Source: Methylothermaceae bacterium (lineage in GTDB: Bacteria > Pseudomonadota > Gammaproteobacteria > Methylococcales > Methylothermaceae). From it: a DNA stretch of 64,000 nucleotides. The position numbers were made by a program, and so were the translations under genes. The notes below the pieces were generated by a model that worked only from the letters and a program-made list of their open reading frames with translations, searched no databases and was not told where the DNA came from. The stretch is from contig JALSIB010000013.1 in assembly GCA_026981855.1 (NCBI GenBank), forward strand, positions 1 through 64,000, in the 5' to 3' direction. Of the stretch, positions 1-64,000 are shown piece by piece (the first letter of the stretch is position 1; each line of letters opens with the position of its first letter).

Positions 1-127
1 CGGGGATCATTGGACACCAGACAGCCGCTGTAGATATGGAATCATGAATTCTTGAGTCAACTGGGTGGGTCATTTTTCATGTTCCATTGCCAGGGTAAAG
101 TGGGTCACTTTTCAGTTTCCGTTGACA
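1..127 (-). mobile_element. Terminal fragment of an IS21-like insertion sequence
   Basis: The segment ends at 127 with a terminus that reads TGTCAACGGAAAC on the minus strand. Two spaced repeats lie inside it, at 67-92 and 102-127, both with the pattern GGGTCA-YTTTTCA-GTTCC-TTG; their starts are 35 bp apart. Multiple short repeats of this kind inside the end are characteristic of IS21-family elements. Any istA/istB genes would lie outside the window to the left. The fragment directly abuts a truncated IS3 element, which suggests it inserted into that element's first gene. The family assignment rests on terminus style only. Confidence 0.5.
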
Positions 128-1079
128 CTATCAGGAGATCGGTCGGCTCAAGATGGAGCTGGACTGGTTGAAAAAAAAGCTGGCCCTGTCAGTTGAGGCG
201 AAGCGGCAATGTTTGGAACCGGATCACCCCGAACTGAGCCTCCGGCGCCAGTGCGCGCTTTTGGGGTTGGCCCGCGCCAGTGCCTACTATCGTCCGGCGG
301 CAGAAAGCGAGGAGAATCTGCAATTGATGCAGCTGATCGACGAGCAGTACACCCGCACGCCTTTTTACGGCAGTCGGCGCATGACCGCCTGGCTCCGATC
401 CCAGGGGTATCGGGTCAACCGCAAACGGGTTCAGCGCCTGATGCGTCGGATGGGTATCGAGGGTGTTGGCCCCAAGCCGGGTACCAGCCAGCACCATCCA
501 GAGCACGACATCTATCCCTACCTGCTCGAAGATTATCCTTTGTCAGCGGCCAATCAAGTCTGGAGCGCCGATATTACCTACTGTCCCTTGCGACAGGGGT
601 TCATGTACCTGGTGGCTATCATCGATTGGTACAGCCGCTACGTGCTCAGTTGGCAACTGTCCAACACCCTCGATACCCGGTTTTGTCTCGAGGCCCTCGA
701 TCAAGCTTTGGGGCAAGGCAAACCCGATGTTTTCAACACCGATCAGGGTTGTCAGTTCACCAGTCAGGCCTTCACCGGCAGGCTCAAGATCAAGGGTATT
801 CGCATCAGTATGGATGGCCGGGGACGGGCCTTGGACAACGTCTTCGTCGAGAGACTGTGGCGCAGTGTCAAATACGAATGCCTGTATTTGCACGACTTCG
901 ACTCGGTAGCCCAGCTACGCCAGGGTCTGGACGACTACTTCCATTTTTACAACCACCAGCGCTTTCATCAGTCGCTGGATTACCAAACTCCCCATGCAGT
1001 GCACTTCGCGTGAGGGCCATGAAACCAGACCGGGGCTTAACTTATTTTTCCAAAAAAGTGGTCTTGACATTGGGGTCCA
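128..1079 (+). mobile_element. IS3-family element, left end truncated
   Basis: The element contains an IS3-type orfB (153-1013). The right terminus appears to be at 1079, where the minus strand reads TGGACCCCAATGTCAAGAC, a TG-starting inverted repeat typical of the family. The left inverted repeat and nearly all of orfA are missing and replaced by the IS21-like end. The last codons of orfA survive at 129-170. The element sits inside or against an IS481-type transposase gene on the opposite strand. It is probably not autonomous now. Confidence 0.7.
153..1013 (+). CDS. IS3-family transposase OrfB (DDE integrase core)
   Basis: This is the catalytic subunit of an IS3-family transposase. An N-terminal HTH_21-like region (SLRRQCALLGLARASAYYRP) is followed by an rve integrase core. 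The catalytic acids appear in SADITYC, NTDQG and FVERLWRSVKYE, giving the DDE triad. Length (286 aa) is normal. The frame is also open upstream to 129 and carries the typical OrfA tail (EIGRLKMELDWLKKK) in the same frame, across an A8 tract at 171-178. IS3 elements usually need a -1 slip between orfA and orfB at such an A-run; here the two parts are already fused in frame. With orfA lost, the element is unlikely to transpose by itself. Confidence 0.9.
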   Translation: MELDWLKKKLALSVEAKRQCLEPDHPELSLRRQCALLGLARASAYYRPAAESEENLQLMQLIDEQYTRTPFYGSRRMTAWLRSQGYRVNRKRVQRLMRRMGIEGVGPKPGTSQHHPEHDIYPYLLEDYPLSAANQVWSADITYCPLRQGFMYLVAIIDWYSRYVLSWQLSNTLDTRFCLEALDQALGQGKPDVFNTDQGCQFTSQAFTGRLKIKGIRISMDGRGRALDNVFVERLWRSVKYECLYLHDFDSVAQLRQGLDDYFHFYNHQRFHQSLDYQTPHAVHFA

Positions 1080-1238
1080 CTTCACTCCCTGGCCCTTGCG
1101 TTTGCGCCACTTGATGATCGTGGCCCTGGAAACGTTGTACTTCTCCGCCAGGGCATCGATGCTCAGATCCGAATTCTGGATTTCCTGCCGTATCCTGGGC
1201 GTGGTCCGGGCGTTGGCATGGATACGGTACGTGCTCAT
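1080..1238 (-). pseudogene. IS481-like transposase, N-terminal fragment
   Basis: Starting at 1238, the minus strand encodes about 50 residues with the N-terminal helix-turn-helix pattern of IS481-type transposases (ARTTPRIRQEIQNS, LAEKYNVSRATIIKWRKR). Similarity stops at the right terminus of the IS3 element, so the remainder of this gene has been cut off by that insertion. No downstream part is visible in the window. It is the oldest layer of a three-deep IS nest. Confidence 0.6.
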
Positions 1239-1457
1239 CAGTGGCTCCTTTTGATCTTTTCCAGCTCGGGAATGACTGCTTCCAGGATATCCAGGGCCAT
1301 CACCATACGATGGCTGCTCTTGGGTATTCTATACAGTTTATTATCTATTGGGACCTTACAGCATTGATATGAAACGAATTTACCCAACAATTTGCACAGA
1401 ACGCGAGTTGAATTTTACATTACAAATCAATCTGTTACAGAACATCGGGAATTACTG

Positions 1458-3284
1458 TCAACGGACCCATACATCTACCCACGGACTGGTTTCGAGCAAT
1501 CTTTGTAATTCTCCCGAGCCCAGATCCTGGAGCAGGGCGCTCTGCTGAGTGTTCGATACCGGATCCCACCAGGAAACGCCGACGGTGCCGGTGGTGGCGT
1601 CCCAGTCGATGGCGGGCCAGATGCTGAAGGAATGGTCGTGCAGCGTCACTGTGACTGGATCGTCTCCACCATACGACACGGTGAGCGGATAGTCTCCGAA
1701 ACGTTCCTCCACGAAGCGTGACGGCGGCCACGGGTCCAGACCGAAGTGGCTGGCGATCAGCATCCAGCCGCCGCCGTAGGCCTCCATTTCGCAACGTACC
1801 TGCAAAATCTCGGGTTCCTCCTCACCCGGCAGTGGGAGGAGAACAGGGTAGCGGCCGTTGCCATAACTCTGCCCGGCGGCTTTGATCTGGCTGCAGGAAC
1901 GATAGGCACGGGATGCCGGGCAAAACGGCAGCCTGACCAGGGAGGCGGCTTCCGCCGTCAGATCGGTTGCGGTTTTCGTCACCAGCGGCTCCTGACTCGT
2001 TTCCACGGATAATGTCTCCATTTCCAGGGTGGTCCGGCGGACGACGACATCGGCGGGACCCTCCTCCGTGCCTTTGACGAAACAGTCGGGCGCGCTTCCA
2101 TCCCCGGCGGTTTTTGCGAGCCAGAATCCACCGCCCTGGCGGAAATCGTCTGCATCGAAGCCCGAGATGAACATGTCCCCATCGCCGGCGCGTTCCAGTT
2201 GCAATGCCGTCCCCGGCAAAGCCAGCACACGCCGCCGGCGGACATCACCGGCGCTATCCAGCTCGAGCAACCAAGTCTCGCTCCGATCGGAAGAAGCCCA
2301 GCTCCAGGGACCGCCCGCCAACAGATATCCGCCATCGGCCAAAGGCTGGATATCGAAGTACTGGCCTTGTTTCGAATAGCCGTAAGCTTTCTGCCACTGG
2401 ACCTCCCCGGTGGCGGAAATCCTGACCACCCAGGGCAGCCAATGGGAGAAATCGCTGGAAGATCCGATCCCCACATAGCCGCCGTCCGGGGTCTCCCGCA
2501 CTTTGAGCCCTTCGTTCCAGCGGGGGTCGCCCAGTTTCAGCGTCCATTCCACCCCCCCGGAATGGTTCAGCTTGAGCACCCAGGCATCGCCCAGGGTCGG
2601 ATTGACCGCCTCCGGCCCGAGGCGGCCAGAAACGACAAAACCGCCGTCGCCAGTCGCTTGAAGAGAGGTGGGGTTGAGAGAAAATCCCGGCACCTGATAA
2701 TGGATCTGCTTCAAAGCCGTGCCGTCGCCGCGCAGCTGGAGCAATAGAAAACCCTCCTGGTTTCCCCGCGTATATTGCACGCCGACGGCGTAACCCCCCG
2801 CCGCCAGTTCCAGAGCGGCGAAAGGCCTGAGCCTGTCGAACGAAAAAGGCTCTCTGTCCGGGAAATCATAGGCATACTGCCATTTCAGCACTCCGTCGGC
2901 CCCCAGTCTGGCGAGCCAGGCGGCCCCCCCGTGCTGGCCGGCCACCAGATAGTCGCCGTCTTGAGTGGCCAGAACCGCATCGAGGGTGACCGTCGCTTCC
3001 GCCGGCCCAAAACGGTTGTGCCACAAGACGTTGCCCTGCCCGTCCAGCCTGGCCGCCCAGGCTGTGCCGACCGGGTTGGGGAAAGGGCTGACGCTATAAT
3101 CAAAAACAGGTTCCACGCCCACCGCGATGACGCCGCCACCGGCCACCGAATCGAGGTGCCCGATCCGCCGCTCGGTCTGCCCCTTACCTTTATAGAGATT
3201 GATCCAGCGGCTCTGTTCCGCCGCCTGGCAAGGCAGTGCGATAATCAAACACAAAAGGATGATTTTGAAGAATGGATTTTCCAT
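1458..3284 (-). CDS. Secreted protein with fibrinogen-like C-terminal module
   Basis: A 608-aa protein. The start at 3284 is preferred over 3326 because it follows a GGAGGG ribosome binding site and opens a signal peptide (KIILLCLIIALPCQAAEQ). Residues about 25-420 form repeated units of the type DGGYLLAGG..W..RLD..G.V.W, a beta-propeller-like repeat also seen in bacterial delta-60/PQQ-like proteins. Near residue 460 the pattern CSQIKAAG ... VRCEMEAYGGGWMLI matches the start of a fibrinogen-related domain, which forms the C-terminus. The protein is presumably exported and may bind glycans or a surface partner. It stands alone, convergent with the IS debris. Confidence 0.65.
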   Translation of the reverse strand: MENPFFKIILLCLIIALPCQAAEQSRWINLYKGKGQTERRIGHLDSVAGGGVIAVGVEPVFDYSVSPFPNPVGTAWAARLDGQGNVLWHNRFGPAEATVTLDAVLATQDGDYLVAGQHGGAAWLARLGADGVLKWQYAYDFPDREPFSFDRLRPFAALELAAGGYAVGVQYTRGNQEGFLLLQLRGDGTALKQIHYQVPGFSLNPTSLQATGDGGFVVSGRLGPEAVNPTLGDAWVLKLNHSGGVEWTLKLGDPRWNEGLKVRETPDGGYVGIGSSSDFSHWLPWVVRISATGEVQWQKAYGYSKQGQYFDIQPLADGGYLLAGGPWSWASSDRSETWLLELDSAGDVRRRRVLALPGTALQLERAGDGDMFISGFDADDFRQGGGFWLAKTAGDGSAPDCFVKGTEEGPADVVVRRTTLEMETLSVETSQEPLVTKTATDLTAEAASLVRLPFCPASRAYRSCSQIKAAGQSYGNGRYPVLLPLPGEEEPEILQVRCEMEAYGGGWMLIASHFGLDPWPPSRFVEERFGDYPLTVSYGGDDPVTVTLHDHSFSIWPAIDWDATTGTVGVSWWDPVSNTQQSALLQDLGSGELQRLLETSPWVDVWVR

Positions 3285-3457
3285 GACGCCCTCCCCACGG
3301 GTTGTACCGGAGCGTTCAGACATCATGGCCTGTCAGACCATGATGATTTATCCCGAAAATAAGGCCTGTTTCCGGGAAAAACAAGGTTCTTCCCCCTTGC
3401 CTCCACCGAGGAGGCAGCGCTACACTCGAATCTTCCCCCACCACAAGGGTGCACGCC

Positions 3458-5880
3458 ATGGGGCTTTTTTTCGCTTTGTCCGCCGCCATTTTGGCGCTTG
3501 TCCTGACGGGATCGGGAATCCGGATGGCGCTTCTGGTGATCACCGCCATACTGGGCATCGCCACGGCTTTCGAATGGACCGCCCCCCTCTTCCTCGTGAT
3601 CACGGCTTCCGCCTTGCTGCCGCCGCTGTTGGCGCTCAACCTGGCGCCGTTACGGCGCCGGCTGTTAAGTGCCCCCGTTCTGAGGCTGATACGCAAAAAC
3701 CCCCCCCCCTCTCACGCACCGAACGCGAGGCGCTGGAAGCCGGCGATGTCTGGTGGGAGGCGGAATTGATGGGTGGGCATCCCGACTGGAAGCGGCTGTT
3801 TGAATTCCCCCACTCCCCCCTCAGTGAGGCGGAACGCGCCTTCCTCGACGGTCCTGCGGAAACACTTTGCCGGATGCTGGACGATTGGCGGATCACCCAT
3901 CGGGAGAAGGATCTGCCCGCGGAAATCTGGCAATTCATCCGTGAGCACCGGTTCTTCGGCCTGGTCATCCCCGCCCGGTACGGAGGGCTGGGGTTTTCCG
4001 CCCGGGCCCACTCCGACATCGTGCAGAAAATCGCCAGCCGCAGCATTACCGCCGCCGTCACCGTGATGGTTCCCAATTCCCTGGGACCTGGCGAACTGAT
4101 CCTGAAATACGGCACCCCGGCGCAGCGGCGATACTATCTGCCCCGCCTCGCCGGTGGCGAGGAAATCCCCTGTTTCGCCCTCACCGGCCCCGAGGCGGGC
4201 TCGGACGCCGGCGCCATGACCGACAGCGGTGTTCTCTGCCGGCAGGACTGGGAAGGGGAAAGGAACGTGCTGGGCATCCGTCTGAACTGGGACAAACGCT
4301 ACATCACCCTGGCGCCGGTGGCCACCCTGCTGGGACTCGCCTTCAAGCTTTACGATCCCGATCATCTGCTGGGAAGCGAGGAGGATCTGGGCATCACCCT
4401 GGCGCTCATTCCCACCGATACCCCGGGCGTCGAAATCGGCGAACGCCACCTCCCCATGGACATCCCGTTCCAGAACGGTCCCGTGCGAGGCCGTGACGTC
4501 TTCATCCCCATCGACCAGATCATCGGCGGCCGGGAAGGCATCGGCCAAGGCTGGCGGATGCTGATGGAATGCCTGGCGGAAGGCCGCGGGATCTCCCTCC
4601 CGGCGCTTTCGGCCGCCGCCGCCAAACTGGCTTCCCGAACCACCGGCGCCTATGCCCGCATCCGCCACCAGTTCCACCTTCCCATCGGCGCCTTCGAGGG
4701 CGTCGCCGAAGCCCTGGGGCGGATCGGCGGACTCGCCTATCTGATCGAGGCCGGCAGGTGCCTGACTCTGGCCGCGCTCGCCCAGGAAATCCGCCCCACA
4801 GTGGCATCGGCCATCATCAAGTACCATCTGACCGAAGCCATGCGCCAACTGGTCAACGATGCCATGGACGTGCATGGCGGCAAGGCCATCATGCAGGGCC
4901 CCCGCAATCATCTGGACGCCCTCTACCAGGCCATCCCCATCAGCATCACCGTGGAGGGGGCCAATATTCTCACCCGCAACATGATCATCTATGGCCAGGG
5001 AGCGGTTCGCTGTCACCCTTTCCTGCTCGCCGAAATGCGGGCCGCCGCCCGCGGCGATCTCGCGGCTTTCGACCAGGCGCTGACGGGCCATTTGGGGATG
5101 GCGTTGAACAACGCCGTGAGGGCGGTCGTACACAGTCTCAGCCATGGTATTTTCATAAAGGTGCCTGGCAAAGGCCGGGCGCGGCGAGCGCTGCAACACC
5201 TGACCCGCCTTTCGGCCGTTCTGGCCTTTCTCAGCGACGTCACCCTGGCGATCCTGGGTGGCGAATTGAAAAGGCGGGAAAGGGTCTCGGCCAGACTGGG
5301 GGACATTCTGAGCCATCTCTATCTGGCGTCGGCATTGATCCACCATCACCGGCAATCGCCGCATCCCGATGCCGAACGCCCTCTGCTGGAATGGGGCTTG
5401 GCGTGGTGCCTGCACCGCAGCGAACAAGCCATCACCGGGCTGCTGGACAACTACCCTCTTCCCTGGCTTGGCACGCTGCTGAAAGGGTTGCTACTGCCAT
5501 GGGGAAGGCGCTTCCCCCCGCCCGCCGACCCTCTGGATGAGGCCATCGCCACGCTGCTGCAAACACCCGGTCCCGTCCGCGACCGACTGACCGCCGGCAT
5601 TTTTCTTCCCGACGACCCGCAAGCGCCGCTCGCCAGGCTGGAAAGGGCGCTCCGCGCCGTCGTGAAAACCGAACCTGTGCGCAAGCGGCTGCGAAAGGCC
5701 ATCCGGGACGGACGGCTGCCCGCCGGCCCGGGCAGCGTCGAACAGGCCCTGCGGCAGGGCCTGGTTTCAGAGGCCGAAGCCGGATTGCTGCGCACGGCCG
5801 ATGCGCTCACCGCCGAAGTCATCGCGGTGGACGCCTTTCCCGCCCGGCAACTCGAACCCAAGCAGGAGGACTTAACATGA
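3458..5880 (+). pseudogene. fadE: FadE-type acyl-CoA dehydrogenase, frameshifted at a C10 tract
   Basis: FadE catalyses the first, FAD-dependent step of fatty-acid beta-oxidation. The product collinear with long (about 810 aa) FadE is split between two frames. The N-terminal part (ATG 3458 after AAGGG; two membrane helices; NLAPLRRRLLSAPVLRLIRKN) is in one frame. The catalytic part (SRTEREALEAG onward, with LTGPEAGSDAGA, ITVEGANILTRNM and GQGAVRCHPF) is in the other. They meet at a run of ten Cs at 3700-3709; one more C would restore a single frame of the expected length. Possible explanations are a sequencing error, phase variation, -1 slippage or a fresh mutation. The catalytic domain is otherwise intact and overlaps fadI by ATGA, arguing against old decay. 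Confidence 0.85.
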
Positions 5881-7184
5881 CCACCCGCAATCTCCCCATG
5901 CGGGGCCGCCCAGTCTACGTGATCGACGGCAGCCGCACCCCCTGCCTCAAGGCCCGCGGTGTTCCCGGACCTTTCACTGCTTCAGACTTGGCGCTGCGCG
6001 CGGCCCAACCTCTGCTGGCACGGCAGCCCTTCGAGCCCCATGAATTCGATCAGGTCATCCTCGGCTGCGCCATTCCAGGGCCCGACGAGGCCAACATCGC
6101 CCGGGTGGTAGCCCTGCGTGCCGGCTGCGGAAAAGCGGTGCCGGCCTGGACGGTGCAACGCAACTGCGGCTCGGGCATGCAGGCCATCGATTCCGCCGCC
6201 CGCGACATCGCCGCCGGCAGATCCGGCCTGGTGCTGGCCGGCGGCGCCGAGGCCATGAGCCACGCCCCGGTCCTCTTCAACCAAGCCATGGTGACCTGGC
6301 TGGGACAGTGGCAACGGGCCCGGCGCCTATCCGATCGTTTGCGCCAGTTGGCGCAATTCCGCCTCTCCCATTTGGCGCCTATCATCGGTCTGCTGCGCGG
6401 TTTGACCGATCCCACGGTGGGGCTGATCATGGGCAAGACCGCCGAAATCCTCGCCTGGCGGTTCGGCGTCTCGCGCGAGGAAATGGATGCCTTCGCCCGG
6501 CAAAGCCACCGGCGCTTGGCGGCGGCCCAGGCCGAAGGCCGACTGGCGGACGAAATCGAACCCCTGTTCGACGGCGGGGGTGAATTTTACGATCACGACA
6601 ATGGCGTCCGACCCGATGTCACCCTGGAAAAACTGGCCGCGCTGAAACCGGTGTTCGACCGCGACTTCGGTCTGGTGACCGCCGGCAACAGCTCCCAGGT
6701 CACCGACGGCGCCGCCTGGTTGATCCTGGCAAGCGAGGAAGCGGTCAAGCGTTATGATTTAAACGTTATGGGCCAGATCGTGGACTGCACCTGGGCGGGG
6801 CTGGATCCGGCCCAAATGGGGCTGGGGCCGGTGTATGCCAGTGCCAGCCTGCTGCAGCGGCAGCGTCTCGGAATGGACCAGATCGACTTCTGGGAGATCA
6901 ACGAAGCCTTCGCCGCCCAGGTGCTGGCATGCCTGAAAGCCCTGGCCGACGAAACATTCTGCCGGGAGGAACTGGGACTGGACCACCCCCTGGGAGAAAT
7001 CGGGCACGACCGGCTCAACGTCGACGGTGGCGCCATCGCCGTCGGTCATCCGGTGGGCATGAGCGGTGCCCGAATCGTCCTCCATCTGCTGCGGATACTA
7101 CAGCAGAAACAGGGCGATCTCGGTCTCGCGACCCTGTGCATCGGTGGCGGCCAGGGCGGTGCGATGCTGCTGAAACGGGTTTGA
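5877..7184 (+). CDS. fadI: 3-ketoacyl-CoA thiolase (acetyl-CoA acyltransferase)
   Basis: Thiolase of 435 aa, the usual FadI length, cleaving 3-ketoacyl-CoA to acetyl-CoA in the last step of beta-oxidation. The acylated cysteine lies in QRNCGSGMQ, the catalytic histidine in GHPVGMSGAR, and the second cysteine in LCIGGGQGGAM. The start overlaps the fadE stop (ATGA at 5877-5880), so translation is likely coupled. The fadJ-like gene follows after 13 bases, completing a fadE-fadI-fadJ operon on the plus strand. Confidence 0.92.
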   Translation: MTTRNLPMRGRPVYVIDGSRTPCLKARGVPGPFTASDLALRAAQPLLARQPFEPHEFDQVILGCAIPGPDEANIARVVALRAGCGKAVPAWTVQRNCGSGMQAIDSAARDIAAGRSGLVLAGGAEAMSHAPVLFNQAMVTWLGQWQRARRLSDRLRQLAQFRLSHLAPIIGLLRGLTDPTVGLIMGKTAEILAWRFGVSREEMDAFARQSHRRLAAAQAEGRLADEIEPLFDGGGEFYDHDNGVRPDVTLEKLAALKPVFDRDFGLVTAGNSSQVTDGAAWLILASEEAVKRYDLNVMGQIVDCTWAGLDPAQMGLGPVYASASLLQRQRLGMDQIDFWEINEAFAAQVLACLKALADETFCREELGLDHPLGEIGHDRLNVDGGAIAVGHPVGMSGARIVLHLLRILQQKQGDLGLATLCIGGGQGGAMLLKRV

Positions 7185-7197
7185 GGAGGCGGGAATC

Positions 7198-9237
7198 ATG
7201 ACAACCTACCGACACTGGCGACTGGAAACCGACGGGGAGGGGTTTGCCTGGCTGCATTTCGATCATGCCGACGCCTCCACCAATGTCCTCTCGTCCGAGG
7301 CACTTGCCGAGCTGGGAGAACTCATCGACCGCTTCCATCGACATCTCCCCCGCGGACTGGTCATTCTTTCCGCCAAATCCAAGGGTTTCATCGCCGGTGC
7401 CGATGTCAGGGAATTCACCCGCATCGAGAACCGCCGGCAGGCGCTGGACCTGATCCAGACCGCCCAGCGGCACTTTCACCGTCTGGAACGGCTTCCCTGC
7501 CCTACCATCGCCAGAATCCATGGTTTCTGCCTGGGCGGCGGCCTGGAACTGGCCCTGGCCTGCCATTACCGCGTCGCCTTGGAAGAACCCGGTACCCGCC
7601 TGGGTGTTCCCGAAATCCGCCTGGGCATCCACCCCGGATTTGGCGGCAGCGTGCGGCTGATTCGGCGGATCGGCGCACCCAAGGCGTTCGAAATGATGCT
7701 GAGCGGCAGGACCATCGACGCCCGGACGGCCAGACGCCTGGGCCTGGTGGACCACGCGGTGCCGGAGCGCCACCTGGACCGTGCCTGCCGACATCTGTTG
7801 CAGCATCCGCCCCGCCGCAAACGACCTGCCTGGTGGCTGAGACTCAGCGATACCGCACCTGTCCGCCCGCTTTTCGCCGAGCTGCTGCGGCGCCAGGTGG
7901 TCAAGCGGGCTCCGCCCAAACATTATCCCGCCCCCTATGCCCTGATCGATCTGTGGCAGCGTCACGGCGCCGGCTCCGACGCCATGTTCGAGGCCGAGGC
8001 CGAGTCGGTGGCCGATCTGATTCTGACCGAGACCTCGCGCAATCTGGTGCGGGTCTTTTTCCTCCGCGAACGGCTCAAAGGACATGGCCGCAAGGACAAA
8101 ACCCCGTTCGAACAGGCCCATGTCATCGGCGCCGGGGTGATGGGGGGCGACATCGCCGCCTGGTGCAGCGTCCAGGGCCTCAAGGTCGGCATCCAGGACC
8201 GGGCCCCCGAATACGTCGCCCCCGCGGTGCAGCGCGCCTGGAGGCTGTTCGCCCGCAAGTTCAAACGCGGCCACGAACGAACCGCGGCCGGGGATCGTTT
8301 CATCCCCGACCCCAAGAGCCTGCAACTCGGACGGGCCGATGTGGTGATCGAGGCCATCATCGAGAACCTGGAGGCCAAGCGGAATCTGTTCAGAGATTTG
8401 GAGTCAAGCGTCAAATCCGACGCGCTGCTGGCGACCAACACTTCCAGCATCCCGCTGGAAGAACTGGCCGAGGCATTGCGGCAACCCGAACGCTTGGTGG
8501 GCCTGCACTTCTTCAACCCGGTGGCCAAGATGCAGCTGGTGGAGGTAGTGCGCGGCGTCCGGACCAGCGAGGCGTGTGCGGCAAAGGCAGCCGCTTTCGC
8601 CCACCGGATCGGCAAACTGCCGCTACCGGTCAGGAGTGCCCCCGGTTTCCTGGTCAACCGGGTGCTGATGCCCTATCTGATGGAAGCGGTGATCATGCTG
8701 GAGGAAGGGGTGCCGGCGGAAGCCATCGACCACGCCGCCACCGATTTCGGCATGCCCATGGGGCCCATCCTGCTGGCCGACACGGTGGGACTGGACATCT
8801 GTCTGGCGGTGGCCGACATTCTCAGCCGGCAGCTGGGCGGTGAGGTGCCCACCCTGCTGCGGGAGAAAGTCTCCGCGAAGCAGCTTGGCAGAAAGACCGG
8901 GAAAGGCTTCTATGCGTATAAACGAGGCAAACCCGTTGCCCGGAAACATGCCGAAAGCCCTCTGCCCCAAGAGGCCATCGAGGAAAGGCTGATTCTGCGG
9001 CTGCTCAACGAATGCGTGGCGGTGCTTGGGGAAAAGGTGGTGGAGGATGCCGATCTGGTGGATGCGGGGATGATCTTTGGCACCGGCTTTGCCCCTTTCC
9101 GGGGCGGGCCGATGCATTATCTGAAAAAGCGGGGTATCGAGGCGTGTTTGAACCGGCTGGAGGCCCTGACGCAGCGATATGGCGAGCGGTTCAAGCCGGA
9201 CAAGGGTTGGGAAGGGCTGAAATGCGTCGGGCAATGA
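7198..9237 (+). CDS. fadJ: FadJ-type enoyl-CoA hydratase / 3-hydroxyacyl-CoA dehydrogenase
   Basis: A 679-aa bifunctional beta-oxidation enzyme. Residues 1-190 are a crotonase fold (IAGADVREF; GFCLGGGLELALACHYR oxyanion region; GIHPGFGGSVRL). From about residue 308 there is an NAD-binding Rossmann motif (VIGAGVMGGDIA), then GLHFFNPVAKM with the dehydrogenase histidine and two 3HCDH C-terminal domains. GAGG precedes the ATG in the fadI-fadJ spacer. The terminal 70 bp (9141-9210) recur at 9869-9938 beyond a toxin-antitoxin pair, so this gene's 3' end has been duplicated or displaced. Confidence 0.92.
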   Translation: MTTYRHWRLETDGEGFAWLHFDHADASTNVLSSEALAELGELIDRFHRHLPRGLVILSAKSKGFIAGADVREFTRIENRRQALDLIQTAQRHFHRLERLPCPTIARIHGFCLGGGLELALACHYRVALEEPGTRLGVPEIRLGIHPGFGGSVRLIRRIGAPKAFEMMLSGRTIDARTARRLGLVDHAVPERHLDRACRHLLQHPPRRKRPAWWLRLSDTAPVRPLFAELLRRQVVKRAPPKHYPAPYALIDLWQRHGAGSDAMFEAEAESVADLILTETSRNLVRVFFLRERLKGHGRKDKTPFEQAHVIGAGVMGGDIAAWCSVQGLKVGIQDRAPEYVAPAVQRAWRLFARKFKRGHERTAAGDRFIPDPKSLQLGRADVVIEAIIENLEAKRNLFRDLESSVKSDALLATNTSSIPLEELAEALRQPERLVGLHFFNPVAKMQLVEVVRGVRTSEACAAKAAAFAHRIGKLPLPVRSAPGFLVNRVLMPYLMEAVIMLEEGVPAEAIDHAATDFGMPMGPILLADTVGLDICLAVADILSRQLGGEVPTLLREKVSAKQLGRKTGKGFYAYKRGKPVARKHAESPLPQEAIEERLILRLLNECVAVLGEKVVEDADLVDAGMIFGTGFAPFRGGPMHYLKKRGIEACLNRLEALTQRYGERFKPDKGWEGLKCVGQ

Positions 9238-9287
9238 ACTCCACCGTCAACCGCATCCTGGTGGCCGTCAGGCTTTTGATGCCGCGT

Positions 9288-9557
9288 TCAACCGCGGTAC
9301 ACCTTTCGCCGGTGCCCTACGCGAATGACAAGGACAATCAGGCAGTCGTCTTCTATTTTGCAGATGATGCGATAATCCCCGACACGATAACGCCATAAGC
9401 CACTCAGATGGCCAGTCAGGGGTTTTCCAAATCTTTTTGGGTCCTCGGATTGCGCCAAACGGTTTTGCAAAAAATCTCGTATGCGTTTTGCAGCCTGTCG
9501 ATCCAGCCGGCGCAGCCACTTTCTTGCCTCACCGCTATACTCAATCGTCCAGGTCAA
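9288..9557 (-). CDS. RelE/ParE-family toxin
   Basis: Small basic protein of 89 aa with the RelE fold signature: WTIEYSGEARKWLRRLD at the start, GLWRYRVGDYRIICKI in the centre and VIRVGHRRKVYRG at the end. TTG at 9557 is chosen as the start because it lies inside the last codons of the antitoxin gene, which ends at 9541, giving the short overlap typical of such pairs; an ATG at 9581 would add eight unlikely residues. Members of this family are ribosome-dependent mRNA interferases or gyrase poisons; which applies here cannot be read from sequence. It is inserted immediately after fadJ, convergent with it. Confidence 0.85.
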   Translation of the reverse strand: MTWTIEYSGEARKWLRRLDRQAAKRIRDFLQNRLAQSEDPKRFGKPLTGHLSGLWRYRVGDYRIICKIEDDCLIVLVIRVGHRRKVYRG

Positions 9558-9774
9558 GCCCGCCCCACACTTCTTCCGCACTGTAACGGCGTTCCTGACC
9601 TTTCTTGAGGCGTTCTAGCACGAGCTCGGCTTCGTAAATATCTTCAAGATCTTCAAGATACTCCTCCAAGGCCTGGCGCAGATAAAAGGACATATGTCGT
9701 CCGGTATGCTCTGACAGATGCTTCAAACGGTCGTAAAGTTCATCCGGCAAACGGACAGCGAGTTGATGGGCCAT
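9541..9774 (-). CDS. Ribbon-helix-helix antitoxin of the RelB family
   Basis: Protein of 77 aa beginning HQLAVRLPDELYDRLKHL, a ribbon-helix-helix DNA-binding segment, with an acidic helical tail (EEYLEDLEDIYEAE) ending in a toxin-binding region. ATG at 9774 is preferred to 9792 because a palindrome (9785-9800) covers the latter and is probably the operator. The gene precedes and overlaps the toxin. Together they form a self-regulated type II toxin-antitoxin operon placed between fadJ and a second fadJ tail. Confidence 0.85.
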   Translation of the reverse strand: MAHQLAVRLPDELYDRLKHLSEHTGRHMSFYLRQALEEYLEDLEDIYEAELVLERLKKGQERRYSAEEVWGGLDLDD

Positions 9775-9784
9775 TTCAGTATTG

Positions 9785-9800
9785 GTATACATTGATATAC
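9785..9800. promoter_or_regulatory. Candidate antitoxin operator palindrome
   Basis: GTATA, six bases, then TATAC, sitting directly upstream of the preferred antitoxin start. Ribbon-helix-helix antitoxins usually bind short palindromes over their own promoter. This is inferred from position and symmetry only. Confidence 0.4.
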
Positions 9801-9868
9801 ATGCAATGCATTCTACCTCGTATTTGCTTTTTGGGGAATGATCGAAAGTGCTGTATACAAGATGGGCA

Positions 9869-9938
9869 GGCCTGTTTGAACAAGCTGGAGGCCCTGACGC
9901 AGCGATATGGCGGGCGGTTCAAGCCGGACGGGGGTTGG
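9869..9938 (+). pseudogene. Displaced copy of the fadJ 3' end
   Basis: These 70 bp match the fadJ tail at 9141-9210 with 64 of 70 identities by eye. They encode ACLNKLEALTQRYGGRFKPD against ACLNRLEALTQRYGERFKPD. The reading frame is preserved, but no upstream fadJ sequence is present and the frame continues into unrelated sequence until a stop at 9995. The copy has the same orientation as fadJ, and the RelBE-like pair lies between the two. The remaining sequence from 9939 to 10286 shows no recognisable gene. Confidence 0.85.
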
Positions 9939-10286
9939 AGAAAGCACCGGTGGGTCGAGTTTCCCACAATTTCTGTGGATAACTTTGTGGATTGATTGCT
10001 GACAACGGCTTCCAGCCGGCCTGGGGGCTGATTTCCCTTTTCCTTGGCAAAAATCTCTCCAGGGAAAATTGAGCATAAGAATTCAATGGCTTATGGGCAC
10101 GCTTCGGCCATACGGCATTTATCGGTCAACTCTTGACAACGGCAAAATCAACACTCCTCGTTCTGTGCATATCTTTCCGCACCCCATTCCCGAAGGATCG
10201 AAACGGAACACGGAAATGGCGGCACACTCCACAGCAGCCGGGATAAAATGAGCGATTTTCCGTCTGTTCACGAAAGGAGCGCTATC

Positions 10287-11480
10287 ATGTCCGATGACCG
10301 TCTCGTTTTTCATCACCGCCGCGGGCTCTACGACCGGACCCAGCCGCCGGGCTTCCTGGAAAAAATCGGCGTGCATTATTACCGCCGCCTGGCCGAGAAA
10401 GCCGGCCTGCGTGAAGCGCCCCCCCCTCGGATAGAGGATCTTCCAGGCGACGACCTGCTGGAACAACAGGCCCGACAGATCACCACCGACAACGCCCTGA
10501 TCGCCCTCGCGCTCGGGGCCGTCACCACGATGGTCACGGTGTGGGTGGAGGTCGAATATGCCCCGCGGCTGGAAAGCTGGGATTACTGGCTGCTGCAAGG
10601 CGGCGTCACGGCGGTGATGCTGGCGCTGGAGTTTCTCACCCTGTTCTGGACTTCCCTCAGGTCGGTGCACAGCCTCGCCAGGTTGACGGGACACGACCGG
10701 GTGGAAGGCGACCCCCTGTTGCCCGGCGACGATACCGTCGCCAATATCCTGGCGCGGGCCGCGCTGGAAGTCCCGGACCCGGTGGTCCGCTATCTGGGGG
10801 TCGATCCGCTGAAATACATCTCGAAATCGAAATTGTTGCTCATCGGCCTGCTGTACAAGGCCAAGGTGGTGCTGACCAGCGTGGCGGCGAAGTTTCTGTT
10901 GCGGCGCGCCCTGGGACGAAGCGGCCTGCGTGTCTATGCGCCCTGGGTGGCGGTACCCATCACCGCCTTCTGGGACGCCTGGGTCATCTACAAGGTGGTG
11001 TGCGAGGCCCGGCTGCGCCTGTTCGGCCATCGCCTGGCCCAATACCTGGCCAATGAGATCCTCACGCCGGAGCTGTTCGACCACCTCTCCCCCCTGGCCC
11101 GCGAAGGGGCGGTCAGAGCCGTCGCCACCACCATGGTGCTCACGGAGAACTACCACCCCAACATGCTGATATTGCTGGTGCAGATCAGCGCGGCGGTCGG
11201 CATTCTGGAAGATCGGAAAGACTACGACGACTGGGAGGAATTCAAACAGTTGCTGGCCGAGGTCTCCGCCAAAGAGCGCAATTTTCTCCTTGACCTGGTG
11301 GCCGTCTCCGCCGCCTTCGACGGTAAATTGTCACGGCGGGAAAAGCAATTGCTGCCCGAAGCCTTCGGGGAACATGCCCCGGTGTATTTGGAACGGATCG
11401 AAACCCTGAAGGATCACTTGGTCAATGGCCGGCTCCATGCCGCCAAGGCATTGTGCAAACTGGATTTCGAGGCCGGATGA
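10287..11480 (+). CDS. Membrane protein with C-terminal TerB-like helical domain
   Basis: A 397-aa protein of unknown function. ATG 10287 follows AAGGAG eight bases upstream and is preferred to 10248. Hydrophobic segments occur near residues 72-90, 103-125, 182-205 and 222-245 (for example ALIALALGAVTTMVTVWV and LLLIGLLYKAKVVLTSVAAKFLL). The C-terminal 140 residues are a soluble helical region with a pattern like FLLDLVAVSAAFDGKLSRREKQLL, reminiscent of TerB/DjlA-type domains, which sense or bind metals at membranes. It resembles the family sometimes annotated LBF_2804-like. It is monocistronic and convergent with the aminotransferase gene. Confidence 0.7.
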   Translation: MSDDRLVFHHRRGLYDRTQPPGFLEKIGVHYYRRLAEKAGLREAPPPRIEDLPGDDLLEQQARQITTDNALIALALGAVTTMVTVWVEVEYAPRLESWDYWLLQGGVTAVMLALEFLTLFWTSLRSVHSLARLTGHDRVEGDPLLPGDDTVANILARAALEVPDPVVRYLGVDPLKYISKSKLLLIGLLYKAKVVLTSVAAKFLLRRALGRSGLRVYAPWVAVPITAFWDAWVIYKVVCEARLRLFGHRLAQYLANEILTPELFDHLSPLAREGAVRAVATTMVLTENYHPNMLILLVQISAAVGILEDRKDYDDWEEFKQLLAEVSAKERNFLLDLVAVSAAFDGKLSRREKQLLPEAFGEHAPVYLERIETLKDHLVNGRLHAAKALCKLDFEAG

Positions 11481-11526
11481 GCGGATGCCCCCCTTCTCCG
11501 CCCGGGAAGCAGGGGGGATCCAGCGG

Positions 11527-12705
11527 TCAGGACACTTTCTCGATTCTTTCCAGCGCCTTTTCCAGATTCTCCAGGCTGGTGGCGATCGAGATCCGGGCGT
11601 GGCCCGGCGCGCCGAAGGCCGTCCCCGGCACCAGCGCCACACCGGCCTGCTCGATCAGGTATTCCGCCAGGGCCAGATCGTCTTTCAGCCCCAGTTTCGC
11701 CGTCAACCCCGAAACGTCTGGAAACAGATAGAACGCCCCGTCGGCGGGAAGGCAGGAGACCCCGTCGATGGCGTTGAGCCTCTCGACCACGAAATCATGC
11801 CGCTGTTTGAACGCCTTCACCATTTCCCGGACGCAAGCCTGATCCCCTTCCAGGGCGGCTCTGGCCGCGGCCTGAGAGATGGAGGTGGGGTTGGAGGTGC
11901 TCTGGGACTGGATTTTCTTCATCGCCGCGATCACCGCCTTCGGACCTGCGGCATAGCCGATCCGCCAGCCGGTCATGGAGTAGGCCTTGGAAACGCCGTT
12001 GAGCACCATCGTGCGGTCGTAGAGGTCGGGGCAGACGTTGAGGATGTTGGTGAAACCGCCCTCTTCCCATACGATGTGCTCGTACATGTCGTCGCTGGCG
12101 ATCACGATCCGGGGGTGCGCGCGCAGCACCTCGCCCAGGGCGGCCAGCTCCTCGCGGCTGTAGACCATCCCCGTGGGATTGGAAGGACTGTTGAGGACGA
12201 ACAGCTTGGTTCCGGGTGTGATCACAGCTTCCAGCTGCTCCGGGGTGATCTTGAACCGCTGCGCCTGGCCCGCCTCGACCACCACCGGCTTCCCGCCCGC
12301 GAGCAACGCCATGTCGGGATAGGAAACCCAGTAGGGGGCGGGAATGATCACCTCGTCGCCGTCGTCGAGCAGCGCCTGGGCCAGGTTGTAGAAACTCTGC
12401 TTGCCGCCGCACGAAACCAAGACTTGATCGGCCTGATATTCCAGCCCGTTGTCGCGCCGGAACTTATCCACCACCGCCTGTTTCAAAGCAGGGATACCGT
12501 CCACCGGAGTGTATTTGGTCATCCCCGCCCGGATGGCCTCGATGGCCGCCTGTTTGATATGATCGGGGGTGTCGAAATCGGGTTCCCCGGCCCCCAGGCC
12601 GATCACGTCCCTGCCCGCGGCGCGCATGGCGGCGGCCCTGGCGGTCACTGCCAGGGTGGGTGACGGTTGGATGCGGTTGACGCGCTTGGAAAGTGTGATG
12701 CTCAT
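11527..12705 (-). CDS. Pyridoxal-phosphate aspartate aminotransferase (class I, Ib type)
   Basis: A 392-aa fold-type I aminotransferase, presumably interconverting aspartate/2-oxoglutarate and oxaloacetate/glutamate. Visible motifs are [16 protein letters not shown] at the N-terminus, NSPSNPTG in the cofactor pocket, and [16 protein letters not shown] carrying the PLP lysine, plus RISIATS near the end. The pattern fits the Ib subgroup (Rhizobium/Thermus type) rather than E. coli AspC. The start at 12705 diverges from uvrB across only about 36 bases, so both promoters overlap there. An open frame continues antisense through uvrB but is not coding. Confidence 0.9.
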
Positions 12706-12741
12706 GGAAACTGCCTGCTGTCTGCGAGAGAATTCAAGGTT

Positions 12742-14868
<2,127 letters not shown>

Positions 14869-14930
14869 AGATCCCCCCCCCATGCGGCTATACTTCCCTG
14901 ACCATCAACCCTATCATTCATTCCACACAC

Positions 14931-15572
14931 ATGGACAAGAACATCCGCTGGCACCACGCCACCGTTTCGCGCCAGGATCGGGAAAAACTCAACGGCCACC
15001 GAAGTTTCATCCTATGGTTCACCGGTCTGTCCGGCGCGGGTAAATCCACCCTCGCCCATCGGGTGGAAGAGCTGCTCTACCTGCGCGGTTGCCGCACCTA
15101 CGTCTTCGATGGCGACAACGTCCGCCACGGCTTGTGTTCCGACCTGGGCTTCAGCCTCGAGGACCGGCACGAAAACATCCGCCGTATCGGCGAGATGAGC
15201 AAGCTTTTCATCGAGGCCGGCGTCATCGCCCTCACCGCCTTCATCTCCCCTTTCCGAAAGGACCGGGATCTGGTCAGGGCGCTGGTGGACGAAGGGGATT
15301 TCATCGAGATTTTCTGCAACACCCCCATCGAGGTCTGCGAACAACGCGACGTCAAGGGTCTCTATCAAAAGGCCCGGCGGGGGGAAATCAAGGACTTCAC
15401 CGGCATCTCCTCCCCCTACGAGCCGCCGGAAAACCCGGAAATCGTCGTCAACACCGGTTCCGACCCCCTGGACGTCTGCGCCCGCCAGATCCTGGACTAC
15501 CTGGAACGAAACGACAAGATCGCCCTGATTCCTCATTCGGAACAACGCTGGGAGTTCATTCGTGAGAATTAA
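14931..15572 (+). CDS. cysC: Adenylyl-sulfate kinase
   Basis: APS kinase of 213 aa that phosphorylates adenylyl sulfate to PAPS for sulfate assimilation or sulfation. Walker A is [13 protein letters not shown], followed by the APS-binding [10 protein letters not shown], the DLGFS segment and [14 protein letters not shown]. The C-terminus overlaps galU by 11 bp. No ATP sulfurylase gene is nearby; pairing with galU and a signalling operon suggests a role in sulfated or nucleotide-activated sugar metabolism, which is inference. Confidence 0.93.
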
Positions 15573-16434
15573 AAAAGCCGTCTTCCCCGTCGCGGGACTG
15601 GGAACCCGCTTCCTTCCCGCCACCAAGGCCAACCCCAAGGAAATGCTACCGGTGGTGGACAAGCCCCTGATCCAGTATGCGGTGGAAGAAGCCGCGGCGG
15701 CGGGAATCGAATTGATGGTGTTCGTCACCGGACGCAACAAGCGCGCGATCGCCGACCACTTCGACAAAGCTTACGAACTGGAAGTCGAACTGGAAAGCCG
15801 GGGCAAAAACGACAAACTCGAGATGATCCGCGCGATTCCCCCCAGGGGCGTCAGCTGCGTCCATATCCGCCAGGCGGAAGCCCTGGGTCTGGGACACGCC
15901 GTGTTGTGCGCCCGGCCGGTGATCGGCGACGATCCCTTCGCGGTGATCCTGGCCGACGATCTGATAGAAAACGGCGCCGACAATTGTCTCCGCCAGATGG
16001 TGGAAATCTACGAAGCCCACAGGCTTTCGGTCCTGGCGGTGGAAGAGATTCCCCCGGAGGCCACCGGCAGTTACGGCGTGATCGCCACTTCGAACATGAA
16101 CGGAAACACCGTGCGGGTCGAGGGCATCGTGGAAAAACCCAGGCCGGAGGAGGCGCCATCCAATCTGGGGGTGGTGGGCCGGTACATTCTGACGCCGAGG
16201 ATCTTCCCCTTGCTCGAAACCCTCGGCAAGGGCGCGGGGGGCGAAATCCAGCTCACCGACGCCATCGCCAGACTGCTCGAATACGAAACGGTCTACGCCT
16301 ACCGCTTCCAGGGCAAGCGCTACGATTGCGGTTCCAAGCTGGGTTATCTCGAGGCCACGATCGATCACGCCCTCAAACATCCGGAGGTGGCGGAAGAATT
16401 CAAGGCCTACCTCCAAAGCCTCGAACTGGAATAA
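15562..16434 (+). CDS. galU: UTP-glucose-1-phosphate uridylyltransferase
   Basis: A 290-aa GalU making UDP-glucose for envelope polysaccharides. The nucleotidyl-transferase signature is [20 protein letters not shown], with [12 protein letters not shown], the metal-binding region ILADDLI and the tail [10 protein letters not shown]...[12 protein letters not shown]. The start is GTG at 15562, inside the end of cysC, indicating coupled translation. The sensor kinase gene begins 11 bases after its stop. Confidence 0.95.
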
Positions 16435-16445
16435 AGACACCGGCC

Positions 16446-19208
16446 ATGGCCCTCATCAGGCTGCTTTTGCTGGCGGTGACGGCGGTCTTTCCCCTCCTTT
16501 CCGTGGCCACACTCCAACTCACCCCGGCAGAGCGCGACTGGCTGCGGGAACATCCGGTCATCCGCCTGGGCGTGGACGAGGGATACGCGCCTTATTCCTA
16601 CTTCGATGATGAAGGACGCTTCAAGGGAGCCGCGGCGGACTTCTCGCAGCGGCTCGAAAAACTGCTGGGTATCCGCTTCGAACCGGTGGGGGGACTGAAA
16701 TGGCCGCAGCTTCTGACGGCGGTGCGCGAGCGGGAAATCGACGTCATCGCCACGGTCGTCAAACTGCCGGAACGCGAATCCTTCCTCCACTTCACCCGGA
16801 TCTACCTTCCCACCCCGCTGGTCGTCATGACCCGGCGGGAACAGCCGCAACTCAAAAGCGCCCGCGAGCTCGCCTCCATGACCGTGCTGCTGGTGCGGGG
16901 ATATTCGTCGGCCATCCAGGCGCTCCAGCGCTACCCGGGCATCCTCCCAGTATGGGTGGACACGCCGCTGGAGGGGCTACGCGCCGTGGCCGCAGCGGAA
17001 GCCGACGCCTACGTGGGCGTGCTGGGGATCAACACCTGGCTGAGTCAGAATAACGGCATCTCCAACCTCAAGGTCAACACTGCCTTCGACATGGTCAAAA
17101 ACGGCCAGCGGCTGGGCGTGCGCAAGGACTGGCCCCAGCTCGCCGGGATTCTCGACAAGGCCCTGGGCGCGATCGCTCCCGAAGAGCAGGCGCAAATCTT
17201 CAGGAAATGGATTCCGGTGGATTCGGAAGCCATCCCCGTCCTGGGCACCGGCCTCACCCTGGCCGATCTGGAGTGGTTCCGCAACCTGGGACCGCTGAGA
17301 ATCGGCTATTTCCACCGCGCCTACCCCTTTTCCTTCCGCAACGACAAGGGACAGGCGGATGGGGTGGCCGGGGAAATCCTGAGATGGATCAAGGATCACA
17401 CCAATGCCGCCTTCGAATACATTCCCCACGAAAGACCAGCCGAGCTGCTGGCCGGCTTGAGAAACGGCGAACTGGACATCGCCACCGTCGCCACCCTCAA
17501 TACCGACTTTCCGGCCGGCATCCATCTGACCAGCCCTTTCCTACGCTCGACCCTGATGATCTTCGCCAAGGGAGAATCCCGGTTCTCGGGCGCCGAGGCC
17601 GAACTTTACGGTCTCACGGCAGCGGCCTACCGCCATGGGCCCGTCTATGAATATCTGAAACGCCGCCCCCGGATCACGGTGGTGGGCATGAACACCCTCC
17701 GGGAAACCCTGGAAGCCGTATCCCTTGGCAGATCCGACGTGGCCATCTTGGACGCCACCCTGGGACTGCGGGCTTTGAGCCAATGGGGATTGGAATCGGT
17801 CCATCCGCAGGCCCCTTTGCAGGGGGCCTCCAGCGCCCTGCGCCTGGGCGTACGCATGGACCGGCCAAGGCTGGCGCGGCTGCTGGACCAGCTCATTCTG
17901 GCGATGCCTCCCTCCGAGCAGGCCGCCATCCTGTCCCACTGGTTCGCCTTGCCGACGGGCGGCCTCCGGCCCGGAAAGGTGCTGCAATGGCTGGGCATCG
18001 CCGCAGCTCTGCTGCTGCTCATGATCCTGTTGTTCCTGCTCTGGAACCGCTCGGTCAAACGGGCGCTGGCGCGGCATCAGGCCAGGGAGAAAGCGTTGCT
18101 GGCCGAGGCGGTGGAACGGCAGCGGCTGCTGGAAACCGTCTTCGAGGCCATCCCGGATCTTTTCTTCCGCGTGGACGCGGACGGCACCATTCTCGACCAC
18201 CACGCCAACGATTCCTCGGAACTCTATGTCCCGCCGGAACATTTCCTGGGCAGGAAAATGCAGGATGTCCTGCCCGCGCATCTGGCGGACACGCTGAAAG
18301 ACATCCTCTGCCGGATACGGCTGAGCCGAAACCCCATCCCGTTCGAATACTGGCTGACGGTGCCCAAGGGGCGCCGCTGTTTCGAAGCCCGCTTCAACCG
18401 GATCGAGAACAGCGACCAGCTCGTCATCCTGATTCGCGACATCACCGAACGCAAACAGGCCGAGGAATCCCTGCGCCAGGCCCGCGACGAACTGGAAAAA
18501 CGGGTCGGAGAGCGCACCCGCGAACTCGCCGCCGCAAACCGGGAACTGGAATCGTTCACCTACGCGGTTTCCCACGATTTGCGCGCGCCGCTCAGGGCCA
18601 TCCGGGCGTTTCAACAAGCGCTGGTGGAAGATTACGGCGACCGCCTCCCCACGGAAGGCCGCGCGTATCTGGACGAAATCGCCGCCGCCTCGAAACGCAT
18701 GGGAGAACTCATCGAAGGGCTGCTCAACCTGTCGAGAACCAACCACGGCAAACTGGAACGCGCGCCCCTGCGGGTGGACAAGATCGCCCGGGAGATATTC
18801 GATCAGTTACTGCGTCACGAACCACAACGCTGCGTGACCCTGGACATCCAGGGCCCCATCGAAGTGGAAGCCGACCCGCGCCTGACCCGGACCTTGCTCC
18901 AGAATCTGCTGGAAAACGCCTGGAAATATACCCGCCACACGGAACAGCCACGGATCAGACTCTACAGTGAAATCAGAAACGGAGAACGGATCGTCTGCAT
19001 CGAAGACAACGGGGCCGGTTTCGACATGGCGCTGTCGGACAAACTGTTCCAACCTTTCCAACGGCTTCATTCCCGGGATGAATTCCCCGGACTGGGTATC
19101 GGTCTGGCGACGGTCCGCCGAATCGTCGAACGCCATGGCGGATGGATCCGGGGAGAAGGCCGGCCGGGCCAGGGCGCCCGTTTCTGCTTCACCCTGCCCA
19201 AGGCTTGA
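16446..19208 (+). CDS. BvgS/EvgS-like sensor histidine kinase with two periplasmic solute-binding domains
   Basis: A 920-aa sensor. The N-terminal hydrophobic segment is followed by two SBP_bac_3 (amino-acid-binding-like) domains, about residues 25-255 (HPVIRLGVDEGYAPYSYFDD) and 270-500 (LGPLRIGYFHRAYPFSF). A transmembrane helix lies at about 512-537. Next come a coiled coil, a PAS domain, and a HisKA domain with the phospho-accepting His near 708 (AVSHDLRAPLRAI). A HATPase domain completes it (LLENAWKYTR, EDNGAGFDM, GLGIGLATV). Unlike BvgS it carries no receiver domain; its likely partner is the next gene, 6 bases downstream. The ligand is unknown. Confidence 0.9.
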   Translation: MALIRLLLLAVTAVFPLLSVATLQLTPAERDWLREHPVIRLGVDEGYAPYSYFDDEGRFKGAAADFSQRLEKLLGIRFEPVGGLKWPQLLTAVREREIDVIATVVKLPERESFLHFTRIYLPTPLVVMTRREQPQLKSARELASMTVLLVRGYSSAIQALQRYPGILPVWVDTPLEGLRAVAAAEADAYVGVLGINTWLSQNNGISNLKVNTAFDMVKNGQRLGVRKDWPQLAGILDKALGAIAPEEQAQIFRKWIPVDSEAIPVLGTGLTLADLEWFRNLGPLRIGYFHRAYPFSFRNDKGQADGVAGEILRWIKDHTNAAFEYIPHERPAELLAGLRNGELDIATVATLNTDFPAGIHLTSPFLRSTLMIFAKGESRFSGAEAELYGLTAAAYRHGPVYEYLKRRPRITVVGMNTLRETLEAVSLGRSDVAILDATLGLRALSQWGLESVHPQAPLQGASSALRLGVRMDRPRLARLLDQLILAMPPSEQAAILSHWFALPTGGLRPGKVLQWLGIAAALLLLMILLFLLWNRSVKRALARHQAREKALLAEAVERQRLLETVFEAIPDLFFRVDADGTILDHHANDSSELYVPPEHFLGRKMQDVLPAHLADTLKDILCRIRLSRNPIPFEYWLTVPKGRRCFEARFNRIENSDQLVILIRDITERKQAEESLRQARDELEKRVGERTRELAAANRELESFTYAVSHDLRAPLRAIRAFQQALVEDYGDRLPTEGRAYLDEIAAASKRMGELIEGLLNLSRTNHGKLERAPLRVDKIAREIFDQLLRHEPQRCVTLDIQGPIEVEADPRLTRTLLQNLLENAWKYTRHTEQPRIRLYSEIRNGERIVCIEDNGAGFDMALSDKLFQPFQRLHSRDEFPGLGIGLATVRRIVERHGGWIRGEGRPGQGARFCFTLPKA

Positions 19209-19214
19209 ACGGCG

Positions 19215-21308
19215 ATGTCGAAAAAACTCAGGATTTTGCTCATCGAGGACGACCCCACCGATTTCCGCCTCATCAACCGCCACCTTTCCCGCGCCGGCCT
19301 GGATATCGAAACCCGGCGGGCCGGCAACGCCTCCCAGCTGCGCGCGATCCTGGAAAACGGCGACCGCTGGGACATCATTCTCACCGACTACGCCCTGCCG
19401 GACATCGATATCGAAACCGGGCTTTCCAGGCTCATGGAACGTTACCCCCAGACGCCCATCATCATGGTTTCGGGCACCTTGGGCGAAGAGCGGGCGGTGG
19501 AGATGCTCAAGGCCGGCCTGGAGGACTTCGTCTGCAAGGACAACCTTTCCAGACTGGTCCCGGCAATCCTGCGGGCATTGAAAAACTCGGAAATCAGGCG
19601 GGAAAAAGAGGCCTCCGAGGCGCGCTCGCGCATGTGGACCACGGCCTTCGAACACGCCGCGGTGGGAATTTTCATCACCGATCCCGATTGCCGTATTCTG
19701 GAAACCAACCGCGCCTTTTCGCAGATCATGGGATATCCCCACGATGAAATCGTGGGCCGGACGCCCGGGGTGTGGAAATCCGGTCATCACGACCGGGATT
19801 TTTATCAATCCATGTGGAACAGCCTGCAAACGACGGGACAGTGGCGGGGGGAAATCCGCAACCGCCACCGTTCGGGGAAGCTGGTGGATCAATGGCTGAC
19901 CATCAGCGCCGTCAAGGACGACACGGGCTCGGTGACCCATTATGTGGCGATGTTCTCGGACATCAGCCGCCTCAAAGAGACGGAACGGCAACTGGAATAT
20001 CTGGCCCATCACGACATCCTGACCGATCTGCCCAACCGGATGCTGTTCAACACCCGTCTGGAACAGGCGATCGAACACGCCCGGCGCCGGCAAACGATGC
20101 TGGCGGTGCTTTTTCTGGACCTGGACCGCTTCAAACACATCAACGACAGTTTCGGCCACGCGGCCGGAGACGCGCTGCTGAAAGAGGTCGCCCGCCGCCT
20201 CCGCGGCAACATCCGGGCCGAAGACACCGCCGCCCGCCTCGGCGGCGACGAATTCTGCCTGCTGCTCGATCCCATTCACACGAAAGAGGACGCCGCCACC
20301 GTGACCGGAAAGATCCTGACGGCGTTTCAGCAGCCTTTCAGGGTGGAAAACCAGGAAGTCCACGTCACCCCCAGCATCGGCATCAGCGTCTTTCCCCGGG
20401 ACGGGAAAGACGCCGCCACCCTGTTCCGCAATGCCGACGCAGCCATGTATCAGGCGAAAAGCCAGGGCAGCAACGGATTCGCCTTCTACTCGAAAACCCT
20501 CACGGACCGGGCGTTCGAGCAGGTCATGCTGGAAAACGCCCTGCACAAGGCGATTCAGAATCGGGAATTACGGCTGTATTTCCAACCCCAGGTGGAGATG
20601 CGCACGGGAAAACTGATCAGTGCGGAGGCATTGCTGCGGTGGGAACATCCGGACATGGGGATCATTCCCCCTTCAAGATTCATCCCCCTGGCCGAGGAAA
20701 CCGGCCTGATTCTCGCCATGGGCGCCTGGGTGTTTCAGGCGGGATGCCTGCAAGCCAAAAACTGGCTGGACAGGGGCCTCCACCCGGGCCGTCTCAGTCT
20801 CAATGTCTCCGGCGCCCAGATCCGCCAGGGGAAACTTGTGGCCGAGGTGGAACGCGCGCTTGCGGAATCCGGCCTGCCCCCGGCGTCGCTGGAACTGGAA
20901 GTGACCGAAGGCTTCATCATGGAAAAGGCGGAACATTCCATCGAAATCCTCGAGCGCTTGCGCGGCATGGGCGTCAGCCTTGCCATCGACGATTTCGGCA
21001 CCGGCTATTCGTCCCTGTCCTACCTCAAGCGCCTGCCCATCCAGCGGCTGAAGATCGACCAGTCCTTCGTCCGCGACATTCCCGGCGACCCCGACGACAT
21101 GGCGATCTGCCGGGCCGTCATCGCCCTCGGCCGCAGCATGGGGCTGGACATCATCGCCGAAGGCGTGGAAACCGGGGCGCAGCGCCGGTTCCTGCTGGAG
21201 CACGGCTGCCACAACGGGCAGGGCTTTCTTTTCAGCCGCCCCCTCCCGGCCCTGGAATTCGAACGAAAGTGGTTGAGCCGGCCGCCACAAGGGATCGAAG
21301 CGCCATAA
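19215..21308 (+). CDS. Response regulator with PAS, GGDEF and EAL domains
   Basis: A 697-aa c-di-GMP signalling protein. The receiver domain (residues 5-125) contains LLIEDDPTDF and the phospho-acceptor in ILTDYALPDID. A PAS domain spans about 145-260. The diguanylate cyclase domain carries an intact GGDEF motif (RLGGDEFCLL, near residue 342). The EAL domain has SAEALLRWEHP, LELEVTEG, AIDDFGTGYSSLSYLK and IIAEGVET, so its phosphodiesterase residues also look intact. Which activity dominates cannot be judged. The gene follows the sensor kinase immediately and presumably receives its phosphoryl group. Confidence 0.93.
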   Translation: MSKKLRILLIEDDPTDFRLINRHLSRAGLDIETRRAGNASQLRAILENGDRWDIILTDYALPDIDIETGLSRLMERYPQTPIIMVSGTLGEERAVEMLKAGLEDFVCKDNLSRLVPAILRALKNSEIRREKEASEARSRMWTTAFEHAAVGIFITDPDCRILETNRAFSQIMGYPHDEIVGRTPGVWKSGHHDRDFYQSMWNSLQTTGQWRGEIRNRHRSGKLVDQWLTISAVKDDTGSVTHYVAMFSDISRLKETERQLEYLAHHDILTDLPNRMLFNTRLEQAIEHARRRQTMLAVLFLDLDRFKHINDSFGHAAGDALLKEVARRLRGNIRAEDTAARLGGDEFCLLLDPIHTKEDAATVTGKILTAFQQPFRVENQEVHVTPSIGISVFPRDGKDAATLFRNADAAMYQAKSQGSNGFAFYSKTLTDRAFEQVMLENALHKAIQNRELRLYFQPQVEMRTGKLISAEALLRWEHPDMGIIPPSRFIPLAEETGLILAMGAWVFQAGCLQAKNWLDRGLHPGRLSLNVSGAQIRQGKLVAEVERALAESGLPPASLELEVTEGFIMEKAEHSIEILERLRGMGVSLAIDDFGTGYSSLSYLKRLPIQRLKIDQSFVRDIPGDPDDMAICRAVIALGRSMGLDIIAEGVETGAQRRFLLEHGCHNGQGFLFSRPLPALEFERKWLSRPPQGIEAP

Positions 21309-21347
21309 CGCGCTCTCCCATACGGGCCGTTTCGTTTCCCGGCGGCG

Positions 21348-21353
21348 TATAAT
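21348..21353 (+). promoter_or_regulatory. Perfect -10 box placed for a leaderless jetA transcript
   Basis: TATAAT ends eight bases before the jetA ATG at 21362. Transcription starting 6-8 bases after the box would begin at about 21359-21361, leaving zero to three leader bases. No ribosome binding site is visible between the box and the start. The -35 region (around GGCCGT) is poor, as is common where an activator or read-through also contributes. Confidence 0.5.
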
Positions 21354-21361
21354 ATCCCCCC

Positions 21362-22825
21362 ATGAGCTTCCATGAACTCAACGCCCGCTTCCGCAGGCTG
21401 TATCAGGAGCATCCGGCATGGCGCCTGTTGCGGGTGGAAAACGCGCCGTTGATCCTGGCCTTCGTCGCCGACCTGTTCGAGGAAACCAACGAGATCCCCT
21501 TCGGCCGCGCCAAGGTCGCCCTGGACACCGAGCTGGAGGAATGGCGCCGGCAAGGGGTGTTGGAAAGCGAAGTCAACGCCACCACTTATCTGCGTCAGTG
21601 GATTCAGGCCGGGTGGCTGAGGGAGCTGGACGACAATCTGAGCAAGACCGATGCCTGCGAGATCGCCCTGCGGTTTTGCCACCAGCTGGAACAACGGGAA
21701 AGCCACGCCACCGCCTCGCATCTTCGAATCGTCCAGGACGCGGTCCGCGACCTGTCGGTGGCCCTCAACCCCGACCCCAAGGAACGGATCGCCCTGCTGG
21801 AAGCCCGCAAGGCCGAAATCGAAAGGGAACTGTCGGACCTGGAAGCGGGCATCGTCCACGAGCTTTCCGAGGCGGAACAGCGGGAACGGATGATCGAGGT
21901 CTATCAACTGGCGGCGGTGCTGACGGGAGACTTCAGGCGGGTGGAGGACGAGATCCGCCGCATCGACCAGGATCTGCGGGTACAGATGATCGAATCGGGC
22001 GGCAGCCGTGGCGACGTCATCCTCAACCTGCTGGAACAGGAACAGCTGCTCGCCGACAGTGACGCCGGACGCGCCTTCGAGGGATTCTTCCAGCTGTTGT
22101 GCGACCAGAACCGCAGCACCGAACTGCGGGAACAGCTGAAAAAGATTCTCGCTCTTCCCGCCGCCCGGCATTTGAGCGAGCGGCAAAGGCGTTATCTCGG
22201 CAAACTCATGCGCGAACTGACCCGGGAGAGCGAACGGGTGTTCCAGGTGCGCCGCCGTACCGAGGAGAAACTGCGGCAATTCATCGAAAGCGGCACCGCC
22301 AACGAAATGCGCGCCGTGGACCGGCTGCTGGGCCGGCTGGAGCGGATCGCCGTCGGATTCAAGGACGGCGACCTCCCCTTGCGCCGGGAAACGAGCCTCA
22401 CCCTCGCCAGTGGAAAGCCCAGGTTCCAGTCGCCGGCCAGCCTGGGACTGAAATGGCCGGAAGCGCGGCTCGACACCCGGGGCGTGGAGGAACAGGCGGC
22501 CAGCCGCACCCCCGGCGGGATCGTCCTGGAACAACTGCTGACGGTCCAGGCGATGGAGGTGGCGGCAAAGATCCGCGACGCCCTGGAAAACAGCCCGCTT
22601 CCCCTCGGCATCGCCGCCCTGATCGAAAGACTGCCGGTAGAAGCCGGACTGGAGGAACTGGTGGCCTTCCTGCGGGTCGCAAGTGCCGTGGACGCCACCC
22701 GCCTGCCCGGCCGTGAAACCGTGACGATCCGCGACCGCAACGGTCAGCGGCTGCGGGTCGAGATCCCCCGTTTCCTGCTCGCCAGGGAGCAGTTTCCGGA
22801 CGATCTGGAAGAAATCCAGCTGTGA
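21362..22825 (+). CDS. jetA: Wadjet subunit JetA (DUF3375, kleisin-like)
   Basis: A 487-aa DUF3375 protein, first gene of a type I Wadjet anti-plasmid system. In the characterised systems JetA is the kleisin that bridges the heads of the JetC SMC dimer and carries JetB. Visible features are the N-terminal winged-helix-like region (LRVENAPLILAFVADLFEETNEIPF), the segment EWRRQGVLESEVNATTYLRQWI, and long helices with heptads (about residues 140-230, EARKAEIERELSDLEAGI). Length is normal for the family. It lies 53 bases after the response regulator gene and 18 before jetB. Identification rests on this domain plus the strictly conserved gene order. Confidence 0.92.
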   Translation: MSFHELNARFRRLYQEHPAWRLLRVENAPLILAFVADLFEETNEIPFGRAKVALDTELEEWRRQGVLESEVNATTYLRQWIQAGWLRELDDNLSKTDACEIALRFCHQLEQRESHATASHLRIVQDAVRDLSVALNPDPKERIALLEARKAEIERELSDLEAGIVHELSEAEQRERMIEVYQLAAVLTGDFRRVEDEIRRIDQDLRVQMIESGGSRGDVILNLLEQEQLLADSDAGRAFEGFFQLLCDQNRSTELREQLKKILALPAARHLSERQRRYLGKLMRELTRESERVFQVRRRTEEKLRQFIESGTANEMRAVDRLLGRLERIAVGFKDGDLPLRRETSLTLASGKPRFQSPASLGLKWPEARLDTRGVEEQAASRTPGGIVLEQLLTVQAMEVAAKIRDALENSPLPLGIAALIERLPVEAGLEELVAFLRVASAVDATRLPGRETVTIRDRNGQRLRVEIPRFLLAREQFPDDLEEIQL

Positions 22826-22843
22826 CCACCTGACGAACACTCT

Positions 22844-23593
22844 TTGGCCAATGACATGAATCAGGAACAAGCCGACTTTTTCGAACTGCTGCGGGGGAAA
22901 AGCAACGACCTGTCCCCCGCCGAACCCGCCTCTCCGCCGCCGCAGGAAGAAACGGCCGCCAGCATGGAATCCGAGCCGCAGCGGGCCGCCGAGGAAGGAC
23001 AGGAAGCGGGCCGCCTGCCCCCCGAAGCGCGCCGCGCCCTGGTCGGGCTGCTGCGCCACGGGGTCGTCATGGCGAGCGACAAGCGCCGCATGTTCGAGTC
23101 CCTGTGCCGCCACCGCGAACCCATCCAGGCGCATCTGGCGGACATGTACCTGCGGCTGGTGGTGGACGAACAGGCGGGGATGGCGCTGGTGCTGCAAAGA
23201 CAGCCGGAAGATCCCGGCGAGGACGTCACCACCCTGATCAGCCGTCGCCCCCTCACCCTGTACGACACCCTGCTGCTCCTGGTGCTGCGCAAGCACTATC
23301 AGGAACGCGAGACGGCCGGCGAGCAGCGGGTGATGATCGACAGCGAACGGATCGAGAACGCGCTGCGGCCGTTCCTGCCCCTCACCCAGAGCAGCCGCGG
23401 CGACCGGCGGCAGTTGAGCGGCGCCCTGAAAGCCATGAAGGAGCGCCGCATTCTGGCCGCCGTGCGGGGCGAGGAGGACCGCTTCGAGATCACGCCGGTG
23501 ATCCGCTACGTGGTCGGCGCCGAATTCCTCGAGCGGTTGCTGGAGGAATACCGGAAACTGGCCGCAGCCGCCGCTTCCGGGGACGCATCATGA
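22844..23593 (+). CDS. jetB: Wadjet subunit JetB (DUF4194, kite-like)
   Basis: A 249-aa DUF4194 protein. In type I Wadjet, JetB is the small winged-helix (kite) subunit bound to JetA, comparable to MukE. The N-terminal 60 residues are low-complexity and acidic. The conserved core begins near RRALVGLLRHGVVMASDKRRMFESL and includes LTLYDTLLLLVLRKHYQE and LKAMKERRILAAVRGEEDRFEITPVIRYVVG, the typical winged-helix end. The start may be TTG 22844 or ATG 22856; neither has a clear ribosome binding site. jetC follows after 33 bases. Confidence 0.92.
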   Translation: MANDMNQEQADFFELLRGKSNDLSPAEPASPPPQEETAASMESEPQRAAEEGQEAGRLPPEARRALVGLLRHGVVMASDKRRMFESLCRHREPIQAHLADMYLRLVVDEQAGMALVLQRQPEDPGEDVTTLISRRPLTLYDTLLLLVLRKHYQERETAGEQRVMIDSERIENALRPFLPLTQSSRGDRRQLSGALKAMKERRILAAVRGEEDRFEITPVIRYVVGAEFLERLLEEYRKLAAAAASGDAS

Positions 23594-23626
23594 ACACCAC
23601 TCGTTTTCTCCGCATTCCGGCGGTGA

Positions 23627-26600
23627 ATGGAAAAACCGGATAAGGCCATGACCCAAAACAACGTTCAATCCCTGTTCCAGTGTGGCGCCATCCGCCTGTG
23701 CGAATTGTCGGTCTACAACTGGGGTTCGTTTCACGGCCTCCACACCGCCCGCATCGACCCCCGGGGCACCCTCGTCACCGGCGACAACGGGGCCGGCAAA
23801 TCCACCCTGGTGGACGCCCTAATGGCGCTTTTGCTGCCTGCCGGCAGGGCCACCTTCAACATCGCCGCCGCCCAGGGGGACCGCAGCGACCGCAGTCTGC
23901 TCTCCTACATCCGCGGCAGTTACGGCAGCGCCCATGACGGCGGCCGCACCCGGGTGCTGAACAAGCGCGAAGGGGCGGTGGTGACCGGCCTGCGCGCCCT
24001 CTACCGGGCCGACGACGGCTCCGGGATCACCCTGGCGGCGCTGTTCTGGATCGCCCATGCCGGCAGCGCCCTGGCCGATCTCAAGCGGATCTACGTGGTC
24101 GCGCGCCGCGATCTGGGCCTCAAGGAACTGCTCGACGCCTTCGGCGACGGAGACATCCGGAGCCTGAAGCAAACCCTTCGCCGCGACCCCGCCATCCAAT
24201 ACGGCGACGACCGTTTCACCGAATACCAGGAAAGCTACCGCCGCCTGCTCCATTTGGATAACCCCAACGCCCCCGCCCTGCTGGCCCGGGCTCTGGGGTT
24301 GAAGAAGATCGACGACCTCACCGCCCTGATCCGCAATCTGGTGCTGGAGCCCAGCACGGTACGCGACGACGCCCGCCAGGCGGTGAACGAATTCGCCGAC
24401 CTGGTGGGCATTCACGAGCAGCTCCTGGACGCCCGCCGTCAGCAGGGGGCCCTGGCCGAACTCCCCCAGGTGGAAAAGGAATTGCGACAGGCCGAAACCG
24501 AGCTGCGGCGACTGGATGCGGAACTGGCCGCGCTGCCGGTGTGGTTCGGGCTGCAATGCGCCTCGCTGTGGCGGCAACGGGAACAAACCATCGCCGCCGA
24601 ACTGACGCAGGCCAACCGCCGGCTGGAGGAACTGGAACGTCACCTCGCCGCAGGAGAAGAGCGGGTCGAACGCTGTCATGCCGACTACCTGCAGGCCGGC
24701 GGCGAACGCATCGAACTGCTGAAGAAGGAACTGGAAACCGCCCGGGAGAAGCTCGCCGAAGTCAACCGCCGCGCCGCCGACTACCAGAAAACCGCGACCC
24801 GCCTGGAGCTGGACGCCACCCTGAGTGAACCGGCGTTTCTGGCCAATCAGAGCCGGGCCACACAGGCCCGGGAACGCATCGAAGGGGAAAAGATCCAGGC
24901 CCAGGACCACTTCGCCGCCCTGTCCGCCCGGCTGGGCAACGCCCAGGAAACGCGGCGGCAGCTGGAGGAGGAAATCGCCGTCATCGAGGCCCGCCCCGAC
25001 TCCAACATCGACCCCAGGTTCCAGCAATTGCGCGACGAGATGGCCGCCGCCCTGTCGCTGGACAGGAGCCGGTTGATGTTCCTCGGCGAACTGGTGGACG
25101 TGAAGGAGGCGGAACGCCCCTGGCAGGGGGCCATCGAACGGGCGCTGGGAGGGCTCCGCACCACCCTGGCGGTGCCGGAAGGGGACTTTCCCCTGGTCAC
25201 CCGCTGGCTCAACCAACGCCACACCGGGCTCCACGTGCGGGTCCAGGTGGTGCGCGCCGCCTCCGGACAGGCCGAATTCCTGGAAGACGGTTTCCTGCGC
25301 AAGCTGGTGTGGCGGGAACACCCTTACCGGGAGTGGGTAAAACATCATCTCGCCCGGTTCGATCTCCATTGTGTCGCCGACACCGAAACCCTGGACCGCA
25401 CGCCGTTTTCCATGACCCGTCAGGGGCTGGTGCACCTGGAGCGGGGACGGTTCGAAAAGAAGGACCAGCAACGCATCGACGACCGCCGCGCCTGGCAACT
25501 GGGATTCTCCAACAAGAACCGGCTGGCGTTGCTGAAACAGGACGCGAAACGGCTCGAGGAAGAGACCGCCGCGCTGCAGACCGGCGTCGCCCGCGCCCGC
25601 CGGGATCTGGACGCCCTCGGCCGGCGCGAAGGTCTGTGGGAAAGGCTGACAGCCTTCCGCTGGGAGGAAATCGACGTTCCCTGGTGGCAGACCCGGGTCG
25701 GGCGCCTGGACGAGGATCTGACGCAATTGCAACAGGCGGGCGGCGACCTGGCCAAGGCCCGGCAGCGATGGGAGCAGGCCAAGGCCGAACTGCAACGCCG
25801 CCAGAAGGAACGGGCGGAACGCCAGGAACAGCTGGGTATCTTGAAAAACCGGCTGGAAAATGCCCGCGCCCAGCGGCAGCGGGCCCTGAAAGCGGCCGAA
25901 CCCGGCATGGAGGAAACGCTGCGGGAGGGTCTGCAAAGAAAGACGGGGCTGTTGAAAGACGCGCAACTGGAAGAGGCGGCCAAGATCGAGGCCGGGCACC
26001 GTCAGCGCATCGAGTCCCAACGGATCACGGTGCGCAACCGCAGGGAACGCGCCAGCCGCACCGCCGTGGGCATCATGACCGGTTTCCGCACCCGCTGGGA
26101 AGTCATCGCCGCCGACTGGGGCGTCGATCTGGCCAGCCTGACCGATTATCTGGGCCATCTGGACCGGCTGCAACGGGAGGGACTGCCGCAGCTGGTGGAA
26201 AAATTCCGCGAACGCCTCAACCGCCACACCACCCAGTCCCTGGCCCGGCTCCGTTCGCGCATCGACTCCGAGCGCGAGGACATCTTCGACCGCATCACCA
26301 CCATCAACGGGGTGCTGAAACGCACCGAATTTCGCCCCGGCAGCTATCTCAGGCTCGGCATCAAGAACGAACAACACGAACATGTGCAGCATTTCAACCG
26401 GCTGCTGCAACAGGTGATGGCGCAAGTCACCAGCGACGACCACGAGGCCCGCTTCACCGGCCTCCAGGCGGTGATCGAAATCCTCGACAAGGCCAGCAAC
26501 CCGGCCTCGGCCCACACCCTGGAAAGTCTGCGGCTGCTCGACCCAAGGCATCAACTGTCCTTCTACGCCGAGGAGATCGGCAGCGCCGACGGCGAGGTCC

Positions 26601-27007
26601 GCGACGTGCTGATGTCCTCGAGCGGCAAATCCGGCGGGGAAAAGGAATCGTTCGCCGGCACTATCGTCGCCGCCAGCCTGGCTTACGTCCTCACGCCCGA
26701 CGGCAGCGACCGGCCCGTCTACAGCACCGTGTTCCTGGACGAGGCCTTCTCCAATACCGCCGAGGCGGTCAGCCGCCGGGTGCTGCGGGTATTCAGGGAG
26801 CTGCACCTACACGTCAACCTGATCACCCCTTACAAGAACCTCAACCTCGCCCGTGAATCGGCGCGCTCGCTGTTGATCGTCGAACGGGACGCCACCTCCC
26901 ACGAAAGCCGCCTGTGTGAAGTCACCTGGGAGGAAATCGACCGCCAGCTGGACGCCCGTGCCCGGGAGATGGGGGTGGTGGCCACGGCGGGGGCCGAAGC
27001 CCCGTAA
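23627..27007 (+). CDS. jetC: Wadjet SMC-like ATPase JetC
   Basis: A 1126-aa SMC/MukB-like ATPase, the loop-extruding motor of Wadjet. Walker A (VTGDNGAGKSTLVDALMALLL, lysine about 58) is followed by long coiled coils (about 260-480 and 650-880) around a central hinge region (about 500-600). The signature SSGKSGGEKESFAG is near residue 997 and Walker B STVFLDEAFSN near 1035. The D-loop and a C-terminal head complete a functional-looking ATPase. ATG 23648 is an alternative start. jetD begins 9 bases downstream. All motifs needed for ATP hydrolysis are intact. Confidence 0.95.
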   Translation: MEKPDKAMTQNNVQSLFQCGAIRLCELSVYNWGSFHGLHTARIDPRGTLVTGDNGAGKSTLVDALMALLLPAGRATFNIAAAQGDRSDRSLLSYIRGSYGSAHDGGRTRVLNKREGAVVTGLRALYRADDGSGITLAALFWIAHAGSALADLKRIYVVARRDLGLKELLDAFGDGDIRSLKQTLRRDPAIQYGDDRFTEYQESYRRLLHLDNPNAPALLARALGLKKIDDLTALIRNLVLEPSTVRDDARQAVNEFADLVGIHEQLLDARRQQGALAELPQVEKELRQAETELRRLDAELAALPVWFGLQCASLWRQREQTIAAELTQANRRLEELERHLAAGEERVERCHADYLQAGGERIELLKKELETAREKLAEVNRRAADYQKTATRLELDATLSEPAFLANQSRATQARERIEGEKIQAQDHFAALSARLGNAQETRRQLEEEIAVIEARPDSNIDPRFQQLRDEMAAALSLDRSRLMFLGELVDVKEAERPWQGAIERALGGLRTTLAVPEGDFPLVTRWLNQRHTGLHVRVQVVRAASGQAEFLEDGFLRKLVWREHPYREWVKHHLARFDLHCVADTETLDRTPFSMTRQGLVHLERGRFEKKDQQRIDDRRAWQLGFSNKNRLALLKQDAKRLEEETAALQTGVARARRDLDALGRREGLWERLTAFRWEEIDVPWWQTRVGRLDEDLTQLQQAGGDLAKARQRWEQAKAELQRRQKERAERQEQLGILKNRLENARAQRQRALKAAEPGMEETLREGLQRKTGLLKDAQLEEAAKIEAGHRQRIESQRITVRNRRERASRTAVGIMTGFRTRWEVIAADWGVDLASLTDYLGHLDRLQREGLPQLVEKFRERLNRHTTQSLARLRSRIDSEREDIFDRITTINGVLKRTEFRPGSYLRLGIKNEQHEHVQHFNRLLQQVMAQVTSDDHEARFTGLQAVIEILDKASNPASAHTLESLRLLDPRHQLSFYAEEIGSADGEVRDVLMSSSGKSGGEKESFAGTIVAASLAYVLTPDGSDRPVYSTVFLDEAFSNTAEAVSRRVLRVFRELHLHVNLITPYKNLNLARESARSLLIVERDATSHESRLCEVTWEEIDRQLDARAREMGVVATAGAEAP

Positions 27008-27016
27008 GGACAGCAA

Positions 27017-28210
27017 ATGGCAAACGAAGCCGCCTGGGGGCTCCTGCCCGATCAAGTGATCACGGCGCTGCGCCGGCGCGAATGGGAAAACACCGCCCGT
27101 CTGCGTGCCCGCCTGGACGGCAGCCGCCCCTTTCCCATCCGCTTCTCCCTCAAGCCCCCCACCGCCAGCCAGGCGTTGGAGAATCTGGATCACTTCCGCC
27201 GCTTCGTGCGGTTGTGGCAAGACTGGCCCCATCCCTCCCTCATTCGATGGGAAAGCAGGCACTGGCGCCGCCTGGGCAGACAGGACATACCCGTCGCCGT
27301 GCAAATCGATTCCATGTCCCGGCTGATAGACATCCTCGGCCCCGGCGCCCGCGCCCGAAGCCGGCGCTGGCAGACCTTGATGGAGCCTCTGCTGGAGCTG
27401 GAGCCCCGTCTTTCCCCCGTCCTGGTCCGCCATCTCACGGCCCTGGAAGAAATGGGCGAGGAGGAGACCCGGCTGCTGGCCAGGCTGCTGCCGCAGCTGC
27501 GGGCGGGCATGGGACAGGGCGATTATCTGAGGGCTCTGCCGGTCAGGGAAGTGGACACCAAATTCGTCGAAACCCGTCAGCGGTTGATCGGCGAGTGTCT
27601 CGATGTCATCCATGCAGGGGCGGTATCGGCACAGGGTGGGTTGTCCCGCTGGCTCGGGTGCCTCGACACCCCGAAAGGCTGGCTGTTGGTCCGCCCCCTG
27701 TGCCCACGTTCGCGCTCGCGGCTGGCGGGGCTGGGGTTGCTGCAACTGGATTTCCACGGCCTGCTCACCCATGAACTGCCGGCGGAGCACATTCTGATCG
27801 TGGAGAACAAACAGAGCGGTTACGCGCTTCCCCCGCTCGAAGACACCATCGCGGTATTCGGGGGTGGAAGGAACACCGCCTGGATGCGGGCCCTTTGGCT
27901 GAACCACAAGCACCTGGGTTACTGGGGCGACATCGACACCTGGGGGCTGGCGATCCTCAGCGACGCCCGGAGCCACCAATCCCATCTGGACGCCCTGATG
28001 ATGGATGAGGCGACCTTGCAATGCCACCTCTCCCGCATGGTGGAGGAAAAAAACCCTCATGAATCCCTGCCGCCGCATCTCACCGAAGAGGAAACCCGGC
28101 TGTTTCTATCGCTTCGCAACGGACATTTCGGGAAAAACCGGTTGGAGCAGGAAAGACTGGCGCCGGATTACGTGCTGGAAAACCTGAACCGCTGGCACGG
28201 TTCGGGCTGA
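27017..28210 (+). CDS. jetD: Wadjet nuclease JetD (DUF3322/DUF2220, Toprim fold)
   Basis: A 397-aa protein with the N-terminal DUF3322 region (IRFSLKPPTASQALENLDHFRRFV) and C-terminal DUF2220 Toprim-like domain. The Toprim acids are visible as ILIVENKQSG (about residue 260) and the DxD-type motif GYWGDIDTWGLAIL (about 304). In characterised type I systems JetD is the nuclease that cleaves circular plasmid DNA once JetABC has reeled it in. It ends the operon. A degraded second copy of its Toprim part lies 6 kb downstream at 34111-34235. Confidence 0.94.
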   Translation: MANEAAWGLLPDQVITALRRREWENTARLRARLDGSRPFPIRFSLKPPTASQALENLDHFRRFVRLWQDWPHPSLIRWESRHWRRLGRQDIPVAVQIDSMSRLIDILGPGARARSRRWQTLMEPLLELEPRLSPVLVRHLTALEEMGEEETRLLARLLPQLRAGMGQGDYLRALPVREVDTKFVETRQRLIGECLDVIHAGAVSAQGGLSRWLGCLDTPKGWLLVRPLCPRSRSRLAGLGLLQLDFHGLLTHELPAEHILIVENKQSGYALPPLEDTIAVFGGGRNTAWMRALWLNHKHLGYWGDIDTWGLAILSDARSHQSHLDALMMDEATLQCHLSRMVEEKNPHESLPPHLTEEETRLFLSLRNGHFGKNRLEQERLAPDYVLENLNRWHGSG

Positions 28211-28340
28211 ACTGCATTTTCCAGGAAGGGTGGCAACGACATCGGACCGTCTTGACCGTCTTTTCAACCGATCTGCTTTCCGGAACCACCCCTCTCGACC
28301 CGGCCGGCGGCCGTCCCTGGCAAAGGGGCACCTCTTCCGA

Positions 28341-28874
28341 TCAACCACGTTTCCGTAAAGGGTAGCGGGAGAAATCGATATAATTCCGCCCCACGTTTTG
28401 TTGGAAAAATCCGATGGCCAGCGGCTCTCCATCGATGGGTCTGAGTTTCAGCCGGCCATTCGCGGTGATGTCGGAGATTTCCGCCAACAGGTGCAATCGG
28501 CGCTTGTCCACCTTGACCTCCATCGCCACTCGATCCCCCACCTTGTAGAGCACGCCTCCATGGCGAATCTCCGTCACCGGCTCGTAGGGTTCAAGATAAC
28601 GGCTTTTCCACAAATAAGGCGTACAGAGAATGGGCTGGGTTTCAGAACCAAACTTTATTTCATAGCCCGAAGCACGGACTCTCTTCACCTTACCCAGCAT
28701 ATAGGTCTGTTTGCATTGGGCGATCACCCGGCTGCCCACGGGGTAAGTCGGATCCGATTTGAAGCCCAGATACACCACCAAACCCATCACCATCAACAAA
28801 CCCACACCCAGCGGAATCATCCATTTTTCCGACAACTTCTCCAGACCACGTTTCTCGACCACCGCTACGTTCAT
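28341..28874 (-). CDS. Membrane-anchored protein of unknown function
   Basis: A 177-aa protein with one N-terminal transmembrane helix (WMIPLGVGLLMVMGLVVYLGF). The periplasmic part contains two short beta-rich repeats of the type VGSRVIAQCKQTYMLGKVKRV and VGDRVAMEVKVDKRRLHLLAEI, which look like paired SH3/Tudor-like barrels. A GGAGGGGAAAAG ribosome binding site supports the start. It is the last gene of the minus-strand operon that starts at 33851. I do not recognise a family. The 130 bases between jetD and this gene show no feature. Confidence 0.7.
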   Translation of the reverse strand: MNVAVVEKRGLEKLSEKWMIPLGVGLLMVMGLVVYLGFKSDPTYPVGSRVIAQCKQTYMLGKVKRVRASGYEIKFGSETQPILCTPYLWKSRYLEPYEPVTEIRHGGVLYKVGDRVAMEVKVDKRRLHLLAEISDITANGRLKLRPIDGEPLAIGFFQQNVGRNYIDFSRYPLRKRG

Positions 28875-28898
28875 CTTTTCCCCTCCCGTACAGTGCGT

Positions 28899-29240
28899 TC
28901 ACATGCCGTTTTTCAACCAGTACAACATCCACCAATATCCCGCCACAGTCGCCATGATGGCGAGACCCAGGGCGGCAAAAAAGCCGATTCCCCGCTCCAG
29001 CAAAACGATCAGAACGACGAACAGCAACAGCGAAGGCAATACAAGCCACAAGACATCTCTGGAAAACTGCGTCACCTTCACCACATCTCCGCTTTCCAGA
29101 TACATCCACACCATCGCCAACACGGAAACGAGGGGTATCGAGGCCAAGGTGGCGCCGATCAGCGGATTCCTCTTGCCGGCCTCGCTCGCCCCCACGATCA
29201 GAAGGGCGCTAAGCAGGGTTTTGAACAGTAGATAGCCCAT
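28899..29240 (-). CDS. DUF3147-like small membrane protein
   Basis: A 113-aa protein with four predicted membrane helices (LLFKTLLSALLIVGAS, NPLIGATLASIPLVSVLAMVW, LVLPSLLLFVVLIVLLE, FFAALGLAIMATVAGYWWM), the size and topology of DUF3147 proteins. Its start lies 32 bases inside the end of the upstream PepSY gene, so the two are translationally linked. Function is unknown; the operon suggests a part in copper or other metal acquisition. Confidence 0.7.
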   Translation of the reverse strand: MGYLLFKTLLSALLIVGASEAGKRNPLIGATLASIPLVSVLAMVWMYLESGDVVKVTQFSRDVLWLVLPSLLLFVVLIVLLERGIGFFAALGLAIMATVAGYWWMLYWLKNGM

Positions 29241-30270
29241 GCCGTTTCCTCAGGCGTCGCTTTCTGGACCAACGGATGATCATGCCGGTCACCAGCAACA
29301 CTGTGGGGCCCCCCCCCGCGGCGGCCAACAGACACTTGCCGGGGGCACCCAGGATCTGTCCCGTATGCAGGGCATAAATCCAGCCAAGCGACCGCACGCC
29401 GGTAGCTTCCATCTCCGGATCCGGACGAACGCCGGCATCCCGTCCGGGCCCCACGAGGAACCATCGCCAGTACACGGGATGATCGACCCCCCGCCCGCAA
29501 TCCATCGCCGCCCGCCAAGGCTCTCTTTCCTCGAAAGGCGTTTCCACGACACGCAGCCGACAGCCGGGATTATGGCGGCGAAGAGAGGCGAGAACGGATG
29601 TCAGAGTCATGCTTCGCGTTATTTCCGGACCATCAGGGTTCTCTGTGCCCGGACTGGCCTCCCCGGACAGTACCTTGCTTGTCCAAAGTCCGGAGAAAAC
29701 CAGCAGCCAACCCGTCACTAGACTGAACATAAGGACTGGCAACACCACCAACCCCAACCCTCCGTGCAAGCCGGACAAGCCTATACGCCTGGGCAACCGC
29801 CACATCAGAAGCCCGGAAACCACAAATCCCAAAAGAACCAAGCCGGCCACCCCCACCCACCATTTGCCCTGATCCCCCAGCATCAAGCGCGAATGAAAGC
29901 GGTACAGCCACTCCGCCAGCTGCGTTCTTCCCTCGGTCACCCGGATGACTTCGGCCCGCCGGGGATCCACCGTGATCCTGACCTCTCCCGCCGTTGCGCC
30001 GAAAGGGTCCGCACTGAGATACGTCACTTCCGCCACCGCTTGTCCCCGATGGGGGAGTACCAGTTTCCAGTGGCCCGGTCGATCCGCAAGGTGCCGGCGG
30101 GCCGCCGCCAATATCCGCTGCGGCATGAATTGTCCGGTTTCCGAAGCCATCGTCCCCGGCAGACCGGCATCCAGACTTTTCTGCACCAGCAGAAGACTGC
30201 CCGACAGGGTCCAGAGGGACACCAGAAGACCCAGGGACAATGCCAGCAACCGGTGGAACCGGCGTATCAC
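29209..30270 (-). CDS. PepSY-domain membrane protein
   Basis: A 353-aa protein of the PepSY-associated transmembrane group. Helix 1 (LLALSLGLLVSLWTLSGSLLLV) precedes a periplasmic PepSY segment, then WLYRFHSRLMLGDQGKWWVGVAGLVLLGFVVSGL, LHGGLGLVVLPVLMFSLVTGWLLV, a second periplasmic region and a final helix (VLLVTGMIIRW). Such proteins accompany TonB-dependent receptors for metal chelates, where some act as inner-membrane reductases or ligand processors. The GTG start overlaps the stop of the preceding gene. Confidence 0.82.
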   Translation of the reverse strand: MIRRFHRLLALSLGLLVSLWTLSGSLLLVQKSLDAGLPGTMASETGQFMPQRILAAARRHLADRPGHWKLVLPHRGQAVAEVTYLSADPFGATAGEVRITVDPRRAEVIRVTEGRTQLAEWLYRFHSRLMLGDQGKWWVGVAGLVLLGFVVSGLLMWRLPRRIGLSGLHGGLGLVVLPVLMFSLVTGWLLVFSGLWTSKVLSGEASPGTENPDGPEITRSMTLTSVLASLRRHNPGCRLRVVETPFEEREPWRAAMDCGRGVDHPVYWRWFLVGPGRDAGVRPDPEMEATGVRSLGWIYALHTGQILGAPGKCLLAAAGGGPTVLLVTGMIIRWSRKRRLRKRHGLSTVQNPA

Positions 30271-30863
30271 GTCGCCACCTCTCCGTTCTTGAAGCGCACG
30301 AAAAAGAAAATCACCATGGTGAAAAACGCCAACAGGCTGAAGATCGCGGCGACCTTCAACCAGGGAGTCGAATCGCCTCCCAGCCCCACCGTCAGCGGAA
30401 TACGCAACCTGTCGTCGCTCAGGCCCGTCTCTTCACCGAACTGGATGATCAAGGCGTAACGCCCCGGATGATCGAAATCGACCTTGAGTTCCGCCACGCC
30501 GTGGGGATAAAGCTGCGAGGGAACGGTTTTCAACGTCTTCATGGCGCTCCCGTCCTCCTCCCTTTCCTCCACCACCGACAGCGATATGGGCAGCGAACGC
30601 ACGTCCCGGTCGATAAAGTCGATACCAAAATAAGTGGTTCCCGTTCTGGGCAATCGTTGGCAGAAACGTTGCAATGCCTGGCGCTTTTCCCGAGCGCCAG
30701 TGGGTATTTTGGCGGGCGGTTGAAAGGCGTTGAAGTGAACGATATAGAAATCGGTCCCGACCAGACAGTCGCTTCCGCCCTTCTTGATGGGGGCGGCGGC
30801 CAAGTCAGCGGCGGCCAAACAGCCTAGCAATACGATCAAATAACGAATTGGATGTCTTTTCAT
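30267..30863 (-). CDS. Exported membrane-anchored protein, unknown function
   Basis: A 198-aa protein with an N-terminal signal peptide (YLIVLLGCLAAADLAAAP), a periplasmic beta-rich domain of about 130 residues and a C-terminal anchor helix (LKVAAIFSLLAFFTMVIFFFV) with a basic tail. The segment VAELKVDFDHPGRYALIIQFGEETGL suggests an immunoglobulin-like or DUF4198-type sandwich, common beside CopC-like proteins. The start lies inside the end of the copC-like gene (59-base overlap). Function unassigned. Confidence 0.7.
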   Translation of the reverse strand: MKRHPIRYLIVLLGCLAAADLAAAPIKKGGSDCLVGTDFYIVHFNAFQPPAKIPTGAREKRQALQRFCQRLPRTGTTYFGIDFIDRDVRSLPISLSVVEEREEDGSAMKTLKTVPSQLYPHGVAELKVDFDHPGRYALIIQFGEETGLSDDRLRIPLTVGLGGDSTPWLKVAAIFSLLAFFTMVIFFFVRFKNGEVAT

Positions 30864-31248
30864 GGGTCACCCTGTCCAGATTCTTAGGATTCGGCCCCTC
30901 GATCCTGAATTGATATCGGCCCGTCACAATATGGCCGTCCGCCGACTGAACACGGTAGCGGACCAGATAATTTCCCGGATGAAGGTCTGTCGTCAGTTCG
31001 GTACGTACTATGCTGGGATCGAGCAGATCCCGTTTCGCCTCCCCATCATCCACCCGCTGGTGGTCGGGATCGATGACCGCCAGGGCAAGATACCGTTTGC
31101 CAACCGGCGCATCGAAACGCAGCTCCACCACTTGAGGCGACTGACTCAACTGATCTCCCTCACCCGGGTTGGCTTCCACCAGAATCGCATGTGCAGCGGC
31201 CCACACGGGGAACAGGAACAAGCTCAAGGTGACGATGGATTGCAGCAT
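30805..31248 (-). CDS. CopC-like periplasmic copper-binding protein
   Basis: A 147-aa protein. ATG 31248 is preferred to 31290 because it opens a clean signal peptide (LQSIVTLSLFLFPVWAAA) ending just before AHAILVEANPGEGDQL, so the mature protein would start with the histidine that ligates Cu(II) in CopC. The C-terminal motif SADGHIVTGRYQFRIEG is the conserved CopC ending, with the second histidine. It lies between the TonB receptor gene and the PepSY gene, supporting a copper role for the operon. Confidence 0.85.
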   Translation of the reverse strand: MLQSIVTLSLFLFPVWAAAHAILVEANPGEGDQLSQSPQVVELRFDAPVGKRYLALAVIDPDHQRVDDGEAKRDLLDPSIVRTELTTDLHPGNYLVRYRVQSADGHIVTGRYQFRIEGPNPKNLDRVTHEKTSNSLFDRIARLFGRR

Positions 31249-31411
31249 TGATCGCTTGTGAATGAGTTTGGTTATCAAAATAAATCGCATAATTTATGCC
31301 ATTACGTCTTTATTGAAGAATGGGGGGCTCCAGCCGGGTGGCTTGAAGCCTGTCGTGTCAAATCACACACCCAATAAGGTATTTGGTCCAAACTTTTCTG
31401 AATTCCCTGTC

Positions 31412-33466
31412 TTAGAAGAACACCTGCACCGTTCCCCGGATCTGCCGGGGCAGGACCGGATGAAAATGGACATCCTCCACCCCGGGGCCGGGTTCTCCCT
31501 GAAGACGCGAGGCATAGTAATAGGCGATATCGAAATCCTGACTGTCGGTCAGATTGAGCACGTCCAGGGAGATCCGCAAACGTTCCCGCCAGCGCCATCC
31601 GACCCCCAGATTGACAATCGTGGTACTGCCGGCTTCCACCGTCCCCGCTTCGTTCAAGGGAACGGCACCGAAATGTCTGACTCGGATGGAACCGAACCCC
31701 CCCGAAGGATGATCGACAGTGATTCCGCCGGTGATGACCCGGCCCACCGAATTGGGGATCTGATCTTCTTTCCTGCTCACATCCTCGAAGCGCGCACGGG
31801 TCAGGGCCACATCGAAATCCAGGGTCAACCAGTCGAAGGGCTGGTAATAATTGCTGAACTCTATCCCCATCCTGTGACTTTTCCCGGTCGGCTCGGTGGT
31901 GCCCGCATCCCCTACAAACACCAGCTCCGAATCCAGTTTCAGCCACCAAAGTGCCAAGGTGGAACGAAGTCCCGGCAACCATGAAGTCCTCAGTCCCACT
32001 TCCATTCCCCTGGAACGCACCAGCGGATCCACGGGTCGCAACGGCTCACCTGTCACCGGATCAACCCGGCTGGTTACTCCCCGGGCGTCGTTGCTGTGAA
32101 AGCCGACTCCGTAGTTGAAATAGATTTCAGTATCGTACCAAGGACCCAGAGCGATCCCGAACTTGGGGCTGACCTGAAAATCGGAGCGGTCGCCGGTATT
32201 GGCGGAAATATACCGATCTTCCACATCGAACCAGTAAATATCGCCCCGCAGACCCGCCAGTGTCCGGATCTTTTCATGCCAGCGGGTGGTGTTCTGGAGA
32301 TAGAAACTGAGGGAGGTCTGGTTCACTTCATCGATCCGGACCGGATTCAAGATATGGCGGCGGCGGGTCCGGTAAAGGGCCACTTTGGGAATGGCATCGT
32401 GGCGCACCTGGGCGCCCACGGTAAAGCCGCTGTCGATGTCCCGCCAGATCCAGTGCCAGTGGTGATCGACATCCGCGCCGGTCACGAAACGCCGGTCCTT
32501 CTGGAAAATCTGATCGCCATTTACCGGATCTTCCAAGAAAAAAGTGAAATTGGAATACAAACGCAAATCGGAATAATATCCATATATGGTGACACGGGTA
32601 TCACCGTAACGGGAGTCATTCCAGCCGTTGAAAGTCAGGCCGAATCGCTTGCTCTGGCCCCCATCGCTCGGATCAATGGTTCCCAGACGCGATATGAGAC
32701 CCTGCCGTACCGCCCTCCGGGGAATCTGATCGGTGGCGGTCCAGTCGTTGAAATAGGCATTGGCCCCCAGGGAAAACCCTTTCCCCACCCCTTCCCAAGT
32801 GTACTTGACCAGTCCCTTGTAACGCTGCATGTCCATGGGTTCCTTCCACGGGCCGTCGTAGAACCCCAACTCTCCACCCACCAGCAGGGTGCCCCGACCG
32901 AAGTCCAGGGAATCCGCCGCCACCGTGCGGTAGTAATGATCTTGGCCGAAGGTTTGCCGAACGAATCCTTTATCCAGCCGGGAAACGGTCTGAAAACGGG
33001 CGTAGCCGGCGGATGAAAAATCCCCGATCTGGGTGTAATACGAACCCTTGCCGTATTCGATGTAATCGATCAGCTCGGGAATCAGGGGGTTGAGATCGAG
33101 ATAGCCCTGACCATGGCCATGAGTGGGAAGGTTGATGGGAACTCCGTCCACAAAAGCGGCAAAGTCCGTTCCATGATCCAGGTTGAATCCCCGCAAAAAA
33201 TACTGGTTGGCTTTGCCGGCCCCACTGTGCTGGGTGGCCAGCATCCCTGGCACCACCTCCACCAGCTCTCCCACCCGCAGCCACGGTCTGAATTCAAATT
33301 CGGGCCGGCCTACGAATCCCTGGGAAGCGGAATGGCTCAAACCCAGCAAATCACTGCCCCTTCCCACCACTTCCACATCATCCAACCGGATCGTGTCAGC
33401 CCAGCCGACGGCTTGCCAGAACATCCAGGCCAAGGCCATCCCCTGGCCCCATTTACTTCCTTGCAT
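31412..33466 (-). CDS. TonB-dependent outer-membrane receptor, possibly for a copper ligand
   Basis: A 684-aa TonB-dependent receptor. After a signal peptide (MALAWMFWQAVGWA) the plug domain contains IRLDDVEVVG, VGELVEVVPGMLATQHSG, NQYFLRGFNLDHGTDFAAFVDGVPIN and DYIEYGKGSYY. The barrel ends in aromatic RGTVQVFF, the usual outer-membrane insertion signal. ATG 33466 follows GGGGAAAAAG. Substrate is not readable from sequence; the adjacent CopC-like and PepSY genes, and the Ton system downstream of a copper ATPase, point to a copper chelate. Confidence 0.88.
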   Translation of the reverse strand: MQGSKWGQGMALAWMFWQAVGWADTIRLDDVEVVGRGSDLLGLSHSASQGFVGRPEFEFRPWLRVGELVEVVPGMLATQHSGAGKANQYFLRGFNLDHGTDFAAFVDGVPINLPTHGHGQGYLDLNPLIPELIDYIEYGKGSYYTQIGDFSSAGYARFQTVSRLDKGFVRQTFGQDHYYRTVAADSLDFGRGTLLVGGELGFYDGPWKEPMDMQRYKGLVKYTWEGVGKGFSLGANAYFNDWTATDQIPRRAVRQGLISRLGTIDPSDGGQSKRFGLTFNGWNDSRYGDTRVTIYGYYSDLRLYSNFTFFLEDPVNGDQIFQKDRRFVTGADVDHHWHWIWRDIDSGFTVGAQVRHDAIPKVALYRTRRRHILNPVRIDEVNQTSLSFYLQNTTRWHEKIRTLAGLRGDIYWFDVEDRYISANTGDRSDFQVSPKFGIALGPWYDTEIYFNYGVGFHSNDARGVTSRVDPVTGEPLRPVDPLVRSRGMEVGLRTSWLPGLRSTLALWWLKLDSELVFVGDAGTTEPTGKSHRMGIEFSNYYQPFDWLTLDFDVALTRARFEDVSRKEDQIPNSVGRVITGGITVDHPSGGFGSIRVRHFGAVPLNEAGTVEAGSTTIVNLGVGWRWRERLRISLDVLNLTDSQDFDIAYYYASRLQGEPGPGVEDVHFHPVLPRQIRGTVQVFF

Positions 33467-33482
33467 CAACTTTTTCCCCGGT

Positions 33483-33851
33483 TTATTCGTATGATTTTTT
33501 GACCTCGGTCAACAGAGTCACCACCTGAGCCAGCAGGTCCGATGCCTTGTCAGTTTTCCCTTTTCTCAGCGCGCTCTTGGCCATTCGCAACTGGGAACTG
33601 GATTTCTGCATAGGTGCGGTGGTTTTCATCTTGTTGGATTCCTTGGCCAGCTTCCGGGCCTCGGCAGTGGCCGCCAGAGCTTCATCTGTATTGCCCTGCT
33701 TCAGCATTTCCAGAGCCTTGCTGGACAAGGCAAGCACCTCATTCAGATTCTCCGGCGGATCCTGATAGCGACCACCGGCCTGAACCTGAAAAGAAACGAT
33801 AGCGACTATCAAAATTAAAAGGTAACGCCCCAAAAACTTGGCTCTTTCCAT
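33483..33851 (-). CDS. Small exported helical protein
   Basis: A 122-aa protein with a signal peptide (FLGRYLLILIVAIVSFQVQA) and a mature region of amphipathic helices (NLNEVLALSSKALEMLKQGNTDEALAATAEARKLAKE; SALRKGKTDKASDLLAQVVTLL). ATG 33851 follows a strong AGGAGG site. The helix-repeat layout resembles small periplasmic metal-binding proteins of the SmbP type, but the His-rich motifs of that family are absent. First gene of the receptor operon, 16 bases before the receptor. Confidence 0.7.
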   Translation of the reverse strand: MERAKFLGRYLLILIVAIVSFQVQAGGRYQDPPENLNEVLALSSKALEMLKQGNTDEALAATAEARKLAKESNKMKTTAPMQKSSSQLRMAKSALRKGKTDKASDLLAQVVTLLTEVKKSYE

Positions 33852-34110
33852 TCTTTCCTCCTGATAAGGCAATTAACATAAATCTTTCAGACACGACATC
33901 TTCGTATCGTACCGAATAGATAAAATGCTTATATCATGCCAAACAATATTTTCTTTTTTAAACATGTAGTTACCACACAGAAACTGCTCGTTTGGATGTT
34001 TGAAATCCGGTGATATCCCACAGTCAGTCCGGGATATCACTCTATAGTGAATGGTAGAGCCCGAAAACCAAATGCTTTGTCATGTTTTATGCGCAGCATG
34101 GTGTCCCAGC
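33852..34110. other. AT-rich upstream region of the receptor operon
   Basis: No gene is visible here. The stretch from about 33890 to 34080 is clearly richer in A and T than its surroundings and must contain the promoter of the minus-strand receptor operon. I cannot fix -35/-10 boxes with confidence. The drop in GC next to a decayed jetD copy suggests a junction. Confidence 0.4.
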
Positions 34111-34235
34111 CGGAAAGGAACACCGCCTGAATGCAGGGCCGGTGGCTGAACTACAAGGACACCGGGGCAACATCGGCGCGTGGAAGCTGATATCCTTCAG
34201 CGACGCCAATTCCGGACACCTGATTGATGGATGAG
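34111..34235 (+). pseudogene. Decayed fragment of jetD (Toprim part)
   Basis: The sequence aligns with jetD from about 27864 to 28011, at roughly 75-80% by eye with small deletions, including seven bases at the GYWGD motif. In the jetD frame it reads RNTA, stop, MQGRWLNYKDTG against RNTAWMRALWLNHKHLG. The tract GGAACACCGCCTG and the end CTTCAGCGACGCC are especially clear. The frame is destroyed. It has the same orientation as jetD and lies beyond the receptor operon. Confidence 0.8.
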
Positions 34236-34269
34236 GGGGCTTACGGCAAGCGGTAAAGGAAGAGGAAAA

Positions 34270-34298
34270 CGGAGATCCCACCGATGGTGGGATCTCCG
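34270..34298 (-). terminator. Intrinsic terminator of the OmpA/DUF4398 operon
   Basis: A perfect hairpin of two 13-base arms (CGGAGATCCCACC and its complement) around a 3-base loop. On the minus strand it is followed by GTTTTCC. It lies 17 bases beyond the OmpA-like stop codon. Confidence 0.75.
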
Positions 34299-34314
34299 TG
34301 GAAACGAAGGTTCT

Positions 34315-35064
34315 TCAACCCTGAATGATGACTTCGACCCGACGGTTCAGTTGCCGTCCTTCGGGAGTCGCGTTGGTGGCGATGGGGCGGGAGGGGCCGT
34401 AACCGACCGCCTTGATGCGCTCGGCGGCGATGCCTCTTTCGATCAAGGCATCCCGCACCGCCTCGGCGCGCTGCTGGGAAAGTTTCTGATTGAATTCGAG
34501 ACTGCCGGTGCTGTCGGTGTGTCCCTCGATGAGCACCGTCTTATCCGGATGGTTCATGAGGTAAGAGGCCAGGGTATCGAGAACCCGGCCGGCGCCCGGC
34601 ATCAGATCCGCCTTGCCGGTGGCGAACAATACGTTGCCCAACGTGACTTCCAGTCCACGGGCGGTCTGCTTGGCCTTGAGTTCCGCCAGCTCCTGCTCCG
34701 CCTTCGACAACTTGGTTTTCAGGGCCTCGACGATCATCCTTTCCCTTTCCTCGCTCAACTCCCGGAAGCGCTGTTCATTCGCCTTTTTCTCGGCAATGAG
34801 CCTCGCGGCCTTGATCTGGGCATCGGCAGTGTAGGCGAGCGCCTCCATGTCTTCCTTCTCCCTTTCCTGATGGGCCTTCTCGGCCGCCTGCAAGGTTTCT
34901 TCCGCCTGCGTCAGTTCCCTGGAAGCCAGCTTCAATACCAAGGGATCGTTCTTCGCCTGTTGAAAATCCGCTTCCGCCTGCACCAGGGTGGTGCTCTTGG
35001 GAATGGAACCACAAGCCGTCAACACGCTCACGAGAAAATAAAACAAAATTCTATGGTTGGTCAT
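34315..35064 (-). CDS. Lipoprotein with DUF4398 and OmpA domains
   Basis: A 249-aa lipoprotein: signal peptide ending in the lipobox VLTACG, an N-terminal helical DUF4398 segment (AEADFQQAKNDPLVLKLASRELTQAEETL), a coiled coil to about residue 135, and a C-terminal OmpA peptidoglycan-binding domain (LFATGKADLMPGAGRVLD, IEGHTDSTGSLEFNQKLSQQRAEAV, GYGPSRPIATN). The product presumably ties the outer membrane to the cell wall. It follows a short DUF4398 lipoprotein gene by 30 bases. Confidence 0.88.
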   Translation of the reverse strand: MTNHRILFYFLVSVLTACGSIPKSTTLVQAEADFQQAKNDPLVLKLASRELTQAEETLQAAEKAHQEREKEDMEALAYTADAQIKAARLIAEKKANEQRFRELSEERERMIVEALKTKLSKAEQELAELKAKQTARGLEVTLGNVLFATGKADLMPGAGRVLDTLASYLMNHPDKTVLIEGHTDSTGSLEFNQKLSQQRAEAVRDALIERGIAAERIKAVGYGPSRPIATNATPEGRQLNRRVEVIIQG

Positions 35065-35094
35065 CTGAGTCTCCAATACGCTGATTCGATTGTC

Positions 35095-35466
35095 TCATCG
35101 AGAGCCAAGTTGTTGTTGCAGCCGCTGAATACTGGCTTCCAGTTCCTTGACCGCCATCTTCGTTTTTTCCGAATCGGCTTTTGCCCAGGCCAGAATCGCG
35201 TCCGCCTGGGCCTCCTTGGCCAGACGCCTCGCTTCCTCGTTGTCACCCTCTGCCGCCGCGCGTTCGGCCTGCTTGAGCTTGGTCCGGGCCCGGTCGAGTT
35301 CGACCGGCGCGAAGGTCTCGGCGTCTTCGGTCAAGGCGAAGCTGATGGCCGTTTTGGCGCTGGCCATGTCGGCGATGGGTTTCGGCGCCCCACAGCCCGT
35401 CATGCCAAGGACGGCGATCAGCGATATCGCGACGGTCCCGGCTCTGATCTTAGGGGTTGCAAACAT
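35095..35466 (-). CDS. DUF4398 lipoprotein
   Basis: A 123-aa lipoprotein. ATG 35466 follows AGGAGGAAACA and opens a signal sequence with lipobox GMTGCG. The mature part is a helical DUF4398 domain (MASAKTAISFALTEDAETFAPVELDRAR...KLKQAERAAAEGDNEEARRLAKEA) and a coiled-coil tail. It is a short paralogue of the helical half of the next protein, with which it forms an operon. Confidence 0.82.
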   Translation of the reverse strand: MFATPKIRAGTVAISLIAVLGMTGCGAPKPIADMASAKTAISFALTEDAETFAPVELDRARTKLKQAERAAAEGDNEEARRLAKEAQADAILAWAKADSEKTKMAVKELEASIQRLQQQLGSR

Positions 35467-35571
35467 TGTTTCCTCCTGATTCGAGTTTGTCACTGGGGAT
35501 ATCGTAAAAGACCATGTTAATACAATTTGGCCAACACTCCTGAAATCCACTCGAAAAAATCCAATATTTTT

Positions 35572-36753
35572 TCAGGGACACCTCCGCTCACCCCGGGCGC
35601 AACGTAACCAATACTCGGCCTGGGCCATCACCGTTTTGTCGCGGCGGGCGGCTTCCAGCAGGCGGACCGCCGAGTGTCGATGACCGGCCCGCAGCGCCGC
35701 GATTCCTGACAGCAAGCGGGCGCCGCCCGGACGGTCGACGCCCAGGCGGAGGGCCTTTTTGGCGGCGGCGGCCGCCTCTTCCCAGCGCTCCAGCTCCATA
35801 TAGAGACTGGCGAGCACCAGCCACTGCCTGCCCTCTTTTCCCCGCTCGGCCACCCGTCTCAAGACCTTCACGGCCCGCTCCCGCTCCCTGGCCATGCGCC
35901 ACAGATCGCCTTCCAGGGTCAGAACTTTCAGCTCATCAGGGAGGTGATGGTCGAGACGCCAGCGCCGAAGCAATCGGGCCGCTTTTTCCGGTACCCCGAC
36001 ATGAGCGTACAGGCGGACGATCTGGAGGAGAGTCTGGCGATCCAGTGCCCCCTGGTGCCAGGCGGCGACCAAGGCCGCCAATCCCTCGTGAAAACGGTCC
36101 CTCTCGAAATACAGTGCGGCCAGTTGGCGCCAGCGGGTGGAATCTTGCGGATGTCGCAACAACCATTGCTTGAGTATCTTTTCGCCCAGATCATAGCGTT
36201 TTCCTTCCAGACAGCACGCCAGAAAGAGACGGTACCAGTCCTCCGGCGGGGAGGAATGGTGCCTGATCGCCCGCTGCAGATGGGTGATGGCCTCGGCATA
36301 ACGCTTCTGCTGGTAGAGAGCATAGGCCGCCAGATAATGGATCCGGCCATCTTCCTCCCTGCTCAGGGCCAAGGCACGCCGAAAGGCGTCGGCGGCGGAT
36401 GGGTAACGCCCGCGTTGCAGTTCCGCCTGACCGAGCAACAGCCACAACTGGGGCTGCAGCCGCTTTGGCAAGGCGGGGTTTTCCAGCGCCACACGGGCGG
36501 CCTGAGCGGCTTTGCGGGCATTCCCCTTCCCCAGCCAACCATAGGCCAAATAGGTCTGCACCAGCGCCTTCTCGATATCGGAACGGGCCTTGACGACCAA
36601 AGGCTGCAGAACCTTCAGGGAACGCTGATAATCCCCCGCCTGTTGCAGCTTTTCGGCCCGCTGCAATCCACGGTGGATGGATGGCGATACCGTTTCTCCA
36701 CCGTGGACGGGCAGCAGCCATGCCAGACACAGAAGCCAGAGCCAGTGTTTCAT
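35572..36753 (-). CDS. TPR protein of the Ton cluster
   Basis: A 393-aa periplasmic protein with signal peptide (LWLLCLAWLLPVHG) and about eight tetratricopeptide repeats (for example AKVLQPLVVKARSDIEKALVQTYLAYGWLGKGN-type units, YPSAADAFRRALALSREEDGRIHYLAAYALYQQKRYAEAI). The start overlaps the tonB stop (ATGA). In TonB2-type clusters of Vibrio and relatives a TPR protein occupies exactly this final position. Confidence 0.85.
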   Translation of the reverse strand: MKHWLWLLCLAWLLPVHGGETVSPSIHRGLQRAEKLQQAGDYQRSLKVLQPLVVKARSDIEKALVQTYLAYGWLGKGNARKAAQAARVALENPALPKRLQPQLWLLLGQAELQRGRYPSAADAFRRALALSREEDGRIHYLAAYALYQQKRYAEAITHLQRAIRHHSSPPEDWYRLFLACCLEGKRYDLGEKILKQWLLRHPQDSTRWRQLAALYFERDRFHEGLAALVAAWHQGALDRQTLLQIVRLYAHVGVPEKAARLLRRWRLDHHLPDELKVLTLEGDLWRMARERERAVKVLRRVAERGKEGRQWLVLASLYMELERWEEAAAAAKKALRLGVDRPGGARLLSGIAALRAGHRHSAVRLLEAARRDKTVMAQAEYWLRCARGERRCP

Positions 36754-37448
36754 CGTCTCCCGAGCCTGAATTCCAGTTTCTGCCGCACCCGCACCGCCAC
36801 CGGCCTGCCATTCTCGAGCTTGGGTTTGAAGCGCCAGCGGCGGACGGCCGCCAGCGCCGCCCGGTCGAACACCCCGGGGGGCCTCGATTCCACGACCCTC
36901 GGCGCTTCCACCGAACCGGCCCGGGTGACCGTGAACTCCAGAATCACATAACCCTCGATATGACGACGCAGCGCCGAGGAGGGGTACAGAGGTGGATTCT
37001 GGACCACCGGTTCCAATTCCGAGGCCCAGAGGTATCCGGGCGACGGCGGCGGCATCCTCACCGGTCCCCGGCCATCGCCCCGGGGTTCTCCCTCCACCAG
37101 CAGCGGCGGCAACCTGGGTGCCCGCAGACTCAAGGCCGGGGCCATCGGGGTCTCGATCTTCAGCCCCGGAACCGGCAAGGGCAATTGCCGCACGTTGGCG
37201 CGATACTCCGCGTTGGCTGATGACGCTGCTGGAGGAGGTTCAGGGGGTGCCTGAGGAGGAGGAGGCGGCGTCCGGACCCGGCGCGGCGGTGGCGGCTCGG
37301 CGGGTTCGGGCATGCGAATGAAATCGATCTTGTGGGCGACGAGGCGCGGTTTGAAAGCCATCTGGTGACGGGCGATCAAAGCGGCCATGAGCTGGAACAA
37401 CATCGCGTTCAGCACCACCGCGGCCACCGCATAGACCAGCACTCTCAC
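36750..37448 (-). CDS. tonB: TonB2-type energy transducer
   Basis: A 232-aa TonB. The GTG start at 37448 overlaps the exbD stop (GTGA). One N-terminal helix (VLVYAVAAVVLNAMLFQLMAAL) anchors it in the inner membrane, a proline-rich spacer (PEPAEPPPPRRVRTPPPPPQ) spans the periplasm, and the C-terminal domain (PPLYPSSALRRHIEGYVILEFTV; FDRAALAAVRRWRFKP) contacts receptor TonB boxes. Length and position match the short TonB2 class. Confidence 0.9.
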   Translation of the reverse strand: MRVLVYAVAAVVLNAMLFQLMAALIARHQMAFKPRLVAHKIDFIRMPEPAEPPPPRRVRTPPPPPQAPPEPPPAASSANAEYRANVRQLPLPVPGLKIETPMAPALSLRAPRLPPLLVEGEPRGDGRGPVRMPPPSPGYLWASELEPVVQNPPLYPSSALRRHIEGYVILEFTVTRAGSVEAPRVVESRPPGVFDRAALAAVRRWRFKPKLENGRPVAVRVRQKLEFRLGRR

Positions 37449-37852
37449 GGCTTTCGGACCGCCGCCACCGCCACATTGGCCACCCCGGCCAGACGCACGG
37501 CGTCGAGAACCTCGAGCACCCGGCCGGTGGGGGAACGCTTGTCGGCCAGAATGACCACCCCGGCCTTGGGATTCTCGGCATGCAGACGGGCGATCCGGCC
37601 CTGCACCGAGCGCGGATCGATGCGCCGCTTCTCGATCCACACCTCGCCACCGCGGGTGACCGCCACGAACAGGGTGGCGTGTTCCTGAACCACCGCGGTA
37701 CTGGCAGCCGGGCGCTCGACCTCGACCCCCGCCTCCTTGACGAAAGAAGCGTTGACGGCGAAGAAAATCAACAGGATGAACACCATGTCGATCAATGGCG
37801 TCATGTTCAGACTCGGCGCCTCGGGCGGCTGGAAGCGGCGGGGGCGAAACAT
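37445..37852 (-). CDS. exbD: ExbD/TolR-family proton-channel subunit
   Basis: A 135-aa protein with the ExbD pattern: cytoplasmic N-terminus, NMTPLIDMVFILLIFFAVNASF containing the membrane aspartate required for proton flow, and a periplasmic domain ending RVLEVLDAVRLAGVANVAVA. It sits between exbB and tonB with minimal spacing. Confidence 0.92.
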   Translation of the reverse strand: MFRPRRFQPPEAPSLNMTPLIDMVFILLIFFAVNASFVKEAGVEVERPAASTAVVQEHATLFVAVTRGGEVWIEKRRIDPRSVQGRIARLHAENPKAGVVILADKRSPTGRVLEVLDAVRLAGVANVAVAAVRKP

Positions 37853-37855
37853 CGC

Positions 37856-38365
37856 TCAGTCCTCCCGGCTCAGTTCCAGGGAAAGACGCCCCAGGGCGTC
37901 ACGGGCGCCCTGCTCGAGCCGGCTGGCGAAATAGAGACCGGACAGCGCGGTCACCAGACCCGCCAAGGTGGTGATCAGCGCCTGGGAGATACCGCCGGCC
38001 ATGGCCCGGGCGTTGCCGGTTCCGAACACGGTCAGGGCCTGGAACACCTCGATCATGCCGCTCACCGTTCCCAGCAGGCCCAGCAGGGGCAAAGCCTGCG
38101 TGAGGGCGTGTATCGGGCCCAGATGCCGCGACAGCAGCGCTTCGGCCTGGGCTATCATGGCCTGACGGCGAATCTCGCGCACCCCGGCCGGCGCCGTGCC
38201 CAGCCGACAGCGCACGCCTTGGGCCCAGCGCGGCCAGCGCCACAGGAGGAAATCGAACCGTTCCAGGATCAACCCCCACATCAGGGTCGACGCCGCCAGA
38301 ATCACCCACAGCAGAGGACCTCCACGGTCGAACAGGGACAGCAGGGTCTCAGGCAGCCAGCCCAT
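37856..38365 (-). CDS. exbB: ExbB/TolQ-family proton-channel subunit
   Basis: A 169-aa protein with three helices and the MotA/TolQ/ExbB core (LTQALPLLGLLGTVSGMIEVFQAL; GGISQALITTLAGLVTALSGLYF). It lacks a large periplasmic extension, in contrast to the preceding gene product. The start at 38365 lies within the end of that gene, so translation is coupled. It forms the inner-membrane pump with ExbD. Confidence 0.92.
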   Translation of the reverse strand: MGWLPETLLSLFDRGGPLLWVILAASTLMWGLILERFDFLLWRWPRWAQGVRCRLGTAPAGVREIRRQAMIAQAEALLSRHLGPIHALTQALPLLGLLGTVSGMIEVFQALTVFGTGNARAMAGGISQALITTLAGLVTALSGLYFASRLEQGARDALGRLSLELSRED

Positions 38366-39710
38366 CGGTTTTCCCCACTGCCTGTTCGTACAGCTGCGCC
38401 GCTTCCTGGGTGAACCGGGCCGCCACCCGGCTGGCGCGGCCGCGCAGGAAACTGTGGATGAGGAGCAGCGGCACCGCCACCGCCAGCCCCAGCTGGGTCG
38501 TCACCAGGGCCTGGGAAATACCGCCGGACATCAGTTTGGGATCGCCGGTCCCGAACAGGGCGATGGAGTCGAAGGTCTCGATCATCCCGGTCACGGTGCC
38601 GAGCAACCCCAACAGAGGGGCGATGGTGGCGAACAGACTGAGGGTGGCGAGCCCCCGGTAGAGACGCTGCAATTCCTGCTCGGTCAATTCCTCCAGGTAG
38701 ACCGCCAGCGCCTCCCCGGAGGATTGGGATGGGGTCGCCAACGCCAGCCGCAACCGGCCGATGGGATTGTCGTCCCTCGCCTCCTCCTCTCGTTGCTGAC
38801 GATCGATCCGCTGCTCCACCCGGCGCAACCAGACATATCTGACCAGCGCCACCAGCAATCCGATCCCGCCCAGGGTCAGGATCAGATAGCCGATGATCCC
38901 ACCCTGGCGCAGCCGCTCCCGCCAGTCGGGCTTCTGGATCATCAACGCCAACAGCGCCCCTTTCGAGGGATCCAGCGCCACCGGATGCCAACCCTCACGG
39001 GCTTCTTCCAGGGACTTCGCCAGGCGGCGGTATCTCATGGGCGGCTGCGCGGCCGGCTGTAACAGGCTGTCGCCACCGGCCAGATAGCGGAGATAGTTGC
39101 CCTCATGAAAGGCATTGAAGACACCCACCCGGACCACCTGTTTCCTGGCCTGCGCTCCCGACGGGGCGATGACCGGGGCCTCGAAGCGAACCACCCTGCC
39201 CGCCTCCCCGATCTCCTCCAGCAGCAGATCCCACAGTTTTCGCAGATCCTCCAGGTCCGCCTGATGGCGGCTCTGGATCAAGGTCTGGAGGAACGCCAGC
39301 CGGCCGGGACGCTGGGCGTTGACCAGGGATCCCTCGAGCAACGTCCGGATCGCGGCGGCGTTCTGGCGCACGTGGCCGAACAGATCCTGGATGTCCCCGG
39401 CCTGGCGCTTCCACTGCCCTTCCAGTTCGGCCAGGGACTTTTCGTTGGCCTCGAAGCGGGCCTTGAGCCGGTCGGCCCGCTTTTTGGCCCGGGCGATCTC
39501 CGCTTCCACCTCGTCCAGCATCTGCTTCCGCTGGTCGTGGCGGCGGTGGAAACGCTCCAGCCGCTGCTGCTGGTGCTGGCGCTCGTGGAGTCCTTCCTTG
39601 CGCAGGGTCTCGATCAGTTGATCGAGCGTGGTGGGCCGTGCCTGCGCCCATTGGGGCAGCGCCAGAATTATCCAGAATACCGTCAGCCAGGCGGTGGCGG
39701 AGCGTTTCAT
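38349..39710 (-). CDS. TtpC-like ExbB homologue with long periplasmic N-terminus
   Basis: A 453-aa protein. ATG 39710 overlaps the DUF3450 stop and opens a signal peptide (TAWLTVFWIILALPQWAQA). Residues 30-270 are periplasmic and begin with a coiled coil (EGLHERQHQQQRLERFHRRHDQRKQ). A transmembrane helix and a complete MotA/TolQ/ExbB core follow (SLFATIAPLLGLLGTVTGMIETFDSI; GGISQALVTTQLGLAVAVPLLLIHSF). This is the architecture of TtpC, an extra ExbB-like component needed by TonB2 systems. Confidence 0.88.
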   Translation of the reverse strand: MKRSATAWLTVFWIILALPQWAQARPTTLDQLIETLRKEGLHERQHQQQRLERFHRRHDQRKQMLDEVEAEIARAKKRADRLKARFEANEKSLAELEGQWKRQAGDIQDLFGHVRQNAAAIRTLLEGSLVNAQRPGRLAFLQTLIQSRHQADLEDLRKLWDLLLEEIGEAGRVVRFEAPVIAPSGAQARKQVVRVGVFNAFHEGNYLRYLAGGDSLLQPAAQPPMRYRRLAKSLEEAREGWHPVALDPSKGALLALMIQKPDWRERLRQGGIIGYLILTLGGIGLLVALVRYVWLRRVEQRIDRQQREEEARDDNPIGRLRLALATPSQSSGEALAVYLEELTEQELQRLYRGLATLSLFATIAPLLGLLGTVTGMIETFDSIALFGTGDPKLMSGGISQALVTTQLGLAVAVPLLLIHSFLRGRASRVAARFTQEAAQLYEQAVGKTDGLAA

Positions 39711-40468
39711 GACCCCTCCGGCGCCGGAACCGGCAGGGTGATCAGATCGGGCGGCGCCTGTTTGGCGGCGATCCGCATGGCATGATCGAGCGGCCGCAGG
39801 AAATCCCGATCGAGGGGACGCCAACGTTTGCCTTGCGGATCCCAAACGCCCCCCTCCCGACCGTCCAGGGTCAGGTAATAGAGACCCACCCGGCCAAAGC
39901 GCAGAAAGCGGACCGTACGGCTTTTTCCCTGGCTTTCCAGGGGCGCCTCGTAGGTCTCGATATTGTGACCGTACTGGGCCTCGATCCGGAACGCCTCCAT
40001 CAGACGACGGTATTTCTCCGGCAGGGCCACATCGGCCCGGTTCATCAAAGCGCGCAGAGACCTGACCCGATCCCGCCGTTCCTGCCGGAGGAAAGGCGTG
40101 TCCACCTGGACGATCCGGTCCAGGGACTCCAGCATCTCCAGCAGGAAGGGAAACAATTTACGGTTGAGCGTCTCCAACGACTTGAGCTGGCGCTCGCGCC
40201 GGGCCAGTTCATCGGCCTGATCGGCGAGCATCTTATCCAGCTGGCCGTTGTAGTCCTGCAGTTCCTCCAGCTCGGCGAGACGGGCACGGTAGGTTTCGAT
40301 CATGCCCTGAGTCCGGTCGTCGAGCTGGTCGATCCGCCGCTGCACCTTCGCCGCCTCTTTCTGGGTGCCTACCTGGGTCTGGATGACCTGGCCGACTGGA
40401 TCGGCGATCCCCTTGGAACCGAAGCAAAACGATACGGCCAGAAAGAGGAGGGTCCGTTTGCCCGCCAT
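39707..40468 (-). CDS. DUF3450 periplasmic coiled-coil protein of the Ton cluster
   Basis: A 253-aa DUF3450 protein with signal peptide (TLLFLAVSFCFGSKGIA) and a long coiled coil (residues 30-110, RRIDQLDDRTQGMIETYRARLAELEELQDYNGQLDKM). The C-terminal globular part (RFLRFGRVGLYYLTLDGREGGVWD) is typical of the family, which is almost always found directly before TtpC-type genes. It probably partners the TtpC-like periplasmic domain. It starts 6 bases after the copper ATPase gene ends. Confidence 0.88.
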   Translation of the reverse strand: MAGKRTLLFLAVSFCFGSKGIADPVGQVIQTQVGTQKEAAKVQRRIDQLDDRTQGMIETYRARLAELEELQDYNGQLDKMLADQADELARRERQLKSLETLNRKLFPFLLEMLESLDRIVQVDTPFLRQERRDRVRSLRALMNRADVALPEKYRRLMEAFRIEAQYGHNIETYEAPLESQGKSRTVRFLRFGRVGLYYLTLDGREGGVWDPQGKRWRPLDRDFLRPLDHAMRIAAKQAPPDLITLPVPAPEGS

Positions 40469-40474
40469 CGGCCG

Positions 40475-42913
40475 CTATTTGCGCTGCAGGCGCAGGGAAT
40501 TGAGCACCACCGACACCGAACTGAGCGCCATCGCCCCGGAGGCGATCATGGGGCTGAGCCTGCCCATGGCCGCCACCGGGATGGCCACGGTGTTGTAGCC
40601 GAAGGCCCAGGCCAGGTTCTGGCGGATGACCCGGAGGGTGAAGGCGGAGATTTCGATGGCGTCGGCCACTTTCTCGATATCGCCCTGGACCAGGGTGATG
40701 TCGGCGGCGTCGATGGCGATGTCGGTACCGCTGCCCACGGCGAAGCTGACATCGGCGGCGGCCAGCGCGGGGGCGTCGTTGATGCCGTCACCGATCATCC
40801 CCACCTTTTCGCCCTCGGCCTGGAGGCGGCGGATTTCGCGCAGCTTGTCGTCGGGTTTGGCCCCGGCGACGACCGTGTCGATACCCACCCGTTTGGCGAT
40901 GTAGCGTGCCGGGCGCTCGGCGTCACCGGTCACCATCAGCGTCTTGACCCCCATCCGGTGCAGCTTTTCGATCGCCGCCCGCGCGTTGGCGCGGGGCTGG
41001 TCGGCGATGCCGATCAGGGCCGCGGGCCGTCCGTCCAGAGCCACGAACACCGGCGTCTTGCCTTCGCCGCCCAGACATTCGACCCGGCTCTCAAGATCTT
41101 CCAGGGGCACCTCGTGGCGCAGCATCCAGGACTGATTGCCCACCAGGATGCGATGGCCATCCACCCGGGCGGCGACCCCCTCGCCCGGCTGGACCTGGAA
41201 ATCCACCGCGGTGGGAACGTCGATGTGCTCCTGTTTCGCTTTTTCCACGATGGCGCGGGCGAGGAAGTGCTCCGAGCTGACTTCGGCCGCCGCCACCCAG
41301 GCCAGCAAAAGCCGGGAATCGACGTCGTCGCGCAGGACGATGACATCGATCACCTCCGGCCGTCCCTCGGTGATGGTGCCGGTCTTGTCGAAGATCACCG
41401 CGGTCAGATGGGCCGCCAGTTCCAGGCTCTCACCGTTCTTGATGTAGATGCCGCGCCGCGCCGCCTGCCCGGTTCCCACCATGATCGCCGCCGGGGTCGC
41501 CAGCCCCAGGGCGCAGGGGCAGGCGATCAGCAGCACCGAGATGGCATTCCCCAGAGCAGTGGTGAAACGACCCGAGGCCAGCCACCAGCCGCCGAAAGTG
41601 GCGCCGGAGATGGCCAGCACCCCGGGGACGAACACCGCCGAGATCTTGTCCACGGTCTTCTGGATCGGCAGCTTGGCGGCCTGGGCCTGATCCACCAGGT
41701 TGACGATGCCAGCCAGGACCGTGTCCGGCCCCACTGCGGTGGCCTTCATCCGGAAGGCGCCGGGACCGTTGATGCATCCGCCGATGACCGCATCCCCCGG
41801 GTGCTTCACCACCGGCATGGACTCGCCGGTGAGCATGGACTCGTCCACGGTGGTGGTGCCCTCGACCACTTCTCCGTCGGTGGGGATCCGCTCGCCAGGC
41901 CGTACCAGCAGGACGTCACCCACCCGAACCTCGTCGATGGGGATCACCACCTCGCGCCCGCCCTCGACCCGGGTAGCGGTCTGGGGCTGCAGGTCGATAA
42001 GTTTGTAGATGGCATCAAAGGCCTGCCCCTTGGCCTTCTCCTCCAGCCAGCGGCCCAGCAGCACGAAAGTGATGATGCCGGCGGCAGCCTCGAAATACAG
42101 CGCCATGTGACGCCCCAGGAGCAGCGCCGGAACGCTGTATCCATAGGCGGACCCGGTGCCCAGGGCCACCAGAGTGTCCATATTGGCCGATTTCTGCCGG
42201 GCCAGGGCCAGGGCCTTGTCGAAGAAGGGACGGCCGCTTCCCAGGACCACCGGGGTAGTGAGCAGGAACTGGATCCAGTGCCAGATCCTCCGTTTGGGCA
42301 TCGCCATGGCGATGACGATGGCGGGGGTGCTGAGGAGGGCGGCACGGACGAAGCGGCGCCGGGCATCCTCGATGCGCCGGCGTTCCCTCTCCATCAGCAG
42401 CCGGCGCTGGGCCAGGGTGTCCAGGGGCTGGGTACGGTAACCCAGTTTCCGCACCAGATAGTAGATGTCCTCTTTGGACAACGCCCCGCACACGGTCGCG
42501 GTCTCGGAAGCGAAGTTGACGCTGACCTGCCGGATTCGCGGGTCGCGCTTGAGGATCATCTCGATCAGCAGGGCACAGGAAGCGCAGGTCATGCCTTCGA
42601 CTGCGAACTGGGTCTCGATCACCGGCGCGTCGGCAAAGGCCGGCCCGGATTCGAAAAGATGCGGCTTGGCGGTGGCCAGATTGGCCAGTATGGTGTCGCA
42701 GACCCGTAGCAGATTTTCGAGGGGAAGTTGCCTGGGATCGAACCAGATCGTCACCGAACCGATCGCCGGCACCGCGTTCACCTGTTTGATGCCGCCCCTT
42801 TTACTGAGGAGGATCTCGAACAGCCAGGTTTTTTCCGTTTCCCCCTTCAGCACCGGCGAAACGAGTCGGACCCGCCGGCGCAGGTGGTGGACGATGCGGA
42901 AATGTTCAGGCAT
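40475..42913 (-). CDS. Copper-translocating P1B-type ATPase
   Basis: An 812-aa CPx-type ATPase. The N-terminus has a degenerate HMA-like region (residues 1-85) then a true HMA domain with GMTCASC (about 108). The pump core contains TGES, the membrane CPC motif (LLIACPCALGLATP), DKTGT with the phosphorylated aspartate, and GDGINDAPAL. The membrane motifs FGYNTVAIP and MALSSVSVVLNS are those of P1B-1 pumps, which are Cu(I) exporters. Downstream genes form the Ton system on the same strand; upstream genes are small metal-rich proteins. Confidence 0.93.
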   Translation of the reverse strand: MPEHFRIVHHLRRRVRLVSPVLKGETEKTWLFEILLSKRGGIKQVNAVPAIGSVTIWFDPRQLPLENLLRVCDTILANLATAKPHLFESGPAFADAPVIETQFAVEGMTCASCALLIEMILKRDPRIRQVSVNFASETATVCGALSKEDIYYLVRKLGYRTQPLDTLAQRRLLMERERRRIEDARRRFVRAALLSTPAIVIAMAMPKRRIWHWIQFLLTTPVVLGSGRPFFDKALALARQKSANMDTLVALGTGSAYGYSVPALLLGRHMALYFEAAAGIITFVLLGRWLEEKAKGQAFDAIYKLIDLQPQTATRVEGGREVVIPIDEVRVGDVLLVRPGERIPTDGEVVEGTTTVDESMLTGESMPVVKHPGDAVIGGCINGPGAFRMKATAVGPDTVLAGIVNLVDQAQAAKLPIQKTVDKISAVFVPGVLAISGATFGGWWLASGRFTTALGNAISVLLIACPCALGLATPAAIMVGTGQAARRGIYIKNGESLELAAHLTAVIFDKTGTITEGRPEVIDVIVLRDDVDSRLLLAWVAAAEVSSEHFLARAIVEKAKQEHIDVPTAVDFQVQPGEGVAARVDGHRILVGNQSWMLRHEVPLEDLESRVECLGGEGKTPVFVALDGRPAALIGIADQPRANARAAIEKLHRMGVKTLMVTGDAERPARYIAKRVGIDTVVAGAKPDDKLREIRRLQAEGEKVGMIGDGINDAPALAAADVSFAVGSGTDIAIDAADITLVQGDIEKVADAIEISAFTLRVIRQNLAWAFGYNTVAIPVAAMGRLSPMIASGAMALSSVSVVLNSLRLQRK

Positions 42914-42925
42914 TTTCTGTCCCGG

Positions 42926-43519
42926 TTATTTTTTCGGAAGCCGCGAGCGCACCAGCAGATAGGTCATATAGAACACCGCCGCCCATTCATAGCGATGCTT
43001 GATCGGATTGGGAATCCACTGGGTGACGATCCGGTGCCAATGGAGCCGGATGAGATAGAGCACCAGAACGTCATTGGCGAATTCGTGGGCCAGGGCTTTG
43101 GGGTCGTGCAGGAATTTCGGCCCCCGCTTCAGCCCCTGACGGGCCAGGATGCCGAAGGCGGTCAGGGTTTCGCGCACATCCCGGACCCGCTCGCGAATCC
43201 ACTTCACCACCGTGGTCTCCTTCAGCCGCGCCGTCAACGGACGGCGGGCCGCCTTCACCGGAGCAGGGAATCGCCCCTGCCGCTCCAGTTCCCCGACGAT
43301 GTCACGAAGCCCGCGCGCCAGTTCCTCGAAACGGCAGAACGCCTCGTGATAGCGGATCGACAGCTTGTTTCCGGAAATTCGTATCCGGTAGACGCCATCG
43401 AGCTTCCTCAACGCCGACATCAGAGCCTCCGGGGCCTGGCCCGTCACAAGCTCCGGGGGCAACTGGAAACGTACATGTCCCGGTCCGCGGTAGCGCAAAA
43501 TGATCCGACGGCTGATCAT
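42926..43519 (-). CDS. HMA-like/degenerate metal-binding domain protein
   Basis: A 197-aa protein. The first 75 residues (VRFQLPPELVTGQAPEALMSALRKLDGVYRIRISGNKLSIRYHE) have the beta-alpha-beta pattern of a heavy-metal-associated domain without its CxxC, like the N-terminal half of the adjacent ATPase. The rest is basic and helical with a possible hydrophobic segment (WAAVFYMTYLLV). The start overlaps the preceding stop (TGATG). It may be a chaperone or docking partner for the ATPase; this is inference. Confidence 0.7.
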   Translation of the reverse strand: MISRRIILRYRGPGHVRFQLPPELVTGQAPEALMSALRKLDGVYRIRISGNKLSIRYHEAFCRFEELARGLRDIVGELERQGRFPAPVKAARRPLTARLKETTVVKWIRERVRDVRETLTAFGILARQGLKRGPKFLHDPKALAHEFANDVLVLYLIRLHWHRIVTQWIPNPIKHRYEWAAVFYMTYLLVRSRLPKK

Positions 43520-43926
43520 CAGGATGTTTCTTCTCCTGGCTCCTGGGTCGAGGCCACGATATCCTCCAGGTTTTCTTTCTGCTGGAGCACGAAGTCCCTG
43601 CCCTTTTCTCCGACTTCCACCGCCGACGCGATGATCTGTTTGCGGTATTTGTAGACCACCACTCCGGCCACCACGCCGAGTCCGAACATCAACAAAGGAT
43701 GCCGCGCCAATCTTTTCATCACCGATCCTCCTGTTTTAGCACCTGCCGAAACCACCGCCCCCCTGGTGATATGCCCCCCCATGTTTCCATGATTCATGGG
43801 GCCATGGGGCATGTTCATCATATGCTCCATCATGGGGCCATGGAGCCCTGGCCCTTTCATCGCTCCCTTGGCCGCGTGGGCCACATGTTCCACCATTTTT
43901 TTCTTGTCACCGTGAACGTGTGCCAT
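43519..43926 (-). CDS. Met/His-rich membrane-anchored protein, probable copper ligand
   Basis: A 135-aa protein. Residues 1-55 are packed with Met and His (HGPMMEHMMNMPHGPMNHG), a typical soft-metal binding composition. A glycine-rich membrane helix follows (HPLLMFGLGVVAGVVVY) and then a charged helical tail. A good GAGGGGAGAAAAA leader precedes the ATG. I know no named family; the composition and place upstream of a Cu(I) ATPase suggest it collects or buffers copper at the inner membrane. Confidence 0.75.
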   Translation of the reverse strand: MAHVHGDKKKMVEHVAHAAKGAMKGPGLHGPMMEHMMNMPHGPMNHGNMGGHITRGAVVSAGAKTGGSVMKRLARHPLLMFGLGVVAGVVVYKYRKQIIASAVEVGEKGRDFVLQQKENLEDIVASTQEPGEETS

Positions 43927-43950
43927 CGTTTTTCTCCCCTCTCTATCGTT

Positions 43951-44130
43951 TCATGATGCCGAACCGGAAGATTTCTCCTCCTGCTCGACGATCTCGTCCT
44001 CGTGCAGCATCCGGTAAATGCCCAGGCATCCTTCGCAACAAAACCGCTTGGTCCCTTCCCTGGTTTCCAGGCGAAAATCGGGAATCTCCACTGGCAAGCC
44101 GCACAAATCGCAACTTGATTGATCGCTCAT
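43951..44130 (-). CDS. Free-standing ATPase metal-binding domain (PF12156-like)
   Basis: A 59-aa protein. ATG 44130 is preferred to 44235. It contains CDLCGLPV and RFCCEGCLGIYRML, the cysteine pattern of the metal-binding domain that normally begins certain cation ATPases (CcoI type). Here it is a separate gene upstream of the ATPase in the same operon, as if the ATPase's N-terminus had been split off. It probably binds Cu(I) or zinc. Confidence 0.75.
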   Translation of the reverse strand: MSDQSSCDLCGLPVEIPDFRLETREGTKRFCCEGCLGIYRMLHEDEIVEQEEKSSGSAS

Positions 44131-44244
44131 ATTACAACTCTCAACAATTCGAACACCAGCGGTGATTCTAACAAAAGCTTTCTCAGAGAAAATGAAACGG
44201 GCATCCGCTGGATGCCCGATTTCGACCGGTGACACCTGGGGGCT

Positions 44245-44493
44245 TCAATGACAGCTGAATCCCGCGCCCCCGTCACCGCATTCCTCGCCTTTGCCATTGC
44301 TGACCGCCCGGCTGGAGGCGCGCATCAAGGTCATTCTCATGGCGCCTGTGAGCGCCGCCCCCAATCCCCATCGGCTGGCCAGCGCCGGCACCAGAATCAA
44401 AGCGGCGACAGTGAGGCCGGTACTCAACAGCAATGTGCCGGCGTCATAGTCTGTCTGCGATTGAGAGACCGGGGCTATGGCTTTGTCACGCAT
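44245..44493 (-). CDS. Small membrane protein, first gene of the copper ATPase operon
   Basis: An 82-aa protein with two hydrophobic stretches (GTLLLSTGLTVAALILVPALA and GLGAALTGAMRMTLM) and a cysteine-containing end (EECGDGGAGFSCH). A clear GGGAGGTG ribosome binding site lies before ATG 44493. No family recognised. The two C-terminal cysteines and final histidine could bind metal. Confidence 0.65.
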   Translation of the reverse strand: MRDKAIAPVSQSQTDYDAGTLLLSTGLTVAALILVPALASRWGLGAALTGAMRMTLMRASSRAVSNGKGEECGDGGAGFSCH

Positions 44494-44615
44494 GGAACAC
44501 CTCCCTAGCTAAAGGCTTGACAAGATAACCTTTTAAGTGCATGGATTGTGCCAACAACCAGGTCACGCGCTTCCGGCGGGCTCCAAGATGGACCGGAACC
44601 AGAAAAACCCGACCC

Positions 44616-44637
44616 AAGTGTGGCAAATGCCACACTT
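44616..44637. promoter_or_regulatory. 22-base palindrome, probable operator
   Basis: AAGTGTGGCA, two bases, then TGCCACACTT: ten-base perfect arms. A single extra half-site TGCCACAC follows about ten bases later in the same orientation as the right arm. Its place between two divergent copper-related units suggests a regulator binding site. The regulator is not in the window. Confidence 0.6.
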
Positions 44638-44697
44638 CTACGGGATATGCCACACCCGGTTGCCTTGAATCGTGCGATTGCATGAACCGGCTTTCTC

Positions 44698-44775
44698 CCC
44701 TCCCCTTTTGGGAGAGAGGCCGAAAACCCCGTTACTTTCATCCGTTCAAACCCTCTCCCAGAGGGAGAGGGGTTT
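44698..44775. repeat. REP-like CTCTCCC/GGGAGAG palindromic repeat
   Basis: Two hairpins about 30 bases apart, CTCCCCTTTTGGGAGAG and ACCCTCTCCCAGAGGGAGAGG, of the kind dispersed between genes in many proteobacteria. No other copy is seen in this window. Confidence 0.5.
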
Positions 44776-44926
44776 CAAGGTCGTGCAAAATCAAGCGTGA
44801 ACGGAAAAAACGGCGGTCAGGAGATTGCCTGGGTCGCGGCAGATGCCCGGAAATTCCTTGAAAACAATTTGCATGGTTTTTGCTACATTATTCTGTTTCA
44901 TTGTCGCCAAAACAACCCGTAACAAT

Positions 44927-46006
44927 ATGAATCCTTCGCTGAAACGTTGGTCGGGTATTCTGTTCGGAACCCTGGGCATACTGCTGATCGTCTATCTGGA
45001 CACCCGCCTGGGTGGGCATGCCCATCATCATGGAATGATGCAGCAGATGAGTTACACCCTGGCCCTGCTGACCGGCTTCATGACCAGCTTTCACTGCGTG
45101 GGCATGTGTGGCGCCCTGGTGCTCAGTTACACCACTCAGGACATGGCATTGGGCAGACCCCGCTATCTGTCCCACTTCTGGTACGGGTTCGGCAAGACGC
45201 TCTCCTATACGATCCTGGGTGCGGCATTTGCCACACTGGGGGCGATCATCGCCTTCACCCCCACTTTGAAAGGCATAATCGCCCTCGCCGCGGGGGCTTT
45301 TCTGGTGCTCTTCGGACTGAGCATGTTGAATTTCATCCCCGGCCTCGGGCATATCCAGCTCAAAACACCCGCTTTCGTCATGCGTTTCGTCGGCCGCCAG
45401 TACAAAAAGCACAGCCACCCGTTCGTCATCGGAATGTTGAACGGCCTGATGATCGTGTGTGGTCCGCTGCAGGCCATGTACATCATGGCGGCAGGCACCG
45501 GGGATCCGAAAATGGGGGCCTCCCTGCTGTTTTTCTTCGGTCTCGGCACCCTGCCCACCATGATCGGGTTCGGAATCTTCGCCAGCACCCTGGCCAAGAG
45601 TGTGGGGCCGAAACTGGTCAAATTCTCCAGCGTGGTGGTACTGGTGCTTGGAGCACTGATGCTCAACCGGGGCCTTGCGCTCGCCGATACCGGTTATGAT
45701 TTGAAAAGCGTGATGACCAAGGTGCGGGCATTGTCCCGGACTTCACTTCGCACTCTGCATATGAAGGTCTCGGCGACGGGATTCGAACCCTCCCATTTCG
45801 TCCTTACGAGAAACGAGCCGGTGAGATGGGAAATCGAGGTGGGGGAAAACGCTTTCTGCCGTGGGAGGCTGGTGATTCCCGGTTATTCCGTTACCCTGGA
45901 ACTGAAACCCGGCATTCAGGCAGTGGAATTCGCACCGCCGAGGCCGGGATTGATTCTTTGGTATTGCGAATCACCCGAGCGTTACGGTGCTTTCACCGTT
46001 CAGTAG
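44927..46006 (+). CDS. DsbD_2/SafE-type membrane protein fused to a cupredoxin-like domain
   Basis: A 359-aa protein. ATG 44927 is chosen from three in-frame candidates because the first helix follows. A His-rich loop (GGHAHHHGMMQQM) precedes the membrane core, which carries the family motif TGFMTSFHCVGMCGALVLS and six further helices. From about residue 265 there is a periplasmic cupredoxin-like domain (FEPSHFVLTRNEPVRWEIEV; GRLVIPGYSVTLEL; GLILWYCESPERYGAF). Such fusions occur with copper genes and are thought to move or deliver copper. The 3' end overlaps the convergent DUF2231 gene by seven bases. Confidence 0.82.
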   Translation: MNPSLKRWSGILFGTLGILLIVYLDTRLGGHAHHHGMMQQMSYTLALLTGFMTSFHCVGMCGALVLSYTTQDMALGRPRYLSHFWYGFGKTLSYTILGAAFATLGAIIAFTPTLKGIIALAAGAFLVLFGLSMLNFIPGLGHIQLKTPAFVMRFVGRQYKKHSHPFVIGMLNGLMIVCGPLQAMYIMAAGTGDPKMGASLLFFFGLGTLPTMIGFGIFASTLAKSVGPKLVKFSSVVVLVLGALMLNRGLALADTGYDLKSVMTKVRALSRTSLRTLHMKVSATGFEPSHFVLTRNEPVRWEIEVGENAFCRGRLVIPGYSVTLELKPGIQAVEFAPPRPGLILWYCESPERYGAFTVQ

Positions 46007-46599
46007 CGGTGCTCATGGATGTGGTGATCATGCTCATGGGTGTGTCCGTGCTCGTGTTGGCCGTGAAGCAAATCGTGCAACCATCCCTGCAATTCGCCGC
46101 GCATATCCCTGTGGGCATGGCCTGAAGCCCTGATTCCGGCGGCTTCCACCGCGACACCGTATTTGTACACCATCAACCCTCCCAGATCGGCGCCCCGAAG
46201 CAGGTTGATCATCATCAACAGCGCGATCAACAAATGCACGAAATGGCCAAGACGGGAAAAACCACCCCGGCTGACAAGACGCCAAACAGACAGCACCACT
46301 GCCAGGGAGGCGGTATTGAGACCGAAATTGCGGTGCCGTTCCAGCAGGCTGTGGACCGCATCGGGATGGGCGACCGTCAAGGAGGCCTGGATACCCGCGG
46401 CCACCGCCGCCAGCGCACCCACCGTTCCCAGCCACAGAAACCAGCTGGCCACTTGGGACAATCGCCGCGAGTTGAAGAGAAAGGCGATGCCGTCGAGCAG
46501 CAGAAAGCAGCTGAGCAAGGCGATGGGAAAATGGACGATAAGTGGATGGAAATTATCCATCTCCCGCAAACCGGGAAAAAACTCTAAAATAAGATTCAT
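46000..46599 (-). CDS. DUF2231 membrane protein with His-rich tail
   Basis: A 199-aa protein with the DUF2231 signature FHPLIVHFPIALLSCFLLLD and four to five membrane helices. The C-terminus is a metal-binding tail alternating His with Glu, Asp and Thr (HGHTHEHDHHIHEHRY). ATG 46599 is taken; 46560 is possible. Family function is unknown. The tail and the neighbouring copper genes suggest metal sensing or buffering. Confidence 0.78.
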   Translation of the reverse strand: MNLILEFFPGLREMDNFHPLIVHFPIALLSCFLLLDGIAFLFNSRRLSQVASWFLWLGTVGALAAVAAGIQASLTVAHPDAVHSLLERHRNFGLNTASLAVVLSVWRLVSRGGFSRLGHFVHLLIALLMMINLLRGADLGGLMVYKYGVAVEAAGIRASGHAHRDMRGELQGWLHDLLHGQHEHGHTHEHDHHIHEHRY

Positions 46600-46755
46600 A
46601 GCGCAAGTCTGACTTTCGAGGATCCCCAGCATATCGGCCACCCGAAAATCAGGCAAGCCCTATGGGTGAAAACAGCCCCAAATTGACAAGCCACTGTCGG
46701 CATCCTCTGTTCAGGAGGTATTTTTTCCCGTTTCCGGGTAAAGAGCAGCCATGCT

Positions 46756-46764
46756 TGTTATGAT
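46756..46764 (+). promoter_or_regulatory. Extended -10 promoter element of hpf
   Basis: TGTTATGAT (extended TGn with a 5/6 -10 box) lies about 40 bases before the hpf start. The AAGGAG ribosome binding site is at about 46795-46800. The -35 is not recognisable, as is usual for extended -10 promoters. Confidence 0.45.
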
Positions 46765-46805
46765 ATGTGGTTGATTTTTAGTCAATCGAAGAACAAGGAG
46801 CCATT

Positions 46806-47165
46806 ATGCAGATACCATTGCAGGTCACTTTCCGTGGATTCCCCCACTCCGATGCCATGGAAACCAAGATCAAGGAAAAAACCGAAAAGCTGGAACGCTA
46901 CTACGACAAGATCACCAGTTGCCGGGTGATGGTGGAACGAAAACACCACAACCACAATAAAGGCGATCTGTATCACGTGCGCATCGACCTGACCGTTCCC
47001 GGCAAGGAAATCGTCATCAGCCGTGAACATCACGACAATCACGCCTATGAAGACGCCTACGTGGCCATTCGGGACGCTTTCCAGGCCGCGGCGCGCAAAC
47101 TGGAAGAATACGCCCGGATCCAACGGGGCGACGTGAAACGACACAACAAAACCGCCCTGGGCTGA
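46806..47165 (+). CDS. hpf: Ribosome hibernation promoting factor, short type
   Basis: A 119-aa protein of the HPF/YfiA family, which binds the 30S decoding region and helps form inactive 100S ribosomes in stationary phase. PLQVTFRGFPHSDAMETKIKEKTEKLERYYDKI and VRIDLTVPGKEIVISREHHDNHAYEDAYVAIRDAFQAAARKLEEY show the beta-alpha-beta-beta-beta-alpha fold. It lacks the C-terminal dimerisation domain of long HPF. It is monocistronic with its own terminator. Confidence 0.9.
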   Translation: MQIPLQVTFRGFPHSDAMETKIKEKTEKLERYYDKITSCRVMVERKHHNHNKGDLYHVRIDLTVPGKEIVISREHHDNHAYEDAYVAIRDAFQAAARKLEEYARIQRGDVKRHNKTALG

Positions 47166-47206
47166 CGCCTGCTCACCGGCAAGCGCTTCTCAGCCATGGC
47201 TTTCCC

Positions 47207-47243
47207 AACGGCAAAGGCCTGATCGTTTCAGGCCTTTGCCGTT
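47207..47243 (+). terminator. Intrinsic terminator of hpf
   Basis: Two perfect 16-base arms (AACGGCAAAGGCCTGA and its complement) around a 5-base loop, followed by a short T run. The second arm contains the stop codon and last codons of the convergent hydrolase gene, so one sequence serves as coding DNA and as a terminator. Confidence 0.8.
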
Positions 47244-48310
47244 TTCATGACTTTCTCCATCCACCCGTCCAGGATCCGCAGTATCTTCTGGGGCGCCGGC
47301 GGCTTCATGAAGAGATGTTCGTGACAAGAACCTGGAACCGGCATCACCTCATTGAGGGGATGATTGCCCAGGGTCGAGGCGGCGAAATCCCTGTTGCCCC
47401 AGGCAGCGGTAATGGGATCCTCCTCGCTGTAGACGAGAAAATACGGCAGGCGGAATGCCTGCATCCGCCTCCGGAAATGGGCGATCTCCCTTTCCACCCC
47501 GCAGACATAGCTCATGAGCACCCGCGGAATGATGTAACAATCGCCGCGCAAGCGCGCCCGCTCCTCCTCCCAGTCAGTCAGATAATCCAATATCCATTGC
47601 GGCCGGCAGGGAGAGAACCATCCCCGTAACAGCGGCCGGGAACACACCTCCATGATTCCATCCAATACCGAGGTGGCGAGACACGCCAACCCATCGTGTG
47701 CGGCGAGGCAGCGTTCCAACCAGCGAAAAGACGTTTCCATCACCGGATTGGCCAGCCTGCCCCGAAGGCCCGGAAACCGGCTCACGGAAAATGCCGGGCC
47801 AAGCAGCAGAATCCCGCTCACACCGCCGTTTCCTTGCAGCAATGTGGATGCCGCCACCAGCCCGCCCAGACTGTGGGCGAGCACGAATACGTGACCGTCA
47901 CACCGCCGCCGAAGATCCTCCAGCGCCGTGCGGAAATCCCGGCGCAGGATTTCCAGTGTCTTCAATTGCAGCTGCTGCAGGAAGGCGTCATCGGCGCGCC
48001 AGGTTTTCGCGCCTGTAGTGATTTCCTTGTCCGCCCGGCGAAGCACCGGATTGGTCAGCCCATGGGCGTGGAGATCGACGCCGAGCACATTGAAACGGCG
48101 GCCAAAGTATTCGGCCACATGGCGGTAACGGCCGATGTATTCATTCATCCCATGAACCAGGAGAATCCCGTCCCGGGCTGGGGAATCCGGCTCACGCCAT
48201 AGCAGATGCAGCGGATCGCCCCGGTATCCCGGCTGAAGGAAACGGCTCTCCCCCCATCTGGGGTAGGGGCGGTCGATCACCTGGGGACAGCGGTCGAAGA
48301 AATTCGTCAT
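47228..48310 (-). CDS. Alpha/beta hydrolase, lysophospholipase/monoacylglycerol lipase-like
   Basis: A 360-aa alpha/beta hydrolase. The oxyanion strand GILLVHGMNEYIGRYRHVAEYFG is followed by the nucleophile elbow AHSLGG (Ser catalytic). The acid is probably in VYSEEDPITAAWG and the histidine in SCHEHLFM. The cap region is of the monoacylglycerol lipase type. It would act on lipid esters in the cytosol or at the membrane; substrate unknown. Confidence 0.85.
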   Translation of the reverse strand: MTNFFDRCPQVIDRPYPRWGESRFLQPGYRGDPLHLLWREPDSPARDGILLVHGMNEYIGRYRHVAEYFGRRFNVLGVDLHAHGLTNPVLRRADKEITTGAKTWRADDAFLQQLQLKTLEILRRDFRTALEDLRRRCDGHVFVLAHSLGGLVAASTLLQGNGGVSGILLLGPAFSVSRFPGLRGRLANPVMETSFRWLERCLAAHDGLACLATSVLDGIMEVCSRPLLRGWFSPCRPQWILDYLTDWEEERARLRGDCYIIPRVLMSYVCGVEREIAHFRRRMQAFRLPYFLVYSEEDPITAAWGNRDFAASTLGNHPLNEVMPVPGSCHEHLFMKPPAPQKILRILDGWMEKVMKTAKA

Positions 48311-48315
48311 ACGGC

Positions 48316-48546
48316 TCAGTCTCCTTCCCGATCGATATCACAGCAATGCGAAGATGGAAGCTCGGGCATCAGCACCGCCTCCCGGACCGGATTCGGTCGG
48401 AAAGTGGTACAGCCTTTCAGCCCCAATTTCCAGGCCTGGCAATAGACATCCTGAAACCGCTCGAAGGGATAGGACTGGGGCACGTTGATGGTCTTGGAAA
48501 TCGCATTGTCCACATATTGTGGAAACGACTCAGGAATGCCTTTCAC
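48316..48546 (-). pseudogene. nrdJ: Fragment of an adenosylcobalamin-dependent ribonucleotide reductase
   Basis: About 60 residues (YVDNAISKTINVPQSYPFERFQDVYCQAWKLGLKGCTTFRPN) match the conserved late part of NrdJ, around the NAISKTINVP motif. The catalytic barrel and cysteine-rich C-terminus are absent, and the frame stops after an unrelated 20 residues. It sits just upstream of the hydrolase gene. It is most simply the scrap of a lost nrdJ gene. Confidence 0.75.
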
Positions 48547-48652
48547 CCTTCATGCAAATCATCTTTCCCGGGCAATCCTTTGCTTCTCATCTTTTCCTCC
48601 AGCCCGGCCAGTTCCTGCTCCATACCGGCAATCGCATGAACCTTTGAGAATT

Positions 48653-49012
48653 TCACGATCTTCGGTACTCGGCCACCACCGTGGTGTAGATCCCGCCACG
48701 GACATTGAATCTGGCTTCGACCTTCATCCAGCGGGGCTGGCAGGCGGAAACCAGATCGTCGAGAATCCGGTTGGTGACCGCCTCGTGGAAAGCCCCCTCA
48801 TCGCGATAGGACCACAGATAGAGTTTGTAGGCCTTGAGTTCGATACACAATTGATCGGGCGTGTATTCCACCAGGATGGTGGCGAAATCAGGCTGACCGG
48901 TTTTGGGGCAGAGACAGGTGAATTCCGGAGATTCGATACGGATGGTGTAGTCACGGCCCGGGTTGGGGTTGGGGAAAGTTTCTAAATCTTTGCTGGGTTG
49001 GGTGATTGTCAT
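48653..49012 (-). CDS. queF: NADPH-dependent 7-cyano-7-deazaguanine reductase
   Basis: A 119-aa single-domain QueF reducing preQ0 to preQ1 in queuosine tRNA modification. The catalytic cysteine lies in [16 protein letters not shown] and the QueF motif in [29 protein letters not shown] 49012 is preferred to the upstream 49135, which would reach into smc's promoter. It is divergent from smc. Confidence 0.92.
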
Positions 49013-49050
49013 CGTCTTGGATAAAAGCCTGAAAACTTGAATCAAGACCG

Positions 49051-49056
49051 TATAAT
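49051..49056 (+). promoter_or_regulatory. -10 box upstream of smc
   Basis: TATAAT within the small palindrome CCGTATAATACGG, about 82 bases before the smc ATG. A direct repeat (CGAGTCAT-CGAGTCA) follows it. The -35 is weak. The palindrome over the box suggests it could be regulated. Confidence 0.5.
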
Positions 49057-49137
49057 ACGGTACTCGAGTCATCGAGTCAGCGTTTCCGTCCGACTGAAAA
49101 GAGACTGCTGGATTTCCCCAAGGGCATCTATTCATTC

Positions 49138-52100
49138 ATGCGCCTGGAAAAGATCAAACTGGCCGGTTTCAAATCGTTTGTGGATCCGACCACCATCACC
49201 CTCCCCGGCCGCCTGATCGGTGTCGTCGGTCCCAATGGCTGTGGCAAGTCCAACATCATCGATGCGGTTCGCTGGGTGATGGGGGAAAGTTCCGCCAAAC
49301 ATCTGCGCGGCAGCGCCATGAGCGACGTCATTTTCAACGGCTCCTCGAGCAGAAAACCGGTGGGATTGGCGACCATAGAACTGATCTTCGACAACAGCGA
49401 AGGCAAGTTGGGAGGGGAATACGCCCGCTTCGCCCAGATCTCGATCAAACGCCAGGTGAGCCGGGACGGACAATCGCAATATTTCCTCAATGGCAGTCGT
49501 TGCCGCCGCCGCGACATCATGGACGTGTTCTTCGGCACCGGACTGGGGCCACGCAGCTATGCAATCATCGAACAGGGGACGGTCAGCCGCTTCATCGAAG
49601 CCAAACCTGAAGAACTGCGCCTGTTCGTGGAAGAAGCGGCCGGGCTTTCCAAATACAAGGAAAGACGCCGCGAAACCGAACTCAAGCTCCAGCATACCCG
49701 GACCAATCTGGAACGGGTCGAAGACATCCGGGGAGAACTTCAGAATCAGGTCAGCCGCCTGGCACGCCAGGCCAGGAAAGCGCAAAAATACCGGGAGCTG
49801 GAACAAGCCATCGCCCAATGCAGCAAGGAACTGACGGCGATCCAGTGGCAAGACGCCAGTGCCCGTTTCCAGCTGCATCAAAAGCACTTGACCCGGTTGG
49901 AACAACGGCTGGAAGAAAGCGCCAAGGCATTGCAACAGGCCGAAACCGACCGCGGCGAGGCACAGAAAACCTGCCACGAACTGGAACGTCGACTGGGACA
50001 GGCGCAAGCCCGGCTGTACGAGCTGAACGCGGAAATCAGCCGTTGCGATCAAAACCTCAGGCATGCCCGCCAGACCCAGGCGGAACGTGAGCGAACCCTG
50101 CAATCCTGGCGCAGCGAGTTGGAAACGGCCCATGCCACCCGGCGCCAGGACAGGGAACAGATCACCCTCCTGGCGGACCAGGCCGGGAAGCTCGAATCTG
50201 AACTGAAGCAGAGCCGAGAGGAACTGGAAGCCGCCTCCGTCAGACAGCGGGAAAGGGACGCCGCATGGCAGCAAAAACGTCAGGAATACGGGCGCTGCCG
50301 CGACCGGGGCCGTTCCCTGCAGGAAAAAATCAACCTCCTGGAAGTCGAAATCCGCCATCTGAAACGGCAACGGGAAGAGTACCAGCAAAGGTTGCTGCAA
50401 CTCCAGTCCCGGAAGGCGCAGACGGAACGAAGCCTGAACGAGCAACATCAGGTCGAGCTGCTTCAGGGTCAGCTGGAAGAAATCGCCGGGTTGCGCCTCG
50501 ATCAGCAGGCCCAGATCGAAGACTTGAGGAACACAATCGAACGCATTCGCTCGCAGGAACGGGAGAATCAACACGCCCTTCGGCACCTGGAGAGCGAATA
50601 CAATCGCCTGGGGGGGCGCATCAGCGCCTTGGAGACCCTGCAGGCCCATGCCCTGGGCAAAGACCGTGAGGGCGTGCAGAATTGGTTGCGACACCATGGA
50701 TGGCAGCAGGCACCCCGTCTGGCGGAGATTCTGGAAGTGGAGCAGGAATGGGAAAGAGCGGTCGAAGCGGCCCTGGGGAATTGGCTCGAAGCCCTGTACC
50801 TGGCAAATCCCACCACCAGGCCAGGGCCCGAAACCGTCGCCGCGCTCGGTGAGGAAAACGTCGCCTTGCTGGAATCGGGCACCTCGGTACCGCCTCCCGC
50901 CGGCTCACTGGCGGAAAAAATCAAAGGTCCATGGAATGCCAACACCCTGTTGGGGAGGCACCGCTGTGCGGCTTCTCTCGACGAAGCCTACGACAACCGC
51001 AAAGCGTTGTCCGATCACGAATGCTGGGTCACCCCCGAAGGTGACCGGATCGGTCCCGACTGGTTGCAGTTCAACCGGCAGAAAGACTCGACCCGGGGTG
51101 TCCTGGAAAGGGAACAGGCGCTTCGCCGGTTGCGCGGTGAGCGGGAACGATTGGCGCGGCAACGGCAAAACCACCTGAAGCGGCAGCAAGATTTTCTTTC
51201 CCAACAGGAACAGGCGGAAAAACGACTGGAGCAGCTGCGCGCCCAAGAACGCGAAGCGGGCGCCCGGCAGGCCCGGCTGGAAGCGGAATGCCAGGGCGCC
51301 CGCCAGCGGCTCGAAGCGGCCCGGCAGAATCTGGAGCGCCTGGCGAACGAATACGAGGCGCTCGAACAACGCATCCAGCGTATGGAACGGGATCGTTCGG
51401 CACACGAAAACCAGCTGTCCGGACACCGAAAGGAGCTGGAAGATCAGCTGCAAACCCTGCAAAGGCTGCAAACCGAACTGGATCAAAGCAAAATCGCCAA
51501 CGAACAGGCCACAGCGAAAGTCCGCCAGCTCCGGGAAAACAAGGCCCGCTTGGAATCCGCGCTGGAACATACCGATCGCTCGCTGAAAATTCTGCAAAAA
51601 CAACTCGAAAGGACGGAAGAACGCTGCCAGGATCTCGAAAAGCGTCTCGCCCGGGCCGAAGCCGAACAGGCACAAGGGAAGCTGCCTTTAAGCGAGATCG
51701 AGAAACAGTTGGCCTCACTCCGTGAGAAACGCCCCACCCTGGAAAAGGAGCTGGCCGACCTCCGCGAGAGGTTACGACAGGCGGAAAACATCCACCGTGA
51801 CCGCCGCGGTCTCCATGCACGAAGGGAGTCGGAACGGGAACAGGTACGCTCGGAACTGGAATCGGCGAGGCTGCAGGCGGAAGCCGCCAGAGTCAGGCTG
51901 CAAACGGCGCAAGAACAAGTGGAAGCGGAGCAAATCGTCCCCGAGAGGATATTGTCGGGCCTGGAGGGGGAAATCGATGCGGCTGAATGGCAGCGAAGAC
52001 TTGAGCGATTACAACGCGACCAGGCCCGTCTTGGCGACGTGAATCTGGCGGCGATCGAAGAGCATCGGCTGCATTCGGAGCGGTTGCGTTTTCTCGACAA

Positions 52101-52644
52101 ACAATATGACGATCTGACCGCGTCGCTGGCAATGCTGGAAAAGGCGATCCGCACCATCGACCGCGAAACCCGCAGCCGTTTCAGGGAAACCTTCGAAATT
52201 GTGGACGGCCACTTCCGCCGGCGATTCCCGGCATTGTTCGGAGGGGGAGAAGCCAGGCTGGAGATGACTTGTGACGATCCGCTGGAAGCGGGTATCCGAA
52301 TCATGGCCCGGCCGCCCGGAAAACGCAACAGTTCGATCCACCTCCTTTCCGGGGGGGAGAAGGCCCTGACGGCGGTGGCGCTGGTGTTCTCCTTCTTCGA
52401 ACTCAACCCCGCGCCTTTCTGCATGCTCGACGAGGTCGACGCCCCCCTGGACGAGGCCAATGTGGGGCGCTTCTGCGCCTTGCTGCAATCCATGTCGGAA
52501 CGGGTACAATTCATTTTCGTCACCCACAACAAGACGACCATGGAAATCGCCGACCAGCTGATCGGTGTAACTATGCGCGAACCGGGTGTGTCGCGCATCG
52601 TTTCCGTGGACCTCGAACGAGCGGCCGAGATGGCCGCGGCATGA
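49138..52644 (+). CDS. smc: Chromosome segregation ATPase SMC
   Basis: A 1168-aa SMC. Walker A VVGPNGCGKSNIIDAVRWVMGE (lysine 38), coiled coils from about 165 to 500 and 665 to 1000, a hinge at about 510-650, the signature LLSGGEKALTAVAL near 1069 and Walker B FCMLDEVDAPLDEAN near 1095 are all intact. It organises and segregates the chromosome, normally with ScpA/ScpB, which are not in this window. It begins a smc-zipA-ligA-GGDEF operon, a layout known in gammaproteobacteria that use SMC rather than MukBEF. Confidence 0.97.
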   Translation: MRLEKIKLAGFKSFVDPTTITLPGRLIGVVGPNGCGKSNIIDAVRWVMGESSAKHLRGSAMSDVIFNGSSSRKPVGLATIELIFDNSEGKLGGEYARFAQISIKRQVSRDGQSQYFLNGSRCRRRDIMDVFFGTGLGPRSYAIIEQGTVSRFIEAKPEELRLFVEEAAGLSKYKERRRETELKLQHTRTNLERVEDIRGELQNQVSRLARQARKAQKYRELEQAIAQCSKELTAIQWQDASARFQLHQKHLTRLEQRLEESAKALQQAETDRGEAQKTCHELERRLGQAQARLYELNAEISRCDQNLRHARQTQAERERTLQSWRSELETAHATRRQDREQITLLADQAGKLESELKQSREELEAASVRQRERDAAWQQKRQEYGRCRDRGRSLQEKINLLEVEIRHLKRQREEYQQRLLQLQSRKAQTERSLNEQHQVELLQGQLEEIAGLRLDQQAQIEDLRNTIERIRSQERENQHALRHLESEYNRLGGRISALETLQAHALGKDREGVQNWLRHHGWQQAPRLAEILEVEQEWERAVEAALGNWLEALYLANPTTRPGPETVAALGEENVALLESGTSVPPPAGSLAEKIKGPWNANTLLGRHRCAASLDEAYDNRKALSDHECWVTPEGDRIGPDWLQFNRQKDSTRGVLEREQALRRLRGERERLARQRQNHLKRQQDFLSQQEQAEKRLEQLRAQEREAGARQARLEAECQGARQRLEAARQNLERLANEYEALEQRIQRMERDRSAHENQLSGHRKELEDQLQTLQRLQTELDQSKIANEQATAKVRQLRENKARLESALEHTDRSLKILQKQLERTEERCQDLEKRLARAEAEQAQGKLPLSEIEKQLASLREKRPTLEKELADLRERLRQAENIHRDRRGLHARRESEREQVRSELESARLQAEAARVRLQTAQEQVEAEQIVPERILSGLEGEIDAAEWQRRLERLQRDQARLGDVNLAAIEEHRLHSERLRFLDKQYDDLTASLAMLEKAIRTIDRETRSRFRETFEIVDGHFRRRFPALFGGGEARLEMTCDDPLEAGIRIMARPPGKRNSSIHLLSGGEKALTAVALVFSFFELNPAPFCMLDEVDAPLDEANVGRFCALLQSMSERVQFIFVTHNKTTMEIADQLIGVTMREPGVSRIVSVDLERAAEMAAA

Positions 52645-52657
52645 AGGAAAAATATCG

Positions 52658-56595
<3,938 letters not shown>

Positions 56596-56600
56596 AAAAA

Positions 56601-56624
56601 AGGGCAGGTTTTCACGCCTGCCCT
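56601..56624 (-). terminator. Intrinsic terminator downstream of the parvulin gene
   Basis: AGGGCAGG, eight bases, CCTGCCCT, followed on the minus strand by six T residues. It closes the minus-strand operon that ends at 56655 and also lies just after the GGDEF gene from the other side. Confidence 0.7.
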
Positions 56625-56654
56625 CATCCATTTCCGCCGGATAAATCCGCCGAC

Positions 56655-57557
56655 TTATTCTGCTTTCTCTTGTGCCGGCGCAGGCTGCGCGCTCGCTGCG
56701 ATACCTGCCTGATCCGCACCGCTTGCGGTCATCAGCTTGATGTCGGCCTTTTGTTTCAGCTCTTCGATATGCTGCTGGATCAGCTTTCTCTTCAGCATCT
56801 GCTCCACCTGGGGCTTGACCCGTTCATAGGGAGGTGGCGTCTTCTCGCGTGAATCTTCGCGAAGGATCACGTGCCAGCCAAACTGGGTCTTGACCGGTTC
56901 TTTGGTGTACTGACCGTTTTCAAGCGCCATGACGGCCTCGGAGAAGGGTTGCACCATCTTCTGCGGCGTGAACCATCCTAGGTCGCCGCCACTCTTGGCG
57001 GAAGGACCCACCGAGTATTTTTCCGCCAGTTTGGCGAAATCCCCGCCGGAATCGAGTTTCTTGATGATGTCTTCGGCTTCTTCGCGGGTCTTGACCAGAA
57101 TATGACGCGCCTTGAATTCGCTTTGCTTCATCGAGCCGACAAGCTGATCATATTCCGCCTTGATCTGCTCCTCGGTGATCGGATGTTTCTTGAAATAATC
57201 CTGCACATCCGCCTGGGACAAGACCAAACGCTGAGTGTAACGGATTCGTGTCGCCACATCCGCCTGTTTGGGAAGCTGGTTGCGAATCGCTTCCTGTTTC
57301 AGCAATTCACGGTTGATCAACTCCTCCACCAACTTGTCCTCGGGAATATTGATCCTGGCATTGGGATTTCCCCTCGCGATTTCGGCCTTCACATAATCCA
57401 GGGCCTGGCGGCTGATACGCTGACCATTGACGATGGCCACCGTATCCTTTTCATCCACCGGCGCCAGGGCCAATCCTTCTGAGGTTTTGTTGCTTCCCGC
57501 GTTGCACCCGGCCAGAACGGCGAAGGAGAGAGCGGTATATACGAGGGTTCTTTTCAT
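56655..57557 (-). CDS. Parvulin-type peptidyl-prolyl isomerase lipoprotein
   Basis: A 300-aa SurA/PrsA-like foldase. The signal peptide ends in the lipobox VLAGCN. A SurA_N-like helical region (VAIVNGQRISRQALDYVKAEI) precedes the parvulin domain (KARHILVKTREEAEDIIKKLDSGGDFAKLAEKYSVGPSAKSGGDLGWF; GWHVILRED). A coiled-coil and Ala/Gln-rich tail closes it. It assists folding in the periplasm. Confidence 0.9.
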   Translation of the reverse strand: MKRTLVYTALSFAVLAGCNAGSNKTSEGLALAPVDEKDTVAIVNGQRISRQALDYVKAEIARGNPNARINIPEDKLVEELINRELLKQEAIRNQLPKQADVATRIRYTQRLVLSQADVQDYFKKHPITEEQIKAEYDQLVGSMKQSEFKARHILVKTREEAEDIIKKLDSGGDFAKLAEKYSVGPSAKSGGDLGWFTPQKMVQPFSEAVMALENGQYTKEPVKTQFGWHVILREDSREKTPPPYERVKPQVEQMLKRKLIQQHIEELKQKADIKLMTASGADQAGIAASAQPAPAQEKAE

Positions 57558-57563
57558 AGGGTT

Positions 57564-57842
57564 TCATCCTTTGGTTGGATATTCATCGGAAGTGTAAGCC
57601 TGGATGCTCAAGGCATGGATCTCGCTGTGCATGAGATCGCCAAGTGCCTGATAAACCATTTGATGACGCTGTACCGGATTCTTTCCGGAAAATGCATCGG
57701 CGACGATGGTGAGAAAAAAATGCCCCGCGCCACCTGCCTGGGCATGTCCTGCATGGGCGGCACTGGCATCCACCAGTTCGACGTGGATCGGTTGCAGGGA
57801 TTCCTGCAACCGGCTTTTGATCAGTTGTATTCTGTCACTCAT
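57564..57842 (-). CDS. BolA-family protein
   Basis: A 92-aa BolA protein ([72 protein letters not shown]). ATG 57842 overlaps the stop of the YciI gene. BolA proteins partner monothiol glutaredoxins in iron-sulfur handling or act as regulators. Six bases later comes the parvulin gene. Confidence 0.9.
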
Positions 57843-58141
57843 TGGGGAAATACCTGAAGGAAGGGTTTGACGGTCACACGGGCATAAACGCCCGCTTTCT
57901 TGTAGGGGTCTTCGGCGGCCCAACTTTGGGCCGCTTGCAAATCTTCGAATTCGGCAACGATGAGACTGCCGCTGAAACCCGCTTCCCCGGGGTCCGGGCT
58001 GTCTATGGCGGGATGGGGACCGGCCAGAATCAACCTGCCTTCATCCTGCAATTTTTTCAGTCTTTGCAAATGGGCGGGCCGGTTTTTTTTCCGCAGGGCC
58101 AAGCTCGCCTCGGAATCCTCGGCGATGATCGCGTAGAGCAC
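57839..58141 (-). CDS. yciI: YciI-family protein
   Basis: A 100-aa YciI-like protein with [77 protein letters not shown]. Structure is that of a dimeric ferredoxin-like fold with a conserved His/Asp pair; the biochemical role is unknown. It is followed by bolA and preceded by yciB, a common gammaproteobacterial order. Confidence 0.9.
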
Positions 58142-58144
58142 TGA

Positions 58145-58690
58145 CTATTCCTTGGTGGATTCGGGTTCGGGGAGGTAACGGGAAAGAAACACCGCCTGCA
58201 ACAGAACGAAGGCGAAGGTCAATCCCAACATTCCAAAAAGCTTGAAGTTTACCCAGGTGTCGGTATCGAAAGTATAGATAACGAAAAGGTTGACTCCCCC
58301 CAAAAACAGGAAAAAAAGCGCCCAACTCAGATTCAGGCGATACCACACGCGTTCCGGAAGCTCGATGTTGTTGGCCATCATCCGCTGGATGAAGGGTTTC
58401 CGGCCTATGTACTGACTGGCCAGAAAAGCCACACCAAAAAGCCAATTGATCACTGTCGGCTTCCACTTGATGAACTGCTCATCGTGCAAATAAAGGGTCG
58501 CGCCGCCAAAGACCACGATCAAGCCCAAAGTGACCAAGTGCATGGTTTCCACCCGCCGATGCCGCAACCATACCCAGCCGACCTGAACGAAGGTGGCGGC
58601 GATAGCGACCATGGTGGCGACATAGATACCCTGGAATTTGTAGGCGATGAAGAACAGGATAATGGGGAAAAAGTCGAAGAACATTTTCAT
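58145..58690 (-). CDS. yciB: YciB/IspZ-family intracellular septation membrane protein
   Basis: A 181-aa membrane protein with five helices and the family motifs [33 protein letters not shown] and RYLPEPE at the C-terminus. ATG 58690 is preferred over the upstream TTG 58696. Family members affect septation and envelope integrity. Confidence 0.92.
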
Positions 58691-58708
58691 AGGCAAACAG
58701 CCCTTGGG

Positions 58709-58975
58709 CTACACATAAATATCCACACCATACCACAAAGTCACTTCCGATTCCGCCCCGGATCGATAGTTGGAATAGGCATGCAGAGCCCTTCTGACCC
58801 GTAAATCCTGGGGAGTATCCTCTTGGAGCCGATCGGACGGGAGGGGTGGATCCCGCCGATCCAGAGGAACTTTTTCCTTGAACACGGGACGTATGGATTC
58901 GACCAGACGGACGGGCTCAAGCCTCCTGCCCGAAGAAGGCCGGGCCGCAAAGGATGGATGAGGATCGATGCGCAT
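58709..58975 (-). CDS. Small hypothetical protein upstream of yciB
   Basis: An 88-aa open frame ending 18 bases before yciB. It is Pro- and Arg-rich with a C-terminal LHAYSNYRSGAESEVTLWYGVDIYV, a layout (AY...GVDIYV) seen in several small gammaproteobacterial proteins of unknown role. No ribosome binding site is clear. It may be genuine, but the evidence is thin. Confidence 0.4.
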   Translation of the reverse strand: MRIDPHPSFAARPSSGRRLEPVRLVESIRPVFKEKVPLDRRDPPLPSDRLQEDTPQDLRVRRALHAYSNYRSGAESEVTLWYGVDIYV

Positions 58976-59085
58976 ATCCGATTACGCAGGCCCATATTCG
59001 ATATTCGTCTATGCTATCCTGTCAAATCCTGCTATGCAAGCAGGATTCTCACTCCTTCCCGCAACTTCATCACTGACACAAAAAT

Positions 59086-59406
59086 ATGCACGAAGACGAA
59101 AAACTGACCGAAATCGAAGCCGCTGCCTTCCGCAGACTGGTCCATCATTTGCAGACCCATACCGAAGTTCAAAACATAGAGCTGATGATCACGGCCGATT
59201 TCTGCCGTAACTGTCTGGCCAAATGGCTGATGGCCGAGGCGGAATCACGCGGCCTGGCGCTCGATTACGACAAGGCCAGGGAAATGATCTACGGAATGCC
59301 TTACGAGGAATGGAAATCCCGCTATCAGACCAAAGCGACACCGGAACAACTTCGCGCCTATGAGCTGCGGCAGCGCGGAAAAGGCGGACAAAGCCAACAG
59401 AGGTAA
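59086..59406 (+). CDS. DUF1244-family protein
   Basis: A 106-aa protein matching DUF1244: EIEAAAFRRLVHHLQTHTEVQNIELMITADFCRNCLAKWLMAEAE and YGMPYEEWKSRYQTKATPEQLRAYE. The conserved FCRNCL motif may bind metal. Function unknown. It is followed six bases later by a lipoprotein gene. Confidence 0.88.
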   Translation: MHEDEKLTEIEAAAFRRLVHHLQTHTEVQNIELMITADFCRNCLAKWLMAEAESRGLALDYDKAREMIYGMPYEEWKSRYQTKATPEQLRAYELRQRGKGGQSQQR

Positions 59407-59412
59407 ACCGCT

Positions 59413-59916
59413 ATGCATTTGAAATTTTTCATCTTCATTCTGACGGCGTTTCTGACCGTCGGTTGCAGCGAGGATGGCGGCTCCAGCCATGTCAATCAGG
59501 CAAGACCGGCCGTCATCGAGGGGGCGGTGTTCGACGACCATGGCCGGGTCGAAAAGGCCGTGATAGAGGTGATAGATAAAAACGATCGTCGAATCGCCAA
59601 GGCAAAACTACAAGGCGATGGCCGATTCAAACTCAGGATTCCCGCTGATGCGGCCTATCCGGTGGTTCTGAAGGCCAAACTGGCAAACGGCAAGATTCTG
59701 GAGGCGGTCGTCACCAGCAACCAGGTGGTGGAACTGGATATCACTCCTCATACCGATCTGGTGGTCAAATCGGCGCGGTTGCGGGGTGGCCTCACCCCGG
59801 AAAACATCGCCGGCGCCGCGGGGGCCGCCATCAACATGCGCCGCAGCCAGGGCGGCAAGCGCAGCTCGAGCGGCTTCAAGGGTGACCTGACCAAGCAGTA
59901 CAGCGGCTGGCATTGA
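59413..59916 (+). CDS. Predicted lipoprotein with carboxypeptidase-regulatory-like domain
   Basis: A 167-aa protein with signal peptide and lipobox (FLTVGCSE). Residues 30-115 look like a small beta-sandwich (IEGAVFDDHGRVEKAVIEVIDKNDRRI...GRFKLRIPADAAYPVVLKAKLANGK), as in carboxypeptidase-regulatory domains. The C-terminal part (RGGLTPENIAGAAGAAINMRRSQGG) is glycine- and alanine-rich and basic. Family not recognised. Confidence 0.7.
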   Translation: MHLKFFIFILTAFLTVGCSEDGGSSHVNQARPAVIEGAVFDDHGRVEKAVIEVIDKNDRRIAKAKLQGDGRFKLRIPADAAYPVVLKAKLANGKILEAVVTSNQVVELDITPHTDLVVKSARLRGGLTPENIAGAAGAAINMRRSQGGKRSSSGFKGDLTKQYSGWH

Positions 59917-60033
59917 CCGCGCGATATCCGCCCATGGTGTGAGCCGCTCAAGCCCCCCTGCCACGGCAGTCATCTTCACCACAGCGAGGCGGGAAAGTTC
60001 CGGAAAACTTGGCCGCGCCTTTGCGGTGAAATT

Positions 60034-60378
60034 TCAGAAGGTGCTGCCGTTCCAGCCCCAGAACTTGCGGGGAATGTCGATGAATTCGATGTATACCCGG
60101 TCCGGGGAAATGTCGAGTTCCTGTTGCAGGAAACCGCAGATCGACTGGGCCAAAGGCTGGGTCTGGGTTTCGGGAAGGCCGATGCTTTTCAGCTCCACAT
60201 AGGCGGCAGGTTCCAGGGTGCCATCGAACATCAGCATGGCTTCCGACACCAACTGAACCATCACGTAACGTTCCGGTTTTCCCAACTCCTGGGACAGTTT
60301 TCGGGACGCCTGTGACAACAAGGACGTTTTCTTCTCCTGATCCAACTTCAGGTTGGTTTCCACTCTAAAATACGGCAT
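60034..60378 (-). CDS. MIF/tautomerase-family protein
   Basis: A 114-aa protein of the macrophage migration inhibitory factor/D-dopachrome tautomerase family. The catalytic N-terminal proline (Pro2 after the initiator Met) is present in MPYFRVETNL, with RYVMVQL, PAAYVELKSIG and SPDRVYIEFIDIPRKFWGWNG. Bacterial members may tautomerise small keto acids. Substrate unknown. Confidence 0.9.
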   Translation of the reverse strand: MPYFRVETNLKLDQEKKTSLLSQASRKLSQELGKPERYVMVQLVSEAMLMFDGTLEPAAYVELKSIGLPETQTQPLAQSICGFLQQELDISPDRVYIEFIDIPRKFWGWNGSTF

Positions 60379-60417
60379 TGCTGAGCTCCTCGCCTAGTCC
60401 GGAAAATCGAGACGATA

Positions 60418-60831
60418 TCACTGAACCAGAAACTCTGTAAACAGAATATCCTTCAAGCCATCACTGTCCGAATACTCATCCAGAACCTTGCGAACATCGT
60501 GGAGGGCGGTTTCCCGCAGTTTTTCCCGCTCATTGATGTCGGCGACCTTTTCCGGCGGAAGGTCACTGAAAAGAAGGATCAAGGTGTGGCGGACCAGGGG
60601 CAAATGCTTCTGGATCCGCTCCAGGTTGTCCTGCCCCTTGATCATCAATTGCACATTGGTGCTCAGATAATGGCGGCGGCCGGCGAGGTTGACCACCAGC
60701 TTGGGTTTCACCTCCAGATACTCGATTTTGGGAGAAGACTGTTCTTCCCCGTCTTCTCCCGCGAAAGAAACAGGCGAAAACGCCAACGACAGGATCATCC
60801 AACTCCAAAACAACCACGATGTATGTCGCAT
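60418..60831 (-). CDS. fliL: FliL-like protein
   Basis: A 137-aa exported protein. ATG 60831 is preferred to 60888 and opens a signal sequence (TSWLFWSWMILSLAFSPVSFA). The FliL domain shows LEVKPKLVVNLAGRRHYLSTNVQLMIK, HLPLVRHTLILLFSDLPPEKVADINEREKLRE and DGLKDILFTEFLVQ. No flagellar genes are nearby, and orphan FliL-like proteins beside glmS occur in other gammaproteobacteria. The glmS-derived repeat ends at the base next to this start codon. Confidence 0.85.
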   Translation of the reverse strand: MRHTSWLFWSWMILSLAFSPVSFAGEDGEEQSSPKIEYLEVKPKLVVNLAGRRHYLSTNVQLMIKGQDNLERIQKHLPLVRHTLILLFSDLPPEKVADINEREKLRETALHDVRKVLDEYSDSDGLKDILFTEFLVQ

Positions 60832-61059
<228 letters not shown>

Positions 61060-61242
61060 TCAACAGGTTGCCTTCAGCATGGCCTGGACAATTTATATCC
61101 TGTTGCTTATTACTCAAACACCCTGATTTAACATCGCTTTATTCGTGCCTTCCGGGGAAAGGGGGTTTTCTGCGGAAGTCGAAGGACAAGCCCGCCGGCG
61201 TGAAATGGCCGTGGCGCTTGTGATTGTAGACGACACGGCCGC

Positions 61243-61569
61243 TCAGCGAAGCAGACGCCGCTCGAGTAACGACTGCATATCCCTGCGGCCATCGAGGATG
61301 CAATGAATGAAAACGTCCTGCCTGATGACTTCATAGATGACGCGATACGGCTTGAAGTGAACCTCCCGATAGTTCGTTACGCCGATTCGATCCAACTCTG
61401 GTGGAACATGGCCCCGCTCGGGCAGTTCGGTAAGTCGTGAGCAGAGGGACTCCAACTGGTCCAGCACGTAAGCAGCTTTCTCCACGGAATCGTGGAGAGC
61501 AACGTAGCGGTAGATGTCGATCAGATCCTGCTCTGCGTCCTCGGCAAGGCGGACGCGGTAGTGTTTCAC
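61243..61569 (-). CDS. ParE/RelE-family toxin
   Basis: A 108-aa toxin of the ParE group: MKHYRVRLAEDAEQDLIDIYRYVALHDSVEKAAYVLDQLE with LPERGHVPPELDRIGVTNYREVHFKPYRVIYEVIRQDVFIHCILDGRRDMQSLLERRLLR. ParE proteins usually poison gyrase. The start overlaps the antitoxin stop (ATGA). It is enclosed by the 185-bp repeat of the glmS end. Confidence 0.9.
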   Translation of the reverse strand: MKHYRVRLAEDAEQDLIDIYRYVALHDSVEKAAYVLDQLESLCSRLTELPERGHVPPELDRIGVTNYREVHFKPYRVIYEVIRQDVFIHCILDGRRDMQSLLERRLLR

Positions 61570-61847
61570 CCGGCGGGTTCCCTGACGTGCCTGCGGACAT
61601 CCGCGAAAGCCTTCTTGAGGGGCTTGGTGCGGCCTTCCTGGATGCTCTTGGCACTTTGGGCCAGCATCTTGAGCAGCGCCAGGGACTCCTGGGTTTGTTC
61701 GTAACTGGCAATATCCTGGAGCACCGCCTTGGCCTCGCCATGTTGGGTGATCACCATGGTGCGCCGCCCCTCGCTGACGTCCCGCAGTGCCTCGGCGGTA
61801 TGGCTTTTCAGGTAACTGATGGGTTTGACCGATTCACTGAGTTTCAT
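61566..61847 (-). CDS. Phd/YefM-family antitoxin
   Basis: A 93-aa antitoxin. ATG 61847 is preferred to 61883 since the family begins SESVKPISYLKSHTAEALRDVSEGRRTMVITQHGEAKAVLQD. The C-terminal helix (LLKMLAQSAKSIQEGRTKPLKKAFADVRRHV) is the toxin-binding part. The promoter and operator lie just upstream. Confidence 0.9.
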   Translation of the reverse strand: MKLSESVKPISYLKSHTAEALRDVSEGRRTMVITQHGEAKAVLQDIASYEQTQESLALLKMLAQSAKSIQEGRTKPLKKAFADVRRHVREPAG

Positions 61848-61882
61848 GATGTGTGTCGCTTGTGCAGTTTCATTACGTACCA

Positions 61883-61912
61883 AATATAGTCCATATTCGG
61901 GTCCAGTGTAAA
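61883..61912 (-). promoter_or_regulatory. Promoter and operator of the phd-parE pair
   Basis: On the minus strand a -35 TTTACA (61907-61912) and -10 TATATT (61883-61888) are separated by 18 bases. The imperfect palindrome AATAT-AGTCC-ATATT (61883-61897) covers the -10, where a Phd-type antitoxin would repress. Confidence 0.55.
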
Positions 61913-62189
61913 GGTGTCGACAAACCGTCCGGATTGTTCTGGTACAGCCCGGGATTCATTTGACGTGGAACGGCGAGAACCACGGCGCTTGAGCCCGTCT
62001 GCGTTTCCACGAGTCATGATCAAAAGTGGTGTATGAGGGTGGGTTGATAGAGGCGGCGTATCCGTGGATTCGCCCATCTTGACAAGGTCATCGAAGGCGT
62101 GAAATTCAAAGATGGAATCGAGATGAACGAGAATACCGAGGAGAACAGGAATGCCGCATCATAAGACAATTCTGATACACCAGAATTGA
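61913..62189. other. Stretch without recognisable gene inside the cassette
   Basis: No coding sequence is convincing here. The only structure seen is an inverted repeat, CAATTCTG-six bases-CAGAATTG, at 62167-62188. Confidence 0.4.
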
Positions 62190-62286
62190 CTATAACTCTG
62201 CGCTCCACTGGATTTCGTTGCACTGCAAATCATGGAGAAAGCGGAGCTGGGTTTCGTTTTCCACTCCTTCGGCGGTGACCGACAGG
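62190..62286 (-). pseudogene. Fragment of an EAL-domain gene
   Basis: About 31 codons (LSVTAEGVENETQLRFLHDLQCNEIQ) match the VTAEGVENE...QL.FL...C region near the end of EAL domains, then diverge and stop. The fragment begins at the base next to the 185-bp repeat. It differs from the EAL domain at 19215-21308, so it came from another gene. Confidence 0.75.
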
Positions 62287-62471
62287 CAGTGACTCCTCAC
62301 GACCGTAAACTTCACGCTTTCCATGAAGAAAGTATAGCCCCAAGTCTCATCCATTGAGATCCCGTGCTCACTCCACCGTCACGGACTTGGCCAGATTGCG
62401 CGGCTGATCCACGTCGGTGCCCTTGATCACCGCCACATGATAGGCAAGCAATTGCAGCGGGATGGTGAATA
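62287..62471. repeat. 185-bp direct repeat, proximal copy (functional glmS end)
   Basis: Contains the 3' end of intact glmS (62368-62471) and an 81-base spacer identical in layout to the glmS-fliL spacer at 60832-60912. The spacer now leads into an EAL gene scrap instead of fliL. Confidence 0.95.
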
Positions 62472-63999
62472 TCACCGGAGACATCTCATTCTCGCTCGGG
62501 GTCACGGTCAGCACATGGGTGGTGTCGTCAGGCGTGACATCCAGGGTCTCGTCGGCGAACACGATCAGTTCCCCTCCCCGGGCCTTGACCTCCTGCAGAT
62601 TGGATTTCAGTTTTTCCAGCAGGGAATTGTTCGGCGCCACGGTAATGACCGGCATTTCCGCATCCACCAGCGCCAGGGGACCATGCTTGAGTTCCCCTGC
62701 AGGATAGGCTTCGGCATGGATATAGGAGATCTCCTTGAGCTTCAACGCCCCTTCCATGGCGATGGGATAATGGCTCCCGCGCCCCAGGAACAACGCATGC
62801 TGCTTGTCGGCGAAACGCTCCGAAAAAGCCTTGATGTGGTCGTTCAATTCGAGCACGTCCTCGACTCTGGCCGGCAGCGAGAACAGCTGGGAAGCGATAC
62901 GCTTTTCGGTCACCCTGTCCAGCCCGTGGCGCCTGCCCAAGGCGATCGTGAGCATCATCAAGGCCACCAGCTGGGTGGTGAAGGCCTTGGTGGAGGCCAC
63001 GCCGATCTCCGGTCCCGCCCGGGTCAACAGCACCAGATCCGATTCGCGAACCAAGGAACTCTCCTGGACGTTGCAAATGGACAGGGAATGAGAAGCACCG
63101 AGCCGCTTGGCTTCCTGCAGGGCAGCCAGGGTATCGGCGGTCTCTCCCGACTGGGAGATGGTGACCACCAGGGTGTCGGGCAGCAAGACCGGATTCCGGT
63201 AACGATATTCGCTCGCGACCTCGACGTTGCAGGGGATCCCCGCCAGGGACTCCAACCAATAGCGGGCCACCAACCCGGCATGATAACTGGTGCCGCAGGC
63301 GAGAATCTGAACCGCCCTGACCTGGTCGAAGACTTCCGCCGCCCGGGTTCCGAAGGCATTTTCCAGCAGCTTGAGGCCGTTGAAACGCCCTTCCAGGGTT
63401 TCGGCGATGGCGCGCGGCTGCTCGAAGATTTCCTTGAGCATGTAATGACGATATTCGCCCCGCTCGACCGCATCCAGATGAACCTCGCTTTCCTTGACCG
63501 GCCTTTCGACCTCGTTACCCTGTTCATCGAATATTTTCACCCCTTTGGGGGTCAGCTCAGCGATATCGCCTTCTTCGAGGAAGATGAATCGCTGAGTGAC
63601 GGGCAACAATGCGGCTATGTCGGAAGCGATGAAGAACTCGCCGATTCCCAAACCTATCACCAACGGGCTTCCCCGGCGGCAGGCCACCAGCGTGTCTGGC
63701 TGGGAGGCGCAGATCACCCCGAGCGCATAGGCGCCATCGAGCTGTTTCGTCGCTTGTCGCACCGCCTCCAGGAGAGAGCCGGTGGCCTGCAACTGATCGT
63801 ATATCGCGTGCACCACCACTTCGGTGTCGGTCTCGGAGGTAAAATCGTGGCCCAGGGCAGCCTGCTGGCTGCGCAGGGATTCGTGATTCTCGATGATGCC
63901 ATTGTGGACCAGTGCCACCTCCCCCTTGCAGATGTGGGGGTGGGCGTTTTTTTCACTGGGAACACCATGAGTGGCCCAACGGGTGTGGGCGATTCCCAC
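62368..63999 (-). CDS. glmS: Glucosamine-fructose-6-phosphate aminotransferase, C-terminal 543 residues
   Basis: GlmS makes glucosamine-6-phosphate for peptidoglycan and LPS. The gene runs off the right edge; the first about 67 residues with the catalytic Cys1 are outside the window. Visible are HTRWATHG and [10 protein letters not shown] of the glutaminase domain. In the two SIS isomerase domains [58 protein letters not shown] and the tail [12 protein letters not shown]-type sequence are present. Its 3' end is duplicated at 60913-61016. Confidence 0.96.
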
Positions 64000-64000
64000 C

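Follow-up and report, generated by a model that had tools for sequence, protein, structure and literature searches.

The window analysed here, a stretch of 64,000 nt of contig JALSIB010000013.1 from a Methylothermaceae bacterium, carries a Wadjet operon, a copper operon, a short relic of jetD and genes for OmpA/DUF4398-type proteins side by side (Table 1). All four Wadjet genes are intact, and the system is, as judged by its family matches, a type I JetABCD. The operon partners of jetD specify a DUF3375 protein (JetA), a DUF4194 protein (JetB) and an SbcC-like ATPase (JetC), as identified by both Pfam and PADLOC. JetD itself is full length with both of its domains complete (Pfam PF11795, E = 3e-50; PF09983, E = 3e-44), and it matches PADLOC JetD1 (E = 2e-170) as well as the JetD entries 8q72 and 7til in the PDB. 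In this family JetABC forms an SMC-like sensor, and the cutting of circular plasmids falls to JetD, a Toprim nuclease (PMC10586767); going by the published work on the family, the living system would be expected to cleave small circular plasmids.

Table 1. Features of the Wadjet/copper locus (positions in the window)
Feature	Position	Strand	Description and basis
Accessory block	21309-35571		14.2 kb; Wadjet, copper operon, relic and OmpA/DUF4398 genes, between a GGDEF/EAL gene and a TPR-TonB-ExbD-ExbB-CopA cluster
jetA	21362-22825	+	Intact; Pfam, PADLOC JetA1
jetB	22844-23593	+	Intact; Pfam, PADLOC JetB1
jetC	23627-27007	+	Intact; Pfam, PADLOC JetC1
jetD	27017-28210	+	Intact, 397 aa, DUF3322 + JetD_C; Pfam, PADLOC JetD1, PDB JetD; probable source of the relic, matched part 27868-28010
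Copper operon	28341-33872	-	Between jetD and relic; two small proteins, PepSY_TM protein, unknown protein, CopC, TonB-dependent receptor, small YfdX-like protein
jetD relic	34115-34236	+	Codons 285-331 of the 397-codon JetD (Toprim part); blastn, shuffles, gapped alignment, codon positions
Possible weak continuation of relic	34237-34272	+	Up to the terminator hairpin; suggested by global alignment only, alone not significant
Terminator-like hairpin	34269-34299	-	14 pairs; downstream of the OmpA-like gene, directly beside the relic
OmpA/DUF4398 protein and DUF4398 protein	34315-35550	-	Beyond the relic; accessory in the genus

When positions 33900-34330 were compared with the jetD region (27017-28300) by blastn, 34115-34207 aligned to 27868-27967 with 76 of 101 identities (75 %; 65.3 bits, E = 2e-14), and a second piece, 34214-34236, matched jetD collinearly with the first. 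The local alignment score of 34080-34270 was 71, compared with a mean of 19.7 (sd 2.3) and a maximum of 34 for 1000 dinucleotide-preserving shuffles, and the next-highest-scoring place in the window reached 31. Under a second scoring scheme with milder penalties a single alignment of 34115-34236 with 27868-28010 was obtained (score 115), and the right part alone (34211-34236) scored above all 1000 shuffles of 34209-34272. The left edge of the similarity is abrupt, 33900-34113 being at chance level against jetD in comparison with shuffled sequence; on the right, similarity dwindles ahead of the terminator hairpin. These findings show common descent with jetD. Nothing was found in favour of a chance likeness between unrelated sequences, an explanation that is vanishingly improbable given the two collinear pieces and that the shuffles rule out. 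The earlier note on this DNA had aligned 34111-34235 to the Toprim part of jetD at 27864-28011, and had held that a score no better than that of shuffled sequence would speak against the match; the score is not at that level, and the positions proved nearly exact, the true match starting a few bases further in, at 34115 and 27868.

The relic comprises 122 bases, equivalent to 47 of the 397 JetD codons, and sits ∼6 kb away from the intact jetD, on the same strand. Translated in the jetD frame along the alignment, it runs RNTA, stop, MQGRWLNYKD, a 7-base deletion, RGNIGAWK, small indels, FSDA and a 10 + 4-base loss. With an in-frame TGA at ∼34128, and with 7-base, 10-base and 4-base deletions and 1-base indels that shift the frame, the relic has no Toprim-encoding open reading frame. 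It also lacks the acidic Toprim residues: within the motif YWGDIDTWG, GDID has become GNIG, both Asp codons being changed in a D-x-D that is invariant across all jetDs compared. The relic is therefore unable to make JetD; it is non-coding and encodes nothing, and it is most likely without function. The sequence is degenerate and jetD-derived and, as had been suggested, escapes protein-based annotation. The accompanying statement that it contains no open frame holds for the jetD frame, broken by the TGA and the indels, but not for the sequence as a whole, as a 50-codon ATG frame (34082-34234, + strand) runs across the relic, with its first half outside the jetD frame. Chance alone can readily produce a frame this long.

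It is very unlikely that the fragment has been kept for use, either as the 50 aa peptide of this frame or, if the OmpA-gene transcript passes its terminator, as an RNA antisense to jetD mRNA. The presence of the frame, and of a 15-base stretch identical to jetD, would suit such a role. Against it, however, no ribosome-binding site is seen by eye ahead of the ATG, the hairpin terminator separates the OmpA gene from the relic, complementarity to jetD is just 75 % and gapped, and no DNA homologue of the relic was found in 300 other genomes of the order. Rfam likewise gave no match, which speaks against such a role, and a known RNA was rejected on this ground.

With regard to its source, the resident jetD was the top match of the relic among 84 jetD genes, scoring 115 compared with ≤ 53 for the 83 others, whilst shuffles reached 36. 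RNTA and WLN are common to the relic and the resident gene, close relatives having mostly KNVAW or KNIAW and WLK or WLR at these places, although at only 122 bases the placement rests on few sites. Two functional jetDs are expected to differ mainly at codon position 3. The 14 ungapped substitutions between relic and jetD, a small number, fall 6/5/3 on codon positions 1/2/3, which has a binomial P of 0.0002 if 70 % of changes are at third positions (the share assumed for two genes under selection) and a P of 0.05-0.26 under decay models. The pattern thus fits a copy of the resident gene decaying without selection and not a second working jetD, and the relic looks derived from the resident gene by neutral decay. 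The earlier note had looked for support in a best hit among the jetD genes of related species; instead, the best hit was the resident jetD, with no other species near.

As siblings within the genus hold other jetD types elsewhere, indicating several Wadjet acquisitions, the relic might alternatively descend from an independent second Wadjet that formerly stood beside the OmpA-like gene. We consider this decidedly unlikely, as it is disfavoured by both the best-match comparison and the codon-position test, which revealed a far better match to the resident jetD than to any other and no third-position excess of differences. Furthermore, the relic has residues found only in the resident gene among those compared, and no jetA-C remnants accompany it. 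Genome searches returned one jetD and one jetC match only, with no second copy of either. A mobile plasmid or phage origin of the relic was rejected: no plasmid match was found, the only phage match was one of 31 bases in a single phage (E = 0.8), and no JetD relatives were found in viral contigs.

The genes flanking the accessory block are near neighbours in the sibling genome G001, and neither Wadjet, copper operon nor relic lies between them. The order in G001 is CopA-ExbB-ExbD-TonB-TPR, a PepSY-like protein, galU-like/cysC-like genes and the GGDEF/EAL gene, where the PepSY, galU and cysC names come from reading translations and not from a family search. The absence of the 14-kb block from this site in G001 identifies it as an accessory insertion. 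The copper operon is kept in most genomes of the genus, in varying contexts and with a receptor that is 72-79 % identical, and so cannot be called foreign to this genus. In a second sibling, G004, it directly adjoins the TPR cluster, and given this arrangement the copper operon may have been present before the Wadjet. The relic suggests that the Wadjet/copper block was assembled in more than one step.

The best explanation, to which we assign a probability of roughly three in four, is that the relic is what is left of a now dead duplicate of the resident jetD, either whole or partial, that point mutations and small deletions have eroded. This reading draws on the homology, the lost frame and catalytic residues, the resident jetD as nearest relative and the absence of the block from the G001 site. 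The relic is a real, ordinary pseudogene fragment, read here as a scar left by earlier insertion of DNA within a block of accessory genes; alone, it is a small gene fossil of a kind found in every genome. The earlier proposal that a second jetD-like copy once existed is upheld for at least part of the gene. Its alternative, that the copper operon had displaced the original jetD, finds no support: nothing was displaced, because the resident jetD is complete in length and in both Pfam domains, and it is from this gene that the relic looks derived.

The same arrangement would result if the copper operon had been duplicated in tandem together with jetABCD, and if the first copper operon and almost the entire second Wadjet copy had then disappeared. 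Such a history yields the order jetABCD, copper operon, relic, with a relic in the orientation of jetD and from a near-identical copy; however, several deletions are required, and neither the window self-comparison nor genome searches revealed traces of jetA-C or of a second copper operon, making this route unlikely.

Within the preferred reading of a decayed jetD duplicate, the copy may have arisen during block assembly, when an insertion at the 3' portion of jetD duplicated its target, to which we would give slightly less than even odds. Insertion of the copper operon at the jetD end with target duplication is possible. A direct jetD repeat does flank this operon, but it is decayed and internal to jetD, so that under target duplication the far jetD copy must subsequently have lost its 3' end. 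In the empty-site comparison at jetD, G001 is without the whole block, and no sibling was found in which this Wadjet occurs and the copper operon is missing. When the region upstream of the copper operon was compared with siblings for an insertion breakpoint there was no detectable similarity, and there were no gene-fragment repeats around the copper operon in the siblings.

In favour of this mechanism are two further gene-end repeats around ParE-type toxin modules in the same window, both revealed by window self-comparison. The first is a 185-base direct repeat, 98 % identical (60832-61016 and 62287-62471, 1.45 kb apart), that spans the glmS 3' end and downstream sequence and flanks a ParE/Phd toxin-antitoxin pair (61243-61883; Pfam). 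In four siblings fliL comes next after glmS and the toxin module is missing; the module is therefore an insertion with a duplicated flank. With its insert flanked by a direct repeat and an empty site in relatives, the glmS case has the appearance of a recent insertion with long target duplication. The second is a 71-base direct repeat (92 %; 9140-9210 and 9868-9938, 0.7 kb apart), one copy of which lies in the end region of a fadB-like gene (7198-9237) and the other beyond a ParE-type toxin gene (9288-9581).

The 64-kb window holds three repeat pairs of gene and non-coding sequence; the comparison with other sequence that follows was chosen after seeing the window and so is not a test. A sample of 374 kb from other contigs of the genome gave one pair inside a locally repetitive stretch and one non-coding pair, and 400 kb of G001 gave repeats mostly within or between genes. 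One G001 locus, L169 (G001:C1:2000001-2020000), carries a perfect 211-base direct repeat between two reading frames (12400-12610/14242-14452, 1.6 kb apart) and a 155-base non-coding pair at 12965/17214, ∼4.2 kb apart. At L132 5266-6700 (G000:C2) a short-period imperfect repeat at the end of a gene recurs just past that gene.

The relic, glmS and fadB-like cases suggest that, in this genome, duplicated gene ends are the marks of sites where modules inserted. By extension, and as a tentative idea that we hold to be rather unlikely, the lineage might repeatedly gain small modules, selfish or defensive, at the 3' ends of genes, duplicating 70-350 bases of target, with the jetD relic an aged footprint of this process at the Wadjet locus.

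In comparison with JetD of type I Wadjet systems, the relic derives from such a gene, its probable intact source standing upstream in a complete jetABCD operon, but it differs in its reduction to a fraction of the codons, its stop, its frameshifts and its missing Toprim Asp pair. The pattern termed insertion with long target duplication is known from the restriction-modification genes of Helicobacter pylori (Nobusato et al., 2000, Gene 259:99-108, as cited in PMC3031569 and PMC1643837). Unlike the case outlined in those citing papers, the modules here comprise toxin-antitoxin genes and, next to a Wadjet, a copper operon, and the second copy of jetD is incomplete and decayed, so that the duplication event is one we infer. 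Like the Helicobacter pylori case as cited there, a gene fragment is directly repeated around an accessory module, three times in this window.
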